64,000 bases of DNA, taken from contig NZ_CP060711.1 of NCBI RefSeq assembly GCF_014395425.1, forward strand, positions 930,001 through 994,000. Direction: 5' to 3'. Every line of letters begins with the position of its first letter. The first letter of the stretch is position 1. Position numbers and translations under genes: made by a program. Under the pieces are notes generated by a model, which saw nothing but the letters and a program-made list of their open reading frames with translations, was not told where the DNA came from and made no database searches. Below are positions 1 to 64,000 of the stretch, in pieces. Origin of the DNA: Thermomonas brevis (GTDB lineage: Bacteria; Pseudomonadota; Gammaproteobacteria; Xanthomonadales; Xanthomonadaceae).

Positions 1-1626
1 GATGATCTGCGCGCCGATCGCGGCCTGGATCGCCACGTCGAACATCTGCCGGGGAATCAGGTCCTTCATCTTCTCGGTCAGTTCGCGGCCGCGTCGATCC
101 GCGTGCGAGCGGTGCACGATGATCGACAGCGCATCGACGCGGTCGCCGTTGATCAGCGTGTCCACGCGCACGAACGGGCCGGCGTCGAAGCGCAGGAAGT
201 GGTAGTCCAGCGAGGCGTAGCCGCGGCTCACCGACTTCAGCTTGTCGAAGAAGTCCAGCACCACCTCGGCCATCGGCAGCTCGTAGCTGATCTGCACCTG
301 GCTGGCCATGTAGGTGATGCCGATCTGCACGCCGCGCTTTTCCTCGCACAGCTTGATGATGTTGCCGATGTAGGCTTCGGGCGTGAGGATGTTGGCGCGG
401 ATGATCGGCTCGCGGATCTCCTGCACCTGATTGATCGGCGGCAGTTTGGCCGGGTTGTCCATCGGCACGGTGCTGCCGTCGGTCTTGAGCACCTCGTAGA
501 TCACCGTCGGCGCGGTGCTGATGAGGTTGAGGTCGTACTCGCGCTCCAGCCGCTCCTGCACGATCTCCATGTGCAGCATGCCGAGGAAGCCGCAGCGGAA
601 GCCGAAGCCCATCGCCTCCGAGCTTTCGGGCTCGAAGCGCAGCGCGGCGTCGTTCAGGCGCAGCTTGTCCAGCGCCTCGCGCAGCGCCGGGTAGTCCTCG
701 GCGTCGACTGGGAACAGGCCGGCGAACACGCGCGGCTGCATTTCCTGGAAGCCGGGCAGCGGCTTGGGTGCGGGATCGCCGGCCAGGGTGAGCGTGTCGC
801 CCACCGGCGCGCCGTGCACGTCCTTGATCGAGGCGGTGATCCAGCCCACTTCGCCGGCGCGCAGCACCGGCAGCACCTTGCGCTTGGGCGTGAACACGCC
901 GACCGCATCGACCTGGTGGGTGCGGCCGGTGCTCATCACCAGCATCTTGTCGCCGGGCTTCAGCTCGCCCTGCATCACGCGCACCAGCGAGACCACGCCG
1001 AGGTAGTTGTCGAACCACGAATCGATGATCAGCGCCTGCAGCTTGTCGGTGTCGCGCGGCCGCGGCGGCGGGATGCGCTGGACGATGGCTTCCAGCACGT
1101 CGCCGACGTTCAATCCGGTCTTGGCGGAGATCGCCACCGCGTCGGCGGCGTCGATGCCGATGACGGCCTCGATCTCCTCCTTCACCTTGTCGATGTCGGC
1201 GGTCGGCAGGTCGATCTTGTTCAGCACCGGCACCACTTCCAGGCCCTGCTCCACCGCGGTGTAGCAATTGGCGACGGACTGCGCCTCCACGCCCTGCGCG
1301 GCATCGACCACCAGCAGCGCGCCCTCGCAGGCGGCCAGCGAGCGGCTGACTTCGTAGCTGAAGTCGACGTGGCCGGGGGTGTCGATGAAGTTCAGGAAGT
1401 AGGTATTGCCGTCCTTCGCCTTGTACGGCAGGGAAACGGACTGCGCCTTGATGGTGATGCCGCGCTCGCGCTCGATCGGGTTGGAGTCGAGCACCTGCGC
1501 TTCCATCTCGCGCGCCTGCAGCCCGCCGCAAAGCTGGATGATGCGGTCGGCGAGGGTCGACTTGCCGTGGTCGACGTGGGCGATGATGGAGAAGTTGCGG
1601 ATGAACCGCATCGCGTCGTGCTGCAT
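1..1626 (-). CDS. lepA: Elongation factor 4 (LepA), 3' end outside the window
   Basis: Ribosome-associated translational GTPase that back-translocates stalled ribosomes. The visible 542 codons cover most of a protein normally near 600 residues; the C-terminal end is cut by the window edge. The GTPase signature is seen as [14 protein letters not shown] near residue 15, the switch region as ERGITIKAQ, then DTPGHVDF and the specificity motif NKIDLP. The start ATG at 1626 gives [15 protein letters not shown]; an in-frame ATG at 1611 is the alternative. It lies downstream of mucD on the same strand, the usual xanthomonad order, and lepB would be expected next. Family identity is certain from the motifs; the start choice is inferred. 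Confidence 0.97.
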
Positions 1627-1752
1627 GGGGGACCGTGCTGTGGGCGGCGACGGCGGCGGGAGCGCAGCCTGTCGTGAAGTGAGCCGTTCATTATCGCACA
1701 GCCCCGCCCGCGCCTTGCCGGGGCGCGGGCGTCACCGGGGCGGCCCGGCGGA

Positions 1753-3318
1753 TCAGCCTTCCGCCGGGTTGACCGTGACGTAGCGAGTGCCGCCGCCGCG
1801 CCGCACCAGCAGCATCACCGGCTTGCCGGTGCCGGCCGCCTTGAGCTGGGCGTTCAGCGCCGCGGCGCTGCCGACGTCGTTGCGGCCCACGGCCAAAATC
1901 ACGTCGCCCGGCCGCAGTTCGGCCTCGCGCGCGGCCTGCCCGTCGATGCGGGCGATCAGCACGCCTTCGCCTGGCTGCAGGCCCAGGCGGCTGCGCTGCT
2001 GCGCGGTCAAATCCTGGCCGACAATGCCCAGCGCGTTGGCCTGCGCGGGAGCGGCGGGCTTCTCGCTGTCGCGCGGCGCGGCGCCGCCGGCCGACGCGAC
2101 GGCGTCCTCATCCAGCGCGGTCAGCGTGGCGGTCAGGGTGCGCGGCTTGCCGTCGCGGATCACGTCCATCGTGACCTTCGAACCGGGCGCCATCGCACCG
2201 ATGATCGGCGGCAGGTCGCTGTATTCGTTGATGGCCTGGCCGTTGACGCTGCGGATCACGTCGAGGCGCTGCACGCCCGCCTTTTCGGCCGGGCCGCCCG
2301 CGACGACTTCCTGCACCAGCGCGCCGCGCGCGTCCGGCAGGTTCAGCGCACGGGCATCGTCGCGCTGCATCGGCTGCATCACGATGCCGAGCTGCCCGCG
2401 CGTCACCTTGCCGGTCGCCTTGAGCTGCTGCACCGCGCTCATCGCCACGTCGATCGGGATGGCGAAGCTGACGCCCATGTAGCCGCCGGAATTGCTGAAG
2501 ATCTGCGAATTGATGCCGACCACCTGGCCGCGCGTGTCCAGCAGCGGGCCGCCGGAATTGCCGCGGTTGATCGCCACGTCGGTCTGGATGAACGGCACGT
2601 AGCGCTGGTCGGCGGCCGGGTTGGCGCGGCCCACCGCGCTGACGATGCCGGCGGTGACCGAATGGTCGAGCCCGAACGGCGAGCCGATCGCCACCACCCA
2701 CTGGCCGGGCTTCAGCGTCTTGGAATCGCCGACGCGCAGGGTCGGCAGGCCGGTCGCGGCGATCTTGAGCAGGGCGACGTCGGACGCCTCGTCGCTGCCC
2801 ACCACCTTGGCGGTGAACTCGCGGCGGTCGGACAGCTTGATGCGCACGGTGTCGGCGCCGTCGATCACGTGGTGGTTGGTCAGCACGTAGCCGTCGGGCG
2901 AAATGATGAAGCCGGTGCCCAGCGAGGTGCCGCGCGGGCGCGCGTTGGGCATGCCGGGCATGCCCGGCATCGGGGTCATGCCCGGGCCGAAGAAGCGGCG
3001 GAAGAACTCGGGGATCTCGTCGTCGCCCTCGCCTTGATCGTCGTCCGGCATCTGCTGGTCGCGGCGCGCCTGCGCGGCGGGCTGCGGCTTGCTGCCGATC
3101 TCGGCCTGCACGCTGACCACCGCCGGGCCGACCTGGTCCACCAGCCGGGTGAAGTCCGGCAGGCCCACCACCAGCTCGGGCGCGGGCGTGGCGGGCTGCG
3201 TCGCCAATGGGGTCTGCGCGTTGGCGGGGGTCTGCCCGCTGCAGGCGCCGACGCCGGCCACGGCCAGCGCCGTCGTCAGCAGCAGGGGACGCAGGAAGGA
3301 AAGGCGGTTGGCAGGCAT
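1753..3318 (-). CDS. mucD: DegP/MucD-family periplasmic serine endoprotease
   Basis: HtrA-type protease and chaperone that clears misfolded envelope proteins. The 521-residue protein begins with an export signal ending in VGVGAC, where the Cys could be a lipidation site although the lipobox is not ideal. The catalytic triad is visible as TNHHVID (His), SDVALLKI (Asp) and GNSGGPLL (Ser), followed by two PDZ domains near residues 290-380 and 430-515. A Pro/Gln/Asp-rich stretch with MPGMPGMP precedes the protease core. It is third in the rpoE-rseA-mucD operon, which fits a role in the sigma-E envelope stress response. Confidence 0.95.
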   Translation of the reverse strand: MPANRLSFLRPLLLTTALAVAGVGACSGQTPANAQTPLATQPATPAPELVVGLPDFTRLVDQVGPAVVSVQAEIGSKPQPAAQARRDQQMPDDDQGEGDDEIPEFFRRFFGPGMTPMPGMPGMPNARPRGTSLGTGFIISPDGYVLTNHHVIDGADTVRIKLSDRREFTAKVVGSDEASDVALLKIAATGLPTLRVGDSKTLKPGQWVVAIGSPFGLDHSVTAGIVSAVGRANPAADQRYVPFIQTDVAINRGNSGGPLLDTRGQVVGINSQIFSNSGGYMGVSFAIPIDVAMSAVQQLKATGKVTRGQLGIVMQPMQRDDARALNLPDARGALVQEVVAGGPAEKAGVQRLDVIRSVNGQAINEYSDLPPIIGAMAPGSKVTMDVIRDGKPRTLTATLTALDEDAVASAGGAAPRDSEKPAAPAQANALGIVGQDLTAQQRSRLGLQPGEGVLIARIDGQAAREAELRPGDVILAVGRNDVGSAAALNAQLKAAGTGKPVMLLVRRGGGTRYVTVNPAEG

Positions 3319-3397
3319 GGGGACTACATCCTCTTCGCGTGGACGGGACTGCGGAACAAATTCGGGAAGGGGGGCGCGCCAGGCGCGCCGGCCCGGC

Positions 3398-4288
3398 TTA
3401 GGGCTGCGGCTGCGCCTCGGCGGAGGCTTCGCCCTGCGCGGGCGGCGCGGCGTCCGCCTGCGTCGGCTTGCGCCCGGACGACAGCGTCGGCGGCGCGCCG
3501 AACACCGGCGGCGCGAACGGGTTGTCGGCGGCGCGCGGCAGATGTTCGCCGAAGCCCACGGTCAGGCCGCTGCTGCCGCCGTACTGCGACAGGATCGAAC
3601 GCGGCCACGGGCGGGTGACGATTTCGGATGCCGGCGGATCGACGTGCAGCTCCACCGCGGGCGTGCGTTGTTGCTCGGCGACGAGTTCTGGCGCGGCTGC
3701 CGGTGCGGCGGCGGGCCGTGCGGAGCGCGCCGGCGTCCGGCGCACCGGCTTGGCGGCGACCGCCACCGCGGCGGCCAGCATGGCCGGCGCTTCGGCCAGC
3801 GGCGCGGAGGGTTGCGGCTGCGGCGCTTTCGGTGAAGCGGGCGAGGACGGCGGATTCGCCGCCAGTTGCACGGCCGGCGCGGCATCGCCCTGCGGCGATT
3901 GCGGGCGTTCCAGTTGCGGGCGCGCCATCAGCGCCACCACCGCGAGCGCGGCGGCCATCGCGGCGCCGCCGCCCCAGCGCAGCCAGGCGGGACGACGCGC
4001 GGCGGGCTGCGGCGCGGCGACGCTTTCGCCGTGCAGCGCCGCGGCGACGCGCTCGGCGAAATCGTTGGGCAGGCGATGCGCCGGGGCCAGCCCGCGCATC
4101 GCGTCGCCGGCGATGCGCCAGCGCTCCCAGCAGCCGGCCAGCGGCGCGTCGTGCTGCAGGCGGCGCAGCAGGAACCGGGTCTGGTCCTCCGGCAATGCGC
4201 CGTCCATCAGCGCCGAGAGCTGCTCGCGGCTGCTGAGCTGGGTGAGGTCGATGCAGTGGCGGTCGGTATCGGTAGTCATCGGCGTCAT
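3398..4288 (-). CDS. rseA: Anti-sigma-E factor RseA
   Basis: Predicted single-pass inner-membrane protein that binds and restrains RpoE until cleaved under envelope stress. The 296-residue product has an N-terminal RseA-like domain (SSREQLSALMDGALPEDQ, residues 19-36) and one hydrophobic segment near residues 103-123. A long Ala/Pro-rich periplasmic tail follows. Its ATG overlaps the rpoE stop codon as ATGA, implying translational coupling and matched amounts of sigma and anti-sigma factor. The tail is low-complexity and poorly conserved, so the assignment rests on the N-terminal domain, the topology and the operon position. No rseB is present between it and mucD. Confidence 0.9.
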   Translation of the reverse strand: MTPMTTDTDRHCIDLTQLSSREQLSALMDGALPEDQTRFLLRRLQHDAPLAGCWERWRIAGDAMRGLAPAHRLPNDFAERVAAALHGESVAAPQPAARRPAWLRWGGGAAMAAALAVVALMARPQLERPQSPQGDAAPAVQLAANPPSSPASPKAPQPQPSAPLAEAPAMLAAAVAVAAKPVRRTPARSARPAAAPAAAPELVAEQQRTPAVELHVDPPASEIVTRPWPRSILSQYGGSSGLTVGFGEHLPRAADNPFAPPVFGAPPTLSSGRKPTQADAAPPAQGEASAEAQPQP

Positions 4289-4905
4289 GATGCGTACGAG
4301 CGCTTCGGCAAGGGGTCGTGGTCCAGCAGGGGCCGCATGCGGGCGTCGATCGCCTCGCGCGCGCGGAAGATGCGCGAACGCACCGTCCCGATCGGGCAGC
4401 CCATGCGTTCTGCGATCTCTTCGTAACTCATGCCCTCCACTTCGCGGAGGGTGATCGCGTCGCGCAGGTCCTGCGGCAGTTCTTCGACCGCGGACAGCAC
4501 GGTTTGTTCCAGCTGCTGGCGCATCAGCTCGCGCTCCGGCGTGTCGTTGTCGCGCAGGCGCAGGCCGGATTCGAACTGCTCGGCGTCCTCGATCTCGATG
4601 TCCTCGCCGGGCGGGCGGCGGTTGTGCGAGGCCAGATGGTTCTTGGCGGTGTTCACCGCGATCCGGTGCAGCCAGGTGGAGAACTGCGCGTCGCCGCGGA
4701 ACCCGCCGATGGCGCGGTAGGCGCGGATGAAGGTGTCCTGGGCCACGTCCTGCACTTCCGCCCAGTCGTGGACGTAGCGCGAGATCACCGCGGCGACGCG
4801 GTGCTGGTACTTGCGCACCAGCAGGTCGAACGCGGCGCCGTCGCCGCGCTGCACCCGCGCCACCAGATCCTGATCCAGCGCTTCCGACACCCGATCCTCC
4901 GCCAT
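4285..4905 (-). CDS. rpoE: RNA polymerase sigma factor RpoE
   Basis: Extracytoplasmic-function sigma factor of 206 residues. Region 2 is seen as AFDLLVRKYQHRVAAVISRY and the -10-recognising DVAQDTFIRAYRAIGGFRG near residues 53-72. Region 4 has the helix-turn-helix GMSYEEIAERMGCPIGTVRSRIFRARE near residues 157-183. It heads the operon with rseA and mucD. The start ATG at 4905 gives MAEDRVSEALDQDLV; nothing upstream in frame resembles the family. A sequence matching the sigma-E consensus lies just upstream, so the gene probably drives its own transcription. Confidence 0.97.
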   Translation of the reverse strand: MAEDRVSEALDQDLVARVQRGDGAAFDLLVRKYQHRVAAVISRYVHDWAEVQDVAQDTFIRAYRAIGGFRGDAQFSTWLHRIAVNTAKNHLASHNRRPPGEDIEIEDAEQFESGLRLRDNDTPERELMRQQLEQTVLSAVEELPQDLRDAITLREVEGMSYEEIAERMGCPIGTVRSRIFRAREAIDARMRPLLDHDPLPKRSYAS

Positions 4906-4949
4906 TTGCGCCGCGCCTCGCAGGTTGGGCCCGGTCGCTTCCGGGCGGG

Positions 4950-4977
4950 TGTGACAGGAATACGCCGGGAAAGTTCC
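4950..4977 (-). promoter_or_regulatory. Predicted sigma-E promoter of rpoE
   Basis: Reading the minus strand, GGAACTT (4977-4971) is followed by a 15-base spacer and GTCACA (4955-4950). This matches the enterobacterial RpoE consensus GGAACTT-N15-GTCNNA. The predicted start of transcription near 4943 leaves a leader of about 38 bases before the rpoE ATG. The motif is seen directly; autoregulation is inferred. Confidence 0.7.
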
Positions 4978-5068
4978 GCGACACCCGGATGAGGTGAAGG
5001 CGTTTAGACAAGTATTCAAGTTTTCGCGGGCTACGATAGCCGCTTCCCCAGGTTCGGATGGCAACCCC

Positions 5069-7135
5069 ATGGCCGCAAACGGTTTCGACGGACTCCGCCT
5101 TCGCCACTGGACGCCCGAGCGCCGCGACGACGGCGTGCTGGTGCTGTACTTCGATCGCGCCGACGCGCCGGTCAACGCGTTCTCGCAGGACGCGCTGATC
5201 GAGCTGGGCGAGGCGCTGGAGCGCATCGCCATCGAACCGCCGAAGGCGCTGGTGATCGCCTCCGGCAAGAGCAGCGGCTTCATCGCCGGGGCCGACCTGA
5301 AGGAGTTCCAGGAGTTCGACCGCCGCGGCACCGTCAACGACGCGATCCGCCGCGGCCAGGACACCTTCCAGACGCTGGCGACGCTGCCCTGCCCCACGGC
5401 CGCGGCGATCCACGGCTTCTGCATGGGCGGCGGCACCGAGATTTCGCTGGCCTGCCGCTACCGCGTCGCCAGCAGCGACGTCTCCACCCGGATCGGTCTG
5501 CCGGAAACCCAGCTCGGCATCTTCCCCGGCTGGGGCGGCAGCGCGCGCCTGCCGCGCCTCGTCGGCGCGCCGGCGGCGATGGACATGATGCTGACCGGCC
5601 GCGCGCTGTCGGCGAAGGCCGCGCGCGCGATCGGGCTGGTGGACAAGGTGGTGGAGCCGGCGCAGCTGATCGACGACGCCGCCGCGCTGGCGCTGAAAGG
5701 CACCGTGCGGCCGTTCAAGCAGCGCGCGCTGGGCTGGCTCACCAACACCTTCGTCGCGCGCAAGCTGCTGGCGCCGCAAATGGCCAAGCAGGTCGCGCGC
5801 AAGGCGCCCAAGGCGTTCTATCCCGCACCCTACGCGTTGATTTCGACGTGGGAACGCAGCGGCGGCGGCGGCATCCGCACACGCCTCGACGCCGAACGCC
5901 GCGCGGTGGTGAAGCTGGCCGGCACGCCGACCGCGCGCAACCTGATCCGCATCTTCTTCCTCACCGAACGCCTGAAGGCGCTGGGCAAGGGCGAGTCCGG
6001 CATCGCGCGCGTGCACGTGGTCGGCGCGGGCGTGATGGGCGGCGACATCGCCGCGTTCGCCGCTTACAAAGGCTTCGAGGTGACGCTGCAAGACCGCGAG
6101 CAGCGCTTCATCGACGGCGCGCTGCAACGCGCGCAAACACTGTTCGAGAAGAAAGTGAAGGACGAAAGCAAGCGCCCGGCGGTGGCGGCGCGGCTGAAGT
6201 CCGACCTCGACGGCGCGGGCGTGAACGAGGCCGATCTGGTCATCGAAGCGATCATCGAAAATCCGGAAGCCAAGCGCGAGCTGTACCAGTCGGTCGAACC
6301 GCACATGAAGGCGGACGCATTGCTGACCACCAACACCTCGTCGATCCCGCTGGACGAACTGCGCGAACACATCGCGCGCCCGGCCTTGTTCGCCGGCCTG
6401 CACTACTTCAACCCGGTGGCACAGATGCCGCTGGTGGAAATCATCCGCCACGATGGTATGGCCGCCGAGACCGAACGCCGGCTGGCCGCGTTCTGCAAGG
6501 CGCTGGGCAAGTTCCCGGTGCCGGTGGCCGGCACGCCGGGTTTCCTGGTCAACCGGGTGCTGTTCCCGTACATGCTGGAGGCCGCCACCGCCTACGCCGA
6601 AGGCATTCCCGGCCCGGTCATCGACAAGGCGGCGACGCGCTTCGGCATGCCGATGGGGCCGATCGAACTGCTCGACACCGTCGGCCTGGACGTGGCCGCC
6701 AGCGTCGGCCGCGAGCTTGCACCCTTCCTGGGCCTCGACGTACCGGCGGCGCTGGCGACGGTCGAGGCCGGCAAGCGCGGCAAGAAGGACGGCCAGGGCA
6801 TCTACAAATGGGAGAACGGCAAGGCGGTGAAACCGGAACTGCCGGCGGGCTTTGTTGCGCCCGATGACCTGGAAGACCGCCTGATCCTGCCGCTGCTCAA
6901 CGAAGCGGTGGCCTGCCTGCACGACGGCGTGGTCAGCGACGCCGACCTGCTGGACGCCGGCGTGATCTTCGGCACCGGCTTCGCCCCGTTCCGCGGCGGC
7001 CCGATCCAGCATATCCGCGCCGTCGGCGCCGACGCGCTGCTGGTGCGGCTGGAAGCGCTGCGGGCGAAATACGGGCAGCGCTTCGCCCCGCGCGCCGGCT
7101 GGGACAGCCCGGCGCTGCGCGAGCCGACGGCGTAA
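5069..7135 (+). CDS. Bifunctional enoyl-CoA hydratase / 3-hydroxyacyl-CoA dehydrogenase (FadB/FadJ type)
   Basis: Alpha subunit of the fatty-acid beta-oxidation complex, hydrating enoyl-CoA and oxidising the 3-hydroxyacyl product. The 688-residue chain has an N-terminal crotonase domain with the oxyanion-hole segment SGFIAGADLKEF and the catalytic-loop region IGLPETQLGIFPGWGG. A Rossmann NAD site follows at about residue 315 (VHVVGAGVMGGDIAAFAA). The dehydrogenase signature LHYFNPVAQMPLVEII and a C-terminal 3HCDH domain with TVGLDVAASV come next. The start ATG at 5069 gives MAANGFDGLRL; a GTG at 4994 would add 25 residues but overlaps the rpoE promoter. No fadA is adjacent, so whether it is FadB or FadJ is left open. 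Confidence 0.92.
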   Translation: MAANGFDGLRLRHWTPERRDDGVLVLYFDRADAPVNAFSQDALIELGEALERIAIEPPKALVIASGKSSGFIAGADLKEFQEFDRRGTVNDAIRRGQDTFQTLATLPCPTAAAIHGFCMGGGTEISLACRYRVASSDVSTRIGLPETQLGIFPGWGGSARLPRLVGAPAAMDMMLTGRALSAKAARAIGLVDKVVEPAQLIDDAAALALKGTVRPFKQRALGWLTNTFVARKLLAPQMAKQVARKAPKAFYPAPYALISTWERSGGGGIRTRLDAERRAVVKLAGTPTARNLIRIFFLTERLKALGKGESGIARVHVVGAGVMGGDIAAFAAYKGFEVTLQDREQRFIDGALQRAQTLFEKKVKDESKRPAVAARLKSDLDGAGVNEADLVIEAIIENPEAKRELYQSVEPHMKADALLTTNTSSIPLDELREHIARPALFAGLHYFNPVAQMPLVEIIRHDGMAAETERRLAAFCKALGKFPVPVAGTPGFLVNRVLFPYMLEAATAYAEGIPGPVIDKAATRFGMPMGPIELLDTVGLDVAASVGRELAPFLGLDVPAALATVEAGKRGKKDGQGIYKWENGKAVKPELPAGFVAPDDLEDRLILPLLNEAVACLHDGVVSDADLLDAGVIFGTGFAPFRGGPIQHIRAVGADALLVRLEALRAKYGQRFAPRAGWDSPALREPTA

Positions 7136-7197
7136 GCCGACTCCGCGCCCGGACTCCGGGCGTACAGTGGCGGCTGCGACGAAACCGCGGAGCCGCC

Positions 7198-7587
7198 ATG
7201 CATCCCGACACCCTGGCCTACAACGATGCGCAATCGCCGGACGACAAGGCGATCTGCGACCTGCTGGCGCGCGAAATCGAACAGACATTGCCGGATGCCG
7301 AAAACAAGGTCTGGCACCGGCATCCCGTCTGGTTCCTCGACGGCAATCCGGTCGTGGGCTACGGCAAGCTGAAATCCTGCATCCGCCTGCTGTTCTGGAG
7401 CGGGCAATCCTTCGACGAAGCCGGCCTGCAAAACGAAGGCAGCTTCAAGGCGGCCGAGGCGCGCTATACCGCTGCCGCACAGGTGGATGTCGAGGCCTTG
7501 CGGCGCTGGCTGATCAAGGCACGCGACATCCAGTGGGACTACAAGCACATCGTCAAGCGCAAGGGCAGGCTGGAACGCATCCGCTGA
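7198..7587 (+). CDS. DUF1801 domain protein
   Basis: Small cytosolic protein of 129 residues. It resembles DUF1801 (YdhG-like) proteins: the patterns VWHRHPVWFLDGNPVVGYG, KSCIRLLFWSGQSF and RWLIKARDIQWDYKHIVKRKG fit the family's compact alpha/beta fold. The biochemical function is unknown. It sits 62 bases after the beta-oxidation gene on the same strand but shares no obvious role, so co-transcription is only possible. Confidence 0.75.
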   Translation: MHPDTLAYNDAQSPDDKAICDLLAREIEQTLPDAENKVWHRHPVWFLDGNPVVGYGKLKSCIRLLFWSGQSFDEAGLQNEGSFKAAEARYTAAAQVDVEALRRWLIKARDIQWDYKHIVKRKGRLERIR

Positions 7588-7596
7588 ACCGCGCCT

Positions 7597-7887
7597 TCAG
7601 GCATGCGTGAGCCGCCCTCGACGCATGCGCCGCAGTTCGCGGATGCCGAAGGCGATGGCGGCCAGAGCGGCGTCGAGACTCGCTACCGCCACGACGGCTT
7701 CTCCGCCTTGCGCCGGCATGCCGGGCGCGATCGTCACCAGCGTTGTATCGCAGGCGATCGCCGCGCCGACCAATGCCGCGGCGGTCAGCAGGATCGCGAT
7801 TGCGGTGGTCTCAGATTTTTCATGCTTCGAATCTCCAGCAGTGATGCGAGTCGGATGGGCATCAGCGCTTCGACAGCAGGTCGGCAT
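7597..7887 (-). CDS. Small predicted membrane protein, possibly frameshifted start
   Basis: Open frame of up to 96 codons with two hydrophobic stretches (TAIAILLTAAALVGAAIA and AVVAVASLDAALAAIAFGI), suggesting a two-helix membrane protein. No family recognised. The ATG at 7887 overlaps the end of the S9 peptidase gene and encodes an implausible Cys-rich leader. A better start, ATG at 7823 preceded by GGAG nine bases upstream, lies in another frame and runs into a stop after 12 codons. It would join the hydrophobic frame if the A5 run right after ATG had one more base. The gene is therefore either started elsewhere, frameshifted, or affected by a homopolymer error. Confidence 0.4.
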   Translation of the reverse strand: MPTCCRSADAHPTRITAGDSKHEKSETTAIAILLTAAALVGAAIACDTTLVTIAPGMPAQGGEAVVAVASLDAALAAIAFGIRELRRMRRGRLTHA

Positions 7888-9910
7888 CCTTGTCCACGAT
7901 GCGCAACGCCGGCTTCAGGTAATCGTGCAGCGCGGGGCTCGGCGGTTCCGGCTTCGCGCCGCCGAGGTAGCGATGCAGCATCGCTTCCATCAGGTAGACA
8001 TAGGCCTCGCGCGGCAGCGGTTCGGTCGGCGAATGGCCGCCGTCCGCTTCGACGTACAGGCTGACGTCCTTGCCGAGGCGGCGCAGCACCGCGGCGTAAT
8101 GGATCACTTCGCGGATCGGCACCGTGCGGTCCTCGCCGCCTGCGAGCAGCAACAAGGGACGGCGCAGCTTGCCGGCGTTGGCCAGGGGTGACTGCGCACG
8201 CAGGTGCGCGTAGCTCGCGGCATCGCCGACATCGACCCCGAGCAGGCGCAACTGCGCCGTCAGCGAACGATCCGGCCGTGCGCCCTGGTTGCCGAACTCG
8301 TGCAGCCAGCGCATCGACCAGCCGAAGTCCGCAGGCGGCGCACCGGCCACGCCGACCTTGAACAACTCCGGATCGAAGGTCACGCCGAGCAACGTCGAAT
8401 AGCCGCCGAACGAATGGCCGACGATGCCGACGCGCTGCGGGTCGCCAATGCCCTGCGCCAGCAGCCAGCGCACGCCTTCCACGATGTCCTGCTGCACGCG
8501 GCCGTTGCCGTAGTCGCCGTGCGGCGACAGCGCGTAGTCGCGGCCGTGTCCGGTGGAGCCGCGGAAATTGGACTCGAACACCGCATAGCCGCGATTGGCG
8601 AGCAACTGGGCGATGCCGTCGTAATCGCCGGCGTGGAAATGATTGATCGGGCCACCGTGCACCTGCGCGACCAGCGGAACTCGCGCGGGATCGGCGCCCG
8701 GCGGCAACAGCAGGAACCCGTGCACGAGCATGCCGTCGGAGGCGCGGTAGGCGAACGGCAGCTTGCGCGCCAGCGCTGTTTCCGGCGGCGGCGGCGAGAC
8801 CTTCGCCTCCTGCTCGAGGATGCGGCGGAAACGGCCATTGCGCGGGTCGTACAGGTGCCAGCGCGCATCGCGCAGGGTGCCGGCGCGCTCGGACACCAGC
8901 CATCGGGCGCCGGGGCCATTGCCGATGCTGATGCCGACGTCGCGATCGGGGAATTGCCTGGTGATCGCCGCCACCTGCGCCTGCGCGGCGCCGATCCCGT
9001 AGGTCGCGGCCACGATGCTGCGATAACTCGCCACCACCGGCTGCTGCGTGGCCGGATCGAGCGCCACCTGGTCGAGATCGGCTTCGCCGCGCGGATCCGC
9101 ATGCACGGTGTGCAGGACGTTGTCGCGATCCAGCCGCAACACGCGGCGGAAATTGCCGCCCGCGTCGCTGTCCAGCAACAGGTCGCCCTGCGGGGTGACG
9201 GCCAGCAGTTGGGCTTGGTCGCGGATGACGGTCCAGCGCAGCGCTTCGCGCAGGCGGCCATTGCCCTCGACCCGGTACAGCGCGTCGTGGTCGCCATCGA
9301 AACGCATCAGCGCCACCAGCCGGCCGCGCGCATCCAGCGCCACGTCATGGATGAAGCGCGGGTCTTCCCACAGCAGCGTGCGCTTGCCGCGCGCGTCCCG
9401 GCGCACCACCCGCCAGCGCTCGCCGGTGGGCGTGCGCACGCGCTCGCGCAGCACCACCGCCGCCGGTTGCGAAGGATCGACCCGCAGCATGCCGCGCGGA
9501 TTGTCGAGGGCGATGCGCATGCCGCCGCGACCGCCAATCTCCAGCGTCATCAGCGTGCGGCTCGCCTTGGCGAACAGCCATCGGCCATCGCGCGACCAAT
9601 ACAGCTCCTCCGCTTCGGTGCGCGGCAGCAGTTGCCGCGCCGCGCCGCCGGCGGTCGGCAGCAGCCACAGGCTGCGTTGCTGGCCGAGCTGGCGCAGGTA
9701 GGCGACATGGCGGCCATCGGGCGACAGCCGCACCGACTGCAGCGCGCGCGAGGCCTCGAACGCGGCGCGCGGGTACTGCGGCGCCGGCGCGCGCGCGCGC
9801 GCGGCGGCGACTGCGGTGCGCAAGGCCTGCGCGTCGTCGGCGCGGGCAGGCGTCGCCGCCCACAACAGGACGCTGCAGGCCAGCGCCCCCAGCAATTTCG
9901 GGAACGTCAT
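7862..9910 (-). CDS. S9-family (prolyl oligopeptidase-like) secreted peptidase
   Basis: Predicted exported serine peptidase of 682 residues with a signal peptide (hydrophobic core LLGALACSVLLWAATPARA). A beta-propeller-like N-terminal region with repeated SPDGRHVAYL and SRDGRWLF motifs precedes an alpha/beta-hydrolase domain from about residue 400. The catalytic nucleophile lies in GHSFGGYS, the Asp in LLAGGEDRTVP and the His in EADGGHSP. The start ATG at 9910 is preceded by GGAG. Typical substrates are short, often proline-containing peptides; the true substrate is unknown. A palindromic intergenic repeat separates it from the ABC genes upstream. Confidence 0.9.
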   Translation of the reverse strand: MTFPKLLGALACSVLLWAATPARADDAQALRTAVAAARARAPAPQYPRAAFEASRALQSVRLSPDGRHVAYLRQLGQQRSLWLLPTAGGAARQLLPRTEAEELYWSRDGRWLFAKASRTLMTLEIGGRGGMRIALDNPRGMLRVDPSQPAAVVLRERVRTPTGERWRVVRRDARGKRTLLWEDPRFIHDVALDARGRLVALMRFDGDHDALYRVEGNGRLREALRWTVIRDQAQLLAVTPQGDLLLDSDAGGNFRRVLRLDRDNVLHTVHADPRGEADLDQVALDPATQQPVVASYRSIVAATYGIGAAQAQVAAITRQFPDRDVGISIGNGPGARWLVSERAGTLRDARWHLYDPRNGRFRRILEQEAKVSPPPPETALARKLPFAYRASDGMLVHGFLLLPPGADPARVPLVAQVHGGPINHFHAGDYDGIAQLLANRGYAVFESNFRGSTGHGRDYALSPHGDYGNGRVQQDIVEGVRWLLAQGIGDPQRVGIVGHSFGGYSTLLGVTFDPELFKVGVAGAPPADFGWSMRWLHEFGNQGARPDRSLTAQLRLLGVDVGDAASYAHLRAQSPLANAGKLRRPLLLLAGGEDRTVPIREVIHYAAVLRRLGKDVSLYVEADGGHSPTEPLPREAYVYLMEAMLHRYLGGAKPEPPSPALHDYLKPALRIVDKDADLLSKR

Positions 9911-9935
9911 TTCGATGATCTCCTTTTTTCGCGCC

Positions 9936-9990
9936 CGTCATCCCCGCTTTGAACAGACATTCGTCTGTTAGATGCGGCGCGGGAATGACG
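9936..9990. repeat. Palindromic intergenic repeat, CGTCATTCCCGC family (short copy)
   Basis: Outer inverted arms CGTCATCCCCGC (9936-9947) and GCGGGAATGACG (9979-9990) flank an inner hairpin AACAGAC/GTCTGTT. It belongs to the same family as the copies at 35013-35135 and 57203-57298; such elements are common between genes in this bacterial family. It lies between the permease stop (10000) and the S9 peptidase start (9910) and may act as an RNA stem between the two. Confidence 0.75.
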
Positions 9991-9999
9991 ATCAAAAGC

Positions 10000-11817
10000 T
10001 CAGGCGGCGGCGGGCCGCGCGAGCCGCAGGTCGTCCAGCCGCTCGCGCATCGGGTACATCAGCCACAGGCTGACCAGCGCGGGCAGGCCGACCACGCCGC
10101 ACAGCAGCACCCATGCCCAGCGCGCGCGCCGCGAATGCGACTGCCGTCCGCTCACCCAGATCGCGCCGAGCAGCGACGCCACGCAGCAGGTCAGCGCCAG
10201 CCAGACCATCCCGCGCGGCACCGGCTGCGGCGCGGCGCGCAGCGGATCCTTTGCCGCGAACAGATCCTGCGCGCCCAGGCACAGCGTGCGCAGCACCGGC
10301 GACAGCCACCAGATGCGCGTGGTGTAGGCCGGCGGCAGATCGACGTTCAGCGCGCGACGCGCGACCGTGCGCACGTTGCCATTGCCGTCGACCCGCAGCA
10401 CCTGCTGGAACGGATGCTGCATTTCGCCCGACCACACGCCCCAGGTATAGGTCAGCGACACCAGGTAGCCATCCAGCAGCTCGATCATGTCCATCCGGCT
10501 GAGGTTGCCGACGTGGCCCGGCATCGCCACGCGCAGCAGCGGCTGCAGCAGGTCGAGCCCGTTCATCGCCTCGCGGCCGGGATAGAAATAGGCGGCGCGG
10601 TCGCTGAGCACCAGGATGTTGTCGCCGGCGGGTGCCGGCGGACTGGCCATCACCTCGTCCTGCGGCAGGCGGACGCGTTCGAACATCCGCTGCTGGTCGC
10701 TGTCGTACTGGTAGGCCGCATGGGCGTTGTACAGGTAGGTGGGGCCGTACGGCATGGTCGGGGCCGGGAATGGCGCCTGTTTCCCGCCCACGCCCAGTTC
10801 GCCGATCGGGCGCTGGTCGCGCAGGCCGCGGGTGACGAAGCGCTGGCGGTCGTGGCTGAACACCAGGAAGACATTGTTGTCGCCATCGGCGAATTCCAGC
10901 GGCGACAGGTTGGTCATGCTGCCCTGCACCGGCAGGTTGCGCAGCGGGTAGGTCGTGTACACGTCGGACAGCGCGATCTGCTCGCGCCACAGCGCGGCCT
11001 CGGGATCGCGGCTGCCTTCGAGCCCCAGCAGCAGGATGCTCTTGCCCTCGGCGCGCTCGGCTTCGATGTAGCCACCCTTCGGCGGCGCGGGCATGTTGAG
11101 CGGATGGGTGCCGCTCACCGTCCACAGCAGTTCGATGCCGAAGCCCAGCATCCAGATCAGGAAATACGCGCCCACCTGCACCGGCAGCGCAACCGCCAGC
11201 ACCGCCGCCGGATTGCGCGGCTGCGCGGCCGGATCCGGCTTGAACGCGATCGCCAGCAGCAACGCGAGGAAGATGATGACCACGAGCTGCACGCCCAGCA
11301 TCGCCACGCCCGAGGCCTGCGCATACATGAACAGGGTCGGCAGCAGGAAGGCGGCGAACGAATAGCGGCGGTTGGCGACCATCGCGTAGGCGCCGGCGAG
11401 GTAGCCGGACACCGCGATCAGCCACGCCGCCACCGGCAGCAGCCAGTGGCGCAGGTCGACCACGCGCGCGGTCATCGTGTCCTGGTAGATGCAGACCAGC
11501 ACGACGGGAAGCGCGACCGCGGCGAGCAACAGCAAGGCGCTGGCGCCGCTCAGGGCACCGGCGATCCTCAGGCGATGCAACGGGCGGTGCAGCAGGCTCA
11601 GCCACTGGTTCGGCTTGCGGTACGTGCCCATCTGGTACAGCCCCAGCAGGATGCCGGCCACGGCGTACACCGCGGCGAACACCTGGTAGACGAAGATCGG
11701 CTGTTGCGCCATGTCCACCATGCGGCTGAGGAAGCCCAGCACGGCGAGATTGACGATGGCGGCGATGCCGGCCCACAGGCGGAAGCGCAGCAGTTCGCCC
11801 TTGAAGAGATCGATCAT
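10000..11817 (-). CDS. ABC transporter permease-like membrane protein
   Basis: Polytopic protein of 605 residues with about six hydrophobic segments in the N-terminal 230 residues. A large, probably extracytoplasmic domain follows, then two C-terminal segments (MVWLALTCCVASLLGAIWV and WAWVLLCGVVGLPALVSLWL). No catalytic motif is seen. Its ATG at 11817 has a GAGG site and lies 23 bases after the ATPase gene, so the pair probably forms one exporter controlled by the GntR gene upstream. This is the YtrA/YtrB-type arrangement. The substrate cannot be told from sequence; peptides, antibiotics or lipids are family possibilities. Confidence 0.75.
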   Translation of the reverse strand: MIDLFKGELLRFRLWAGIAAIVNLAVLGFLSRMVDMAQQPIFVYQVFAAVYAVAGILLGLYQMGTYRKPNQWLSLLHRPLHRLRIAGALSGASALLLLAAVALPVVLVCIYQDTMTARVVDLRHWLLPVAAWLIAVSGYLAGAYAMVANRRYSFAAFLLPTLFMYAQASGVAMLGVQLVVIIFLALLLAIAFKPDPAAQPRNPAAVLAVALPVQVGAYFLIWMLGFGIELLWTVSGTHPLNMPAPPKGGYIEAERAEGKSILLLGLEGSRDPEAALWREQIALSDVYTTYPLRNLPVQGSMTNLSPLEFADGDNNVFLVFSHDRQRFVTRGLRDQRPIGELGVGGKQAPFPAPTMPYGPTYLYNAHAAYQYDSDQQRMFERVRLPQDEVMASPPAPAGDNILVLSDRAAYFYPGREAMNGLDLLQPLLRVAMPGHVGNLSRMDMIELLDGYLVSLTYTWGVWSGEMQHPFQQVLRVDGNGNVRTVARRALNVDLPPAYTTRIWWLSPVLRTLCLGAQDLFAAKDPLRAAPQPVPRGMVWLALTCCVASLLGAIWVSGRQSHSRRARWAWVLLCGVVGLPALVSLWLMYPMRERLDDLRLARPAAA

Positions 11818-11840
11818 GGTGGTGTCCTCGTGTCGCGCGC

Positions 11841-12752
11841 TCAGGCGGCTGCCGGCGCGGCGTGGTTCTTGGCAAGGAAAGCGTTGACGGCGCGGTCCAG
11901 GCTGACCGGCATCGATTGCACGTTGCGGGCGCCGGCTTCCCGCAGGAAGCGCTCGAAGCCGTCGTCCTGGTCCAGCACCAGGTAGTGGTGCAGGCCGTCG
12001 AGGCGCTGCACCTCCAGCAGACCAGGCACGGTGTGCGGATCGGGGCCCTTGAACGGCACGTCGGCCACCCAGTGGCTCACGCGCGCGGTGAAGTCCTCCG
12101 GTGCCGACATGTGCCGGAGCTGCCCGCGTTCGAGGATGATCAGGTTGTCGGCGACGCGCTCGATCTCCTCCATCTGGTGCGAGCAATAGATCACCGTGCA
12201 GTCGGCGGCGGCGTTGCTGTACATCAGCGACTCCAGGAACGCGCGCTTGGCGACCACGTCCAGGCCCAGCGTCGGTTCGTCCAGCACCAGCAGTTCCGGC
12301 CCCTGCGCCAGCGCCAGCGCGAGGTTGAAGCCGGCGCGCTCACCGCGCGAGAGCTGGCCGACCTTCTGGTCCGGCAACACGTTGTAATGGCCGATCACGC
12401 CGTCGTAGGCCTGCTGGTTCCAGCGCGGGTACTGGTGCTTCTGCATCGCCGCGACCTGCGACACCCGCATCCAGTTGGCCAGCGTGTGTTCCTCGTTGAC
12501 GAAACCGATCCGGCTGCGATCCTGCGGCGTGAGTGCCTGGCTGTCCTTGCCGAGGATGCGTGCCTCGCCCGCGCTCGGCGGCATGAAGCCCATCAGGATG
12601 CGGAACAGGGTGGACTTGCCGGCGCCGTTGGCGCCGACGATGGCGTGGATGCGGCCGCGCGGGATCGCGAGGTCCAGGCGGTCCAGCGCCAGCTTGCGGC
12701 CGTAGCGCTTGGAGAGCGCGCGGGTTTCGATGACGTAGTCGTGGCTGGGCAT
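11841..12752 (-). CDS. ABC transporter ATP-binding protein (YtrB type)
   Basis: Nucleotide-binding subunit of 303 residues. It has Walker A GANGAGKST near residue 40, the Q-loop region RSRIGFVNEE, the variant signature QLSRGERAG, Walker B ELLVLDEPTLGLD and the switch His in YCSHQMEEIERVAD. The C-terminal 70 residues form an accessory region common in YtrB-like exporters. It sits between a GntR-type repressor and the membrane subunit, all read leftward. ATP hydrolysis by a dimer would power the adjacent permease. Confidence 0.92.
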   Translation of the reverse strand: MPSHDYVIETRALSKRYGRKLALDRLDLAIPRGRIHAIVGANGAGKSTLFRILMGFMPPSAGEARILGKDSQALTPQDRSRIGFVNEEHTLANWMRVSQVAAMQKHQYPRWNQQAYDGVIGHYNVLPDQKVGQLSRGERAGFNLALALAQGPELLVLDEPTLGLDVVAKRAFLESLMYSNAAADCTVIYCSHQMEEIERVADNLIILERGQLRHMSAPEDFTARVSHWVADVPFKGPDPHTVPGLLEVQRLDGLHHYLVLDQDDGFERFLREAGARNVQSMPVSLDRAVNAFLAKNHAAPAAA

Positions 12753-12866
12753 GGTTGTGCTCTCTGGGCTGCCGTTCCGGGCACGGGGGAAGAACCCGCC
12801 TGCCGGGGCGGCGTGATGAAGCAGGTCCTTCGCTGCGCTCGGGACGACGGGGAACGGGAGATCGCG

Positions 12867-13277
12867 TCAGGCGGTCTTGCGCGGAACCAGCTGCCGGAAT
12901 TCGTGGGCGACCCGGTCCTGCACCTCGTCGGGCGGGAACCCCAGCGGGATCACGTCGTTGACGAAGCGGCCGATGGCGTCGTCCAGCCGGCGCTCGCGCT
13001 CGGCGTCGGACAGCCGCTGGCGGGGCGCGGCGACGAACAGGCCGGTGCCCTGCCGCGATTCCAGCCAGCCTTCGGTGGTCAGCTCGGCGTAGGCCTTGGC
13101 GACGGTGTTCGGGTTGATCATCAGCTGCTGGGCGAGGCCGCGCACGCTGGGCAGCTGGTCGCCTTGGATGAGTTCGCCGGTGGCGATCTTCATGCGCACG
13201 GCATCGACGATCTGGCGGCCGATCGGGCGCGGATCGCCGGTGGCGACCTGGATCATCAGGGGGCTGGTTCGAGCCAT
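12867..13277 (-). CDS. GntR-family repressor, YtrA subfamily
   Basis: Short regulator of 136 residues: an N-terminal winged helix (IATGELIQGDQLPSVRGLAQQL, then NPNTVAKAYAELTTEGWLESRQGTGLFVA) and only a short C-terminal dimerisation tail. This is the YtrA pattern rather than that of larger GntR classes. It precedes the ABC genes on the same strand, and a perfect palindrome 18 bases upstream of its start fits autoregulation. YtrA proteins elsewhere respond to cell-wall-active antibiotics; that the same holds here is inference. Confidence 0.92.
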   Translation of the reverse strand: MARTSPLMIQVATGDPRPIGRQIVDAVRMKIATGELIQGDQLPSVRGLAQQLMINPNTVAKAYAELTTEGWLESRQGTGLFVAAPRQRLSDAERERRLDDAIGRFVNDVIPLGFPPDEVQDRVAHEFRQLVPRKTA

Positions 13278-13294
13278 GCGCGCACCGTCCTATC

Positions 13295-13315
13295 TGTACT
13301 ATTTGAAATAGTACA
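13295..13315. promoter_or_regulatory. Perfect 21-bp operator palindrome for the GntR/YtrA regulator
   Basis: TGTACTATTT and AAATAGTACA flank a single central G with no mismatch. It stands out in GC-rich DNA and lies 18 bases upstream of the regulator's ATG, where it would overlap the promoter. The symmetric TGTAC...GTACA form is typical of YtrA-class operators. Confidence 0.8.
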
Positions 13316-13525
13316 GTACGAACGAGCAGCGATCGTCAAGCCGGTTGCGACGAAACCGCCTCCCGGCACGACGAAACCGCGCAGGACGGGTGCGGGTGCC
13401 CCAAGGTTGGGTGGATTTCAGCGCGCCATGGCCGCGAGCGGGTCGCGGCGAATGACGGATGGGTGCAGGACTGGATGGGCGGCCGGTAGCCGGCTCCCCG
13501 CTTCGCGCGGGGATTGCCATCGCGC

Positions 13526-13885
13526 TTACATCGTCTGCGTCGGCTGGTCCGCGTTGAGGGTGCCGGCCAGGATGGTTTCGATCTTGCTGCGCACCGCCTC
13601 GCCCTCGGCGGTCTCGGCGAACTGCACGCCGATGCCGGCGGCGCGGTTGCCCTGCGCGCCGGTGGGCGTCACCCACACCACCTTGCCCGCCACCGGCAGG
13701 CGCTCGGAGGAATCCGGCAGGGTCAGCAGCAGGAACACTTCGTCGCCGATGAAGTAGCGGCGCGTGGTGGGCACGAAGATGCCGCCCTGGCGGATGAACG
13801 GCATGTAGGCGTTGTACAGCGCCGCCTTGTCCTTGATGCCCAGCGACAGGATGCCCTGCCTTGCCCCGCCCATCGGATTGCTCAT
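13526..13885 (-). CDS. pilZ: PilZ-domain type IV pilus protein
   Basis: PilZ-domain protein of 119 residues, needed for type IV pilus assembly in related bacteria. Patterns include RQGGIFVPT, GDEVFLLLTLPDSSERLPVAGKVVWV and RAAGIGVQF. The c-di-GMP-binding RxxxR/DxSxxG signature is absent, as in true PilZ orthologues that do not bind the nucleotide. It follows holB by 41 bases at the end of the leftward operon, the standard position in xanthomonads and pseudomonads. A small CCCCGC/GCGGGG stem follows the gene. Confidence 0.92.
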   Translation of the reverse strand: MSNPMGGARQGILSLGIKDKAALYNAYMPFIRQGGIFVPTTRRYFIGDEVFLLLTLPDSSERLPVAGKVVWVTPTGAQGNRAAGIGVQFAETAEGEAVRSKIETILAGTLNADQPTQTM

Positions 13886-13926
13886 TCGTTTTTCCCGTCA
13901 GATGCCACGCGAACGATCGTTGTTCT

Positions 13927-14925
13927 TCAGCGCCACGCCAGCAGCGCCTCCATCACCGCCAGATCCGCCCGCACCGTGGTGCGCAGCAGGTCGCGCGCGC
14001 GATTGGCCGCGTCGAAGCGCGCGGCCAGCGTGCGGGTTGCGGCCGGATCGGTCAAGCCCGCCGCCTCGCGCAACGCGTACTCGGCCAGATGACCCAAACG
14101 TTCCGCCGCGCGCCCATCGGCCACCCAGCGCTGCGCCACGTCGCTGGCCTCGGCCTGCCCGCGCTGCAGCGCCTGCGCGTCCTTCACCGCATCGCGGCGC
14201 AGCGACAGGCCGTCGCCCGACGCCCAGGCGTCGGCCAAACCGGGATGCCCGCGCGCGGCGTCCAGCGCTTCGCTTGCCAGCGTTTCCGCGTGCCCGCGCT
14301 GGCGCAGCCAGGCCAGCGCCTCGTCGCGCGGCGGCAGGCGCAGTTCCAGCCGCTGGCAGCGGCTGCGGATGGTGGCCGGAAGCTGCGCCGGATTGGACGC
14401 CAGCAGCCACAGGTAGCGGCCCGGCTGCGGCTCCTCCAGCGTCTTCAGCAGCGCGTTGAAGGCGCTCCAGTTGATCGCGTCGCAGGGATCGACGATCACC
14501 ACCTGCGCGCCGCCGAGCTGCGCGGTCAGGCCCATCTTTTCCGACAGCGTGCGGATCTGCTCGATGACGATCTCGCCGCGCGGCTTGCCGGTCTTCTGGT
14601 TGACCTCGTAGCCGAGGAACTGCAGGTCGGGATGCGCACTGTGCCCCCACGGATGCGCCGGCGAACCGTCCGGGCGCAGCTCCGGCGTCTCCATCTGCGC
14701 GCGCGAGGCGAACAGCGTGCAGCTCTTGCACGCGCCGCAGGCTTCGCCGTCGGCGCGCGGCGACAGGCACAGCACGCGCCGCGCCAGGTGCTCGGCGAGC
14801 AGGCGCTTGCCGATCAGCGCGGGGCCGACGATCAGCGTGGCGTGGCCGAAATAGCCGCCAGCAAGCGCGTCGGCCGCCTGCGCGTAGGCGCGCTGCTGCC
14901 AGGGCGAGAGCGGCGGCAGGTTCAT
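13927..14925 (-). CDS. holB: DNA polymerase III delta-prime subunit
   Basis: Clamp-loader subunit of 332 residues. The P-loop position is degenerate (GPALIGKRLLAEHL), as expected because delta-prime does not bind ATP. Zinc-site cysteines are present in GEACGACKSCTLF. The clamp-loader motifs ALLKTLEEPQPGRYLWLLAS and IRSRCQ near residues 155-190 confirm the family. The ATG overlaps the tmk stop as ATGA. Confidence 0.95.
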   Translation of the reverse strand: MNLPPLSPWQQRAYAQAADALAGGYFGHATLIVGPALIGKRLLAEHLARRVLCLSPRADGEACGACKSCTLFASRAQMETPELRPDGSPAHPWGHSAHPDLQFLGYEVNQKTGKPRGEIVIEQIRTLSEKMGLTAQLGGAQVVIVDPCDAINWSAFNALLKTLEEPQPGRYLWLLASNPAQLPATIRSRCQRLELRLPPRDEALAWLRQRGHAETLASEALDAARGHPGLADAWASGDGLSLRRDAVKDAQALQRGQAEASDVAQRWVADGRAAERLGHLAEYALREAAGLTDPAATRTLAARFDAANRARDLLRTTVRADLAVMEALLAWR

Positions 14926-15581
14926 TCCAGCCCCTTGCGATAGTCGGCCAGCGCGGCCAACGCGGCGGCGGCGACGGTGGCCGCGTCCGGGCTGGCGTCG
15001 AGCACGCGGATGCGCTGCGGATGCCGCGCCGCGCGGGCGAGGAAGCCGTCGCGCACGCGCTCGAAGAAATCGTCGCGCTCGGATTCGATGCGGTCGGGCG
15101 AGGCGCCGCCGAGCAGGTCGCGTCCGCGCGTGCGTTCGCGCGCATGCGCGACGCCGAGGTCGAGCAGCAGGGTCAGGCCCGGTTCGATCCCGACCGCGCG
15201 CCGCTCCAGCTCGGCGATGAAGGCTTCGTCCATGCCGCGCGCCGCGCCCTGGTAGGCGTAGCTGGAATCGGTGAAGCGGTCGCTGATCACCCACGCGCCG
15301 CGCGCCAGCGCCGGCAGCAGCACCTGCCGCACGTGCTGCGCGCGCGCCGCGAACATCAGCAGCAGTTCGGTGTGCGGATGCACCGGCTCGTCGCCGGCGT
15401 CGAGCAGCAGCCCGCGGATGCGCTCGGCCAGCGGCGTGCCGCCCGGCTCGCGCGTGCAGACCACCTCGCAGCCGTCGGCCAGCAACGCGTCGCGCAGCGC
15501 CGACAGCACCGTGCTCTTGCCCGCGCCCTCGCCGCCTTCGATGGTCAGCAGGCGCTTCTGGCGATGCAACACCTGCGTCAC
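14922..15581 (-). CDS. tmk: Thymidylate kinase
   Basis: Phosphorylates dTMP to dTDP. The 219-residue protein shows the P-loop EGGEGAGKST, the DR(F/Y) motif ISDRFTDSSYAYQG and a lid segment near DRIESERDDFFERVRDGF. The chosen start is GTG at 15581, overlapping the mltG stop as GTGA and preceded by GAGGGAG about ten bases upstream; a GTG or TTG a few codons later is possible. It sits between mltG and holB in a tightly overlapping operon. Confidence 0.95.
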   Translation of the reverse strand: MTQVLHRQKRLLTIEGGEGAGKSTVLSALRDALLADGCEVVCTREPGGTPLAERIRGLLLDAGDEPVHPHTELLLMFAARAQHVRQVLLPALARGAWVISDRFTDSSYAYQGAARGMDEAFIAELERRAVGIEPGLTLLLDLGVAHARERTRGRDLLGGASPDRIESERDDFFERVRDGFLARAARHPQRIRVLDASPDAATVAAAALAALADYRKGLE

Positions 15582-16630
15582 TTCGGCGTCGCTCCCTCGC
15601 GCTCGGCCTGGCGCTGCGCGCGGTAGCGCTGCACGTAGTCGCGCACCGCGCTGTTGTGCGCGTCGAGCGAGGCGCTGAACACGTGCCGCCCGCTGCCGTC
15701 GCCCACCGCGACGAAATACAGCGCGTCGCCCGGCGCCGGATGCGTGGCCGCGCGCAGCGCCGCCTTGCCCGGCATCGCGATCGGCGTGGGCGGCAGGCCG
15801 GTGCGGGTGTAGGTGTTGTACGGCGTGTCGGTGGTCAGGTCGGCGCGGCGGATGTTGCCGGCGTAGTTCGAGCCCATGCCGTAGATCACCGTGGGGTCGG
15901 TCTGCAACCGCATCCCGGTCTTCAGCCGGCGCACGAACACGCCGGCGATCTGCGCGCGCTCGTCGCCGACGCCGGTTTCCTTTTCGACGATGGAGGCCAG
16001 CGCCAGCGCCTGGTCGCGGTTGTCCAGCGGCAGGTCCTGGTCGCGGGATTTCCACGCGTCGTCCAGCGCCTTGTCCATCGCCGAATACGCGCGCTGGAGG
16101 ACGTCGAGGTCGGCGTCGCCGCGCACCCAGGCATAGGTTTCCGGCAGGAAGCGGCCTTCCGGGTGCTGGCCGGCATGGCCCAGCGCGCCCATCAGCGCGG
16201 CATCGTCCATGGCGGCGGTCTTCTGCTCCAGCAGCGGCACCTTGCGCAGCGCGGCGCGCAGGTCGCGGATGTTCCAGCCCTCGACGATGGTGAACTTGCG
16301 CCGCACCACCTTGCCGTCGCGCATCGCCCGCAGCAGCGCGCCCGGCGAGACGTCCGCCGGCAGCGCGTATTCGCCCACCTGCAGCCTGCCGGCCGCGCCA
16401 GTCTGCCGCGCCAGCAGCTGCCAGGACAGGCGATCGCCGGTGGCGACGCCCTGCGCCTGCAATTTGCGCAGCACCTTGTCGAGGTTGTCGCCGCGCTCGA
16501 CCACCAGGCTGGCGTCCGCCTTGATGCCGGCCAGCGGCGCGTCGGCGAACGACTGGAAGCGCTGCCAGTACCAGCCGGCCGCGATGGCGGCCGCCAGCAG
16601 CACGAACAGCAGCAGGCGGCGCGCCTTCAC
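15578..16630 (-). CDS. mltG: Endolytic murein transglycosylase MltG
   Basis: Inner-membrane lytic transglycosylase that cuts nascent glycan strands. The 350-residue protein has one N-terminal transmembrane segment (LLLFVLLAAAIAAGWYW) and a YceG domain. The catalytic Glu lies in LASIVEKETG, followed by QTDPTVIYG and a TPYNTYTRTGLPPTPIA-like block. The GTG start at 16630 overlaps the pabC stop as GTGA, so translation is probably coupled. Confidence 0.95.
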   Translation of the reverse strand: MKARRLLLFVLLAAAIAAGWYWQRFQSFADAPLAGIKADASLVVERGDNLDKVLRKLQAQGVATGDRLSWQLLARQTGAAGRLQVGEYALPADVSPGALLRAMRDGKVVRRKFTIVEGWNIRDLRAALRKVPLLEQKTAAMDDAALMGALGHAGQHPEGRFLPETYAWVRGDADLDVLQRAYSAMDKALDDAWKSRDQDLPLDNRDQALALASIVEKETGVGDERAQIAGVFVRRLKTGMRLQTDPTVIYGMGSNYAGNIRRADLTTDTPYNTYTRTGLPPTPIAMPGKAALRAATHPAPGDALYFVAVGDGSGRHVFSASLDAHNSAVRDYVQRYRAQRQAEREGATPK

Positions 16631-17445
16631 GCCGCCACCGCCGGGTTGGAGAACATCGGATACGCCATCGCCAGTCGCGCCTGCAGGTCGGTGATCGCCG
16701 GGTGCGCCGCCCATGCACGGGCGCCCAGCATCGAGACCGGCAGGATACCGCGCACGGCGTTGCACAGCGCCAACGCGTCGGCGCACTCGACGTCGTTAGC
16801 GGTCAAATCCGCGACCTCCGCCAACCCCTGTTCCAGCAGCCAGCCGCGCAGCACGCCGGCCACGCCGCAGCGCTCGACCGGCGGCGTCAGCCAGCGACCG
16901 TCGCGATAGACCAGCAGGTTGGCCGAGGTGGCGCAGGCCGGGCGTCCTTCGGTGTCGCGCATCATCCCTTCCTCACAGCCGGCGCGCTCGACCTCGGCGC
17001 GTGCCAGCACCTGCTCCAGCCGGTTGCAGTGCTTGATGCCGGCCAGCGCGGGCTGGATCGCCAGGCGCGTTTCGCAGAGGTGCAGGCGCAGCGCTGCAGG
17101 CATCGACGGCAGCGGATGCAGCGCCAGCGTCCACACCGGCTGCGCATCGACGGGCGGCGCGTAGCCGCGGCCGCCGTCGCCGCGCGTCAGCAGCAGCTTG
17201 AGGACGCCGGCTTCGGTGCCGGCGATGGTTTCCTCAATGCGCGCTTCGATGAAGACCGGATCGGGCAATGCGATGCCGAGCCGCTTCACGCCGTCGCGCA
17301 GCCGCGCGAGGTGGCGCGGCCACAGCGGCAATGCGCCGCGATGCACGCGCATGGTTTCGAACAGGCCGTCGCCGTAGTTCAGGCCGCGGTTGGCAACGGA
17401 AATTTCACCCACGCACTCGCGACCAATGTATCCGGCGTACGTCAT
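16627..17445 (-). CDS. pabC: Aminodeoxychorismate lyase
   Basis: PLP enzyme that releases pyruvate from aminodeoxychorismate to give p-aminobenzoate for folate. The 272-residue chain belongs to the fold-type IV aminotransferase family: RGLNYGDGLFETMRV at the N-terminus, the Schiff-base Lys in LAGIKHCNRLEQVLAR near residue 140, and a cofactor-phosphate region EGRPACATSANLLVY. The ATG at 17445 (MTYAGYIGRE) lies inside one arm of a 23-bp perfect inverted repeat that could hide the ribosome-binding region. It is downstream of pabB and overlaps mltG. Confidence 0.92.
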   Translation of the reverse strand: MTYAGYIGRECVGEISVANRGLNYGDGLFETMRVHRGALPLWPRHLARLRDGVKRLGIALPDPVFIEARIEETIAGTEAGVLKLLLTRGDGGRGYAPPVDAQPVWTLALHPLPSMPAALRLHLCETRLAIQPALAGIKHCNRLEQVLARAEVERAGCEEGMMRDTEGRPACATSANLLVYRDGRWLTPPVERCGVAGVLRGWLLEQGLAEVADLTANDVECADALALCNAVRGILPVSMLGARAWAAHPAITDLQARLAMAYPMFSNPAVAA

Positions 17446-17523
17446 GGGATTCGACTCACCAAGCGAGTACCGGGGAGTGCCAGCGCAATTGCGCTGGCAT
17501 GAGTCGAATCCCATGACGTACGC
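17435..17523. repeat. Large palindrome over the pabC start codon
   Basis: A 23-bp perfect inverted repeat, left arm 17435-17457 and right arm 17501-17523, encloses a second 22-bp palindrome at 17478-17499 (CCAGCGCAATTGCGCTGG core). The left arm contains the pabC ATG at 17445. In the pabB-pabC transcript the structure would pair the start codon and upstream bases with the right arm. It could be a translational switch or the trace of a palindromic duplication. Confidence 0.8.
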
Positions 17524-17545
17524 AAGCAGCCAAGCCTCGCCCTCA

Positions 17546-18901
17546 TCACTCGGCCACTCCCAACGCCCGCAGCATCCCGCGCGCCTTCGCCCGCGTCTCG
17601 TCCAGCTCCCGCCGCGGATCGGAGTCGATCACGATGCCGGCGCCGGTACGGAAGCGCAACGCGTCGCCCTCCACTTCCGCGCTGCGGATCAGGATGTTCA
17701 GGTCCATGTCACCATCGCGGCCCAGCCAGCCCATCGCGCCGGTGTAGGCGCCGCGGCCGACGCCTTCCAACTCGGCGACGATCTGCATGCAGCGCACCTT
17801 CGGGCAGCCGGTGATGGTGCCGCCGGGGAACACCGCGGCGATCGCCTGTCCGGGCGTCACGTCGGCGCGCAGTTCGCCGCGCACGTTGCTGACGATGTGG
17901 TGGACGTGCGCGTAGCTCTCCACCGTCATCAGCTCGTCCACCCGCACGCTGCCCGGCGCGCAGACGCGGCCGAGGTCGTTGCGTTCGAGGTCGATCAGCA
18001 TCACGTGCTCGGCGCGTTCCTTGGGATGGCCGACCAGCTCGCGGATGCGCGCCGCGTCGTCGTCGCCTGCGAAGCGCGCGCGCGTGCCGGCGATGGGGCG
18101 CGTCTCGGCCACGCCCTGCCGTACCGAGAGCAGCCGCTCCGGCGAGGCGCTGACCACGCTTCCGGAACCGCTGCGGAAGATGCCCGCGAACGGCGCGGGA
18201 TTGTGCGCGCGCAGGCGCCGGAACAGCGCTGCGGGATCGAGCGCGCCGTCGAACGCGGCCCGCCAGCCTCGCGACAGATTGACCTGGAACACGTCGCCGG
18301 CGGCGAGGTAATCGAGAATCCGTTCCACGCCGTCGAGATAGCGCTGCGGCTCGTCTTCGTCGATGCGGATCGGCGGCGTGAATGAAGGCGGCGGCGGCAG
18401 CGCGCGCGCGCGTCCGGCATCGTCGGCGATGCGCGCCAACCACCCGCCGGCATCGGCTTCGGCCACCGCGACGCATTCGCCGCTGGCGCGATCGCGCAGC
18501 AGCGCCGCCGGGCAGCGCAGCGCCACCGCGACGGGCAGCGTGCCGTCGGCCTGCGGAAGATGCAGGACGGGTTCCACCTGCTGCGCCAGTTCGTAGCCCA
18601 GCAGCAGCGCCCAGCCGCCGCGGAACGGGAGCGCGGCATCGTCGTCGCGATCGATGCGCGCCGCGCGCCAGTGCGCGTCCAGCACGTCGAGGAAGCGGCC
18701 TTCGACGACCTCGCCGGACAGCGTGCGCACCACGCCGTCGCGATGCAGGACGAAACCCTCGCCCGCATGCGCCAGCAGCATGTCGCGGCGGCCGTGCGCG
18801 CCGGCGGCGCTGGATTCCAGCAGCACCGGATAGCGCGCCGGATCGAGCCGATACAGGTCGAGCAGGTCGACGTCGGATGGAATCGCGCGGGTTCGGATCA
18901 T
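17546..18901 (-). CDS. pabB: Aminodeoxychorismate synthase component I
   Basis: Aminates chorismate using ammonia from PabA. The 451-residue protein matches the chorismate-binding family: DVFQVNLSRGW, PFAGIFRSG, SASPERLLSV, the lysine-type motif PIAGTRARF, ELVGHPKERAEHVMLIDLERNDLGRV, FPGGTITGCPKVRCMQI and FRTGAGIVIDSDP. The start ATG at 18901 gives MIRTRAIPSD. It is read leftward with pabC; repeat DNA separates it from fabF. pabA is not in the window. Confidence 0.93.
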   Translation of the reverse strand: MIRTRAIPSDVDLLDLYRLDPARYPVLLESSAAGAHGRRDMLLAHAGEGFVLHRDGVVRTLSGEVVEGRFLDVLDAHWRAARIDRDDDAALPFRGGWALLLGYELAQQVEPVLHLPQADGTLPVAVALRCPAALLRDRASGECVAVAEADAGGWLARIADDAGRARALPPPPSFTPPIRIDEDEPQRYLDGVERILDYLAAGDVFQVNLSRGWRAAFDGALDPAALFRRLRAHNPAPFAGIFRSGSGSVVSASPERLLSVRQGVAETRPIAGTRARFAGDDDAARIRELVGHPKERAEHVMLIDLERNDLGRVCAPGSVRVDELMTVESYAHVHHIVSNVRGELRADVTPGQAIAAVFPGGTITGCPKVRCMQIVAELEGVGRGAYTGAMGWLGRDGDMDLNILIRSAEVEGDALRFRTGAGIVIDSDPRRELDETRAKARGMLRALGVAE

Positions 18902-19015
18902 GGGTGCCAGTCGTTCCCGCTTGAAGCCCCTCTCCCGTCGGAAGAGAGGTTTGGGTAAGGGTTCGGCGCGTGCGGTATTGCCGCTTCGTCGTACCCTCAT
19001 CCGCCCTTGACTCAC

Positions 19016-19077
19016 GCCATCCATGGCGTTCGCCCTTCGGGCCAGCTTCGCTGTTCGCGGGCGCTCCGGCGCCCGCG
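19016..19077 (-). repeat. Four-hairpin intergenic repeat, copy C
   Basis: Four adjacent stems: GCCAT/ATGGC (19016-19027), GCCC-TTC-GGGC (19032-19042), CAGC-TTC-GCTG (19043-19053) and a nine-bp stem at 19056-19077. Read on the minus strand the order and loop types match copies at 44325-44391 and 56250-56316. The rest of the 209-bp gap between fabF and pabB (18902-19110) holds further broken palindromes such as TTCTCCC/GGGAGAA, and no gene. Confidence 0.65.
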
Positions 19078-19110
19078 GTGGGCACCTTCTCCCAAAGGGA
19101 GAAGGAAAAA

Positions 19111-20349
<1,239 letters not shown>

Positions 20350-20437
20350 CATCCTGTCCTCCACACGCTCGTTACGTTCGATGCAAACACAGGGGGCCGC
20401 ATGCGCGGCCCCGGGGTACCACTGGCGGACGCCGGGC

Positions 20438-20677
20438 TTACGCCTTGACGTGGGCCTTGATGTAGTCGATCGCCGCCTGCACGGTGCTGATCTTTTCGGC
20501 GTCCTCGTCCGGGATCTCGCACTCGAACTCTTCCTCGAGCGCCATCACCAGCTCCACGGTGTCCAGCGAATCCGCGCCCAGGTCGTCCACGAACGACGCG
20601 CTGTTGGTGACGTCTTCTTCCTTGACGCCCAGTTGTTCGACGACGATCTTCTTGACGCGCTCTTCGATGTTGCTCAT
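20438..20677 (-). CDS. acpP: Acyl carrier protein
   Basis: Acidic carrier of 79 residues that holds growing acyl chains on phosphopantetheine. The attachment serine is in [19 protein letters not shown], at residue 37. The length and the [18 protein letters not shown] start are typical. It sits between fabG and fabF, the canonical position. Confidence 0.98.
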
Positions 20678-20768
20678 GTGGGTTGCTCCTCCCGGAAATC
20701 GGGTCGTTCGGTGGGTAAGTGTACGGGAAAGCCGGCGGGCATGATCGCACGCCCGCCGGCGGAAAAAA

Positions 20769-21512
20769 TCACGGCATGTACATGCCGCCGTTGACGTGCA
20801 GGGTCTCGCCGGTGATGTAGCTGGCATTGGGGCCGGCGAGGAAGGCGACGGCGCGGGCGATGTCGGCCGGCTCGCCCAGGCGGCCGAGCGCGATCTGGCC
20901 CAGCATGGCCTCCTTGGCCGCTTCCGGCAGGTCGGCGGTCATGTCGGTGGCGATGAAGCCGGGCGCGACGACATTGACGGTGATCCCGCGGGAACCAATT
21001 TCCTTCGCCAGCGACTTGCTGAAGGCGATGATGCCGGCCTTGGCCGCGGCGTAGTTGGCCTGCCCGGCGTTGCCGGTCACGCCGATGACCGAGGCGATGT
21101 TGACGATGCGGCCCTTGCGCGCCTTCATCATCCCGCGCAGCACCGCCTTGGAGGCGCGATAGACGCTGGTGAGGTTGGTGTCGAGGATGGCCTGCCAGTC
21201 CTCGTCCTTCATCCGCATCAAGAGGTTGTCGCGGGTGATGCCGGCGTTGTTGACCAGGATCGAAACGCCGCCGAACTCGGTGGCGACGGCATCGACCAGC
21301 GCCTCGATCGCGCCTGCCTCGTTGACGTTGAGGCGGCGGCCGTGACCGCCGGCCGCGGCCAAGCGATCGCCGATGGCCTGCGCGCCGGCGTCCGAGGTGG
21401 CGGTGCCGATCACGGTCGCGCCCTGCGCGGCCAGTTCGTCGGCGATGGCCGCGCCGATGCCGCGCGATGCGCCCGTCACCAGCGCCACTTCACCTTTCAG
21501 GATTTCGGTCAT
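20769..21512 (-). CDS. fabG: 3-oxoacyl-ACP reductase
   Basis: NADPH-dependent short-chain reductase of 247 residues. It has the cofactor motif TGASRGIG at residues 14-21, NNAG near residue 88, and the catalytic Ser-Tyr-Lys set: the serine follows IVNIAS and the Tyr/Lys are in YAAAKAG. The C-terminal [17 protein letters not shown] is the family hallmark. It reduces 3-oxoacyl-ACP in the fab operon, between fabD and acpP. Confidence 0.97.
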
Positions 21513-21537
21513 GCAATTCTCCCAAAGAGCTGTCTTT

Positions 21538-21616
21538 GACGCGGATCAGATCTGATGGGCACGGATAAACCTTTATAAATGGCTTTAATCCGCGCTCATC
21601 GGCTCTGATCCGCGTC
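21538..21616. repeat. GACGCGGATC-family intergenic repeat, copy 1
   Basis: Starts with GACGCGGATC and ends with GATCCGCGTC, a ten-bp inverted terminal match, with an AT-rich centre (AAACCTTTATAAATGG). Related copies lie at 33894-33954 and 59963-60040. It fills the gap between fabD and fabG. Confidence 0.65.
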
Positions 21617-21624
21617 GAAAAATC

Positions 21625-22578
21625 CTAGTTCCAATCTTCGAGCGCACCGGCAAACTCCGCCGGCGTGCCCAACGCGCGCGCGTCGAGCGACTTGTCGATG
21701 CGCTTGACCAGCCCGGCCAGCACCTTGCCCGGGCCGCATTCGCCGATGCACGAAACGCCGCGCGCGGCCAGCGCCTGCACGCAGCCGGTCCACTGCACCG
21801 GCAGGTAGAGCTGGCGCACCAGCGCGTCGCGGATGGCGTCGACGCTGTCGTGCGCGCGGGCGTCCACGTTCTGCACCACCGGCAGCGCCGGCAGGTGCCA
21901 GTGCAGGCCGGCCATCGTCTCGGCCAGCCGGTTGGCGGCCTCGCGCATCAGCGGGGTGTGCGAGGGCACGCTGACCGCCAGCTTCACCGCCTTGCGCACG
22001 CCCTTTTCCTGCAGCAGCGCCAGCGCGCGGTCCACCGCCGCGGCATCGCCGCCGATCACGATCTGGCCCGGCGAGTTGTAGTTGGCCGGCACCACGACCT
22101 GCGCGCCGGAGGCTTCGGAGCAGACCGCCTCGACCAGCGCGTCCTCGGCGCCGAGCACGGCCGCCATCGCGCCGATGCCGACGGGTGCGGCGTCCTGCAT
22201 CAGCTGGCCGCGGATGCGCACCAGATGCGCGCCTTCCTTCAGCGACAAGGCGCCGGCCGCGACCAGCGCGGTGTATTCGCCCAGGCTGTGCCCGGCCAGC
22301 ACGGCCGGTTGCGCGCCGCCCTGTTCGTTCCACAGCCGCCACACCGCCACGCCCGCGGCCAGCAGCGCCGGCTGCGTGTATTCGGTTCGGTTGAGCATTT
22401 CCTCGGGGCCGCCCTGCGACAGCGCCCACAGGTCGACGCCGGCGCCGTCCGAGGCTTCCTCGAACGTGGCCTTCACCGACGGATGCAGTTCCGACAGTTC
22501 GGCCAGCATGCCGACCGCCTGCGAGCCCTGCCCCGGGAACACGAGGGCGAGGGAATTGGAATGGGAAGCTTCGCTCAC
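21625..22578 (-). CDS. fabD: Malonyl-CoA:ACP transacylase
   Basis: Loads malonyl groups on ACP. The 317-residue protein shows the N-terminal FPGQGSQAVGM, the active-site serine in LAGHSLGEYTALVAAG, the substrate-carboxylate Arg in VRIRGQLMQ, and the catalytic His in VSVPSHTPLM. It lies 146 bases after the kinase-like gene and upstream of fabG in the fab operon. Confidence 0.96.
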   Translation of the reverse strand: MSEASHSNSLALVFPGQGSQAVGMLAELSELHPSVKATFEEASDGAGVDLWALSQGGPEEMLNRTEYTQPALLAAGVAVWRLWNEQGGAQPAVLAGHSLGEYTALVAAGALSLKEGAHLVRIRGQLMQDAAPVGIGAMAAVLGAEDALVEAVCSEASGAQVVVPANYNSPGQIVIGGDAAAVDRALALLQEKGVRKAVKLAVSVPSHTPLMREAANRLAETMAGLHWHLPALPVVQNVDARAHDSVDAIRDALVRQLYLPVQWTGCVQALAARGVSCIGECGPGKVLAGLVKRIDKSLDARALGTPAEFAGALEDWN

Positions 22579-22723
22579 GCTGGAAAACCGTGCAGGAGAT
22601 GCGCAGGCCCGGGGCCCGCAACAGGGCCGGGAATGATACGAGCAATTGCTCTAGCGCGTCTGTACCACTGCGTATGGTGGAGCCGCTTGCCGCAACCTGC
22701 GGCAAGCGGCCAGTCCCGCACGG

Positions 22724-23527
22724 TCAATCCAGATAGTCGACCACCTGCTGGACAGCATCGAGCTGGCGATCCCCGGCGTAGTCCCAGGCCAGCCCCAGGC
22801 AGGCCAGCGCCAGCAGCCCGCCGAGCGCCGCCGAACGCAGCGCCAGGATCGCCCCGGCGATGCGCCGCGCGCGTTCGCCCAGCCGGCCGGCGATGCGGGC
22901 GACGACGCCCAGCCGCTCGCCGGCCTGCCCCACGCCCATGCGCACCGGCGGCGCGGCATCGCGCAACGCCTCGACCAGGATGTCCGCGAGTTCCCGCTCC
23001 GGCGCATCGAAATAGCGCGACACGCCGGCGGCGAACACCAGCCAGTCGCGGACCTGCGCCTGTTCCAGCGGCATGACCTCGCGCGGGTCCTCCTCGAAAT
23101 CGAGGAAACCGATCCGGCCGGCCTCGTCCACCGCGATGTTGCGCGCCAGCGGCTGGCCGATGCAGCCGCTGCGCGCGTGCACCTCCGCCAGCGCCCTAGC
23201 GGCGGCCAGCACCAGCCGCCGGCGCTCGTCCGGCCCGGCTCCGCGCAGGCGGGACGCCAGCGTCTCGCCGATGTCGCTCAGCAGCAGCACCTGCCCGCTT
23301 TCGCCCAGCACCTCGGGCACCCGCACCTGCAGCGCCGCGAGTTCGCCCAGGCGGCGGCGCTCGACCGCACGCGCCGCGTCGCCGCCCGGATGCGGCGGCG
23401 GGCGCAGCGCGGGCACGCCCAGCCGGCGCGCGGCCAGATCGAGCATACGCAGCCTGAGGCGGCGATCGCCGCGTTCGTAGGTTTTGAGCCAGGCCCTGCG
23501 GCCCTGCAAGCTCAACTGGGTCACCAT
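22724..23527 (-). CDS. Kinase-fold protein with C-terminal membrane segment, probably atypical or inactive
   Basis: The 267-residue protein resembles Bud32/LPS-kinase-like folds: LLLSDIGETLASRL, AARALAEVHARSG, and a catalytic-loop-like GQPLARNIAVDEAGRIGFLDFEEDPREVMP. Where active kinases have HxD five residues before the Asn, this has GQ, and the DFG position reads DFE. Catalysis by the usual mechanism is therefore doubtful. A C-terminal hydrophobic stretch (AALGGLLALACLGLAW) suggests membrane anchoring. It lies between fabH and fabD on the same strand. The start ATG at 23527 has an AAGGGAAG-like site. Function unknown; a link to lipid or LPS work is inferred from position only. Confidence 0.7.
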   Translation of the reverse strand: MVTQLSLQGRRAWLKTYERGDRRLRLRMLDLAARRLGVPALRPPPHPGGDAARAVERRRLGELAALQVRVPEVLGESGQVLLLSDIGETLASRLRGAGPDERRRLVLAAARALAEVHARSGCIGQPLARNIAVDEAGRIGFLDFEEDPREVMPLEQAQVRDWLVFAAGVSRYFDAPERELADILVEALRDAAPPVRMGVGQAGERLGVVARIAGRLGERARRIAGAILALRSAALGGLLALACLGLAWDYAGDRQLDAVQQVVDYLD

Positions 23528-23664
23528 GCGTGCCGCTTCCCTTGCCGGCCGTGTCGTTCGCCCTTCCGTCCCGCTCAGCGGATACGCGGCACGCGGAGGA
23601 ACCCGGTCAAACGGAACCCGGTGCGCCGCGGGCGATGCCGGGCGCACGGGCATCGCTGGTGCGA

Positions 23665-24654
23665 TCAATAGCGCAGCAACGCCGAACCCCAGGTGAAGCC
23701 GCCGCCGAAAGCTTCCAGCAGCACCAGCTGGCCGCGCTGCACGCGGCCCGAGCGCACCGCCTCGTCCAGCGCCAGCGGCACCGAACCCGACGAGGTGTTG
23801 CCGTGCCGGTCCACGGTGACGATCACCCGGTCCATCGGCATCGCCAACCGCTTGGCGGTGGCTTCGATGATGCGCAGGTTGGCCTGGTGCGGCACCAGCC
23901 AGTCCAGCGCGCTGCGGTCCAGGCCGTTGGATTCCAGCGCCTCGTCGACCACCGAATCCAGCGCCTTCACCGCGTGCTTGAACACCTCGTTGCCGGTCAT
24001 CATCACCCGCACGCCGGCGTTCTTTTCTTCCGGCCGGAAGCCGGCGGACACGCCCACCGGGTTCCACAGCAATTCCTTCTTGCTGCCGTCGGCGTGCATG
24101 TGGGTGCTGAGGATGCCGGTATCGGTATCGGCCTTGAGCACCACCGCGCCGGCGCCGTCGCCGAACAGCACGCAGGTGCCGCGGTCGTTCCAGTCCAGCA
24201 TCCGGGTCAGAGTTTCCGCGCCGATCACCAGGGCGGTCTTGGCCGCGCCCGAACGGATGAACTTGTCGGCGATGGTCAGCGCGTAGATGAAGCCGGAACA
24301 GGCGGCGTTGACGTCGAACGCCGGGCAGCCGGCCACGCCGAGCTTGTGCTGGATCAGGCAGGCGGTGGACGGGAAGATCAGGTCGGGCGTGGTGGTGCCG
24401 ACCACGATCAGGTCCAGTTCGTCCGCGGCGACGCCGGCGGCTTCCAGCGCGCGCAGCGCGGCCCGGTAGCCGAGGTCGCTGGTGGTCTCGCCCTCCGCCG
24501 CCACGTGGCGCTCGCGGATGCCGGTGCGCGCGGCGATCCACTCGTCGCTGGTGTCCACCATCTTCGCCAGGTCGTCGTTGGTGAGCACCTTCTCGGGCAG
24601 GTAGCTGCCGGTGCCGGCGATGCGGGCGTAGAGGCGGCGGTCGGTCTGGCTCAT
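23665..24654 (-). CDS. fabH: 3-oxoacyl-ACP synthase III
   Basis: Starts fatty-acid synthesis by condensing acetyl-CoA with malonyl-ACP. The 329-residue protein has the Cys-His-Asn triad in [22 protein letters not shown] and [14 protein letters not shown], and the glycine-rich C-terminus [17 protein letters not shown]. The ATG at 24654 ([14 protein letters not shown]) is the family start; the frame extends upstream without similarity. A 240-bp stretch separates it from rpmF. Confidence 0.96.
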
Positions 24655-24896
24655 GCGGACGGTGACTCCCTGGAACGAGCGGGCGGAGCGCGCTGAAAAG
24701 AAGCGCGAAGCGGACAAGAGTAGCCGATGCGGCCCTGCGCTGCGTCCGTCGCGGACGCGGGCGCCGTCGGCTCAATGGCGGCGAGCGGGCCGGCCTCCAC
24801 GCGCCGGCCGATCAAATCACGGACGCAGAAACGCCAACGGCCGCGCCTGATGGCGCGGCCGGGCGTCGTGCGGGTCGGCGGCCTTGCGGCCGGCGA

Positions 24897-25091
24897 TCAC
24901 TCCTCGTCGACGACCTTGGTCTTCGGCGCGACGACCTGCTTGCCGCGGTAGTAGCCGTCGGCGGTCACGTGGTGGCGCAGATGGGTCTCGCCGCTGGTCG
25001 GATCGGTGGCCAGCTGCTTGGCGGACAGGGCGTCATGGGCGCGGCGCTGGCCGCGGCGGGACGGGGAAACACGGGACTTCTGGACGGCCAT
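24897..25091 (-). CDS. rpmF: Large ribosomal subunit protein bL32
   Basis: Ribosomal protein of 64 residues starting [20 protein letters not shown]. The zinc-binding cysteines of some L32 forms are absent ([17 protein letters not shown]). It follows the DUF177 gene and heads the fab genes, the near-universal bacterial arrangement. No plsX lies between it and fabH. Confidence 0.97.
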
Positions 25092-25142
25092 GGGACAACT
25101 CCAAGAAAAACGTTTGTGACGCGCGATGCGGCGATTATCGCA

Positions 25143-25661
25143 CTATTCCTTCTTCCACCCCGACAACGCCGCGAACGGGTTGGCCTGGGCGGTTTCCTCC
25201 ACGGTGGGCGCGAAGTCGCGCTCGACCGTTTCGGCATCGGGCGACACCGGCACCACCGGCAACGCCAGAATCAGTTCGTCCTCCACCAGCTCGGCCGGAC
25301 GGAGCATGCCGTCGTCGGCCACCAGCAGGGCCTCGTAGTCCGGCGGCAGGGCCGCTTCGTCGGCCTCGTCGCGGATCAGGCCCAGCCGCTGCACCAGCCG
25401 CACCGGCAGCAGGAACCGCTGCAGGCTGCGCTGGCATTCCAGCGGCAGCTCCGCCTCGATCCGCAGTTCGGCGAACGGCACCCGCAGCGCGTCGGTGTCG
25501 AAGGCCAGCGTGTAGCGGGCCTCGCCTTCGGCATCGAGCAGGCTGCCTTGCAGGCGGGTCATCGACGCCAGCGGAACCCGGCCTTCGAACTCGCGCCGCG
25601 CCGCGACCATGCGCCAGACGTCCAAGACTTCTGGAACCCGGCTTGTCGGCTGTTCGGACAT
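25143..25661 (-). CDS. yceD: YceD/DUF177 family protein (23S rRNA accumulation protein)
   Basis: The 172-residue protein matches DUF177, which in E. coli affects 23S rRNA accumulation. Typical features are RVPLASMTRLQGSL, the hydrophobic CQRSLQRFLLPV core (only one of the usual cysteines) and the C-terminal NPFAALSGWKKE just upstream of rpmF. The ATG at 25661 (MSEQPTSRVPEVL) is preferred; a start at 25700 is possible. It is divergent from the small membrane gene at 25775. Confidence 0.9.
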   Translation of the reverse strand: MSEQPTSRVPEVLDVWRMVAARREFEGRVPLASMTRLQGSLLDAEGEARYTLAFDTDALRVPFAELRIEAELPLECQRSLQRFLLPVRLVQRLGLIRDEADEAALPPDYEALLVADDGMLRPAELVEDELILALPVVPVSPDAETVERDFAPTVEETAQANPFAALSGWKKE

Positions 25662-25774
25662 AAGCCGCAAAATGCTACGCGTCGCTGCCGATGCTGTCAA
25701 ATCCCCCGCCAGTCCGCGAACCGCGCGCCGGCCGCCGGTTTGCGGCCCCCGCCCGCCTCGCGCAGACTGCGCGG

Positions 25775-26140
25775 ATGGACATCGCCCTGCCCATCATCGT
25801 CGTCGCGCTCGCCGGCTTCGCGTTCTGGCTGGCCTTCCGCCTGCGCCGCGGCAGCCTGCAGCGGCAGCAGGCGATCTCGCAGCTGCTGGACGCCGCCGAC
25901 GCGCTGGAAGCCCGCCTGCGCGCGGCGCGGGCCGAGATCGAGGCGGTCGCCGGCAGCGAGGAGAATCCGGTGCGCGCGGCGATGCAGGACCTGCTGCGGC
26001 AGCGGCTGTGGCTGCAGGACAACGCGCAGACCGCGAGCCTGGCACAGCTGCACGGCGTGCGCGACGCGCTGGACGCGGCCCGCGCCAGCATCGAACGGCA
26101 GCTGCAGCGGGTGGACCGCGCCCGCACCGGAGCGGCCTGA
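25775..26140 (+). CDS. Small single-pass membrane protein with coiled coil
   Basis: The 121-residue protein has an N-terminal transmembrane segment (IALPIIVVALAGFAFWLAF). A highly charged helical region rich in Leu, Ala, Arg and Glu follows, likely a cytoplasmic coiled coil. No family recognised. It is followed two bases later by maf and probably shares its transcript. Confidence 0.75.
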   Translation: MDIALPIIVVALAGFAFWLAFRLRRGSLQRQQAISQLLDAADALEARLRAARAEIEAVAGSEENPVRAAMQDLLRQRLWLQDNAQTASLAQLHGVRDALDAARASIERQLQRVDRARTGAA

Positions 26141-26142
26141 CC

Positions 26143-26721
26143 ATGCCGCGGCTGGTGCTGGCCTCGACCTCGCGCTACCGGCGCGAATTGCTGGAGCGGC
26201 TGCGGCTGCCGTTCGATGTCGCCCGACCCGAGGTGGACGAAACCGCGCTGCCGGGCGAACCCCCGCAGGCGCTGGCCGTCCGCTTGGCCGAGGCCAAGGC
26301 GCGTGCGGTCGCACGCGTGCTGGACGGCGACGGCTGGGCGCTGGGCTCCGACCAGGTGGCGGATCTCGCCGGCCGCGCGCTCGGCAAGCCGGGCCACCGC
26401 GAGGCCGCCATCGCCCAGCTGCGCGCGATGTCCGGCGGCGCGGTGCGGTTCCATACCGCGCTCTGTCTGGCCCATCCGGACGGCCGCGCGCTGGCCGCCA
26501 TCGACTTGACCGAAGTGCGGTTCCGCACGCTGACCGACGCCGAGATCGAACGCTACGTCGATGCCGAACAGCCGTTCGACTGCGCCGGCAGCTTCAAGTC
26601 GGAAGGGCTGGGCATCGCCCTGTTCGAGGCGATCGACAACCGCGACCCGACCGCGCTGATCGGATTGCCGCTGATCGCGACCTGCGCTTTGCTGCGGCAG
26701 GCGGGATTCGCGTTGCCTTAG
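26143..26721 (+). CDS. Maf/YceF-family nucleotide pyrophosphatase
   Basis: House-cleaning pyrophosphatase of 192 residues. Maf signatures are LVLASTSRYRRELLERL at the N-terminus, ALGSDQVADLAGRALGKPG near residue 65, and QPFDCAGSFKSEGLGI near residue 145. The CAGSFKSEG form matches the YceF subgroup active on m7GTP rather than the dTTP/UTP subgroup. It is convergent with a membrane gene whose stop lies five bases away. Confidence 0.93.
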   Translation: MPRLVLASTSRYRRELLERLRLPFDVARPEVDETALPGEPPQALAVRLAEAKARAVARVLDGDGWALGSDQVADLAGRALGKPGHREAAIAQLRAMSGGAVRFHTALCLAHPDGRALAAIDLTEVRFRTLTDAEIERYVDAEQPFDCAGSFKSEGLGIALFEAIDNRDPTALIGLPLIATCALLRQAGFALP

Positions 26722-26725
26722 TCGT

Positions 26726-28036
26726 TTAGTCGTTGTCCGCGGCATCACGGTCGAACGGTGCGAAGCCCCAGCGCTTGAGCAGGGCCAGACGCTGCCGCGC
26801 GACAGCGGCCCGGTCGCCGTAGGCCTGTTCCATCAAAGCATCGTCCAGCCGCGGGTATTGCGCGCGGATCTGCCCAGCATAGCCGACCGCGCGCTGGTGC
26901 GCGCTCCACGCCTTCTTGCCCAGATGCAGGCCGTTGATGGTCGCGAATGCCACCGTGGCGACCAGCAGCGGACGCACCCAGCGCCGCCACGTCGTGCCGT
27001 CATCGCGCCACGCCAGCACCATCAGCCCCAGCCAGCCGATCCAGAACGGCAGCGAGAAACTGGCGTAGCGGGTCACGAAGGCGTGCTCGGCGCCGAACGT
27101 GCCGGCGCGGCCCAGCGCGGTGAGCAGCGCGCAGCCCAGCGCGAACGCCATCAACGCCAGCCATGGCCGCACCTGCGGGCGATGCCGGCAGCGCAGCGTC
27201 GCCGGCACCGCCATCAGCAGGGCGAGCAGCGTCCACCACGGCGCGAGCTTCTCGGCGAAGCGCAGCACGCCGCCGCCGAGATAGTTGAGCGAATACAGCG
27301 CCACCACGCCGGCGTCGGGCAAGGGCGCGGATGGCCCGCGCGCCGCCAGCAGCCACGCAACCATGCCGCCGCCGGCCAGCAGCCAAGGCAGGGCGAACGC
27401 GAAGCGTCGCGACCACGGCCATTCGCCGCGCGTTCCGATCAACGCAAGCGCCACCGGGAAGGCCGCCAGCGTGGTGGAGAAGCCCAGCACGCCGACCACC
27501 GCCAGCAGCACGCCGGCGAAATTCAACGCATGCGTGGGCCGCTCGAGCGTCAGGAAACGGATCGGTGCGACCGCGCCCAGCAGGCTGATGAACACCGCCA
27601 CCTGCCAGCCCCATTGCAGGTTCGCCAAGTGGCCGGGATGGACGATCAGCAGCAGCATCGCCCACCACCAGCCGCGCCCCACCTGCGCGCCGCGCCAGCC
27701 GTTGGCGACGATGCGCCACAGCGTCCACGCCAGCAGCGCGTAGAACGCCCATCCGGCCACGCAGTCCAGCCACGGCCGCCCGCCCGACAGCCAGGTCGTG
27801 GCGAGCAGCACCGCATAGGCGGCGGAATGGAAGTGGCTGCCGTCGTGGAGGCGCCAGAACTGCGAGGCGGCCAGTTCGCCGTGCCGCCAGGCATCAATGA
27901 TCGGCACCAGGTCGATGTGATCCCACAGCATCAGCGGCAGATGCAGCCACAGGGTGGCGGCCAGCAGTGCGCACAGCGCCAGCGGCAGCGCCCAGGCGGG
28001 AATCGGCGACGGGGGCGTGGCGATGCGCGCGGCCAT
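26726..28036 (-). CDS. Polytopic membrane protein, possibly glycosyltransferase-like
   Basis: The 436-residue protein has about ten hydrophobic segments, beginning WALPLALCALLAATLWLHLPLML. An extracytoplasmic loop near residues 38-65 carries an acidic pair (WDHIDLVPIIDAWRHGEL) resembling the first loop of GT-C enzymes. The family cannot be named confidently. It lies three bases after the GT39-like gene, so the two are probably co-transcribed and act together at the envelope. Confidence 0.65.
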   Translation of the reverse strand: MAARIATPPSPIPAWALPLALCALLAATLWLHLPLMLWDHIDLVPIIDAWRHGELAASQFWRLHDGSHFHSAAYAVLLATTWLSGGRPWLDCVAGWAFYALLAWTLWRIVANGWRGAQVGRGWWWAMLLLIVHPGHLANLQWGWQVAVFISLLGAVAPIRFLTLERPTHALNFAGVLLAVVGVLGFSTTLAAFPVALALIGTRGEWPWSRRFAFALPWLLAGGGMVAWLLAARGPSAPLPDAGVVALYSLNYLGGGVLRFAEKLAPWWTLLALLMAVPATLRCRHRPQVRPWLALMAFALGCALLTALGRAGTFGAEHAFVTRYASFSLPFWIGWLGLMVLAWRDDGTTWRRWVRPLLVATVAFATINGLHLGKKAWSAHQRAVGYAGQIRAQYPRLDDALMEQAYGDRAAVARQRLALLKRWGFAPFDRDAADND

Positions 28037-28039
28037 CGG

Positions 28040-29893
28040 TCAACGCAGCTCGACGGGCTGCTCGACGCTGTCCTCGACCGCCCCGTCGCCGCCGGTGATC
28101 CGCAGGCCGAGCCAGTGCAGGCCCGCCGGCAGCCCGGAGGCGTCCACGTCGGCGACGAAGCGGATGGCGGGAACGGCCGGGTCGCGCGAGCGGCCTTGCA
28201 GGAACGTATCGACGATCCATCCGTTCTCGCCATCCCGCCGCGCGGTGGCGACCGCGCGGCCGTCCAGCAGCACCTCGACCTTGCGCACGCCGACGGTGTC
28301 CTTGACCGCCCACGCGGCGACCTCGAACCGCCTGCCGATCCGCGCGCCGGCTTCGGGTGCATCGACATGCGACACCGCCGGTGCGACGCAGGCCGCATCG
28401 TCACGGCTGGCCGGCAGCGCGAACAGCAAAAAGCGCTGGCGGCCGTGGCGCACGTTCAGCACCTGCGGCGGCGGCAGCGTGCCCACCAAGCCGCACAGGT
28501 GCTGGAAGTAGGCCACCTGTTCGCGCAGGTTGATGTGGTGGGTCGCGACCACCAACAGGGTCGGCGCGCTGCGCGAACCGTCGCTCTGCAAGCCCCACAG
28601 CGCCAGCTGCGGCGCGCGCCCGTGCTTGTGGTTCAAGGTGTGGTCGAGCGCGGGGATGTCGGCGTCGCCGCGCGCGAAGCCGAGCTCCGAAGCGATCTTG
28701 AAATCGCCGGCCAGCAGCCGGGTGTCCGGCGGCATCGACGCGAGCCGCGTGCGCACCGCTTCGTCCAGCTCCGTCCAGCCGGCGAAGTTGGCCGGATACA
28801 GCATGTCGTTGCTTCCGCGCTGGCCTTCCCCGGACGTGGTGGCGAGCGCGAAGTAGCCGAGCATACCCGCCAGCCCCAGCGCGGTGGTCGCCAGCGTGGC
28901 GATGCGCCAGAAGCGCGGCCAGCCCGCCAGCACCGCCGGCACCAGCGGCAGCAGCGCGACGAAGCCGGGCAGCGGCCAGTGGAAGCTGATCCGCTCGCGG
29001 TCGGCGAAGAAGCCCAGCGCGAGGAAGCCCAGCACGATCAGCGCGCCGCACAGCGCCAGCCAGCGCGCCGCCGGGCGCGGATCGCGCAGGCCGCGCCATG
29101 CGGCCACGGCCATCGCCGCCAGCAGCAGCGGCGTGGCGGTCATCAGCTGCATCAGGCCCAGTTCGATGCCGGCGCTGCCGAACTGCCACGGGTGCCGATC
29201 CACCAGCTGGAAGCGCAGGCCGGCGTCGGCGTTGTGCAGGTTCCACAGCAGCAGCGGCAGCCAGGCCAGCGCGCCGACGGCGACGGCCACCCACACGCGC
29301 CAGTCGCGCAGCGCGCCGCGTCCCTCGCGCAGCATCAGCAGCACCGCGAAGCCGACCGCGATCACCGCCGCGAAGCGATAGTGCGTGAGCCCGCCCATCG
29401 CCAGCCCGAGCGCCAGTTCCAGCGCGGCGACGCCGCTCACCCGACGCAGCAGGCGCAGGCCGGCGTCCAGGCACAGCAGCGTCGCCAGCAGCAGCGGCAC
29501 GTCGGGCAGCGCCAGCACGCCCAGCGTGCCGGCCAGCGGCAGCAGCAGAGCCAGCAGGCCGGCGCGATAGCCGGCCTTGGCGTCGATTTCGCGCGCGGTC
29601 ATCCGCACCAGCAGCCACGGCACCAGCGCGCCGATGAGCAGGAACGGCATCCGCAGGCCGAGCTCGTGCTGGCCGAACACTGCCACGCCCAGCCGCGCCA
29701 GCCAGGCGGTCAGCCCCGGCAGGTCGGAATAGGCCCAGGCCAGATGCTGGCCTTCCTGCCAGTAGAAGGCTTCGTCGACGAACAGCGGCACCTGCGCCGC
29801 CAGCGCCAGCTTGAGCGCACACAGCAGCAGCCACGTGCCGACGAACCCTCGCCGGGCCGACCGCGCCGCTTCCGCGTTCCCTGCATCCCGCAT
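28040..29893 (-). CDS. GT39/ArnT-like membrane glycosyltransferase
   Basis: The 617-residue protein has a GT-C-type N-terminal half of about ten transmembrane segments. A first loop carries the characteristic acidic motif VDEAFYWQEGQHLAWAYSDLPGLTAWL. The C-terminal part is soluble, with YFQHLCGLVGTLPPP and an Ig-like end. Such enzymes move sugars from polyprenyl-phosphate donors to lipid A, glycans or proteins in the periplasm. Donor and acceptor here are unknown. It diverges from moxR, with 43 bases between the start codons. Confidence 0.82.
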   Translation of the reverse strand: MRDAGNAEAARSARRGFVGTWLLLCALKLALAAQVPLFVDEAFYWQEGQHLAWAYSDLPGLTAWLARLGVAVFGQHELGLRMPFLLIGALVPWLLVRMTAREIDAKAGYRAGLLALLLPLAGTLGVLALPDVPLLLATLLCLDAGLRLLRRVSGVAALELALGLAMGGLTHYRFAAVIAVGFAVLLMLREGRGALRDWRVWVAVAVGALAWLPLLLWNLHNADAGLRFQLVDRHPWQFGSAGIELGLMQLMTATPLLLAAMAVAAWRGLRDPRPAARWLALCGALIVLGFLALGFFADRERISFHWPLPGFVALLPLVPAVLAGWPRFWRIATLATTALGLAGMLGYFALATTSGEGQRGSNDMLYPANFAGWTELDEAVRTRLASMPPDTRLLAGDFKIASELGFARGDADIPALDHTLNHKHGRAPQLALWGLQSDGSRSAPTLLVVATHHINLREQVAYFQHLCGLVGTLPPPQVLNVRHGRQRFLLFALPASRDDAACVAPAVSHVDAPEAGARIGRRFEVAAWAVKDTVGVRKVEVLLDGRAVATARRDGENGWIVDTFLQGRSRDPAVPAIRFVADVDASGLPAGLHWLGLRITGGDGAVEDSVEQPVELR

Positions 29894-29936
29894 GTCCGGG
29901 CGTCCTCGCTACACTCGCTGCACTTCCCGAGAATCC

Positions 29937-30899
29937 ATGCCCAACGACATGTCCGCGACCTCGGCACCGGCGCAAATGCTACCCGATGCACTGAAACAGG
30001 CCCTGCGCGAGGCGCAGGCGCAGGTGAACACGCTGGTGCTGGGCAAGCCCGCGCAGGTGCGGCTGGCCTTCGTGGCCCTGCTGGCCGGCGGGCACCTGCT
30101 GATCGAGGATCTGCCCGGCCTCGGCAAGACCACGCTGGCGCACGCGCTGGCGGCGACGCTGGGGCTGGACTTCGCGCGCGTGCAGTTCACCTCCGACCTG
30201 CTGCCTTCGGACATCCTCGGCGTGTCGGTGTACGAGGCGCAGGCGCGGCGCTTCGAGTTCCATCCCGGCCCGGTGTTCACCCACGTGCTGCTGGCCGACG
30301 AGATCAACCGCGCGCCGCCGCGCACCCAGAGCGCGCTGCTGGAGGCGATGGCGGAGCACCAGATCAGCCTCGACGGCCAGACCCGCGCCCTGCCCGATCC
30401 GTTCCTGGTCATCGCCACGCAGAACCCGGTGGACCTGTCCGGCACCTACCCGCTGCCGGATTCGCAGCTCGACCGCTTCCTGCTGCGGCTGGCGCTGGGC
30501 TATCCCGACGAGGCGGCGGAACGCGCGCTGCTGGCCGGCGCCGACCGCCGCGACCTGATCGCGGGCGTCGCGCCGCTGCTGGACGCGCCGCGCATCCTCG
30601 CGCTGCGCCGGGCGGTGCTGGACGTGCACGCCAGCGATGCGCTGCTGGACTACGTGCAGGCGCTGATCGCGCGCAGCCGCAAGCAGCCGGGCGTGCGTGT
30701 GGGGCTGTCGCCGCGCGCCGGGCTGGCGCTGCTGCGCGCGGCGCGGGCGCACGCGCTGCTGCTGGGGCGCGGCCACGTGATTCCCGAGGACGTGCAGGCG
30801 CTGTTCCCGGCGGTCGCAGAACACCGACTGGTGGCGGACGCCGACGCCTCCGCCGCCGGCCTGGCGAAGGCGATCCTGCACGCGGTCGCGGTGGACTGA
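29937..30899 (+). CDS. MoxR-family AAA ATPase
   Basis: AAA+ ATPase of 320 residues thought to act as a chaperone for VWA or DUF58 partners. It has Walker A EDLPGLGKTTLAHALA near residue 62, Walker B LLADEINRAPPRTQSALLEAM, the sensor-1 region LVIATQNPVDLSGTYPLPDSQLDRF, and arginines in the C-terminal lid. The start ATG at 29937 has GAGA five bases upstream; a second in-frame ATG at 29949 is equally possible. It begins a three-gene cluster with DUF58 and transglutaminase genes. Confidence 0.93.
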   Translation: MPNDMSATSAPAQMLPDALKQALREAQAQVNTLVLGKPAQVRLAFVALLAGGHLLIEDLPGLGKTTLAHALAATLGLDFARVQFTSDLLPSDILGVSVYEAQARRFEFHPGPVFTHVLLADEINRAPPRTQSALLEAMAEHQISLDGQTRALPDPFLVIATQNPVDLSGTYPLPDSQLDRFLLRLALGYPDEAAERALLAGADRRDLIAGVAPLLDAPRILALRRAVLDVHASDALLDYVQALIARSRKQPGVRVGLSPRAGLALLRAARAHALLLGRGHVIPEDVQALFPAVAEHRLVADADASAAGLAKAILHAVAVD

Positions 30900-31871
30900 G
30901 TGTTCGCGGCGCTGCGCAGGCGCATCCGCGCGTTGACGCGTCCGCGCGCGCTGGAGGCGTTGCCTGCGCGGCTGGACCGCCACCGCATCTACGTGCTGCC
31001 GACCGCCAGCGGCCTGTTCTTCGGCCTGCTGCTCGGCACGATGCTGCTGGGCGCGCTGAACTTCAACAACAATCCGGCGCTGCTGCTGGCGCTGCTGCTG
31101 GCCGGCGCGGCGCTGGCCAGCCTGATCGCCGCGCACATGCAGCTGTCCGGGCTGCGCATCGACGCGGTGGCGGCCGAGCCGGTGGCCGCCGGCGAAGCCT
31201 TGCATCTGCGCATCGCGCTGGCGGCCGACGACGCGCGCCAACGTCGCGGCCTGCGCATCGCGCATGAGGAACACGCCGCGCACGTCGCGCTGGACCCGCG
31301 CGGCACCACCGCCGAACTGCGCCTGCCCACCGCGCGGCGCGGCCTGATGCCGGTGCCGAAGCTGGAGCTGTCCACCGTGCAGCCGTTGGGGCTGGCGCGC
31401 GCCTGGGCCTACGCGTGGCCGGCGCAGTCGCTGCTGGTCTATCCCGCGCCGGAAGCGCAGGCGCCGCCGCTGCCGGTGCCCGCCGGCGAGCAGGGCCATC
31501 CGCAGGCCGCGCGCGCGGGCGACGAGCCGCACCATCTGCGCGCCTATCGTCCGGGCGACGCACCGCGCTCGGTGGCGTGGAAAGCCTCGGCCCGCCACGA
31601 CAACCTGCTGGTGCGCGACTACGAGCAGCAGCGCGGCGGCGAACTGCTGCTGGACTGGCAGCACACCGCCGGCCTGCCCTACGAACAGCGCATCCGCCGG
31701 CTGGCGCGCTGGATCGACGACGCCGAACGCGAGGGCCGCCGCTACGCACTGCAACTGCCGGCGCAACCAGTGATCGCGGGCGACCAGGGCGCATCGCACC
31801 GGCACCGCTGCCTGCGCGCGCTGGCGCTGCTGCCGCAGGATGCATCCCCGTTGGAGCAGGCCGATGGCTGA
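30900..31871 (+). CDS. DUF58 domain membrane protein
   Basis: The 323-residue protein starts with GTG directly after the moxR stop. Two transmembrane segments near residues 30-75 (YVLPTASGLFFGLLLGTMLL and LLLALLLAGAALASLIA) anchor it. The DUF58 core follows: RPGDAPRSVAWKASARHDNLLVRDYEQQ. These proteins accompany MoxR ATPases and often have a VWA-like fold; the process served is not established. The last eight bases overlap the next gene. Confidence 0.88.
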   Translation: MFAALRRRIRALTRPRALEALPARLDRHRIYVLPTASGLFFGLLLGTMLLGALNFNNNPALLLALLLAGAALASLIAAHMQLSGLRIDAVAAEPVAAGEALHLRIALAADDARQRRGLRIAHEEHAAHVALDPRGTTAELRLPTARRGLMPVPKLELSTVQPLGLARAWAYAWPAQSLLVYPAPEAQAPPLPVPAGEQGHPQAARAGDEPHHLRAYRPGDAPRSVAWKASARHDNLLVRDYEQQRGGELLLDWQHTAGLPYEQRIRRLARWIDDAEREGRRYALQLPAQPVIAGDQGASHRHRCLRALALLPQDASPLEQADG

Positions 31872-33813
31872 CGCGCATTCGCCGCAGATGGGCCGCGCCG
31901 CGCGCGTGCAGGTCCAGCTTGCGGCGGCGGCCTGCCTGCTGCCGCTGCTGCTGCAACTGCCGGCGTCGCTGGGCATCGGCTTCGGCCTCGGCGCGCTGGC
32001 GGTGATCGCGGCATCGTGGCGCAGGCCGATGCCGGCCCTGCTGCGCCTGATGCTGGGCGGCTGCGCGCTGCTGGCGGTGGCGCTGGTCGCGCCCGGCATC
32101 GGCCGCGACACCGCCTGCGCGGTGCTCGCCGCGATGCTTGCGCTGAAGCCCGCCGAAACCTCCACCCTGCGCGACGGCCGCAGCCTGGTCGGCTTCGGCC
32201 TGTTCGCGCCGTTCGCCACCTTCCTGCTCGACCAGGGGCCGATCAGCCTGCTGCTGGCGCTGGCGGCGGTGCTGCTGGCGCTGCTCGCCTTGCAACGCCT
32301 TGCCGCCGACGAGGGCGAAGTGGCGCAGGTGTCCGCACGCGGCGCGACCGTAGGCGTCGTGCGCCTGTTCGCGCTCGGCCTGCCGCTGGCACTGGCGGCG
32401 TTCTGGCTGTTCCCGCGCCTGCCCACGCCGCTGTGGGGCCTGCCGCAGCGCTCCATCGCCACGCCCGGCCTGTCCGACACGATGACGCCCGGCGGCATGT
32501 TCGACCTGCTGCTGGACGACAGCCCCGCCGCGCGCGTGCAGTTCTTCGGCGCGACGCCCGCGCCGCAGCAGATGTACTGGCGCGGCCCGGTGCTGTGGGA
32601 TTTCGACGGCCGCACCTGGCGGCAGGCGCACGACCTGCAACGCTACCCCGCCGCGCCGATGCAATCCGCGGGCGCGGGCTGGGACTACCGCATCGATCTC
32701 GAACCCACCGAGAACAGCCAGCTCATTGCGCTCGACTTGCCCACGCAGCTGCCCGACGGCGCCTACGCCAGCCGCGACTACACGCCGTGGGCGACCGCCG
32801 CGCAGTACAACGTCTCGCGTTGGCGCATGCGTTCCGCGCCGCCGGTCTCGTTCGAGGCCGACCTGCCGCCGCCGCTGCGCGCCCGCGCGCTGGCGCTGCC
32901 GCCGGGCTACAACCCGCGCACCGTCGCGCTGGGCAGGCAGTGGCGGCGCGAGGCCGGCAGCGCTGCGCGAGGCCGCGCCGACGCCGCCATCGCCGAGCGC
33001 GCGCTGGCGATGATCCGCCGCGATTTCGCCTACACCCTCAACGTGCCGCCGGCCGGCCGCAACGAGGTCGACGATTTCCTGTTCGACCGCAAGGAAGGCT
33101 ATTGCGAGCACTTCAGCTCCGCCTTCGTGGTGCTGATGCGCGCCTCCGGCATCCCCGCGCGCGTGGTCACCGGCTACGCCGGCGCGTACCGCAACCCGAT
33201 CGGCGGCTACTGGCTGGTGCGCAAGTCCGACGCGCACGCATGGGCGGAAGTGTGGCTGCCGGCGCGCGGCTGGGTGCGCGTCGATCCCACCGCGGCGGTC
33301 GCGCCCGAGCGCGTGTACGACACCATCGCCGACCGCCAGCCGGGCCGCATCGCCGGGCTCGACGCGCTGGTGCCGGTGTTCAACGCCGGCGACTGGCTGC
33401 GGCGCGGCTGGAACGACTTCGTGCTGGGCTTCAACGCGCAGCGCCAGCAAAGCCTGCTCAAACCGCTGGGCTTGGACAAGCTGGGCGCGAGTGCGCTGGC
33501 GGCGCTGTTCGGCGCCATCGCCGCGCTCGCGCTGGCATGGATGGCCTGGCTGATCGCGCGCGGCGAGCGCCAGCGCGATCCGCTGCTGCGCGCCTGGCAT
33601 GCGCTGGAAGCGCGCTATCGCAGGCTGGGGCGCGGCCGCGCGCCGCACGAGGCCGCGCAACGCTGGGCCGCGCGCGTAGCCGCCGACCGGCCGCGCGCCG
33701 GCGAACATCTGGCGGCGCTGGCGCGGCGCGTCTCCGATGCACGCTATGCGCCGATCGCTTCACGCGAAGCGCTGCGCGAACTGGTGCGCGACCTGCGGCG
33801 GCATCGCCCGTGA
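31864..33813 (+). CDS. Transglutaminase-like membrane protein (TgpA family)
   Basis: The 649-residue protein has an N-terminal block of five to six transmembrane helices (DUF3488/TgpA_N). A periplasmic transglutaminase-like domain carries a Cys-His-Asp triad in GYCEHFSSAFVVLMRASGIPARVVTGYAG, SDAHAWAEVWLPARGW and VRVDPTAAV. A further helix (ALAALFGAIAALALAWMAWLI) and a cytoplasmic DUF4129 tail follow. P. aeruginosa TgpA is required for viability; the substrate is unresolved. The ATG overlaps the DUF58 stop. Confidence 0.9.
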   Translation: MADAHSPQMGRAARVQVQLAAAACLLPLLLQLPASLGIGFGLGALAVIAASWRRPMPALLRLMLGGCALLAVALVAPGIGRDTACAVLAAMLALKPAETSTLRDGRSLVGFGLFAPFATFLLDQGPISLLLALAAVLLALLALQRLAADEGEVAQVSARGATVGVVRLFALGLPLALAAFWLFPRLPTPLWGLPQRSIATPGLSDTMTPGGMFDLLLDDSPAARVQFFGATPAPQQMYWRGPVLWDFDGRTWRQAHDLQRYPAAPMQSAGAGWDYRIDLEPTENSQLIALDLPTQLPDGAYASRDYTPWATAAQYNVSRWRMRSAPPVSFEADLPPPLRARALALPPGYNPRTVALGRQWRREAGSAARGRADAAIAERALAMIRRDFAYTLNVPPAGRNEVDDFLFDRKEGYCEHFSSAFVVLMRASGIPARVVTGYAGAYRNPIGGYWLVRKSDAHAWAEVWLPARGWVRVDPTAAVAPERVYDTIADRQPGRIAGLDALVPVFNAGDWLRRGWNDFVLGFNAQRQQSLLKPLGLDKLGASALAALFGAIAALALAWMAWLIARGERQRDPLLRAWHALEARYRRLGRGRAPHEAAQRWAARVAADRPRAGEHLAALARRVSDARYAPIASREALRELVRDLRRHRP

Positions 33814-33893
33814 TGTGCATGCGTGCGCAGGCGACACGCCTCAAGGCCTATCGCCGGAGGCGGATGCCCGCCGCGTGCGCGTCCTTGTTTTCT

Positions 33894-33954
33894 GACGCGG
33901 ATCGACGCGAAAAAAGCGGATCAAACGCTCTTGAATCCGTGCCGATCCGCGCTC
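33894..33954. repeat. GACGCGGATC-family intergenic repeat, copy 2
   Basis: GACGCGGATC at 33894, an internal AAAGCGGATCAAAC block and a closing GATCCGCGCTC match the copies at 21538 and 59963. It lies between convergent genes (transglutaminase and HIT), possibly after the transglutaminase transcript end. Confidence 0.6.
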
Positions 33955-33987
33955 AATGGCCTTGGACGCGCAAGGCCGTCATGTGGC

Positions 33988-34335
33988 TCAGGGCGTGCCG
34001 AATCGCCCCAGCGGCGCGCCGGCCAGCAGGTGCAGATGGATCTGGAACACGGTCTGCCCGGCGTCGCCGTTGCAGTTCATGACGATGCGATAGCCGTTCT
34101 CCGCGAACCCCTCCTGTTTCGCGTAGCGCGCGGCGGCGGTGGCAAGACGGCCGACCACGACGGCGGCGTCCTCGTTCACGTCGTTGAGCGTGGCGAAATC
34201 CTGTTTCGGCACGAACAGCACGTGCACCGGCGCCTGCGGGGCGATGTCGCGGAACGCGATCAGGTGCTCGTCCTCGTGGACGATGTCGGCGGGGATTTCG
34301 CGGCGGATGATCTTGTGGAAGATGGTGTCGGACAT
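33988..34335 (-). CDS. HIT-family nucleotide-binding hydrolase with variant motif
   Basis: Histidine-triad protein of 115 residues starting MSDTIFHKIIRREIPADIVHEDE, typical of HinT-like purine phosphoramidases. The C-terminal motif normally reads HxHxHxx; here it is QIHLHLLAG, so the first His is Gln while the second (the usual nucleophile) and third are kept. The length is right for the family. Activity is likely but the substitution could alter it. It is read leftward upstream of a repeat; recR is on the other side. Confidence 0.9.
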   Translation of the reverse strand: MSDTIFHKIIRREIPADIVHEDEHLIAFRDIAPQAPVHVLFVPKQDFATLNDVNEDAAVVVGRLATAAARYAKQEGFAENGYRIVMNCNGDAGQTVFQIHLHLLAGAPLGRFGTP

Positions 34336-34401
34336 GGGCGAGGCGCGGTCGGAAGGAACCAGCGCCGAGTGTAGGGCAACGGCCGGTTCACACCGTCCCA
34401 C

Positions 34402-35001
34402 TCACTCCCGGATTTCGACGCGGCTGCCGAACGCGTGCGACAGCGTGCCGCGGTCCACGTATTCCAGCTCGCCGCCCAGCGGCAGGCCGTGCGCCAACCG
34501 GCTGGGCTGCACGCCGCGCGCGCGCGCCAGCTGCGCCAGGTAGTGCGCCGTCGCCTCGCCTTCCACGGTGGGATTGGTGGCGACGATCAGCTCGCGCACC
34601 TCGCCTTCCTCCAGCCGCTGCGCGAGCAGGTCGAGGCCCAGCTCGCGCGGGCCGATGCCGTCCAGTGGGCTGAGCCGCCCTTGCAGCACGAAGTACAGGC
34701 CGCGGAAGCCGGTGGCCTGCTCGATGGCGAGCCGGTCGGCCGGCGTTTCCACCGCGCACAGCAGCTGCGCGTCGCGCGCGCTGCTGGCGCAGGTGGGACA
34801 CAGCTCGGTCTCGCTGAAGTCGCGGCAGCGCTTGCAGTGGCCGATGCGCTCCATCGACTCCGCCAGCGCATCGGCCAGCCGCCGGCCGCCGTCGCGCTGG
34901 CGCTCCAGCAGGTGGTAGGCCATCCGCTGCGCGGATTTCTGGCCCACGCCGGGCAACACGCGCAGGGCGTCGATGAGTTGTTCGAGGAGGGAGACAGTCA
35001 T
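34402..35001 (-). CDS. recR: Recombination mediator RecR
   Basis: Part of the RecFOR pathway, loading RecA at gaps. The 199-residue protein has the helix-hairpin-helix [17 protein letters not shown], a four-Cys zinc finger (CKRCRDF...LCPTCASS) and a Toprim domain with [13 protein letters not shown] and [15 protein letters not shown]. It follows ybaB and dnaX on the same strand, the classical order dnaX-ybaB-recR, though a repeat separates ybaB from recR here. Confidence 0.97.
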
Positions 35002-35012
35002 GTGTTCTTGAT

Positions 35013-35135
35013 CGTCATTCCCGCGAAGGCGGGCTACTTCTGACAGACGAATGCCTGTCGCATCCAGGGACTTTCTTCCGACATCAATCCCGAAATCGCT
35101 TAAGACGCTGGATTCCCGCTTTCACGGGAATGACG
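35013..35135. repeat. Palindromic intergenic repeat, CGTCATTCCCGCG family (long copy)
   Basis: Bounded by CGTCATTCCCGCG and CGGGAATGACG with the internal phrase AAGACGCTGGATTCCCGCTT. An inner GACAG/CTGTC hairpin resembles the one at 9950. The same boundary and internal phrase recur at 57203-57298. It separates ybaB from recR, breaking an otherwise tight gene pair. Confidence 0.8.
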
Positions 35136-35143
35136 GCAAAGAC

Positions 35144-35464
35144 TCAGAACGGCAGCTTCATCCCCGGCGGCAGCGGCATGCCGGCGGTGGCCGCGGCCAT
35201 CTTTTCCTGCGAGGCGGCGTTGATCTTGTTGACCGCGTCGTTGAACGCGGCGGCGATCAGATCCTCGGCCATCTCCGGGTCGGCCAGCGCGGCCGGGTCG
35301 ATGCGCACCTTGCGGCAGTCCATGCGGCCGCCCAGGGTCACGCTGACCATGCCGCCGCCGGCGTTGCCGGTCATTTCCAGCGCCGCCACCTCGTCCTGCG
35401 CGCGCTGCATGTTTTCCTGCATCTTCTGCGCCTGCTGCATCAGTTGGGCGATGTTTCCACGCAT
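35144..35464 (-). CDS. ybaB: YbaB/EbfC nucleoid-associated protein
   Basis: Small DNA-binding dimer of 106 residues. The sequence [23 protein letters not shown], then [19 protein letters not shown], and the basic/flexible end [16 protein letters not shown] are diagnostic. It is between dnaX and recR as in most proteobacteria. Confidence 0.96.
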
Positions 35465-35500
35465 GTCGTTCTTCCGTAGTCGCGATGGTTTGGGAGTGAA

Positions 35501-37249
35501 TCAGGAGCGGTCGAGCGGGCGGATCGAATCCGGCACGATCTGCGCGCCGTGCGCCTGCACCAGCCGCTGGATGGCGGGATCGGCGGCGAAGCCGCTCTCG
35601 GCATCCGACTGGCGGGCGTCGCGCTCGCGCGCGTTGCGCACGTTGGCGGTTTCGCCGCGCGGCTGGCCGATCTCGAAGCGCACCTGCACGTCGCCGCCGA
35701 GCTGGCGGCCGATGGCGTCGCACAGCTGCAGCACCAGGCTGGGCGACTTCAGATGTTCCTGCTCCGGCGCCAGCGACAGTTTCAGCACGCCGTCGCCATG
35801 CGCCAAGAAGGCGGCGTTCTCCGCCAGCAGCTTGGCCGGGCCGCGCAGGCCGCAGCGCGCGACCAGCTCCAGCCAGTGCTCGGTGTCGGTGACCAGCATC
35901 GTGCTGGCCGCGGACGCGTAGGCATGGCCCGCGGGCGCGACGTCCGCCACGCGCGGCTTCGGCGCAATCGGCATTTCCGCGGGTGCGGAAACCGGCGCAG
36001 CGATTGGCGCAGAAACCGGCGCAGGCGGCGGAGCCTGTGGCGACGCCGGCGCCGCTTCGGCCATCGCCGCGCGCGCGCGCGCGGCGGCATCGGCGCGCGC
36101 CTGCGAGGACTGCGACGCGGTGTGCGCGGTGGCAGGTTGCGGCTGCGGCATCGTCGCCTGCGCGCCCGGCGCATCGGGCCGGAACGCCAGCATCCGCAGC
36201 AGGGTCATCTCGAAGCCGCTGCGCGGGCTGGGCGCGTAGCCGAGGTCGCGGCGGCCGTTCAGCGCCATCTGGTACCAGAGCTGCACCAGCTCGGGCCGCA
36301 GCCGCGTCGCCAGCGTTTCCACGTCGATGGCGTCGCTGCCCACGTCCACGCCCGGCACCAGCTGCTTCACCTGGATGCGGTGCAGCGCCTGCGCGAACGC
36401 GTCGAGGATGCTGGCCCAGTCCGGCGAGAACTCTGCCAGCTGCGCAGCTTCGTCCAGCAGGCGCGCGCCGTCGCCGTCGGCCAGCGCGGCCAGCAGCGCC
36501 TGCACGCGGCTGCGGTCGACCGTGCCCAGCATCGCCGCCACCGCTTCGCCGTCGAGCCTGCCGCCTGTGTAGGCGATGGCCTGGTCGAGCAGCGACAGCC
36601 CATCGCGCAGGCTGCCGTCGGCGGCCTTCGCCAACTGGGCGACCGCATCCTCGTCGGCTTCGATGTTCTCGGCGGCGAGGATCTTGGCGATCTGCCCGCG
36701 GATCTGCGCCTCGTCCAGCCGCTTCAGGTTGAACTGCAGGCAGCGGCTCAACACCGTCACCAGCAGCTTCTCGGGATCGGTGGTGGCGAACAGGAACTTG
36801 ACGTGCTCCGGCGGCTCTTCCAGCGTCTTCAGCAGCGCGTTGAACGCCGCCTTCGACAGCATGTGCACTTCGTCGATCAGGTAGACCTTGTAGCGCCCGC
36901 GCGACGGCATGTACTGCGCGTTCTCGATCAGTTCGCGGACGTTGTCCACGCCGGTGTTGGAAGCGGCGTCGATCTCCAGCAGGTCGATGTAGCGGCCGGC
37001 GTCGATGGCCTTGCAGGTCTCGCACTCGCCGCAGGGATCGGCGCTGGTGCCGCGCTCGCAGTTCAGCGACTTGGCGAAGATGCGGGCGATTGTGGTCTTG
37101 CCCACGCCGCGCGTGCCGGTGAACAGGAAGGCGTGGTGCACGCGGCCGGTTTCCAGCGCGTTGGTCAGCGCGCGCACCACGTGTTCCTGGCCGACCAGTT
37201 CGGCGAAACGCCGGGGGCGCCACTTGCGGGCGAGCACGAGATAGGACAT
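35501..37249 (-). CDS. dnaX: DNA polymerase III subunit gamma/tau
   Basis: Clamp-loader ATPase of 582 residues. It has Walker A FTGTRGVGKTTIARIF near residue 44, zinc-site cysteines CERGTSADPCGECETC, Walker B VYLIDEVHMLSKAAFNALL, and the SRC motif VLSRCLQFNL. The mid-region is Ala/Pro-rich (residues 365-430) and leads to a tau-like C-terminal part. No A-run suited to programmed frameshifting was noticed. The ATG at 37249 gives MSYLVLARKWRP. It diverges from tRNA-Ser(GGA). Confidence 0.96.
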   Translation of the reverse strand: MSYLVLARKWRPRRFAELVGQEHVVRALTNALETGRVHHAFLFTGTRGVGKTTIARIFAKSLNCERGTSADPCGECETCKAIDAGRYIDLLEIDAASNTGVDNVRELIENAQYMPSRGRYKVYLIDEVHMLSKAAFNALLKTLEEPPEHVKFLFATTDPEKLLVTVLSRCLQFNLKRLDEAQIRGQIAKILAAENIEADEDAVAQLAKAADGSLRDGLSLLDQAIAYTGGRLDGEAVAAMLGTVDRSRVQALLAALADGDGARLLDEAAQLAEFSPDWASILDAFAQALHRIQVKQLVPGVDVGSDAIDVETLATRLRPELVQLWYQMALNGRRDLGYAPSPRSGFEMTLLRMLAFRPDAPGAQATMPQPQPATAHTASQSSQARADAAARARAAMAEAAPASPQAPPPAPVSAPIAAPVSAPAEMPIAPKPRVADVAPAGHAYASAASTMLVTDTEHWLELVARCGLRGPAKLLAENAAFLAHGDGVLKLSLAPEQEHLKSPSLVLQLCDAIGRQLGGDVQVRFEIGQPRGETANVRNARERDARQSDAESGFAADPAIQRLVQAHGAQIVPDSIRPLDRS

Positions 37250-37304
37250 GCCGCCATTGTGGCATGCGCCGCCGCGCGGCCGGGAGCCGCCCGGCGGGGT
37301 TCTG

Positions 37305-37333
37305 TTGTGGAACCGCCGGGCCACCGCTAGAAT
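37305..37333 (+). promoter_or_regulatory. Sigma-70 promoter of tRNA-Ser(GGA)
   Basis: TTGTGG (37305-37310), a 17-base spacer and TAGAAT (37328-37333) place transcription start near 37340, just before the tRNA 5' end. The integrated element does not disturb it. Confidence 0.7.
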
Positions 37334-37343
37334 GCGCGGTTCC

Positions 37344-37436
37344 GGAGAGGTGTCCGAGTGGTTGAAGGAGCACGCCTGGAAAGTGTGTAAGCGTCTAAAC
37401 CGCGCTTCGGGGGTTCGAATCCCCCTCTCTCCGCCA
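37344..37436 (+). tRNA. tRNA-Ser (anticodon GGA)
   Basis: The 93-nt gene has acceptor GGAGAGG pairing with TCTCTCC (one G-T pair), anticodon stem CACGC/GTGTG with loop CTGGAAA (GGA), a long variable arm, T-arm GGGGG-TTCGAAT-CCCCC, and encoded CCA. Its last 17 bases and the following G form the left attachment repeat of the element to the right; integration leaves the tRNA intact. Confidence 0.97.
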
Positions 37437-37437
37437 G
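37420..37437 (+). other. attL (left direct repeat)
   Basis: An 18-bp sequence covering the T-arm 3' half, acceptor 3' strand and CCA of tRNA-Ser plus one base, repeated exactly at 44225-44242. This is the expected crossover region of a tRNA-targeting tyrosine integrase. Confidence 0.88.
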
Positions 37438-37444
37438 TTTCTAC

Positions 37445-37470
37445 AAAACCCCTGATTTTCAGGGGTTTTT
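37445..37470 (+). terminator. Rho-independent terminator supplied by the element after tRNA-Ser
   Basis: An 11-bp stem (AAAACCCCTGA / TCAGGGGTTTT) with a three-base loop followed by a T-run, nine bases after the tRNA. It probably replaces the tRNA's native terminator, now at 44242-44280. Confidence 0.85.
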
Positions 37471-37474
37471 CCGT

Positions 37475-37511
37475 TTTTCGGAGAGAAACGGCCTGGTACA
37501 TGGATTGGTAC
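37475..37511 (+). promoter_or_regulatory. Left-end recombinase-binding-site candidates
   Basis: TTTTCGGAGAGAAAC (37475-37489) recurs inverted near the right end with one mismatch. TGGTAC occurs at 37494-37499 and 37506-37511, spaced exactly 12 bp; the same spaced pair occurs at 44148-44165. The pair ends five bases before the integrase ATG, so protein binding here could also repress int. Arm-type integrase or excisionase sites are the likely explanation. Confidence 0.55.
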
Positions 37512-37515
37512 ATTC

Positions 37516-39105
37516 ATGCGCCTGCCCCGCTATCTGCTTCTCCGCCCCAGCGGCTACACCTTCCGTCTGGTTGTTCCCAAGCACCTGCGCCGCCACTTCG
37601 ACGGACGCGGCGAGATCAGGCGCAGCCTGCGAACGCATGACCCGCGCCTAGCCCTGGCATGGTCTGGCGCGTTGTTGCTGGCCTACCATGCGGCCATTGC
37701 TCGCGTGGAGAAGACCGGCATGGTGTGGCGGAAAAACGACGATGACGAACTGGCGCAAGCGCTGGGCCTGACTGGCGGACGCAAGCCGAAGGATTGGAAG
37801 GTGGTACATCCGTCCGGCGCGTACCACGAAGGCCCGGACACCGACGACAAGGCGGCCGATATGGCCGCCGCGAAAGAGGCGGCTAAGTTCCTAGCCGAGT
37901 TGTACGGCGGAGCCGGCCCTCTCGGCCCGCCGGGCCAGCGCCCGGCCTCCATGACTTTGCCTACTCCGCCCCCGCCTGGCCCACCGCCTGGAGTAAAAAC
38001 CTTCAGCACGGGCGCGGCTGTGTCGGCCTGGCTCAATGCCGAGCGGCCAAACTTCACCACGCCGGCCCGCAAAAAGACTTTCGGCAAGTTGAAGAAAACC
38101 GGCGACACTTTCGCCGTGCTGGTCAAGCCTGGATCACGGCTCTACACCCTGGGCCGGAGCGATTGCGGCGGCTTCTATGACCACCTCATGGCTGGTGGTC
38201 TGTCGCGCAAGTCCGCGCAGTCCGTCCAGTCCTACCTCAAGCGGTTTTTTACCTGGGCCACCGCCCACGGCTACTACCCCGAGGACAAAGCCAACCCGGC
38301 TGCGGGTCATATCCGCCTGACCCGGGCCGATAAAGCCAGCCGACGCGGGACAGGCTTCCAAGCGTTCAAGGTGGAGCAACTACGGGCGATGTTCGCGCCC
38401 GAAGCGTTCGCCGCCTTGCCGACGCTAAAAGATCGCTGGATGGCCGTCCTTGCGCTTTACACCGGGGCCAGGTCAAACGAACTGGCCCGGTTGGAACTGG
38501 TGGACGTGGGGCCGGACGAACACGAGGGCGTGCCCGTTCTGGACATCAACGAACTGGCCGAGGACAAGAGCCTGAAAGCCGAGGCCAGTATTCGCCTGGT
38601 GCCAATCCATCCCGACCTACAGGCCCTGGGTCTGCTGGAGCGGGTGGAAGCCAGGAAGGCCGCCGGGGAAGCCCGGCTATTCCCTGGAAACCTGCTGACG
38701 CAGAACGGCCCCGCCGCGTCCAGTCAAAAGGCGTTTCTGGCGGCCCTGAAAGCGTGGGGCATTGCCCCACGCGGCAAGGGCCGTATGGGCCTTCACTCGT
38801 TCCGTGCGACCGTCATCCAGCGGATGACCACGAAAGGCGTAGCCCAGGGCTGGCGCGAGTTGTTCGTTGGCCACGAGGTCAGCGAAAAGCCGAGCACGCT
38901 CGACGGCGACCACATGGACACCTACAACCGCGATGAGAAAGGCCGACGCCTGACCCCTCTAAAAGCGACGGCCGCCGCCTGCCTGCCGGCCCTGAACTGG
39001 GCTGCCGAGGGTGTCATTGACCTGGACGGCCTGCGGCCTCTGCTGGCCGCTGGAGCGGCCCCGGAGCAGGCGACAAGCGGACGCCGGAAAAAGGCAACGG
39101 TCTAA
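37516..39105 (+). CDS. Tyrosine-recombinase integrase of the arsenic element
   Basis: The 529-residue integrase lies immediately inside attL. The catalytic set is visible: Arg319 in YTGARSNELARL, His427-x-x-Arg430 in LHSFRATVI, the His of VGHEVSE near residue 453, and the nucleophile Tyr470 in HMDTYNRD. The N-terminal 180 residues include a LRLSTRD-like arm-binding domain (EIRRSLRTHDPRLAL) and a Pro/Gly-rich linker (PTPPPPGPPPG). No strong ribosome-binding site precedes the ATG at 37516; the upstream bases are occupied by TGGTAC repeats. It would catalyse integration and excision at tRNA-Ser. Confidence 0.92.
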   Translation: MRLPRYLLLRPSGYTFRLVVPKHLRRHFDGRGEIRRSLRTHDPRLALAWSGALLLAYHAAIARVEKTGMVWRKNDDDELAQALGLTGGRKPKDWKVVHPSGAYHEGPDTDDKAADMAAAKEAAKFLAELYGGAGPLGPPGQRPASMTLPTPPPPGPPPGVKTFSTGAAVSAWLNAERPNFTTPARKKTFGKLKKTGDTFAVLVKPGSRLYTLGRSDCGGFYDHLMAGGLSRKSAQSVQSYLKRFFTWATAHGYYPEDKANPAAGHIRLTRADKASRRGTGFQAFKVEQLRAMFAPEAFAALPTLKDRWMAVLALYTGARSNELARLELVDVGPDEHEGVPVLDINELAEDKSLKAEASIRLVPIHPDLQALGLLERVEARKAAGEARLFPGNLLTQNGPAASSQKAFLAALKAWGIAPRGKGRMGLHSFRATVIQRMTTKGVAQGWRELFVGHEVSEKPSTLDGDHMDTYNRDEKGRRLTPLKATAAACLPALNWAAEGVIDLDGLRPLLAAGAAPEQATSGRRKKATV

Positions 39106-39231
39106 GGTGGGAAAGCCACTGCCCCTGCCTCAGCCTGGGGCGTTCAGTTTCGTTTTTCGTTCTTCGTTTCCACTCGCGCAAACAGGTTCCACAGGGTCTA
39201 GCCGACACCCCCGCATTGCCTACCCTGGGGC

Positions 39232-40716
39232 ATGCGCGCAAAAAACGAACCTGAACGGAGCCGCCGCTCCTCCCCATTGTCGGGCGCGCTAGCGTCCGAC
39301 AATGGGGGGAGTTTTGCCAGGCAGGAGCGCGAGCGAGTGCCGAAAAGGCAAAACGGGGGCGCAGCCCCCCGCGTCCGGGACGAGAGTTCCGGGCGCTCGC
39401 GGTCAACGGAGTTGGCCGCGCAGGACGCGCCGCCCAGGTATGAACGGGCGCGGCTGGCGGGTGGCTGGGAGGCTGCGCACGCCGGCCCCTTAGCCGAGGC
39501 GAAGCAGGCCGCCCAGCAAGCCACCGCCCGGTCAGGCAAGCCCTGGACACTGGAAGCCGACACGCAGACCCGCGCGATCCTGGACGACTTCCCGGCGCGA
39601 CCAGTCAAGGCGGACACGCTGGCGAAGTATCGGGCCGACTATGACCGGCTACGGGCGCGGGGGGTGTCGCCACTGGAGGCGGCCGCTACCCCGGCCCATT
39701 GGCAGAGACTGCGGACGGCCTGCCGCTTCTGTATGGCCGAGGATGTGCGGCGCTGGCGGGCGGCCAGTGAGCGCGCCCGCAAAGCGGGCGACCTGGACAA
39801 CGCCCAGCGCATGACTGCCGAGGCCCACCGCTTGGCGGTGGCCCTGGATGGCTGGTTTTGCCAGCCCCGCACGCGGCTGAACTGGGCCGCCAAAGCCAAA
39901 GCCCTTGCCGCCCAGGGAAGGCGGCCCAAGAGCAAGAGCCGGCGGCGGGATACTCCGCCGGCTCCAGATCTGGCCGTGGCCGCCCTGCTGTTCCCAGCAG
40001 CCAAGGGCGGCCCCCCGGTACGGGGGCAGGCCTTGGCCGAACGCCACGCCGAACGGCTGGCCGTCCTGGCCCTAACGGGCTTGCGGCCAGCCGAGATGAT
40101 GGCGGGCGTCCGGGTACGGGCGACCGTCGAAGCCGGCCGCCCGCTGCTACAGGTGGAAATCAAGGGCGCGAAGGTGGACGATCAGCGCGGCCACTATGGC
40201 CGCGTGCTTGTGCTGGAAACCACCGGGTCGGCGGCGGCAGCCCTGCGGGCCGCCGCAGAGGCCCAGGGCGGCGCGTTCACACTGGCGACCACGGAAGCGG
40301 ACTACCGGAGCCTAAACCGCGCCCTGGCGCGTCATGGGCTGTCTTGCTACTCGTTCCGCCACGCCTTGGGGTCTGACCTCAAGGCGTGGGTCTGCTCGCC
40401 GGCTTCTGCCGCCTACATGAAGCCAGGGGAGGCGGCCAAGGCCGCCGCCCAGGTGATGGGCCACCGCTCCACCGAAAGCCTGGCGTATTACGGCACGCGG
40501 GCCGGCAGTCGCCGGGGCGGACGGCCGCCCCTGTGGGCGGCCAGCGCCACAGAAGCCGATCTCATCCGCGAGAAATCCCCGGCCTATCGGCGTAGCCGTA
40601 GCCTGCCCCTGGTGCGGTTTCCGGCGCGCGGCAGCGCGCCCCCGCCGCCTGCTCCAAAACAACAACCCGCGCCAGGGGCGCGGGCTTTCTCGAAGCCGAA
40701 GCCGCCGGGGTTCTAG
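39232..40716 (+). CDS. Second tyrosine-recombinase-like protein
   Basis: Up to 494 residues. The C-terminal half carries a recombinase pattern: Arg285 in LTGLRPAEMMAG, Arg376-His377 in CYSFRHALGSDL (Tyr in the usual His position), His411-Arg412 in MGHRSTESLAYYG, and Tyr419/Tyr420 as nucleophile candidates. The N-terminal part resembles a core-binding domain. The frame opens with ATG at 39232, but the first 35 codons span a perfect hairpin. A GTG at 39337 with GGAG nine bases upstream is a better start (459 residues). Whether it is active, assists the integrase, or resolves replicating forms is unknown. Confidence 0.75.
   Translation: MRAKNEPERSRRSSPLSGALASDNGGSFARQERERVPKRQNGGAAPRVRDESSGRSRSTELAAQDAPPRYERARLAGGWEAAHAGPLAEAKQAAQQATARSGKPWTLEADTQTRAILDDFPARPVKADTLAKYRADYDRLRARGVSPLEAAATPAHWQRLRTACRFCMAEDVRRWRAASERARKAGDLDNAQRMTAEAHRLAVALDGWFCQPRTRLNWAAKAKALAAQGRRPKSKSRRRDTPPAPDLAVAALLFPAAKGGPPVRGQALAERHAERLAVLALTGLRPAEMMAGVRVRATVEAGRPLLQVEIKGAKVDDQRGHYGRVLVLETTGSAAAALRAAAEAQGGAFTLATTEADYRSLNRALARHGLSCYSFRHALGSDLKAWVCSPASAAYMKPGEAAKAAAQVMGHRSTESLAYYGTRAGSRRGGRPPLWAASATEADLIREKSPAYRRSRSLPLVRFPARGSAPPPPAPKQQPAPGARAFSKPKPPGF
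39272..39307. repeat. Nested palindrome before the second recombinase
   Basis: Perfect 12-bp arms CCCCATTGTCGG and CCGACAATGGGG enclose a 12-base loop that itself contains the palindrome CGCTAGCG. It sits in the 230-bp stretch between the integrase stop and the probable GTG start at 39337. It may be a terminator, a recombinase site or an origin structure. Confidence 0.75.
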
Positions 40717-40751
40717 CCCCGACCCTTCGCCTTGAGCGTCGTCGCTGGTAA

Positions 40752-40997
40752 TCAGCGAAGCCGACGCCTAGCGCGAGGTTTCGGACGCGGGCGCAGGCCG
40801 ATGAACTCGTCTTCATCGCCGCCGTCGCTCCACCAGTTTTCCCCCTGCTGCCCTTTGTTGAACTCCTTTACGTTGACGCGCGTCCGGCGTGTGCCTGGCG
40901 CGGGCGGCTCCTGCGCTTTCGGCGCGGCTAGTGATTTCGCCATTTCATCCAGCAGAGCGCGCAGGACGGCGTGAGTGGCTTTGGTGTTGTCGGGCAT
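40752..40997 (-). CDS. Small hypothetical protein of the element
   Basis: The 81-residue product starts MPDNTKATHAVLRALLDEMAKSL and ends in a basic tail (LRPRPKPRARRRLR). The centre is Pro-rich, then acidic (GGDEDEFIGL). No family recognised. It is convergent with the second recombinase and upstream frame extension to 41081 looks non-coding. A role in regulation or DNA binding is only suggested by its charge. Confidence 0.5.
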   Translation of the reverse strand: MPDNTKATHAVLRALLDEMAKSLAAPKAQEPPAPGTRRTRVNVKEFNKGQQGENWWSDGGDEDEFIGLRPRPKPRARRRLR

Positions 40998-41119
40998 GGT
41001 CGTACTCAAGGCGGGGACATAACTCCTAGCAGACAAAGCCGAAGGCGCAAGCGCAGAGCGCTTGCCATTCCATCCCACCACACCAGGAAGCCCGCGCCTA
41101 AATCGATGCCACCGAGGCG

Positions 41120-41668
41120 TTAGCGCTTGTCTTTGGCCTTGAGTGTGGGCGCAAACCTTCCGCCGCGCGTGTCCTGCGCGGCGGTCAGGTGTTGCCGCCT
41201 CTCTTTGTCCATGCGGGTAGCCAGGCCCTTGGCAAAAATGGTGGAGTTGACGAACAGGTGGCCGTCTTTCCTGACGAAAAAACCGCGCTTTTCCAGAGAC
41301 TTGAAATGCTTGGAGATCGCCTGCCTGGAACAGCCGAAATCGTTAGCCATTGCCGTTTGCGACAAGCTGACCAGGTTGCCGTATTCCATCCTCTCCAGGA
41401 CATAGGCAACAACTTTCATCTCGTGAGTGGTGGTGCCTGCGTCAAGCAGTTGGCGGAAGTTGCCAAGAAACGCAAGGCAAAACGCTGCGCCCTTTTCGAT
41501 GGCAACGGGTGAGGTTTCGCGGTAGGTGGTGCGCTTCTCGATCACGCCACCGGCAGCGGCTGCGCCTGCTAGGGCTTGTTTCGCGTCATCGGTTAGGCCG
41601 CTCTCTGCGTCCAACTCGTTGCGGACTTCATCGGCGGGGACGGTTTCTACTCGGGTCTGGAATGTCAT
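41120..41668 (-). CDS. RepL-like winged-helix protein (putative replication initiator)
   Basis: The 182-residue product starts at ATG 41668 (MTFQTRVETVPADE). Residues 85-160 form a winged helix: THEMKVVAYVLERMEYGNLVSLS, then NDFGCSRQAISKHFKSLEKRG and FFVRKDGHLFVNSTIFAKGL. The final ...VNSTIFAKG resembles the closing motif of RepL plasmid replication proteins, and the length is right. Iteron-like repeats begin about 120 bp upstream of its start, consistent with an initiator and its origin. A plain transcription regulator is the alternative. Confidence 0.6.
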   Translation of the reverse strand: MTFQTRVETVPADEVRNELDAESGLTDDAKQALAGAAAAGGVIEKRTTYRETSPVAIEKGAAFCLAFLGNFRQLLDAGTTTHEMKVVAYVLERMEYGNLVSLSQTAMANDFGCSRQAISKHFKSLEKRGFFVRKDGHLFVNSTIFAKGLATRMDKERRQHLTAAQDTRGGRFAPTLKAKDKR

Positions 41669-41783
41669 GGGGTTCCTTCGCGGGAAAGTGCGAAGGAAGG
41701 CAAGCCGCCAACCTCGCCTAAAGCATTCAATGAAAAAGGCGCAACCTGTCAAGCGACAAGCGCAACCCAAACGCGACACCGCG

Positions 41784-41866
41784 ACAACCTCGACCGTCAA
41801 CCTTCAGGGGTTGCGGGCTGTCAGCCTCTGGAGGTTGACAGGGCTACAACCTCTAAGCGTTGACAG
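41784..41866. repeat. Iteron-like direct repeats, candidate replication origin
   Basis: Three imperfect units with 24-25 bp period begin at 41797, 41821 and 41846. Each has the form (A/T)CA(A/G)CCT-N6-GTTG, followed by (A/C)(C/G)(A/G)G. A partial unit ACAACCT lies at 41784. Within each unit CAACCT and (A)GGTTG-like ends are partly inverted. They lie upstream of the RepL-like gene in locally less GC-rich DNA. Confidence 0.55.
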
Positions 41867-42133
41867 AAAGATGGGGGAACAGGCCCAAGAGGCTTGTTTT
41901 TACGAGGTTCCGTCAGTGGGTAAGAGATAGAACAGGTAAGAGACAAAGCCGCCCCGCCGGCCCGCTGCGGCGCTGCGCGCCTTGCGGACGCCCCCCAGGG
42001 GGCTGCCGGTTTAGCCGCCTTCGGCGGCTGTTCTCCTGGCCGTGGGCCAGGGCCTGGGCGGGCGCTTCCGCGCCACGCCTGTAGGCGACTAGCGGCCCTT
42101 GCTTCCCTGCTTTATTTTGATTATTGTTGAAAT
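41867..42133. other. Non-coding GC-rich stretch between iterons and arsR
   Basis: No gene seen in 267 bp. It holds a strong hairpin AGCCGCC-TTC-GGCGGCT at 42013-42029 without a clear T-run. Its last 26 bases before arsR are AT-rich (TTTATTTTGATTATTGTTG), where the ars promoter and ArsR operator should be. No clean operator palindrome could be defined by eye. Confidence 0.5.
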
Positions 42134-42463
42134 ATGGAAACGATAGCCGCTGTCCCACTACTTGCTGCCTTGGCCCAGGAAACCCGCCTGTCGGTCTTTC
42201 GCCTGCTCGTGGAACAAGGCCCAGGCGGTATGCCCGCCGGCCAGATCGCCGAGCGGTTGGGCATTAGCCCGGCCACGCTTTCGTTTCACCTGAAGGAACT
42301 CACCCATGCCGGTCTGACGCTATCCCGGCAAGAAGGGCGCTACGTCATCTATTCCGCGAATTTCAAGGCGATGGACGACCTGCTTTCGTTCCTCACCCAG
42401 AACTGTTGCGCCGGTACGCCGTGTGGCGTCGAAGGCGTGTCCTGTAAGACCACCGCTACCTAA
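42134..42463 (+). CDS. arsR: ArsR-family arsenite-responsive repressor
   Basis: The 109-residue repressor has a winged helix with the recognition region AERLGISPATLSFHLKELTHAGL near residues 39-61 and RQEGRYVIYSAN wing. The classical ELCVCDL site in helix 3 is missing. Instead there is a C-terminal cysteine group (Cys91, Cys92, Cys97, Cys104), like the C-terminal arsenic-binding site of Acidithiobacillus-type ArsR. It heads the ars operon with arsI 11 bases downstream. Release from DNA by As(III) or methylarsenite would induce the operon. Confidence 0.92.
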   Translation: METIAAVPLLAALAQETRLSVFRLLVEQGPGGMPAGQIAERLGISPATLSFHLKELTHAGLTLSRQEGRYVIYSANFKAMDDLLSFLTQNCCAGTPCGVEGVSCKTTAT

Positions 42464-42474
42464 CGGAGTTCGCA

Positions 42475-42933
42475 ATGAAGCGCCTACACGTCCATGTCTC
42501 TGTGAAAGACCTAGACCAGAGCATTGAGTTCTATTCCGGCCTGTTCGCTACATCCCCCAGCGTTCGCAAAAACGACTACGCCAAGTGGATGTTGGAAGAC
42601 CCGCGCGTCAACTTTGCCATTTCGACACGAGCCGACGCCGTAGGCGTCAACCATCTTGGTATTCAGGCTGAAACCGCCGAGGAACTCGCGGAGATCGAAC
42701 GCCGCGCCGCCGTCGCTGGCTTGAACGCTGAACCGGAGACGGGGGCCAACTGCTGCTATGCGCGTTCGGATAAGCATTGGCTGGAAGACCCGCAGGGCGT
42801 CGTTTGGGAAGCGTTCCACAGCCTGGGCGATATCCCCGTCTATGGCGGAGAACGGGCCGCCGGCGAAGCCTGTTGCGTAGCGAAGCCGGAAAGCACGGCA
42901 ACGGCCTGTTCTTCTGGCTCTGGCTGCTGCTGA
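42475..42933 (+). CDS. arsI: ArsI-type C-As lyase (VOC-fold dioxygenase)
   Basis: The 152-residue protein of the glyoxalase/VOC fold matches ArsI/CadI. His5, His60 (in VNHLGIQAE) and Glu112 (in VVWEAFHS) fit the ferrous-iron triad. The vicinal pair Cys93-Cys94 (ANCCYARSDK) fits the trivalent organoarsenical site of known ArsI proteins. Extra cysteines lie near the C-terminus (Cys133-134, 145, 151-152). It would cleave the carbon-arsenic bond of methylarsenite using oxygen, yielding arsenite. The GGAG site before the ATG is good. Confidence 0.88.
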   Translation: MKRLHVHVSVKDLDQSIEFYSGLFATSPSVRKNDYAKWMLEDPRVNFAISTRADAVGVNHLGIQAETAEELAEIERRAAVAGLNAEPETGANCCYARSDKHWLEDPQGVVWEAFHSLGDIPVYGGERAAGEACCVAKPESTATACSSGSGCC

Positions 42934-42945
42934 GGACAAACGGCA

Positions 42946-43440
42946 ATGAACACCCAGCCCTATAACATCCTGTTCCTTTGTACGCACAACAGCGCCCGCA
43001 GCATTTTGGCCGAAGGGTTGGTAAACAAACTCGGTAAAGGGCGTTTCAAGGGGTACAGCGCCGGCAGTCAACCCAGCGGCAAGGTCAATCCGCTGGCGCT
43101 GGACACGCTCCAGTCTCTTGGTATCGACACCGCCGGCATGGAAAGCAAGAGTTGGGATGTGTACGCCACACCCGACGCGCCACAGATGGATTTCATCATT
43201 ACCGTCTGCGACAACGCGGCGGGCGAAGCCTGCCCGTACTGGCCCGGCTCGCCCATGACCGCGCACTGGGGATTTCCTGACCCTTCACTAGCCGAAGGCG
43301 ACGAAAGCGCCAAGCGCGCAGCGTTCGGAAAGACGGCGCAGGCGATCGCTCACCGCTTGAGCCTGTTCCTGAGCCTGCCGCACGACACCCTGGATCGCAT
43401 GTCGCTGTTGAGGGAAGTCAAAGCCCTGGGCAACGCCTAA
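42946..43440 (+). CDS. arsC: Arsenate reductase, low-molecular-weight phosphatase type
   Basis: Reduces arsenate to arsenite in the cytosol. The 164-residue protein has the P-loop LCTHNSARS (Cys12-x5-Arg18), redox cysteines in TVCDNAAGEACPYWPG, and the aspartate motif HWGFPDPSLAEG. This is the form common in proteobacterial ars operons. It follows arsI by 12 bases with a GAGG site and its stop touches aqpS. Confidence 0.95.
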   Translation: MNTQPYNILFLCTHNSARSILAEGLVNKLGKGRFKGYSAGSQPSGKVNPLALDTLQSLGIDTAGMESKSWDVYATPDAPQMDFIITVCDNAAGEACPYWPGSPMTAHWGFPDPSLAEGDESAKRAAFGKTAQAIAHRLSLFLSLPHDTLDRMSLLREVKALGNA

Positions 43441-44124
43441 ATGCGACTTCCAGGCCGTATGTTGGCCGAGGCTATCGGCACGGCATTTTTGCTGGCGGTC
43501 GTAGTCGGCTCCGGGATCATGGCCGAACGCCTGGCCGGGGGAAATATCGCCCTGGCCTTGCTGGCAAACGCCCTAGCCACGGGCGCGGGATTGTTCGCGC
43601 TCATCATGACCCTGGCGAGCGTCTCCGGGGCGCATTTCAATCCCGCCGTTTCGCTGGCTATGCGATTGCGCGGCGAACTCTCCACCGCCGACACCCTGGG
43701 CTATGTCTCCGCCCAGGTCGTTGGCGCTCTAGCAGGCGTTGCCATCGCTCACGGCATGTTTGATCTGCCAGCGTTCACGCTCTCCCAGCATGTGCGGGAA
43801 GGCGTGTCGCAGGTAGGGAGTGAGTTCGTTGCGACCTTCGGCCTGGTGCTGGTCATCCTGGGTACGGCTCGGCACGGGTTGCTGGCCGTCGCCCTATCGG
43901 TCGCCGGCTACATCGTGGCCGCGTACTGGTTCACGGCTTCGACTTCATTCGCCAACCCTGCGGTATCGCTTGCCCGAGCCTTCACCAACTCATTTGCCGG
44001 GATCAAGCCCAGCGGCGTGCCCTGGTTCGTTGTGGCGCAGTTGCTGGGAGCGATAGCGGCGACGGGCGCGGCGCGCCTTCTGTTCGATGGCAAGAGCGCG
44101 GACGCTTCCGCCTCGCACCCGTAG
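43441..44124 (+). CDS. aqpS: Aquaglyceroporin AqpS-like arsenite channel
   Basis: The 227-residue major-intrinsic-protein channel has six hydrophobic segments and both pore motifs: GAHFNPAVSLAMRL in the first half and FANPAVSLARAFTNSFAG in the second. In Sinorhizobium meliloti AqpS passes arsenite down its gradient after ArsC reduces arsenate. Here the gene starts directly after the arsC stop, so the role is probably the same. The operon contains no ArsB or Acr3 pump. The product could also carry methylated arsenicals. Confidence 0.9.
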   Translation: MRLPGRMLAEAIGTAFLLAVVVGSGIMAERLAGGNIALALLANALATGAGLFALIMTLASVSGAHFNPAVSLAMRLRGELSTADTLGYVSAQVVGALAGVAIAHGMFDLPAFTLSQHVREGVSQVGSEFVATFGLVLVILGTARHGLLAVALSVAGYIVAAYWFTASTSFANPAVSLARAFTNSFAGIKPSGVPWFVVAQLLGAIAATGAARLLFDGKSADASASHP

Positions 44125-44147
44125 GCTGCTACCATACGCCCCGACGT

Positions 44148-44196
44148 TGGTACGTCCGATGGTACAAACTCTCACCGGGTTGTTTCTCTCGGAAAA
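44148..44196 (+). promoter_or_regulatory. Right-end recombinase-binding-site candidates
   Basis: TGGTAC at 44148-44153 and 44160-44165 repeats the 12-bp spacing seen at the left end. GTTTCTCTCGGAAAA (44182-44196) is the inverse of the left-end 15-mer with one mismatch. They lie between aqpS and attR. Confidence 0.55.
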
Positions 44197-44224
44197 TCAA
44201 AGGTTTTGAGGTGGTTTAGGGACT

Positions 44225-44242
44225 TCCCCCTCTCTCCGCCAG
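44225..44242 (+). other. attR (right direct repeat)
   Basis: Exact second copy of the 18-bp tRNA-Ser 3' end. The following DNA resembles the sequence after the other tRNA-Ser gene (GATACGC...GCGTATC), showing this is the original tRNA-Ser flank pushed 6.8 kb away. Confidence 0.9.
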
Positions 44243-44290
44243 ATACGCAAAACGCCCCCTCGTGGGGCGTTTTGCGTATCTGGCGGAGAG
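44232..44290. terminator. Displaced tRNA-Ser terminator forming a 27-bp perfect stem
   Basis: Left arm 44232-44258 pairs without mismatch with 44264-44290 around a five-base loop. The inner part (GATACGCAAAACGCCCC) matches the terminator after tRNA-Ser(CGA). The outer ten bases mirror the CTCTCCGCCA acceptor end, so the att site is part of the stem. Confidence 0.8.
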
Positions 44291-44324
44291 CACGGAGGAC
44301 GAGCAGTCCCCCGCTTGGATTCGA

Positions 44325-44391
44325 CACATCGGCAGGACTGCCGATGTGGACAGCCCAAGGCTGCCCGCAGGGCGAGGGCCAAGCATGGCCC
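44325..44391 (+). repeat. Four-hairpin repeat, copy A
   Basis: Stems in order: CACATCGGCAG/CTGCCGATGTG (44325-44348), CAGCC/GGCTG (44351-44363), GCCC-GCA-GGGC (44363-44373) and GGGCCA-AGCA-TGGCCC (44376-44391). The same order and loops occur at 56250-56316 and, inverted, at 19016-19077. The 306-bp stretch from aqpS to the next gene otherwise holds only the attR region and this element. Confidence 0.75.
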
Positions 44392-44430
44392 GAGCTATCC
44401 CCGCCGCGACATCCTTGCTCGCGTATCCAA

Positions 44431-45702
44431 CTACGCCGAAAACACCGGCCAGCGGTCGACGATCCTCCCCCCGCGCACCACCACCAGATCGCCGAACTGC
44501 AGCAGCACCGCCTCGCTGATCTGCGGCCGGAAGAAGACGTGGTCGTCCACGTCCAAGCCGACGCCCGGCGAGGCGGTGACGATTTCCTGGTTGGCGCTGT
44601 GGCCGAACAGCTCGTTGAACTGCAGGCCCTTCGGCGATTCGTAGTCGGCCAGCCACCAGCCGCCGTAGATGAAGAAAGTCTCGCGCTGGTTCGGATCCCA
44701 CCACGAGAAGATCCGCGACTTCGCGTCCAGCGCCGGCAGGTCGATCGGGCCGGCCTTCTTCAGCACCGGCGTGGCGATGAACGCCGCCGGCACGTGCTCC
44801 TTCAGCGTTTCGATGTCGTAGTGGGTGGGCTTGAGCAGCGCGGTGCCGACGCTGATGTCGTTGCTGACGGTTTCGTGCGCGTGCAGCGCGTAGCTGGGGC
44901 TGCCGCCGGAGTTCAGGGTCAGGTCGTCGCGCCACAGCGATGCGTAGTCGCGGCGGGCGACGTCGACGAAGCCGCGGTAGCGCGCCATCGCCTTGTCCAG
45001 CAGTTCGCGCGCGCTGCCGAGCACCGACGGCACGCCCATGCCGACGTGCGCGTCGTAGCCCATGAAGCCGGCGAACTCCAGCTGCTGAGGATGCGCGGCG
45101 ATCACGTCCAGCATCGCCTTCAGTTCGCGCCCGTCGCGCGCGCCGCCGCGGTGCAGGCCGACGTCGATCTCCAGGCTGGCGCGCATCCTGGTGCCGAGCC
45201 CGCGCGCCAGCTCGGCGTATTCGCGCAGGCGCTGCGGCGTGTCGAACAGCCACTGCAATTGCCGCGCGGGATCGAATGCGCCCTTGAGCCCGGCGTAGAA
45301 CTGCGCCGCCGCGCGCACCGGCAGCGGCTTGCCCATCAGCACGTCGAAGCCGGGGAAGAACTCGGCGTCGTGGCTGAGGAAGGGCTGATGGAAGGACATC
45401 AGCCGCGTGGTGCCCGCGCGCCCGGCGACGTACTCCAGCAGCTTCGGCGAGGGCAGCGATTTCTCGACGATGCGGTAGTGCTTGCCGGCCGCGCGCAGGG
45501 TGCGCGCCACCCGGTCGAGGTTGGCGTCGAGGCGGTCGAGGTCGACCACCATCGCCGGCTCCATCGGCCCGTTGCGCTTCAGCTCCGCGTTCAGCGCGCG
45601 GAAGTACGGCGCATACGGCGCACCGTGGTCGCCCGGCTTCTTCCACCACAGCGCCGCCGCGCCCAGGCCCATCGCGCCCAATACGAAGTTGCGTCGTTTC
45701 AT
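44431..45702 (-). CDS. PLP-dependent DSD1 / D-threonine-aldolase-like enzyme with Tat-like signal
   Basis: The 423-residue protein of the alanine-racemase-N fold (residues 45-290) has a C-terminal D-serine-dehydratase-like domain containing DVDDHVFFRPQISEAVLLQFGDLVVV. The likely Schiff-base Lys is in YRIVEKSLPSPKLL. The N-terminus MKRRNFVLGAMGLGAAAL fits a twin-arginine signal, unusual for this fold and implying export of the folded, cofactor-loaded enzyme. The exact reaction (aldolase, dehydratase or other) is unknown. It lies 16 bases after the MFS gene in a leftward operon. Confidence 0.8.
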   Translation of the reverse strand: MKRRNFVLGAMGLGAAALWWKKPGDHGAPYAPYFRALNAELKRNGPMEPAMVVDLDRLDANLDRVARTLRAAGKHYRIVEKSLPSPKLLEYVAGRAGTTRLMSFHQPFLSHDAEFFPGFDVLMGKPLPVRAAAQFYAGLKGAFDPARQLQWLFDTPQRLREYAELARGLGTRMRASLEIDVGLHRGGARDGRELKAMLDVIAAHPQQLEFAGFMGYDAHVGMGVPSVLGSARELLDKAMARYRGFVDVARRDYASLWRDDLTLNSGGSPSYALHAHETVSNDISVGTALLKPTHYDIETLKEHVPAAFIATPVLKKAGPIDLPALDAKSRIFSWWDPNQRETFFIYGGWWLADYESPKGLQFNELFGHSANQEIVTASPGVGLDVDDHVFFRPQISEAVLLQFGDLVVVRGGRIVDRWPVFSA

Positions 45703-45718
45703 TCCGTCCTCGCTTCCC

Positions 45719-46990
45719 TCACGGCACGCTGCGCACGCGCAGCGCCAGCAATCCGCCCGCCATCGTCACCGCCGCCGTCGCCAAGTACAGCGCCGGATAA
45801 CCGCCCAACCGCGTCACCAAGAGCGCCGCCAGCGCCGGCCCCAGCACCTGCGGCGCGGAGTTGGCGACATTGAGCACGCCCAGGTCCTTGCCGCGCCCGC
45901 TGGCCGCCGGCAGCACCTGCGACACCAGCGCCTGTTCGACCGCGATGTAGATGCCGTAGCCGAGGCCCAGCAGCGCCGCCGCGCCGATCGCCACCGGCCA
46001 TGCAGGCCACAGCCCAAGCAGCGCGGAGGCCGCCGCCATCAATGCGCTGCCCGCCACGATGTTGCGCCTGCGCCGGCCGCTGCGGTCGGACGCCGCGCCG
46101 CTGGCGAAGGCGCCGACGACCACGCCGGCGGTATAGGCCAGCACCAGCACCAGCAATCCGTCCTCCGCGCTGCGACCGGGGAACAGCCGCTCGAAGCCGA
46201 TCGAGTCGCGCAGGAAATACAGCAGGTACAGCGTGCCCAGCGCCGAACCGAGCTGCACCAGGAAGCGCATGCACCAGGCGCGGGCGAAATCCGGATGCGC
46301 GCGCGGGTCGATCCAGAACCCGCGCAGGAATTCCCTCCAGCGCCACGGCGGACGCTGCTCCGGCCGCAGCCGCGCGTTGCCGGCCAGCAGCAGGAACGGC
46401 AGCACGCAGGCCAGCAGCGCCAGCGCCACCGCGAGATAGCCCATGCCGATGCCGCTGACGGCGGCGGTGACCAGCACCGTGCCCACCACTACGCCCAACG
46501 GCTGGGTGATGCCGGTCCACGCGCTGCAACGCGCGCGCTGCGCCACCGGCACCTGGTCGGGCAGCTCCGCCATCAGCGCGGCCAGCAACGCGTTCAGCGC
46601 GAACTGCGCCACGCACCACCACAGCAGCACCCCGGCGATGTCGCGCTGCCGCCCCAGCATCGCCAGCGCCAGCACGCCCAACAATGCGCCGGCGAAGCTC
46701 CACGGGCGACGGCGCCCCCAACGCGAGGTGGTGCGGTCCGACCACGCGCCGCACAGCGGATTGGCGATCAGCGCAACCAGCGCGCCCGCACCCGTCACCC
46801 AGCCCAGCGCCGCTTCCTTGTGCAGCGGCGCGATCGCTTCCATCTGCTCGGCCAGCAGCACCTGGATCGGCGCGAAGAACGCCATCCACAGGCCGAGGAA
46901 GGCCAGCGAGTAGGTGCCGACGAAGCGCGCGCCGACCGGCAGCGTCGGTTCCGCCAGCGCATCGCGCACGGAAGGCTTGCCGTCGTTCAT
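45719..46990 (-). CDS. MFS transporter, sugar-type
   Basis: The 423-residue protein has about 12 transmembrane segments and the MFS loop motif after helix 2 (GAWSDRTTSRWGRRRPW), repeated in the second half as GAASDRSGRRRRNI. This resembles GPH/glycoside-type carriers. The ATG at 46990 overlaps the stop of the GH1 gene as ATGA. The coupling with a beta-glucosidase suggests uptake of a beta-glucoside or related sugar. Confidence 0.85.
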   Translation of the reverse strand: MNDGKPSVRDALAEPTLPVGARFVGTYSLAFLGLWMAFFAPIQVLLAEQMEAIAPLHKEAALGWVTGAGALVALIANPLCGAWSDRTTSRWGRRRPWSFAGALLGVLALAMLGRQRDIAGVLLWWCVAQFALNALLAALMAELPDQVPVAQRARCSAWTGITQPLGVVVGTVLVTAAVSGIGMGYLAVALALLACVLPFLLLAGNARLRPEQRPPWRWREFLRGFWIDPRAHPDFARAWCMRFLVQLGSALGTLYLLYFLRDSIGFERLFPGRSAEDGLLVLVLAYTAGVVVGAFASGAASDRSGRRRRNIVAGSALMAAASALLGLWPAWPVAIGAAALLGLGYGIYIAVEQALVSQVLPAASGRGKDLGVLNVANSAPQVLGPALAALLVTRLGGYPALYLATAAVTMAGGLLALRVRSVP

Positions 46991-48330
46991 CGCTGCGCCG
47001 CGATCTGCTCGCGGTACCAGTGGTAGGACGCCTTGGGCGTGCGCCGCTGCGTCGCGTAATCGACATGCACCAGCCCGAAACGCGGCCGGTACCCTTCCGC
47101 CCATTCGAAATTGTCGAGGATCGACCAGACGAAATAGCCGCGCACGTCGATGCCGGCGTCGATGGCCTGCCGCAGTTCGGCGAGGTGCTGGCGCAGGTAG
47201 TCGATGCGGCGCGGATCGTCTATGCATCCCTGCGTATCCATCGCGTCGGGAAACGCCGCTCCGTTCTCGGTGACGACGATCGGCGGCAGCCGCTTGCCGT
47301 AGCGCGCGCGCAGGCCGCGCAGCACTTGGCCCAGCCCGGTCGCGTCCACCGGCCAGCCCATCTCGGTGCGCTCGAAGCGTGCCGGCGGTTCGGCCTCCTC
47401 GATCGGTGCGGCGCTGCCGCGCGGGGCCATGCGCACGTACTGCGGGTTGTAGAAATTGATGCCGAGGAAATCCAGCGGCTGCGCGATGATCTCCAGATCG
47501 CCGTCGCGCAGCGCCGAGCGGTCCTGCCGCAGCAGCGCCAGTCCGCGCGGGTAGCGGCCGAGCAACAGCGGATCGGTGTGCATGCGGTCGTGCACCGTAT
47601 CCAGCATCCACGCCGCGAAGCGGTCGCGCAGGCGCTTCGACGCCGGCCGGGCGCTCTGCATGCTCTGGGCGATGCCGACCTGCGCATCCGCGCGCGCGGT
47701 CGCGCGCAGCGCCTGCACCGCGCGGCCGTGCGAGAGCAGCAGGTGGTGCACCACGTCGAAGATCGCGAGGCCGTTCTCCTCGCCCGGCGCATGCACGCCC
47801 AAGGCATGCCCCAGCACCGAATGCTCGAAGGTTTCGTTGTGGGTGATCCAGCGCGGCACGCGGTCGCCGAGCCGGCGCGCGACGTGCTGCACGTACTCGG
47901 CGAAGCGCTCGCAGGTGTCGCGCTCATGCCAGCCGCCGGCATCCTGCAACGCCTGCGGCAGATCCCAGTGGTAGAGCGTGGGTACGGGCTGGACGCCGCG
48001 CTCCAGCAGCGCATCGACCAGCCGCGCGTAGTGGTCGAGCCCGGCCTGGTTCGGCGCGCCGCGCCCGGACGGCTGGATGCGCGGCCAGGCGATCGAGAAG
48101 CGGTAGGCGCCCGCGCCCAGACCCGCGATCAGTTCGACGTCCTCGCGCCAGCGGTGGTAGTGATCGCAGGCCCGGCCCGGATCGTCGCCATTGGCAATAG
48201 TGCCCGGCCGTGCGCAGAACGTGTCCCAGACCGACGCCCCGCGCCCGTCCTCGTCCAGCGCGCCCTCGATCTGGAACGCCGAGGCCGACACGCCCCAGAG
48301 GAACCCGGCGGGAAACCGCATCGACGCCAT
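46987..48330 (-). CDS. GH1 beta-glucosidase
   Basis: Glycoside hydrolase family 1 enzyme of 447 residues with no signal peptide. It has the N-terminal signature FLWGVSASAFQIEGALDEDGRGASVWD, the acid/base Glu in WITHNETFEH (the common form is TxNEP), the nucleophile Glu in IVVTENGAAF, and the aglycone-site block YFVWSILDNFEWAEGY. It retains configuration when releasing beta-linked glucose or similar sugars. The ATG at 48330 (MASMRFPAGF) is chosen; ATG at 48321 is possible. The stop is coupled to the MFS transporter. Confidence 0.93.
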   Translation of the reverse strand: MASMRFPAGFLWGVSASAFQIEGALDEDGRGASVWDTFCARPGTIANGDDPGRACDHYHRWREDVELIAGLGAGAYRFSIAWPRIQPSGRGAPNQAGLDHYARLVDALLERGVQPVPTLYHWDLPQALQDAGGWHERDTCERFAEYVQHVARRLGDRVPRWITHNETFEHSVLGHALGVHAPGEENGLAIFDVVHHLLLSHGRAVQALRATARADAQVGIAQSMQSARPASKRLRDRFAAWMLDTVHDRMHTDPLLLGRYPRGLALLRQDRSALRDGDLEIIAQPLDFLGINFYNPQYVRMAPRGSAAPIEEAEPPARFERTEMGWPVDATGLGQVLRGLRARYGKRLPPIVVTENGAAFPDAMDTQGCIDDPRRIDYLRQHLAELRQAIDAGIDVRGYFVWSILDNFEWAEGYRPRFGLVHVDYATQRRTPKASYHWYREQIAAQR

Positions 48331-48337
48331 GCCCGCG

Positions 48338-49705
48338 TCAGCCCACGCCCAGCACCGACCGCAGGTGCGCATTGAGGAACTTGCCGCCCGGATCGAGCGC
48401 CTCGCGCACCGCCAGGAACTCCTTCCAGCGCGGATACAGCGGCGCCAGCAGACGCGCGTTGAGGCTGTGCAGCTTGCCCCAGTGCGGGCGGCCCTCGTAC
48501 TTCCAGAAGATCGGCTCGACCTGCGCGAACACGTTGTGGTGGTCCATCCGGTAGTACTGGTGCACCGAGATCGCGCAGGTGTCGCGCCCCTGGAACATCG
48601 ACAGCATCGCGTCGTCGCGGCGGACGTAGCGGTATTCGATGGGGAAGAAGGTGTCGATCTTCTCGTCGCGGATCTTCTTCAGGATCTCGCGCAGGCAGGC
48701 CGGGCCGGCCTCGGCGGGCACCTCGTATTCCATCTCGTTGAAGCGCACGTCGCGAACGTTGGCGAACACCTTGTACGAATCGTCGATGACCTCGGGGAAG
48801 GACACCGCGTGCTTGACCAGGAAGTTGAGCACGCGCGCGTAGCCGCGCGGCGAGTTGCGCCATTCCAGGTGGACGCGCTGCAGCAGCGCGACCTTGTCCA
48901 CGTCGCCGCCCGGCTCCTTCGGGATGGTGCGCGGATCGTCGGTTTCGTCCATCGCCATCGCCACCGCCATGTCCGAATGCAGCAGCACGTTCATCTCGAA
49001 ATGGTCGTGCTCGCGCAGCAGGCGCGGCATGTCTTCCAGCAACTCCTCATAGCGCTGCACCCATTCGCGACGGTGCAGCCGGAACGCCTTGCGATTTTTC
49101 ATGCGCACGCGAGTGACCACGCCCAGCGCGCCGAGCGAGCAGCGCGCGGCGTCGAAGACGTAGGGATGGCGCTCGGCGTCGCAGTCGATGACGTCGCCGT
49201 TGGCGGTGAGCAGGCGCAGGCCGGTCACCTGGTCGGAATACGAGCCGAAGCGCGGGCCGGTGCCGTGGGTCGAGGTCGCGATCGCGCCGCCCAGGGTCTG
49301 GTAGTCGATGTCGGCCATGTTCGGCAGCGCCAGGCCCGCCCGCTTCAGCGGCGCGCCCATCTGCGAGATCGGCGTGCCGGCCCACCATTCCGACGTCAGC
49401 GCCTGCGCGTCGTGGCCGATCATGCCGTGCAGGTTGGCGAGCGACAGCACCGCGCCGTCGGTGGGCACCAGCGCGCTGAACGAATGCCCGGAACCCACCG
49501 GCCGCACGCCGGCAGCCGCCTTGCGCAGCGCGTCGGCGAGTTGCTCCTCGCTGGCCGGCGCGAGCCGCGCCATCGGCAGGCAGGACTGCGCGCCGGACCA
49601 GTTGCGCCACGGGATCGGCCGCGCGCCCTTCGCGTGTGCGCCCAGCGCGCCCAGCAGCCCGAGCGCACCGAATCCCTTGAGCAGTTCGCGGCGGGTCGGC
49701 TTCAT
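48338..49705 (-). CDS. Exported FAD-linked oxidase, aldonolactone-oxidase type
   Basis: The 455-residue flavoprotein begins with a twin-arginine signal (TRRELLKGFGALGLLGALGA). The FAD-binding (PCMH) motifs are VRPVGSGHSFSALVPTDGAV and DIDYQTLGGAIATSTHGTG. The C-terminal half is of the D-arabinono-1,4-lactone oxidase family, ending HWGKLHSLNARLL...YPRWKEFLAVREALDPGGKFLNAHL. It probably oxidises a sugar alcohol or lactone in the periplasm. A cytochrome c lipoprotein gene ends two bases upstream, suggesting electrons pass to it rather than to oxygen. Confidence 0.88.
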   Translation of the reverse strand: MKPTRRELLKGFGALGLLGALGAHAKGARPIPWRNWSGAQSCLPMARLAPASEEQLADALRKAAAGVRPVGSGHSFSALVPTDGAVLSLANLHGMIGHDAQALTSEWWAGTPISQMGAPLKRAGLALPNMADIDYQTLGGAIATSTHGTGPRFGSYSDQVTGLRLLTANGDVIDCDAERHPYVFDAARCSLGALGVVTRVRMKNRKAFRLHRREWVQRYEELLEDMPRLLREHDHFEMNVLLHSDMAVAMAMDETDDPRTIPKEPGGDVDKVALLQRVHLEWRNSPRGYARVLNFLVKHAVSFPEVIDDSYKVFANVRDVRFNEMEYEVPAEAGPACLREILKKIRDEKIDTFFPIEYRYVRRDDAMLSMFQGRDTCAISVHQYYRMDHHNVFAQVEPIFWKYEGRPHWGKLHSLNARLLAPLYPRWKEFLAVREALDPGGKFLNAHLRSVLGVG

Positions 49706-49707
49706 CG

Positions 49708-50088
49708 TCAGCGCTCCCGGCCGGTACCGGCCATGTAGGCGATCAGCGCGCGATACTGCTCCTCGCCGCAATCGGCGCAGGCGCCAAGCGGCGGCATCGC
49801 GTTGAAGCCGTTGATCGTGTGGTCGAGCAGCACGTCCTCGCCCTGGGCGATGCGCGGCGCCCACGCGACGGCGTCTCCCGCCTGCGGCGCGCCGGTAGCC
49901 GGCACGGCATGGCAGGTGGCGCAGCTGCGCGCGTAGATGGCCTGCAATTCCGGAGTAAGCGCAGCCGTGGTTGCGGCGGGCGGCGGTGCGGCGGCGGCGG
50001 GAGGCTCGCCGCAGCCGGCCAGTAACGTCGGGAGCAACGCGAGGAAGGCGAAAGCGAAGCGTTTCCGGTGTCGTGGCGACGGCGTCAT
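49708..50088 (-). CDS. Cytochrome c lipoprotein
   Basis: Small electron carrier of 126 residues with a lipobox signal peptide (LALLPTLLAGC). An Ala/Pro-rich linker precedes one heme-c site CATCH near residue 62 and an axial Met in FNAMPPLGACADC. The form resembles cytochrome c5, whose extra Cys pair (CADC) is present. It is paired with the Tat-exported flavin oxidase downstream as its likely electron acceptor. The ATG at 50088 follows a short gap to the AraC gene. Confidence 0.9.
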   Translation of the reverse strand: MTPSPRHRKRFAFAFLALLPTLLAGCGEPPAAAAPPPAATTAALTPELQAIYARSCATCHAVPATGAPQAGDAVAWAPRIAQGEDVLLDHTINGFNAMPPLGACADCGEEQYRALIAYMAGTGRER

Positions 50089-50182
50089 CGGGCGACCTGC
50101 GAACATGGCTTGCGCCTACTGGAGCACGTCGGACCACGGCGGGACAGGGACAGATTGCGGCCAAATCCCGCGCGCAAAGCGA

Positions 50183-51202
50183 TCAACGCGGCGGGCGCAG
50201 TTCGCCCGGCGCCAGCCCCTGCCAGCGCTTGAAGGCGCGCCGGAACGCGCGCGCGTCGGAAAACCCCAGCTTCGCGCCGGCCTCGGCCACGGTCAGGCCG
50301 CCGGCCTCCAGCAGCTCGCGCGCCGCCTGTGCGCGGACCCGGCCGCTGATCGCGCGGAACGAAGTACCCGCCTCGTCCAGCCGCCGCCGCAGCGTGCGCG
50401 GGCTGAGGTCGAGCGAACGCGCCAGCTGCGCGATCGACAGCGCCATCCCGCCGGGGCGCGCCAGCAGGCGTTCGATCGCGGCCACGGTGTCCAGCGTTTC
50501 CTGCCGCGCGTGCTGTTCGAGCTGCGCGCGGATGTTCGCGGAAACGGCGGGGTCGTGGCGCGGCATCGGCCGGGCCAGCCAGTCCGGCGCGAGTTCGAGC
50601 CGGCTGCGCGCGCCGCCGAAGCGCGGCTCGCAGCCGAAAAGCTCGCGGTAGCGCGACGCGTGCGCGGGCGCCGGATAGCCCAGCTCCAACGCATGCAGTA
50701 CCAGCGGCTCGCCCAGCTCGCGGCGGAACAGGTCCAGCACGCTGGCCAGCAGTTCCTCGACCAGGAACATCGCCAGCCGCGGATCGCGCACGCGCGGCCG
50801 CAGCTCCAGCGCCAGGCCGCTGGTGGACGGCGCCAGTTCGATATCGACCAGCGCGCCGCCGGCCGGATAGTGGCGCGCGCCCAGCCGGATCGCTCCGCCC
50901 ACGTCCGGCGCGGTGACGAAGGCTTCGCCGAGCAGGCCGAACTTCTCCAGCCCCTGGCCCAGCCCGACCTCGATGCCGAGATCGTCGCGGCCACCGAGCT
51001 GCAGCGCGCGCCGGATCATCCGCCACGCCTGCCGGCGCGACACCAGCACGCCCGCGCGCAGCGCCGGCAGGTCGAAGCCCAGCCCGGCGCACAGGCGCTC
51101 CGGCGCGATCCCCATGCCGACCGCGCGCTCGCACAGCGTGACCAGCAGGTAGGGAATGATCTCGGGCGCGAACTGGCTGGGATCGAGCTTGCTGCGCGAC
51201 AT
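50183..51202 (-). CDS. AraC-family transcription regulator
   Basis: The 339-residue regulator has an N-terminal arabinose-binding-like (PF12625-type) domain in residues 15-200. The C-terminal AraC DNA-binding domain has SIAQLARSLDLSPRTLRRRLDEAGTSFR and GLTVAEAGAKLGFSDARAFRRAFKRWQGLAPGELR. The ATG at 51202 is preferred; the frame extends further upstream without similarity. It precedes the cytochrome-oxidase-glucosidase genes on the same strand with 94 bp to the cytochrome, so it may control them. Confidence 0.88.
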   Translation of the reverse strand: MSRSKLDPSQFAPEIIPYLLVTLCERAVGMGIAPERLCAGLGFDLPALRAGVLVSRRQAWRMIRRALQLGGRDDLGIEVGLGQGLEKFGLLGEAFVTAPDVGGAIRLGARHYPAGGALVDIELAPSTSGLALELRPRVRDPRLAMFLVEELLASVLDLFRRELGEPLVLHALELGYPAPAHASRYRELFGCEPRFGGARSRLELAPDWLARPMPRHDPAVSANIRAQLEQHARQETLDTVAAIERLLARPGGMALSIAQLARSLDLSPRTLRRRLDEAGTSFRAISGRVRAQAARELLEAGGLTVAEAGAKLGFSDARAFRRAFKRWQGLAPGELRPPR

Positions 51203-51391
51203 GGAACCGATGGCCTCCCCGGCGGGCGTTCCGCGCGCGGCGATGGCGGCCTTCGCCGCGCTGCCGCGCGTCAAAAGCATGTAAACTAGCACCTCGTCAC
51301 GCGGTATCAGGCGTCGCCGGCATCCGGCACCGATTCGACAAGGATCGCGCCCGTACCAAGAGCCGAGGTTTCCACGGCTCGCACCTATGGT

Positions 51392-51493
51392 GGCCCCGTC
51401 GGCCCCTCGCGACGCTAGGTCGAAAACCCCGCCAGGGCCGGAAGGCAGCAACGGTATCGACTGACGCGGGCGCCGAGGTCAGCCGGCGGGGCT
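51392..51493 (+). ncRNA. ffs: Signal recognition particle RNA, small bacterial type
   Basis: The conserved apical domain is clear: GCCAGGGCCGGAAGGCAGCA followed by AACGG, with the asymmetric loop partner in GAGGTCAGCC. The ends GGCCCCGTCGGC and GCCGGCGGGGC pair to close the helix, giving roughly 102 nt. Exact ends are estimated. It lies between divergent flanks with no overlap with genes. Confidence 0.88.
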
Positions 51494-51538
51494 ACCGCCT
51501 TTCCGGAACCTGCATCCCGCGCGATGGCTCGCTTGGGC

Positions 51539-52705
51539 TCAGCCCGGCGCCTGCACGCAATCCACCACCTGCTGGATCAGATCGTTGACCGCGATCGCAG
51601 TGGCATCCTGCTCGTAGGCGCCTGCCGTGGCGACGACAGCCAGGTCGAGTTCCGGGACGATGTACAGGCGCTGGCCACCGTTGCCGAAGCCCGCGAACCA
51701 GCGCAGCTCCCGGCCCTGCCAGCGAGCGGTGCCGGACCACCATTGCTGGCCGTAGCGGAAATCGCGCAGGCCGGTGACCATGCGCGCCGACTTCGACGCC
51801 TCCACCCATGCCCGCGGCACCAGCTGCCGTCCCTGCCAGTTGCCGCCATCCAGCACCAGCTGGCCGATCTTCAGCAGGTCGCGCGGGCGCAGGCGCAGGC
51901 CGTTGAAGGCCATCGGCCGCCCGTGCAGGTCGCGCACCCATTCCCAGTCGCGAATGCCGAGCGGTGCGAACAGGCGGCTGCCCGCATAGGCATCCAACGA
52001 CATGCCGGCGCCATGCGAGATCAGGTCGGACAGCACCGCGGTGCCGCCGCCGTTGTAGTTGAAGGCCGTACCCGGCACCTGCGCCATCGGGTGTCCGAGG
52101 ACATAGGCGGGGATGTCGCGCTTCCAGAACAACCGGAATTCGTCGTTGTCGCCGCGCCCGCCTTCCTGCCAGCGCAAGCCGCTGGCCATGTCCAGCAGAT
52201 GCTGGATGCGGATGCCGCGCACCGGCGGCGCGACGCTGCCCGCCAGCGCCGGATAGGCATCGAGCACGGGCGTTTGCGGTGCCGGCACGCGGCCTTCCTG
52301 CAGGGCGATCCCGTACAGCAGGCTGGTCACGCTCTTGCCGATCGAGCGTACGTCGTGCCGTTGCGTGGGCCCGAACGCATGGCGCACGGAAAACAGCGCA
52401 TACACCGAGCGATCCAGGCCGCCCTGGTACCACTCCGACACCAGCCGGCCATGGCGCGCCACCAGCACCGCATGCACGTCCAGCGGTGCGTCCAGCAATG
52501 CGCGCACCTGCCGCTGCAAGGCGGCATCGTCGATGCCGACACTGGCCGGCGTCGCCAACCGCCAACCATCGTCCAGCGCCGCCGGAACCGGGCCGATGCG
52601 CGGTGGCAACGGCCGCAACAGCGCGAACCATGCCCAAGCCAGCGCAAGCCCGACCGAGATAGCGAACAGCCACCAACGGATCCGCTTGCGGCGCGCCTGC
52701 ATCAT
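51539..52705 (-). CDS. Membrane-anchored serine hydrolase, beta-lactamase class C fold
   Basis: The 388-residue protein has an N-terminal membrane anchor (WWLFAISVGLALAWAWFALL) and a penicillin-binding/esterase fold. The nucleophile is in RSIGKSVTSLLYG (SxxK), the Tyr in FNYNGGGTAVL. A C-terminal GFGNGGQRLYIVPELDLAVV block replaces the KTG motif. This resembles carboxylesterase EstB and 6-aminohexanoate-dimer hydrolase groups more than true beta-lactamases. Two adjacent ATGs (52705, 52702) follow GAGGAG. Substrate unknown. Confidence 0.85.
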   Translation of the reverse strand: MMQARRKRIRWWLFAISVGLALAWAWFALLRPLPPRIGPVPAALDDGWRLATPASVGIDDAALQRQVRALLDAPLDVHAVLVARHGRLVSEWYQGGLDRSVYALFSVRHAFGPTQRHDVRSIGKSVTSLLYGIALQEGRVPAPQTPVLDAYPALAGSVAPPVRGIRIQHLLDMASGLRWQEGGRGDNDEFRLFWKRDIPAYVLGHPMAQVPGTAFNYNGGGTAVLSDLISHGAGMSLDAYAGSRLFAPLGIRDWEWVRDLHGRPMAFNGLRLRPRDLLKIGQLVLDGGNWQGRQLVPRAWVEASKSARMVTGLRDFRYGQQWWSGTARWQGRELRWFAGFGNGGQRLYIVPELDLAVVATAGAYEQDATAIAVNDLIQQVVDCVQAPG

Positions 52706-52742
52706 GGGAACTCCTCGTGAACGGGGACGGCGGATCGCGGGT

Positions 52743-52867
52743 TCAGGGATGCAGCCAGCCGGCATCGCCTTCGGCGCGGCACTCGTGCTTCCAGACCGGC
52801 ACCCGCGCCTTCACCGCGTCGATGATCCAGCGGCAGGCGGCGGAGGCGGCGTCGCGATCGACATCGC
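52743..52867 (-). pseudogene. Remnant of a moaE (molybdopterin synthase large subunit) 3' end
   Basis: About 40 codons read ACRWIIDAVKARVPVWKHE and continue to a stop at 52743. This matches the C-terminal end of MoaE, where the conserved LKxxVPIWKxE contains active-site residues. The upstream frame runs straight into the kdkA coding sequence in another phase, so the rest of moaE is missing. No other molybdopterin gene is in the window. It looks like a deletion scar. Confidence 0.6.
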
Positions 52868-53611
52868 TCAGTAGCCCCGATCCCACGCCACCGCATAGGC
52901 AGCGCGCAGGCGGGCGAAGTCGGCATCCACCTGCTCGATGCTGCGCTGTCCGCGCAGCTTGCGCAGCGAACGCAGCAGACGTTGCAGGTTGGCTTCGCGC
53001 CAGGCCGTCGCGGGGATGCGCAGGCGCGAGCGGTCGAAGTCGATCATCCAGCCCTGCCCCTGCGCGTCGAACAGGATGTTGTGGGCGTTGAGGTCGGCGT
53101 GGTCCAGGCCGGCGCGATGGAACCTGGCGATCAGCTGGCCGGCCGCTTCCCACGGCGCCGCACCGGCGTCGGCCAGCGACGCCAGCGAATGCACGTCGCG
53201 CAGGCGCTGCATCAGGATCGCCGCGCGGTAGTGCAGACCCTCGCGGCGATACCAGGCCGCGAACGGCAGCGGCACCGGCAGCTTCTTCGCGCGCAGCACG
53301 CGCATCAGGCGGAACTCGGCGAAGCTGCGCACCCGGTTGATGCCGCGCCACAGGTGGCGGTCGCGACTGAAGCTGGCCGCCAGGCCGCCGCGCAGGTACT
53401 GCCGCAGCACCGCCTCGCCCTGCCCGAAATCGATGAACCAGGCGCCGCCGCGCCCGCCGTCGGACACCTGCTGCGCGGCCATGCCCCAATGTTCCGGGTC
53501 GAACCATTGCGGCTCGGGTTGCCGCAGCTGCGTGCGGTCGAACAGAATCGCGCCGTAGCCGCGCGCGTCGCGGAACGGCGTCAGATGCTCGTTGGCGTCG
53601 AAACCCGTCAT
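52868..53611 (-). CDS. kdkA: 3-deoxy-D-manno-octulosonic acid kinase
   Basis: Phosphorylates Kdo in the LPS inner core in bacteria such as Haemophilus and xanthomonads. The 247-residue protein has a kinase-like fold with the catalytic loop [15 protein letters not shown] near residue 170 and the metal-binding DFD in [11 protein letters not shown]. The N-terminal lobe motif [20 protein letters not shown] also fits. The ATG at 53611 faces the GT9 gene start only 21 bases away. Confidence 0.92.
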
Positions 53612-53632
53612 TCCGTCGAGTGTAACAACCGC

Positions 53633-54685
53633 GTGCAAAAAGCCCATGCCCCGCAATCGATCTGCCTGCTGCGCCTGTCCGCGCTGGGCGACGTCACCCA
53701 CGTGCTGCCGCTGGTGCACACCCTGCGAACCGGGCTGCCCGGCGTCGAGCTGACCTGGATCATCGGCAAGGGCGAGCGCCGCCTGCTGGACGGTCTGCCC
53801 GGCGTGCGCTTCGTCGAATACGACAAGAAGACCGGGCTGGCCGGCATGCGCGCTTTGCGCCGCGAACTCGGCCAGCGCTTCGATGCGCTGCTGCAACTGC
53901 AAGTCTCCGCGCGCGCCAACCTGCTCTCGGCCTTCGTGCCGGCGCGGCGGCGGATCGGCTACGACCGCTCGCGCAGCAAGGAAGGCCACGGCCTGTTCGT
54001 CAACGAACGCATCCCCGACCGCCCCGGCATCCACGTGCTGGACGCGATCGGCAGCTTCTGCGAACCGCTGGGGCTGGTGCGCGACGAGATCGTCTGGGAC
54101 CTGCCGGTGCCGGACGAAGCCCACGCCTGGGCGCGAGCGCAATGGGACGACGACGGCCGCCGCACGCTGATGATCTCGCCCTGCTCCAGCCACGCCCTGC
54201 GCAACTGGCGCGCCGAGCGCTACGCCGCGCTGGCCGACCACGCCATCGCGCAAGGCTGGCGGATCGTGCTGTGCGGCGGGCGCAGCGAACTGGAGCGCAG
54301 CACCGGCGACGCCATCCTTGCCGCGATGGCCGCGCGCGAGGGCGTGCTCGACCTGATCGGCAAGGACACGCTCAAGCAACTGCCCGCCCTGCTCGCCCGC
54401 GCCGATCTGCTGGTGACGCCCGACTCCGGCCCGATGCACATCGCCAACGCGATGGGCACCAAGGTGCTGGGCCTGCACGCCGCCACCAACCCGAATCGCA
54501 GCGGGCCGTATTCGGATCGCCGCTATTGCGTGGATCGCTATGACGATGCCGCGCGCAAATACCGCGGCAAGCCAGCGTCGGCACTGAAATGGGGCACGAA
54601 GATCGAGGCCGAGGGGGTGATGGATCTGATCGCGGTCGAGGATGCGGTGGCGGCGTTCGAACGCTACGTCAGCGAAGCTCGATAA
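53633..54685 (+). CDS. Glycosyltransferase family 9 (LPS heptosyltransferase-like)
   Basis: The 350-residue GT-B enzyme begins [22 protein letters not shown], the GT9 hallmark. The C-terminal donor site is [36 protein letters not shown], with the catalytic-site-linked PSSGPxH-like block. It probably adds heptose or a related sugar to the LPS core and pairs logically with kdkA. The start is GTG at 53633; no ATG fits. Little room remains for a promoter of its own upstream. Confidence 0.88.
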
Positions 54686-54704
54686 CGCCACACGCGCCGC
54701 GAAC

Positions 54705-55580
54705 TCAATTGTCGTTGAGGCCGTCCAGTGCGCGGGTATGCAGGCGGAGCTTCCACGTATTTTCCGCCGCCACGACGTCGGTGGCCTCGGCATCGTGGTT
54801 CAGCAATTGCAGGATGCTGAACTCGAACCGATCCGGGTTCAGTTCGCGCAGCAGTTTGTTGCCGCCATGACCGCTGGCCGCGTAGTTCAACCAGCGCCCG
54901 AGTAGGTTGTCCTGCCCGTAAGCGGAGCCGACGTAGCCCTTCCCGCTGGCTTTGTCGCGGATGTAGGAAATGCCGCACCATTGCTGCAACGCCGCCTGCC
55001 AACTCATGGGCAGCGCGCGCAATTGCTTCCAATCCAGCACCAACTCCTGCCAGCGCGGCATCGGTGCCACCAGCAGGCTTTCCGCGGCGATGGCATGGAC
55101 GGGAAACACGTTGTTCGCCGCCCAGCGCCGCCACGCGCGTTCCAATCCAGGCCAGCCGCAGACAAGACGCCCCGACCACTCCGACATCGCGGCCAACGGT
55201 TCGAGGTCGAACAGCAGGCAAGCATCCCGCTCGGCCATGCCCTTCATACCGAACTCGGCCAGTTGCCGATGTTCGGGCATCGCCCAGTAATCGTCGCGGC
55301 TGATCCGCACCGACCCGTTCACCCGGTACAGACCCACGAACACGGCCTTGCCTGCCGCATGGCCGAAAAACGAGGCCACATACGCCGCCCGCGCTACCGA
55401 TGCCTCGACCGGCTTGCCGTGCGTGCTCTGATAGGCGTTGAACAGATCGCGCCGTTCGGCGATCAGCCACGGGAACAGCTTGCGCAACTCCGGCTCGTAA
55501 GGCCGGTGCCGCAGCACGACGACGCCTTGCGGATCGATACCTTCCGCTTGCAGCAATGCGTTGAGATCGAACGCCGGCAT
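54705..55580 (-). CDS. GIY-YIG nuclease family protein
   Basis: The 291-residue protein has a C-terminal GIY-YIG domain. The signature appears as GISYI and GYVGSAYG near residues 205-222, the catalytic Arg in [12 protein letters not shown], the metal-binding Glu in [10 protein letters not shown], and the Asn in LDGLNDN. The N-terminal 190 residues ([29 protein letters not shown]) are an unassigned domain. It may be a solitary nuclease with a defence or repair role; that is speculation. It is convergent with the GT9 gene. Confidence 0.8.
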
Positions 55581-55590
55581 CGGCGACGGC

Positions 55591-55998
55591 TTACGCGCCC
55601 TGCCCGCTCCCGTAATCCTGGTACGACTTCTCCTCGACGTAGGCCGAACCCAACGCCAGGTTGATGTCCTTCTTCACCCGCGCGCGCACGTCGTTCTCGA
55701 AATAGACTGAGCGGGCCAGCCGGACGAACTCGTCGTCGAAGGCCTGCGCCTTTTCCTTCAGGCGGATATCGTCCTCGATCACCCACAGGCGCTCGTTGAC
55801 CGCCTTCAGCTCGGCGCGCAGGGTGGCGATGTCCTGGCCGGCGGCGGGATGGGCCATCCAGGTCTTTTCCAGCGCGGACAGCTCGTTGCGCACGTTGGAC
55901 AGCTTGGCCGGGTCGGTCATCCGCTCGGACTTGATCTGGAGGATGGCGATCTTGTCCAGCAGCTCGCCGAACGACACGGGCACCAGGATTTCGGACAT
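55591..55998 (-). CDS. DUF6165 family protein
   Basis: The 135-residue cytosolic protein starts MSEILVPVSFGELLDKIAILQIKSERM. It is rich in charged helices, probably coiled coil, between residues 28 and 100. The pattern agrees with DUF6165, often found near LPS-core or glycan genes. Function unknown. It precedes the GIY-YIG gene by ten bases on the same strand and diverges from tRNA-Ser(CGA). Confidence 0.78.
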   Translation of the reverse strand: MSEILVPVSFGELLDKIAILQIKSERMTDPAKLSNVRNELSALEKTWMAHPAAGQDIATLRAELKAVNERLWVIEDDIRLKEKAQAFDDEFVRLARSVYFENDVRARVKKDINLALGSAYVEEKSYQDYGSGQGA

Positions 55999-56036
55999 GG
56001 GACGCGGCCTGCGGAGGGGCGGCCAGTGTACCCGCC

Positions 56037-56065
56037 TTGCCGACGGGCGGCGGGCCCCGTATCAT
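56037..56065 (+). promoter_or_regulatory. Sigma-70 promoter of tRNA-Ser(CGA)
   Basis: TTGCCG (56037-56042), 17-base spacer, TATCAT (56060-56065). The predicted start near 56073 leaves a short leader before the tRNA at 56081. Confidence 0.65.
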
Positions 56066-56080
56066 TTGCGGCCCACTTCC

Positions 56081-56171
<91 letters not shown>

Positions 56172-56209
56172 GATACGCACAGCGCCCCCACGGGGGCGTT
56201 TTGCGTATC
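56172..56209 (+). terminator. Terminator of tRNA-Ser(CGA)
   Basis: GATACGCA and GCGCCCCC pair with GGGGGCG and TGCGTATC in a long stem. It is nearly identical to the stem at 44242-44280, marking that one as the original tRNA-Ser(GGA) terminator. Confidence 0.8.
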
Positions 56210-56249
56210 TGGTTAAGCGGTGACGGACGAGCACCCTCGCAGGGTTCGA

Positions 56250-56316
56250 CTGATCGGCAGGAAGGCCGATCAGGACAGCCGCAGGCTGCGCGAAGCGCGA
56301 GGGCCAAGGATGGCCC
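56250..56316 (+). repeat. Four-hairpin repeat, copy B
   Basis: Stems in order: CTGATCGGC/GCCGATCAG (56250-56273), CAGCC-GCA-GGCTG (56276-56288), GCGC-GAA-GCGC (56288-56298) and GGGCCA-AGGA-TGGCCC (56301-56316). It lies 40 bases after the tRNA-Ser terminator, like copy A. The remaining bases to the PP2C gene at 56492 show no gene. Confidence 0.75.
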
Positions 56317-56491
56317 GAGTCCATCCCTCCCGTTTCCTTCCTCGCCGCCCATGCCGAACTTCCGGCACAGGCGCGCTCCCGCGATCTCCACAACCATCGT
56401 CCAATGGCAGCGCAGCCCCGCATTGCCGCCACGTCCGGTTCCCGCGCATGATCCCGTTACCCCACATGAACCCCGGACGATTGCCGCCCGC

Positions 56492-57196
56492 ATGATCGAA
56501 TTCGGACACCTCACCCATGTCGGCCTGCGGCGCGAGCTGAACGAGGACACCTATTACGGCGACAGCGACCTGGGGCTGTGGCTGGTCGCCGACGGCATGG
56601 GCGGCCACGAGTACGGCGAGGTCGCCAGCGCGCTGGCGCGCGAGGCCATCGTCCGCGAGGTGCGCGCCGGCAGCACGCTGGCCGAGGCCATCCGCGTGGC
56701 CGACGAGGAAATCATCCGCTGCTCCAAGCGCCGCGGCGACAGCCTGCCGATGGGCACCACCGTGGTGGCCGCGCGGGTCAACGGCAACCGCTTCGAGGTC
56801 GCCTGGGTCGGCGACAGCCGGGTCTACCTCTGGCGCGACAGCGTCCTGACCCAGATCTCGCACGACCACAGCTACGTGCAGGAACTGATCGCGCAGGGCG
56901 CGATCAGCGCCGACCAGGCGCGCAGCCACCCGCACCGCAACGTCGTCACCCAGGCGCTGGGCGTGACCGCGCCGGAGCAGCTGAACGTGGAGACGCTGGC
57001 CGGCGAGCTGCGCCCCGGCATGCAGCTGCTGCTGTGCAGCGACGGTCTGACCGAGGAAGTGGACGACCGCCACATCGCCCAGGTGCTGGCGCATCGCGAA
57101 TGCAGCGCGCAGGAATGCGTGGACGGGCTGGTGGCGGCGGCGCTGGATGGCGGCGGCTCGGACAACGTGACGGTGGTGCTGGTGCGGCGGCATTGA
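56492..57196 (+). CDS. PP2C-family Ser/Thr protein phosphatase
   Basis: Metal-dependent phosphatase of 234 residues. Motifs: LRRELNEDTYYG (usual NEDxx), LVADGMGGHEYGEVAS (metal Asp-Gly), GTTVVAARVNGNRFEVAWVGDSRVYL, LLCSDGLTEEV and GGSDNVTVVLV (metal Asp). No kinase gene is adjacent. The ATG at 56492 begins MIEFGHLTHVGLRRELNED. It reverses Ser/Thr phosphorylation, often of type VI secretion or regulatory proteins; the target here is unknown. Confidence 0.92.
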   Translation: MIEFGHLTHVGLRRELNEDTYYGDSDLGLWLVADGMGGHEYGEVASALAREAIVREVRAGSTLAEAIRVADEEIIRCSKRRGDSLPMGTTVVAARVNGNRFEVAWVGDSRVYLWRDSVLTQISHDHSYVQELIAQGAISADQARSHPHRNVVTQALGVTAPEQLNVETLAGELRPGMQLLLCSDGLTEEVDDRHIAQVLAHRECSAQECVDGLVAAALDGGGSDNVTVVLVRRH

Positions 57197-57202
57197 TCGC
57201 TA

Positions 57203-57298
57203 GTCATTCCGCGAAAGCGGGCCGCTTCTGACTTTAGTTCTCCGCACCCATCCCGAAAGCAGTAAAGACGCTGGATTCCCGCTTTCGCGGGAATGACG
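57203..57298. repeat. Palindromic intergenic repeat, CGTCATTCCCGCG family
   Basis: Begins GTCATTCCGCGAAAGCGGG and ends CTTTCGCGGGAATGACG, with the internal AAGACGCTGGATTCCCGC phrase shared with the 35013 copy. It fills the gap between convergent PP2C and dnaQ genes. Confidence 0.8.
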
Positions 57299-57305
57299 GG
57301 ACGCC

Positions 57306-58019
57306 CTAAGCGACGGCTTCCTGCTCCAGCCAAAGGCAGCGTCCCGCCTTCTTCTGCAAGCCGGCCAACCGTGCCGCATGCGCCTCCGCCTCGTCCGCCT
57401 CGACGCGCACGCGCGGCCGCAGCGCGGCATCGCCCACCTCCATCATCACCGCCGCGACCACAGACGCCTGCGTGGCGTCCACGCTGCCGAATCCGATCTC
57501 GTGCTGGCCCGACGTCAGCGCGAGGTACACATCCATCAGGATCTGGGCGTCGAGCAGCGCGCCGTGCAGCTGGCGCTGCGAATTGTCCACGTCCAGCCGC
57601 TTGCACAGCGCATCCAGCGAATTGCGCTGGCCGGGATACCGCTTGCGCGCCATCGCCAGCGTGTCTTCCACCGTGCAGCGGTCCTCGATGCGGCCCGCGC
57701 CTTCCAGCCGCGACAGCTCGGCGTTGAGGAAGCCGAGATCGAACGCGGCGTTGTGGATGACCAGCTCGGCGCCTTCGACGAATTCGAGGAACTCCTTGGC
57801 GACTTCTGCGAAGCGCGGCTTGTCGGCCAGGAACTCCAGGGTCAGGCCGGTCACTTCCTGCGCGCCCGGCTCGAACTCGCGTTCCGGGTTCAGGTAGCGG
57901 TGGAAGGTGCGCCCGGTCGGTCGCCGCTCCAGCAGCTCGACGCAGCCGATTTCGACCACGCGGTTGCCCTTCTGCCATTCCAGGCCGGTGGTTTCGGTAT
58001 CGAGGATGATCTGCCGCAT
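57306..58019 (-). CDS. dnaQ: DNA polymerase III epsilon subunit (proofreading exonuclease)
   Basis: 3'-5' exonuclease of 237 residues of the DEDDh type: Asp7 and Glu9 in LDTETTGLEW, Asp in VIHNAAFDLGFLNAEL near residue 100, and the His-Asp pair in LHGALLDAQILMDVYL. The C-terminal polymerase-binding region is short and Ala-rich. The ATG overlaps the rnhA stop by one base (TGATG), the mirror of the usual divergent rnhA/dnaQ arrangement in E. coli. Confidence 0.95.
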   Translation of the reverse strand: MRQIILDTETTGLEWQKGNRVVEIGCVELLERRPTGRTFHRYLNPEREFEPGAQEVTGLTLEFLADKPRFAEVAKEFLEFVEGAELVIHNAAFDLGFLNAELSRLEGAGRIEDRCTVEDTLAMARKRYPGQRNSLDALCKRLDVDNSQRQLHGALLDAQILMDVYLALTSGQHEIGFGSVDATQASVVAAVMMEVGDAALRPRVRVEADEAEAHAARLAGLQKKAGRCLWLEQEAVA

Positions 58020-58471
58020 CAACTTGCCTGTCCTTTGTATTGCAACGCCTGCGCGCGCGCCAGTTGATCCACGCGCTCGTTTTCCGGGTGACCGGCGTGG
58101 CCCTTGACCCAGCGCCAGTCCACCGCATGCCGGCCCGCCGCCGCGTGCAGTCGCTCCCACAGGTCGCGGTTCTTGACCGGGTCGCCGCCGGCGGTCTTCC
58201 AGCCGCGCCGCAGCCAGCCGGCCATCCATTCGGTGATGCCCTGGCGGACGTACTGCGAGTCGGTGGTCAGCACCACCTCGCAGGGCTCGCGCAGGGTTTC
58301 CAGCGCGACGATGGCCGCCATCAGCTCCATCCGGTTGTTTGTGGTCTGTTCCTCGCCGCCGGCCAGTTCGCGTTCGATCCCGCGCCAGCGCAGCAGCGCG
58401 GCCCAGCCGCCCGGCCCCGGATTGCCGAGGCAGGCGCCGTCGGTATGGACTTCCACCTGCTTGCGGGTCAC
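58019..58471 (-). CDS. rnhA: Ribonuclease HI
   Basis: Cleaves RNA in RNA-DNA hybrids. The 150-residue protein has the four carboxylates: Asp in [14 protein letters not shown], Glu in [10 protein letters not shown], Asp in [11 protein letters not shown] and Asp in NERVDQLAR. The basic handle region ([20 protein letters not shown]) is present. The GTG start at 58471 overlaps the methyltransferase stop as GTGA. Confidence 0.96.
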
Positions 58472-59136
58472 GCCGGCGTCCCCGCCGGCAGGGCCAGCGC
58501 GCGCGGCTTGCGCAGCGGCGTCAGCGGCAGGCGGCGCTTCTCCGCGCGCAGCAGGAAGGCCGCGCGCAGGCCGACGCCGTCCTGCAGGTGCGCGTCCGGC
58601 AGCACCTCCCAGACCGGCCCCAGGCCCCGCGTCAGCGAATCCGGCGCCAGCCCGGCCGCGCGCAGCCGCTTGCGCCAGGTGACCGGCTCGCGCGCGCGCA
58701 GGCCGTGGCCACGCCAGCGCAATCGGTAGGGCGAGAGCGGATTCAGTGCCAGCAGCCACAGCCAGCCGCCCGCCACCAGCACCCGCGCGCACTCCTCCAG
58801 CAGGGCCGCATGGGCGTCGCCCGCATCGCCCGGATGCTGGACCACGACGACCGCGCAGGATTCGCTGGCCAGCGGCAGCGGCAACCCGCAGCGCAGCTGG
58901 CCGAGGAAGGCGGGACCGCCCGCCCAGTGCAGGCGCAGCGGCGTGGGAGCGCCCAGTCCTTCCGGCATCGCCGCCGCGGCCGGGCCCAGCCACAGCGCCG
59001 CCTGCCCCGGACGCTGGCGCAGCGCCTCGCCGACGCAGGCGGTCTCGCTGTCCAGCAGCGCCTGTCCCGTGTCGCCGGCGAACCAGGCATCGGCGGCGAC
59101 GGGATCGGGTTGTGAACGAAAGGCGGACAGCGGCAT
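58468..59136 (-). CDS. Methyltransferase-like protein upstream of rnhA
   Basis: The 222-residue protein resembles the YafS-type class I methyltransferase group beside rnhA and gloB. The SAM-site glycine motif is weak ([13 protein letters not shown]), but the post-motif [26 protein letters not shown] is typical. Catalytic competence is uncertain. The ATG at 59136 is chosen; the frame allows an earlier start at 59217 that would overlap gloB. It diverges from gloB, with 46 bases between start codons. Confidence 0.75.
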
Positions 59137-59182
59137 GATCGGGATTCTGCGGGAAAGCCCGCCCCCCGTCACGGCTGGACAA

Positions 59183-59947
59183 ATGGAGCCGCTGCCGCTT
59201 CCGGCGTTCGACGACAACTACATCTGGCTGCTGCGCGACGCCGCCGGCCGCGCGCTGGTGGTCGATCCGGGCGATGCCGCGCCGGTGCTGGCGGCGCTGG
59301 GCGACGGTCCGCCGCCGCACGCGATCCTCGTCACCCACCACCATCCCGACCACATCGGCGGCCTGCGCGCGCTGCTGGAGCGCTGGCCAGGCACCCCGGT
59401 ATACGCGCCGCACGAAGAGCGCATCACCGACGCCAGCCATCGCGTCGGCGACGGCGACGAACTCGCCATCGGCCCCTGGCGCTTCCGCGTGCTGGCCGTG
59501 CCCGGCCACACCCGCAGCCACGTCGCCTACGTCGGCGAAGGACTGCTGTTCTGCGGCGACACGCTGTTCAGCCTGGGCTGCGGGCGGATGTTCGAAGGCA
59601 CGCCGGCGCAGATGCACGCCTCGCTGTCGAAGCTGGCCGCGCTGCCTGGCGACACGCGGGTGTGCTGCGCGCACGAATACACCCAGGCGAACGCGGCGTT
59701 CGCGCTGGCGGTCGATCCGGACAACCCGGCGCTGCGGGCGCGGGCGCGCGACATCCATGCCCTGCGCGCGGCGCATCGCCCCACCCTGCCGGCGCGGCTG
59801 GATCAGGAACGCGCCTGCAATCCGTTCCTGCGCTGCGACGATCCCGTCGTGCGCGCGGCGGCGCAGCGGCATGCCGGCCGGCTCTTGGCGGACGCCGCCG
59901 AGGTATTCGGCGCGCTGCGCGCCTGGAAGGACGGCTTTCGCGGATAA
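59183..59947 (+). CDS. gloB: Hydroxyacylglutathione hydrolase (glyoxalase II)
   Basis: Hydrolyses S-lactoylglutathione, the second step of methylglyoxal detoxification. The 254-residue metallo-beta-lactamase-fold protein has the metal motif [10 protein letters not shown], further ligands in [12 protein letters not shown] and [17 protein letters not shown], and the C-terminal substrate helix domain from residue 165 with NPFLR. The ATG at 59183 gives [17 protein letters not shown]. Confidence 0.95.
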
Positions 59948-59962
59948 GCGCAAGGGCCTCCC

Positions 59963-60040
59963 GACGCGGATCAACGCGGAAAGAGCGGATCGAAACTGTC
60001 GAATCGGCTCTTATCCGCCCTTTCCGCGTTCATCCGCGTC
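59963..60040. repeat. GACGCGGATC-family intergenic repeat, copy 3
   Basis: Begins GACGCGGATCAACGCGGA and ends TCCGCGTTCATCCGCGTC, with inner AGAGCGGAT/ATCCGCCCT arms. It is the most symmetric of the three copies. It lies between gloB and fabI; the next 110 bases hold the fabI promoter region, not resolved by eye. Confidence 0.7.
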
Positions 60041-60154
60041 AAAAAGCTCTTCCAACCCACACGCCTGCAAGGCGCGGACTGGCCGCCGGCAGCGGCGCAA
60101 GGCAAACTAGAGCATTCGCTCGGAGCGCCCCGCGCGCAACATCAAGGAGACACC

Positions 60155-60943
60155 ATGGGATTCCTGCAAGGCAAGCGCGCGCTGGTCACCGGCATCGCCA
60201 GCCAGCGTTCGATCGCCACCGGCATCGCCGATGCCATGCGCCGCGAAGGCGCGGAGCTGGCGCTGACCTACCAGAACGACAAGCTGAAGTCGCGCGTCGA
60301 GGACGCCGCCGCCGAATACGGCAGCAGCATCGTGCTGCCGCTGGACGTGGCCGACGACGCGCAGATCGACGCCTGCTTCGCCGAACTGGGCAAGCACTGG
60401 AGCGACGGCTTCGACATCCTCGTCCACTGCATCGCCTTCGCACCGCGCGAGGCGATCGAGGGCGACTTCCTCGACGGCATCACCCGCGAGAACTACCACA
60501 TCGCCCACGACATCAGCGCCTACTCGCTGGCCGCGCTGGGCAAGGCCGCGCGCCCGCTGATGAAGGGCCGCAACGGCAGCATCCTGACCCTGTCCTACCT
60601 CGGCGCGGAGCGCGCGCTGGCGAACTACAACACGATGGGCGTGGCCAAGGCCTCGCTGGAAGCCACCGTGCGCTACATGGCGATGGCGCTGGGCCCGGAA
60701 GGCACCCGCGTGAACGCGATCTCGGCCGGCCCGATCCGCACGCTGGCGGCGTCCGGCGTGGCCAACTTCCGCAAGATGCTCAGCCAGTTCGAGGCGGCCG
60801 CGCCGCTGCGCCGCGTCGTCACCATCGAGGACGTGGGCAATGCCGCTGCGTTCCTGTGCTCGGACCTCGCCGCCGGCATCACCGGCGAAGTGACCTACGT
60901 CGACGCCGGCTACAACATCATGGGCATGAGCGGGATCGACTGA
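60155..60943 (+). CDS. fabI: Enoyl-ACP reductase (NADH), FabI
   Basis: Last reduction of the fatty-acid elongation cycle. The 262-residue SDR-type protein has [16 protein letters not shown] at the cofactor site, [11 protein letters not shown], and the catalytic Tyr-x6-Lys as [10 protein letters not shown] near residue 156, with an upstream Tyr in [10 protein letters not shown]. The C-terminal [18 protein letters not shown] is diagnostic. AAGGAG precedes the ATG. It is separate from the fab operon 36 kb away in this window. Confidence 0.96.
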
Positions 60944-60961
60944 ACGCGCCCCACCGCAACG

Positions 60962-60990
60962 AAAAAACGCCCGGCATTGCCGGGCGTTTT
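60962..60990. terminator. Bidirectional terminator between fabI and ppiD
   Basis: The stem ACGCCCGGC/GCCGGGCGT has an A-run before and a T-run after, so it can end both the rightward fabI and leftward ppiD transcripts. Confidence 0.9.
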
Positions 60991-61042
60991 CGTATCCGGG
61001 CGATGGCGGCGCGATCCGCCGCGCCGCTCGCCGCGCATCGGA

Positions 61043-63010
61043 TCAGAGGCGGTCTTCCGCCACCTTGATGCTGTACTTGGCGCGCGCCGCGCGCACGAAC
61101 GCGTCCTGCGCCTGCATGCCGGTCGCCGCCGACACCTGCTGGCGCAGCGTGGCGCGCTCCTGCGGCGTCACCTGGCCGATGTCCGCATCGCGCACGCCGC
61201 GCACCGCGAACACCACGTACTGGCCGCCGACCAGCACCTTGTTGACCGGCACCTGGCCGGCCTGCGGGCGCGGCTCGTCGAAGAACGCGCGCGCCGCTTC
61301 CGGCGAGGGCACCGGCATGCCGCGGGTGACGTCGTTGGCTTCGCCGACGGCCAGCCCGGCGTCCTTCGCGGCCTCGGCCAGGCCCTTGGCCTTGGCCGCC
61401 TTCACCAGCGCGTCGGCGGCGGCATCGGCCGCCTTGCGCTGGCGGTCGGCGCGGATCGCCGCGACCACCGCGTCGCGCACCTGCGCCAGCGGCAGCGCCT
61501 GTTCCGGCGCGTGGTCGATGACCCGGATCAGCACGGTGCGCTCCGGCCCGAGTTCGATCGGGTCGCTGGCGGTGCCGTCCTGCAGCATCGTGTCGGAGAA
61601 GGCGACGCGCAGCACCTTCGCATCGCCGGCGATGCCGGGGCCGCCCGCGCGGCTGAACGCCGGCGTGGTCTGCAGCGGCAGGCCCAGCGCCTTGGCGGCG
61701 GGCTCCAGCGAGGTCGGCGTCTTGTAGGCGGCGTCGACCAGTTTGCCGGTCAGCTCGTTGAAGGCGCGCTCGCGCGAGCCCTCCTGCGCTTCCTTCTCCA
61801 GCTCGGCGCGCACCTCCTCGAACGGGCGCTGCACCGCGGCGCGCACGTCGTTTACCTTGATGACGTGCCAGCCGAAGTCGGTCTTGACCGGGCCGCGCAC
61901 CTCGCCCGCCTTCATCGCGAACGCGGTGTCGTCGAACGCGCCCGGCATGCCGCCCTTGGCGAGCCAGCCGAGGTCGCCGCCGTTGGCCTTGGAGCCGGTG
62001 TCGTCCGAACTGGCGCGGGCCAGCGCGGCGAAATCCGCGCCCGGCACCTGCGCGTCGGCGGCCAGCTTCTTCGCCTTCGCTTCCGCCGCCTTCTTGTCCG
62101 CCGCGCTGGCGTTCGCCGCCACCGCGATCAGGATGTGCGAGACCTCGCGCTTCTCGGCCGAGGAATACTTCGCGATCTGGTCCTGGTAGCGCTTGCGCAG
62201 CTCCGCCTCGTCGGCCGCCGTCGCGGTCAGCGCGCTGCCGTCGACTTCCACGTACTCCAGGCGCACCGTCTCCGGCCGCCGGTAGTCGCTCTTGTGGGCC
62301 GCGTACCACGCGTCGATCTGCGCGGCGGTCACCTCGGCGGCGTCGGGCGCGGCCGGCGGCAGGGTCACGAAGCTCACGTCGCGATGCTCGCCCAGCAGGC
62401 GCATCAGCCGGTCGACCTCGAGATCGGTGACGAAGGCCGAGCGCGCGATGCCGGCGGGGATCAGTTCGTTCTTCAGGCTGTCGCGGATGCGTGCCTCGAA
62501 GCCCGTCGGCGACAGCGGCGGGTTCTGCGAGGCCAACAGCAGCTGGTAGCGGTCGGCGTTGAACGCGCCGTCGACCTGGAACTCGGGCATCTTCTGGATC
62601 GCGTCGCGCACTTCCGCATCGCTGATCACGATGCCGTCGCGATCGGCGGCGAGCTTCATCAGCTGTTCGTCGATCAGACGGTCGAGGATCCTGCGCTTGT
62701 TCTCCACCGACTCGAACGCCTTGGCGTCGAAGTTGTCGCCCTGTTGCTCGCGCATGTTGAAGCGCATGGTTTCGAGGCGCTCGCGGTAGACCTGCGCGTC
62801 GATGTCGTGGATCGACCACAGGTAGGTGACCGGCCACACCTGCGGCGCGGATTTCCACCACGACGGCGGTTGCGCGATGCGCGCGGCGTAGGTGTCCACC
62901 TGCTGCGACATGTACGACTCCACGCCGAAGAAGGCGAAGGGGACGATCAGCAGGCCGAGGATCACGGTGGCGATCCAACCGGAAGTCTTTTCGCGGAGTT
63001 TCTGCAGCAT
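61043..63010 (-). CDS. ppiD: Periplasmic peptidyl-prolyl isomerase/chaperone PpiD
   Basis: Inner-membrane-anchored chaperone of 655 residues helping newly exported proteins. It has one N-terminal transmembrane helix (WIATVILGLLIVPFAFFGV), a SurA-like N domain, and a parvulin domain near residues 260-365 (REVSHILIAVAA, GGDLGWLAKGGMPGAFDDTAF, VKTDFGWHVIKVNDVR). A second, degenerate parvulin-like region follows. The ATG at 63010 (MLQKLREKTSG) is chosen over an upstream TTG. tRNA-Asp lies upstream on the same strand. Confidence 0.93.
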   Translation of the reverse strand: MLQKLREKTSGWIATVILGLLIVPFAFFGVESYMSQQVDTYAARIAQPPSWWKSAPQVWPVTYLWSIHDIDAQVYRERLETMRFNMREQQGDNFDAKAFESVENKRRILDRLIDEQLMKLAADRDGIVISDAEVRDAIQKMPEFQVDGAFNADRYQLLLASQNPPLSPTGFEARIRDSLKNELIPAGIARSAFVTDLEVDRLMRLLGEHRDVSFVTLPPAAPDAAEVTAAQIDAWYAAHKSDYRRPETVRLEYVEVDGSALTATAADEAELRKRYQDQIAKYSSAEKREVSHILIAVAANASAADKKAAEAKAKKLAADAQVPGADFAALARASSDDTGSKANGGDLGWLAKGGMPGAFDDTAFAMKAGEVRGPVKTDFGWHVIKVNDVRAAVQRPFEEVRAELEKEAQEGSRERAFNELTGKLVDAAYKTPTSLEPAAKALGLPLQTTPAFSRAGGPGIAGDAKVLRVAFSDTMLQDGTASDPIELGPERTVLIRVIDHAPEQALPLAQVRDAVVAAIRADRQRKAADAAADALVKAAKAKGLAEAAKDAGLAVGEANDVTRGMPVPSPEAARAFFDEPRPQAGQVPVNKVLVGGQYVVFAVRGVRDADIGQVTPQERATLRQQVSAATGMQAQDAFVRAARAKYSIKVAEDRL

Positions 63011-63084
63011 GGGCAAACCGGCAATGAGACGTAGCCGGGTAGTTTAACCCGTGCGGCGCGCGCGTACCCGCCGCGCCGGAAAGC

Positions 63085-63110
63085 AAAAAGCCCCGCATCG
63101 CTGCGAGGCT
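63085..63110 (-). terminator. Terminator after tRNA-Asp
   Basis: On the minus strand AGCCTCGCA-GCGA-TGCGGGGCT is followed by a T-run, 13 bases after the tRNA-Asp 3' end. It ends the tRNA transcript before ppiD. Confidence 0.85.
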
Positions 63111-63122
63111 TCTGCTTGTAGA

Positions 63123-63199
63123 TGGCGGAGTGGACGGGACTCGAACCCGCGACCTCCGGCGTGACAGGCCAGCATTCTAACCGACTGAACTACCACTCC
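63123..63199 (-). tRNA. tRNA-Asp (anticodon GTC)
   Basis: The 77-nt gene has acceptor GGAGTGG/CCACTCC, D-arm TAGTTCAGTCGGTTAGAA, anticodon loop CTGTCAC (GTC), T-loop TTCGAGT and encoded CCA. Confidence 0.97.
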
Positions 63200-63260
63200 G
63201 CTGGGAGCCCGCAATCATACCGACATTTTCCGCGGGCGCAACACTTTTTTCTTCTCGACC

Positions 63261-63335
63261 TGGTGGGCACTGAGGGGATCGAACCCCCGACCCGCTCCTT
63301 GTAAGGGAGCCGCTCTACCGCTGAGCTAAGTGCCC
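63261..63335 (-). tRNA. tRNA-Val (anticodon TAC)
   Basis: The 75-nt gene has acceptor GGGCACT/AGTGCCC, D-arm TAGCTCAGCGGTAGAGC, anticodon loop CTTACAA (TAC), T-loop TTCGATC and encoded CCA. It is read with tRNA-Asp, 61 bases apart. Confidence 0.97.
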
Positions 63336-63344
63336 CGGCCACGC

Positions 63345-63373
63345 ATTATCGCAGCAGGGCGCGCGCAACGGAA
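63345..63373 (-). promoter_or_regulatory. Predicted promoter of the tRNA-Val/tRNA-Asp unit
   Basis: Minus strand: TTCCGT (63373-63368), 17-base spacer, GATAAT (63350-63345), ten bases before the tRNA-Val 5' end. The -35 box is weak, the -10 box good. Confidence 0.5.
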
Positions 63374-63410
63374 CCGCCGCGTGCGGAATCCCGCACGAAC
63401 GCCGTGCACG

Positions 63411-63435
63411 AAAAAGCCCGGCTTGCGGCCGGGCT
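63411..63435 (-). terminator. Terminator of hupB
   Basis: AGCCCGGC-CGCAA-GCCGGGCT followed by a T-run on the minus strand, 28 bases after the hupB stop. Confidence 0.92.
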
Positions 63436-63462
63436 CTTCGGGCTACGCCATTGGAGCCGCGA

Positions 63463-63735
63463 TCAGTTGACCGCGTCCTTCAGCGCCTTGCCGGCCTTGA
63501 ACGCCGGGTTCTTGGAAGCCTTGATCTTGATGGTGTCGCCGGTGCGCGGGTTGCGGCCGGTGCGGGCGCCACGCTTGCGGACCGAGAAGGTGCCGAAGCC
63601 CACGAGGGTCACGGTGTCGCCCTTCTTCAGGGCCTTGGTGATGGCGGCGACCATCGCATCGACGGCGCGGCCGGCATCGGCCTTGGTCAGTTCGGCGTTG
63701 TCGGCCACGGCTTCGACGAATTCGGCTTTGTTCAT
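63463..63735 (-). CDS. hupB: DNA-binding protein HU-beta
   Basis: Small nucleoid protein of 90 residues. It starts [20 protein letters not shown] and has the DNA-wrapping arm [39 protein letters not shown]. The position after lon (predicted) and before tRNA-Val/Asp and ppiD is typical of the family. Confidence 0.97.
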
Positions 63736-63857
63736 TTGCTTATTAGCTCCGTTGCGGAAGGGTGAAGCGGAGAATTCATTGACCGGCTCCGGCGACGCTC
63801 CCCTGCCGCGGATCCGGGTTTGCCGCGGCGCATCGACAGGCCGCCGCGGTTGCCAAC

Positions 63858-63886
63858 CTTATACCAGCGCCGTTTCCGGCGCGCAA
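63858..63886 (-). promoter_or_regulatory. Sigma-70 promoter of hupB
   Basis: Minus strand: TTGCGC (63886-63881), 17-base spacer, TATAAG (63863-63858). Transcription would start near 63851, about 115 bases before the hupB ATG. The 220-bp gap holds no other gene. Confidence 0.65.
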
Positions 63887-63956
63887 CACGAAAGCCAGCG
63901 CTGATGCGGCTTTCAGGCACATTCCGATGAATGGGCCCGGGTTTTCGATGCGGCCT

Positions 63957-64000
63957 TCAGTGCTTCACCGCCGGGCGCACGCCGGTTTTCCCGCGCGGCT
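63957..64000 (-). CDS. 3' end of a leftward gene, probably lon
   Basis: The last 13 codons of a frame entering from the right edge read PRGKTGVRPAVKH and stop at 63957. The basic tail and the position upstream of hupB fit the C-terminus of Lon protease, which precedes hupB in related genomes. Too little is visible to confirm; another frame also stays open to the edge. Confidence 0.35.
   Translation of the reverse strand, partial: PRGKTGVRPAVKH

Follow-up and report, generated by a model that had tools for sequence, protein, structure and literature searches.

A compact arsenic element in tRNA-Ser(GGA) of Thermomonas brevis with a candidate tyrosine-recombinase-like relaxase

The window (the whole stretch of DNA analysed, 64,000 nucleotides of Thermomonas brevis) contains a small arsenic element with an integrase and a second recombinase-like gene, here called P2. 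The locus raises the question of what P2 does, and whether the element encodes any function for transfer between cells. There is a good chance that the element is a compact integrative and mobilizable element (IME) whose relaxase is of the tyrosine-recombinase-like type. An IME has its own integrase and defined att boundaries, both of which are found here, and its own relaxase and/or oriT, for which P2 and an adjacent hairpin are candidates by homology, slot swap and linkage. It also lacks mating-pore genes and moves by excision and helper-dependent transfer, which are predicted steps here.

The boundaries of the element are defined by an 18-mer (TCCCCCTCTCTCCGCCAG) that is repeated exactly at a spacing of 6805 bp (Table 1). 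With up to two mismatches allowed, the 18-mer has three matches in the window, which are the two att copies and the end of tRNA-Ser(CGA), compared with a mean of 0.01 in 100 shuffles. The gene order between the repeats is int, P2, a small ORF, repL and arsR-arsI-arsC-aqp, and the GC content of the element is 0.642 versus 0.704 for the remaining window. The tRNA stays intact because the element brings in both the tRNA 3' end and a terminator that replaces the native one, and a hairpin similar to this replacement follows the tRNA in all five close elements (by eye). The displaced terminator is also similar to that at two empty sites (L077 and L079). The original prediction had placed a delimited small element in tRNA-Ser(GGA), with the native terminator just past the right repeat and like the one after the other tRNA-Ser; both descriptions hold, given the exact repeats, the same-site relatives and the empty site in a congener. 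The integration, replication and arsenic genes that it named are also present by Pfam and NCBIfam matches.

Table 1. Features of the element and of its integration site, in window coordinates
Feature	Position	Strand	Basis
tRNA-Ser(GGA), integration target, intact	37344..37436	+	ARAGORN
attL core, 18 bp	37420..37437	+	exact repeat
Terminator-like hairpin (AACCCCTGATTTTCAGGGGTT), element-supplied to tRNA	37445..37470	+	read by eye
Putative left integrase arm sites, two TGGTACA, inverted match to right end	37475..37513	+	inverted pair; putative role
int, tyrosine integrase, 529 aa, DUF6538 and Phage_integrase	37516..39105	+	Pfam; relatives
Conserved hairpin CCCCATTGTCGGGCGC-GCTA-GCGTCCGACAATGGGG, candidate oriT of P2	39272..39307	+	linkage, covariation
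P2, tyrosine-recombinase-like candidate relaxase	39337..40716	+	profile, motif, model; start read from sequence
orf109, small basic ORF, candidate mobilization accessory gene	40752..40997	-	convergent, directly downstream of P2
repL, RepL/RepR-like replication protein, 182 aa (longest ORF to 41800)	41120..41668	-	Pfam RepL
Possible origin region upstream of repL, dispersed GTTGAC/GTCAAC repeats	41669..41870	-	weak
arsR, ArsR/SmtB regulator	42134..42463	+	NF033788 above cut-off
arsI, ArsI/CadI-family enzyme	42475..42933	+	NF041414 above cut-off
arsC, LMW-phosphatase-fold (LMWPc) arsenate reductase	42946..43440	+	PF01451
aqp, aquaporin, MIP family, candidate arsenite channel	43441..44124	+	PF00230; putative role from operon context
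Putative right integrase arm sites (TGGTACG...TGGTACAAACTCTCACCGGGTTGTTTCTC)	44145..44198	+	putative role
attR core, 18 bp	44225..44242	+	exact repeat
Displaced native tRNA terminator	44243..44290	+	resembles the one after tRNA-Ser(CGA), 56173 onward

The search of related genomes with the integrase, which the original prediction had proposed as a check, found four relatives in which the integrase is 76-86% identical and the element lies at the same tRNA-Ser(GGA), between exact repeats, with other cargo. Together with the window's own, these same-integrase elements span 4.8-6.8 kb. The congener G249 has an empty site with the order dnaX-tRNA-terminator-alr. A search for related loci in genome contigs with the integrase alignment recovered three of the relatives. 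The window integrase matches DUF6538 above the Pfam cut-off, and its Phage_integrase match of 23.1 bits is below the cut-off of 27.1. TGGTACA motifs occur at the left ends of five elements, and the right-arm sequence is similar in 5/5 close elements. The two outcomes that had been named as contrary to the prediction were absent. The same genes were not seen without flanking repeats, as 4/4 same-integrase relatives have exact repeats, and dnaX-tRNA-ars is not a core-genome order, as no ars match follows the tRNA in the 24 genus genomes having it, within the 0.6-1.5 kb read per genome (the window's own stretch ends within int). The ars genes also had no match in the other element loci searched, and viral contigs contained neither a P2 relative nor an integrase relative.

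The ORF of P2 opens with an ATG at 39232, but the GTG at 39337 is the likelier start since it has AGGAG upstream and gives a protein of 459 aa, as in P0001 and P0002. No Pfam model matched the ORF. A P2 profile of 55 rows scores 122 against MobK (probability 98.8), 22 against the element integrases (0.7) and 16 against the host XerD (0.2), with an identity to MobK of only 25% over 183 residues. Residues R285, K314, Y373 and Y420 are invariant and R376 and H411 are conserved in at least 90% of the 55 rows, with their parts assigned by motif. They supply the catalytic Arg, Lys, His/Tyr, Arg and His and the nucleophilic Tyr expected of a tyrosine-recombinase-like relaxase. In the P2 slot, the close sibling G136 has a MobA_MobL relaxase (E 1.6e-66), as does G053, a more distant sibling (E 8.7e-61). 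These comparisons suggest that P2 is probably a tyrosine-recombinase-like relaxase rather than a spare recombinase. A tblastn search of 72,556 plasmids with P2 matched 22 records, all 22 of which are typed non-mobilizable; the 20 listed are all 2.3-3.7 kb. The plasmid-borne P2-like proteins are annotated as integrase or hypothetical. None of 50,697 phage records matched P2, and the P2 alignment, searched against 240 genomes from the order, returned five, which belong to the same family and had been identified before.

The predicted structure of P2 has a helical region at about residues 78-227, which loosely matches the N-terminal part of Cre. Foldseek gave no match to the model at E <= 0.001, and a PDB sequence search returned no recombinase. 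VIA-align suggests a resemblance to XerH, XerA and Cre, a likeness that comes from this second aligner alone. Because of the N-terminal helical region, P2 is described as working like the tyrosine-recombinase-like relaxases and is not counted among their members. Trees built from P2, MobK, Xer and Int proteins were saturated and uninformative; a clade of P2 with MobK was weakly rejected (p-AU 0.037) in one such saturated tree. The first tree had the XerC row in the wrong frame and left out one Int row that was too short. In the second, XerC and all but two of the nine Int rows left were lost for want of the motif used, and the P2 rows P0012 and P0027 were cut too early by it. A C-terminal motif is shared by 35/55 P2 rows versus 56/2750 shuffles; it is treated as a lead only, because the pattern was written after inspecting the rows.

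The hairpin 5' of P2 is probably an oriT-like site for P2, as judged from linkage and covariation. Its exact pattern (CATTGTCGG...CCGACAATG) occurs at nine places in 8/296 family genomes, all of which adjoin a P2 homolog, and the reversed-pattern control is absent among the matches listed. The pattern was not found in G136 and G053, the two genomes with MobA/MobL in the P2 slot. Across 13 hairpins, 7 of the 12 stem pairs change on both sides and 94.1% of cells pair. The covariation score of 0.361 was reached by 0/500 shuffles and slid controls scored 0.058-0.142, although shuffling related rows overstates the result and the structure was drawn from the same rows. The spacing of the conserved arms, read from the alignment, is 6-13 nt in the chromosomal rows and larger in the enterobacterial rows. 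Five further plasmids were fetched as a test. In the three that encode a long P2-like protein, a cognate hairpin lies 204-250 nt 5' of its gene; L122 and L123, whose MobK-type proteins are short, have no hairpin where it was sought.

The original prediction had also stated that the element has no transfer genes. This part is probably wrong, since the MobK-like profile, the MobA/MobL slot swap and the hairpin linkage make P2 likelier to be a tyrosine-recombinase-like relaxase with an oriT-like hairpin. Mating-pore proteins were not found among the eight element ORFs by Pfam and NCBIfam scans; therefore, transfer would need a helper. The element had further been called an unusual mix of functions. 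The functions are indeed there, but with P2 more likely a relaxase the combination would follow a recognisable plan of integrase, relaxase, replicon and cargo.

A different role for P2 would be that of a further site-specific recombinase beside Int. It could be a Xer-like resolvase that separates circle multimers at the palindrome, or one half of a tandem tyrosine-recombinase integration pair, and the element would move only as passive DNA. P2 keeps the tyrosine-recombinase catalytic set, its model has the helical N-terminal domain and the likeness to XerH, XerA and Cre, and the palindrome resembles a recombinase site and could equally be a recombination site. Tandem tyrosine-recombinase pairs are known in some IMEs (PMC5704250). 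However, the variable arm spacing in the hairpin is unlike the fixed core of a recombinase site, the P2 profile is far from XerD, and P2 is replaced in G136 and G053 by relaxases, not resolvases. Both of these siblings are repeat-bounded with an integrase and MobA/MobL, and one tyrosine recombinase was recognised in each; their integrases could differ in the need for a partner. A second recombinase is therefore considered unlikely.

It is very improbable that P2 and the hairpin form a replication module in which P2 initiates plasmid replication by nicking the hairpin, with RepL in a regulatory role. P2-like proteins are the sole annotated genes on some tiny plasmids, such as L092 and L120 (in an incomplete gene table), but pSM76 has a P2 homolog together with an unrelated Replicase-family protein, the P2-bearing G267 lacks a rep homolog among its ORFs, and the pIGRK member of the RepL family is described as an initiator (PMC6854812). 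Tyrosine recombinases are described as staying on the 3' end; therefore, rolling-circle priming would be blocked (PMC8152469). The element could also be a decayed, immobile genomic island that merely holds the ars genes. Its GC content is lower than that of its surroundings, and a VirB4-type ATPase (PF03135) was not found in the host genome, which therefore has no resident helper by that marker. Against decay, the reading frames of int, P2, repL and the ars genes are uninterrupted, the two att copies match exactly, and the P2 homolog P0001, known from two contigs of other sources of which the longest has 6859 bp, is 98% identical, so that an immobile remnant is hardly credible.

The small ORF next to P2, orf109, has eight matches (the window's own included) in 7/296 genomes, all of which adjoin a P2 homolog. 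The RepL protein scores 30.9 bits against Pfam RepL, with a cut-off of 20.3, and is 30% identical to RepR of pIGRK over 115 aa (E 6e-15, six loci searched). The pairing of RepL with a MobK-type protein is found on pIGRK and, as judged by tblastn and annotation, also on pPS1M3. The pHW126/pIGRK replicon family is characterized by a RepL/RepR-type initiator, which the window RepL resembles, and by four tandem iterons of about 22 bp upstream of rep. Tandem iterons upstream of the window repL were not significant (score of 15.5 versus a maximum of 18.0 in 25 shuffles); therefore, the window replicon is not filed in this family. In the sibling G293, four tandem repeats of 22 bp precede the rep gene (score of 33.5, shuffle maximum of 14.5), and the pIGRK control scored 37.5 with a shuffle maximum of 16.8. 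A search for related loci in genome contigs with RepL found nothing. No Pfam model matched the rep-like ORFs of G053 and G293, and the rep-like ORF of G237 matched only HTH models.

The element carries four genes associated with arsenic. In these families ArsC reduces arsenate, the channel releases arsenite and ArsI attacks trivalent organoarsenicals, and ars operons with ArsI or with an aquaporin are known types. In contrast to those operons, here the ars genes are cargo only. ArsI scores 132.7 bits versus a curated cut-off of 116, and its CC pair aligns to 5d4f (E 2.6e-18). The best NCBIfam match of ArsC is TIGR02691 at 77.7 bits, below the cut-off of 174.3. The aquaporin is one that we take to be AqpS-like. 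The element DNA matched 420 plasmid records, 75 of which have their best place at 80-90%; among the 30 listed, only the ars end matches, at 63.7-67.9%.

In the mechanism proposed for the mobilizable element, excision, replication, nicking, transfer and the arsenic phenotype are all predicted steps. Int would recombine the two 18-bp att copies to give a circle of 6805 bp, which RepL, as a relative of pIGRK RepR, may maintain. At the conserved hairpin that precedes its gene, P2 would nick one strand. It would then lead that strand into a mating pore provided by a conjugative plasmid or ICE in the same cell, which acts as the helper. In the recipient, Int would insert the circle into tRNA-Ser(GGA). 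The ars cargo may then make the host tolerant to arsenic, with arsenate reduced, arsenite let out by the channel and organoarsenicals attacked.

The component parts are of known kinds, and the novelty is a variant of them, the hairpin-associated P2 family in elements as small as 3.3 kb. The chances are about even that P2 represents a family of its own, made up of longer tyrosine-recombinase relaxases for which the covarying hairpin serves as oriT, with an orf109-type convergent small gene as accessory, and that this family ranges from mini-elements integrated at tRNAs in Xanthomonadaceae to tiny plasmids in Enterobacteriaceae and Stenotrophomonas. If this is true, a hidden route of gene transfer has been missed because the plasmid proteins are labelled integrase or hypothetical and the plasmids are typed non-mobilizable; such plasmids may be mobilizable, and metal-resistance islands of this size would gain a route of spread. 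The mode of action of tyrosine-recombinase-like relaxases has been termed a "great mystery" (PMC8152469). The element and its relatives form a testable set with a further candidate relaxase family and a conserved candidate nic hairpin, and natural swaps between P2 and a classical relaxase at the same place and a natural two-gene minimum of 3.3 kb are available for tests.

None of the titles and abstract openings listed by paper searches describes this element family or hairpin, in a collection poor in subscription papers that leaves absence unproven. Three tyrosine-recombinase-like relaxases are known, MobK, TcpM and MpsA (PMC8152469). They are described without a core-binding domain, whereas the P2 model has the helical region noted above; relative to MobK, with about 25% identity, this is an extra N-terminal domain said to be absent from MobK. 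Members of this class are also expected to have an oriT just 5' of their gene, the place where the candidate hairpin of P2 lies, and to nick in a Tyr-dependent way. The mobilizable Klebsiella plasmid pIGRK (MobK and RepR) resembles the element in combining a tyrosine-recombinase-like relaxase candidate with a RepL/RepR-type Rep, and its relaxase gene is likewise preceded by inverted repeats and a G-rich stretch; its layout of four 22-bp repeats is like that of the sibling G293. Unlike pIGRK, the element is chromosomally integrated, has its own integrase and cargo, and has a rep region without clear iterons. SGI1 (MpsA/MpsB) is, like the element, integrative and mobilizable; its mobilization protein is tyrosine-recombinase-like and its oriT contains inverted repeats (PMC9299015, PMC6414798). 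Compared by description only, it differs in being a much larger island at trmE with IncA/IncC helpers and separate MpsA and MpsB. Minimal mobilizable elements of the Tn5520 type have one integrase and one mobilization gene, as does the 3.3-kb sibling G267, but Tn5520 is from Bacteroides and enters AT-rich regions (PMC5704250). In the Stenotrophomonas maltophilia complex, NG-SM01 has a 19-kb IME-like region with an integrase and MobA/MobL at tRNA-Ser (PMC13310844). MOBQ IMEs at tRNA-Ser in Xanthomonadaceae combine an integrase with MobA/MobL, as do the siblings G136 and G053; the window element differs from them in having P2 and the hairpin in the MobA/MobL slot.

The original prediction of an exact 18-bp repeat delimiting the element at tRNA-Ser(GGA) was borne out. 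The tRNA 3' end recurs exactly after 6805 bp; when up to two mismatches are allowed, the only matches in the window are these two copies and the end of tRNA-Ser(CGA), against a mean of 0.01 in shuffled sequences. The gene order is int (tyrosine integrase), P2 (tyrosine-recombinase-like, candidate relaxase), a small ORF and repL, both on the opposite strand, and arsR-arsI-arsC-aquaporin. The window (930001-994000) lies within one 3.44-Mb contig, and the element matches only itself in its own genome. Its GC content is 0.642 compared with 0.704 in the surroundings. It is almost certainly a mobile element integrated in the tRNA.

Coordinates of the element and of features in related loci
Feature	Sequence	Position	Strand
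tRNA-Ser(GGA), 3' end	window	37436	
Second 18-bp copy	window	44225	
P2, probable start (GTG)	window	39337	
orf109, small ORF	window	40752-40997	-
SRP-RNA-like motif	window	~51436	+
MmeI-like restriction-modification protein	L085 (G262)	6780-9677	
Membrane-protein cargo	L032	6316-7296	
Membrane-protein cargo	L035	11712-12623	
Stretch with related integrase	L090 (G286)	2543-12922	
MobK-type gene and overlapping gene	L122	566-1997	

An integrase match at E <= 1e-40 occurs in 38 of 296 family genomes, including the window's own. The same type of element was sought at tRNA-Ser in related bacteria, and all four genomes with a close integrase (G293, G113, G136 and the congener G237; 76-86% identity by tblastn) carry it at tRNA-Ser(GGA) between exact repeats, spaced 5847, 5829, 4787 and 5606 bp apart. 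Cargo varies among these siblings. By eye, all five close elements have a terminator-like hairpin directly 3' of the tRNA and TGGTAC-type motifs near the left and right ends. The empty site that was also sought is present in the congener G249, where dnaX, the tRNA, a terminator and an alr-like gene (87% identical) follow in succession. The tRNA 3'-end pattern was found in 24 of 25 genus genomes, and for 3 of these 24, window included, the 0.6-1.5 kb read after the tRNA contains a related integrase. Two congeners (L074 and L082) have other DNA directly after the tRNA, with no match to the window's integrase in the 0.6-1.5 kb read; they may represent different elements that use this hot spot. 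The SRP-RNA-like motif lies directly 3' of tRNA-Ser(GGA) in many congeners. The L090 stretch has a related integrase (36%) at tRNA-Ser(GGA) and a 16-bp repeat 10.4 kb off, with no P2 or RepL match.

The sibling elements exchange modules. The gene following int in G136 encodes a MobA_MobL relaxase (E 1.6e-66). G053 has a more distant integrase (34-38%) at tRNA-Ser(GCT), followed by MobA_MobL (E 8.7e-61), within a 4.4-kb region that has a 14-bp repeat at its ends; this region also contains a RepL match (30%, E 4.7e-9) in an ORF with no recognised Pfam family. Elements with int and P2 occur elsewhere at tRNA-Ser(CGA) (G277), tRNA-Ser(GCT) (G262) and tRNA-Asp (G070), and the 3.3-kb element of G267 has int and P2 as its only large genes, plus the hairpin described below. 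Each of these four is flanked by a 16-18-bp repeat. Cargo of the G262 element includes the MmeI-like protein. The elements of L032 and L035, from two genera, share a very similar membrane protein (~303 residues; no Pfam family above cut-off) and, by eye, nearly identical right ends with more divergent integrases, which suggests a recent module exchange.

A conserved hairpin, a candidate oriT, lies 5' of P2. Upstream DNA from 11 of 13 family P2 loci, the partial P2 on G155 contig 5 not among them, was read together with that of the S. maltophilia plasmid pSM76. At 10 of the 11 loci and in pSM76 the hairpin is clear, its arms resembling CATTGTCGG/CCGACAATG; G277, G070 and pSM76 carry variant forms. 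The eleventh locus (G060) keeps the outer arms alone by eye and was not picked up by the hairpin scan. Across the 296 genomes the exact pattern has 9 occurrences, in 8 of the genomes; each lies within ~230 bases upstream of a P2 match or overlaps its ORF start. This search yielded a twelfth locus (G262 contig 38). The reversed pattern gave 0 among the matches listed for the 296 genomes. Thirteen hairpins were aligned (window, eight other chromosomal loci, pSM76 and three enterobacterial plasmids; G239, G060 and G262 contig 38 excluded). In this alignment 94.1% of cells pair and both sides change in 7 of 12 pairs; its covariation score was reached by 0 of 500 shuffles. Five further plasmids were fetched as a test of the link: those with a long P2-like protein (L119, L120 and L121, the first two closely related) have a cognate hairpin 204-250 nt upstream, and no hairpin was seen in those with short MobK-type proteins (L122 and L123). 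The window hairpin sits within the longest ORF reading of P2. It is probably non-coding, since the GTG start, preceded by AGGAG, gives 459 residues as in the homologs P0001 and P0002, and the frame upstream of the P2 start is broken in G237.

The small basic orf109 has 8 matches, its own included, in 7 of 296 genomes (E <= 1e-5), and 8 of 8 adjoin and face a P2 homolog. No match was found in G293, G277, G267 or G070, which have P2. Since orf109 is linked to P2 and not to repL, our guess is a mobilization accessory gene. In many P2 proteins the C-terminus is a KPPG/GLRPR-like tail, and that of orf109 is FIGLRPRPKPRARRRLR; perhaps these are a common signal for a secretion channel. P0001, a P2 with 98% identity from another source, is encoded on two contigs; the longer measures 6859 bp, near the 6805-bp circle predicted for the element. 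In L122, a 2.9-kb Enterobacter plasmid, the MobK-type gene overlaps one annotated as a 3'-5' exonuclease.

The arsenic genes have no homologs in the four close siblings or in nine further loci searched. ArsI scores above its family cut-off, and its Cys-Cys pair aligns with that of 5d4f. ArsC has the low-molecular-weight phosphatase fold. ArsB and Acr3 are absent from the eight element ORFs scanned; therefore, arsenic would be exported through the aquaporin channel, judging from gene content.

A fully mobilizable element is a reasonably likely reading. The element would be excised, replicate as a circle, be nicked at the hairpin and transfer with the aid of a helper, while its cargo may confer arsenic tolerance. 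Judged by the PF03135 ATPase, which is absent from the host genome, no helper is resident.

RepL shares 30% identity over 115 residues with RepR of the Klebsiella plasmid pIGRK. According to PMC6854812, RepR starts replication via four iterons. A scan upstream of rep (25 shuffles per sequence) recovered four 22-bp repeats in pIGRK (score 37.5, shuffle maximum 16.8) and four in the sibling G293 (33.5, maximum 14.5), whereas the window, G113, G136 and G237 gave nothing above shuffles. The window replicon is therefore not placed in the pIGRK family. pIGRK also has a TTGTTG/CAACAA hairpin ~229 nt upstream which, from the distances, may be the IR2 required for its oriT. The component types are known: IMEs, tyrosine-recombinase-like relaxases (TcpM, MobK, MpsA), RepL replicons and ars operons of this kind. 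The titles, abstract openings and passages searched contained no description of this element family or its hairpin. What is new is that natural elements of 3.3-7.7 kb pair a candidate relaxase bearing an extra N-terminal domain with a conserved hairpin.
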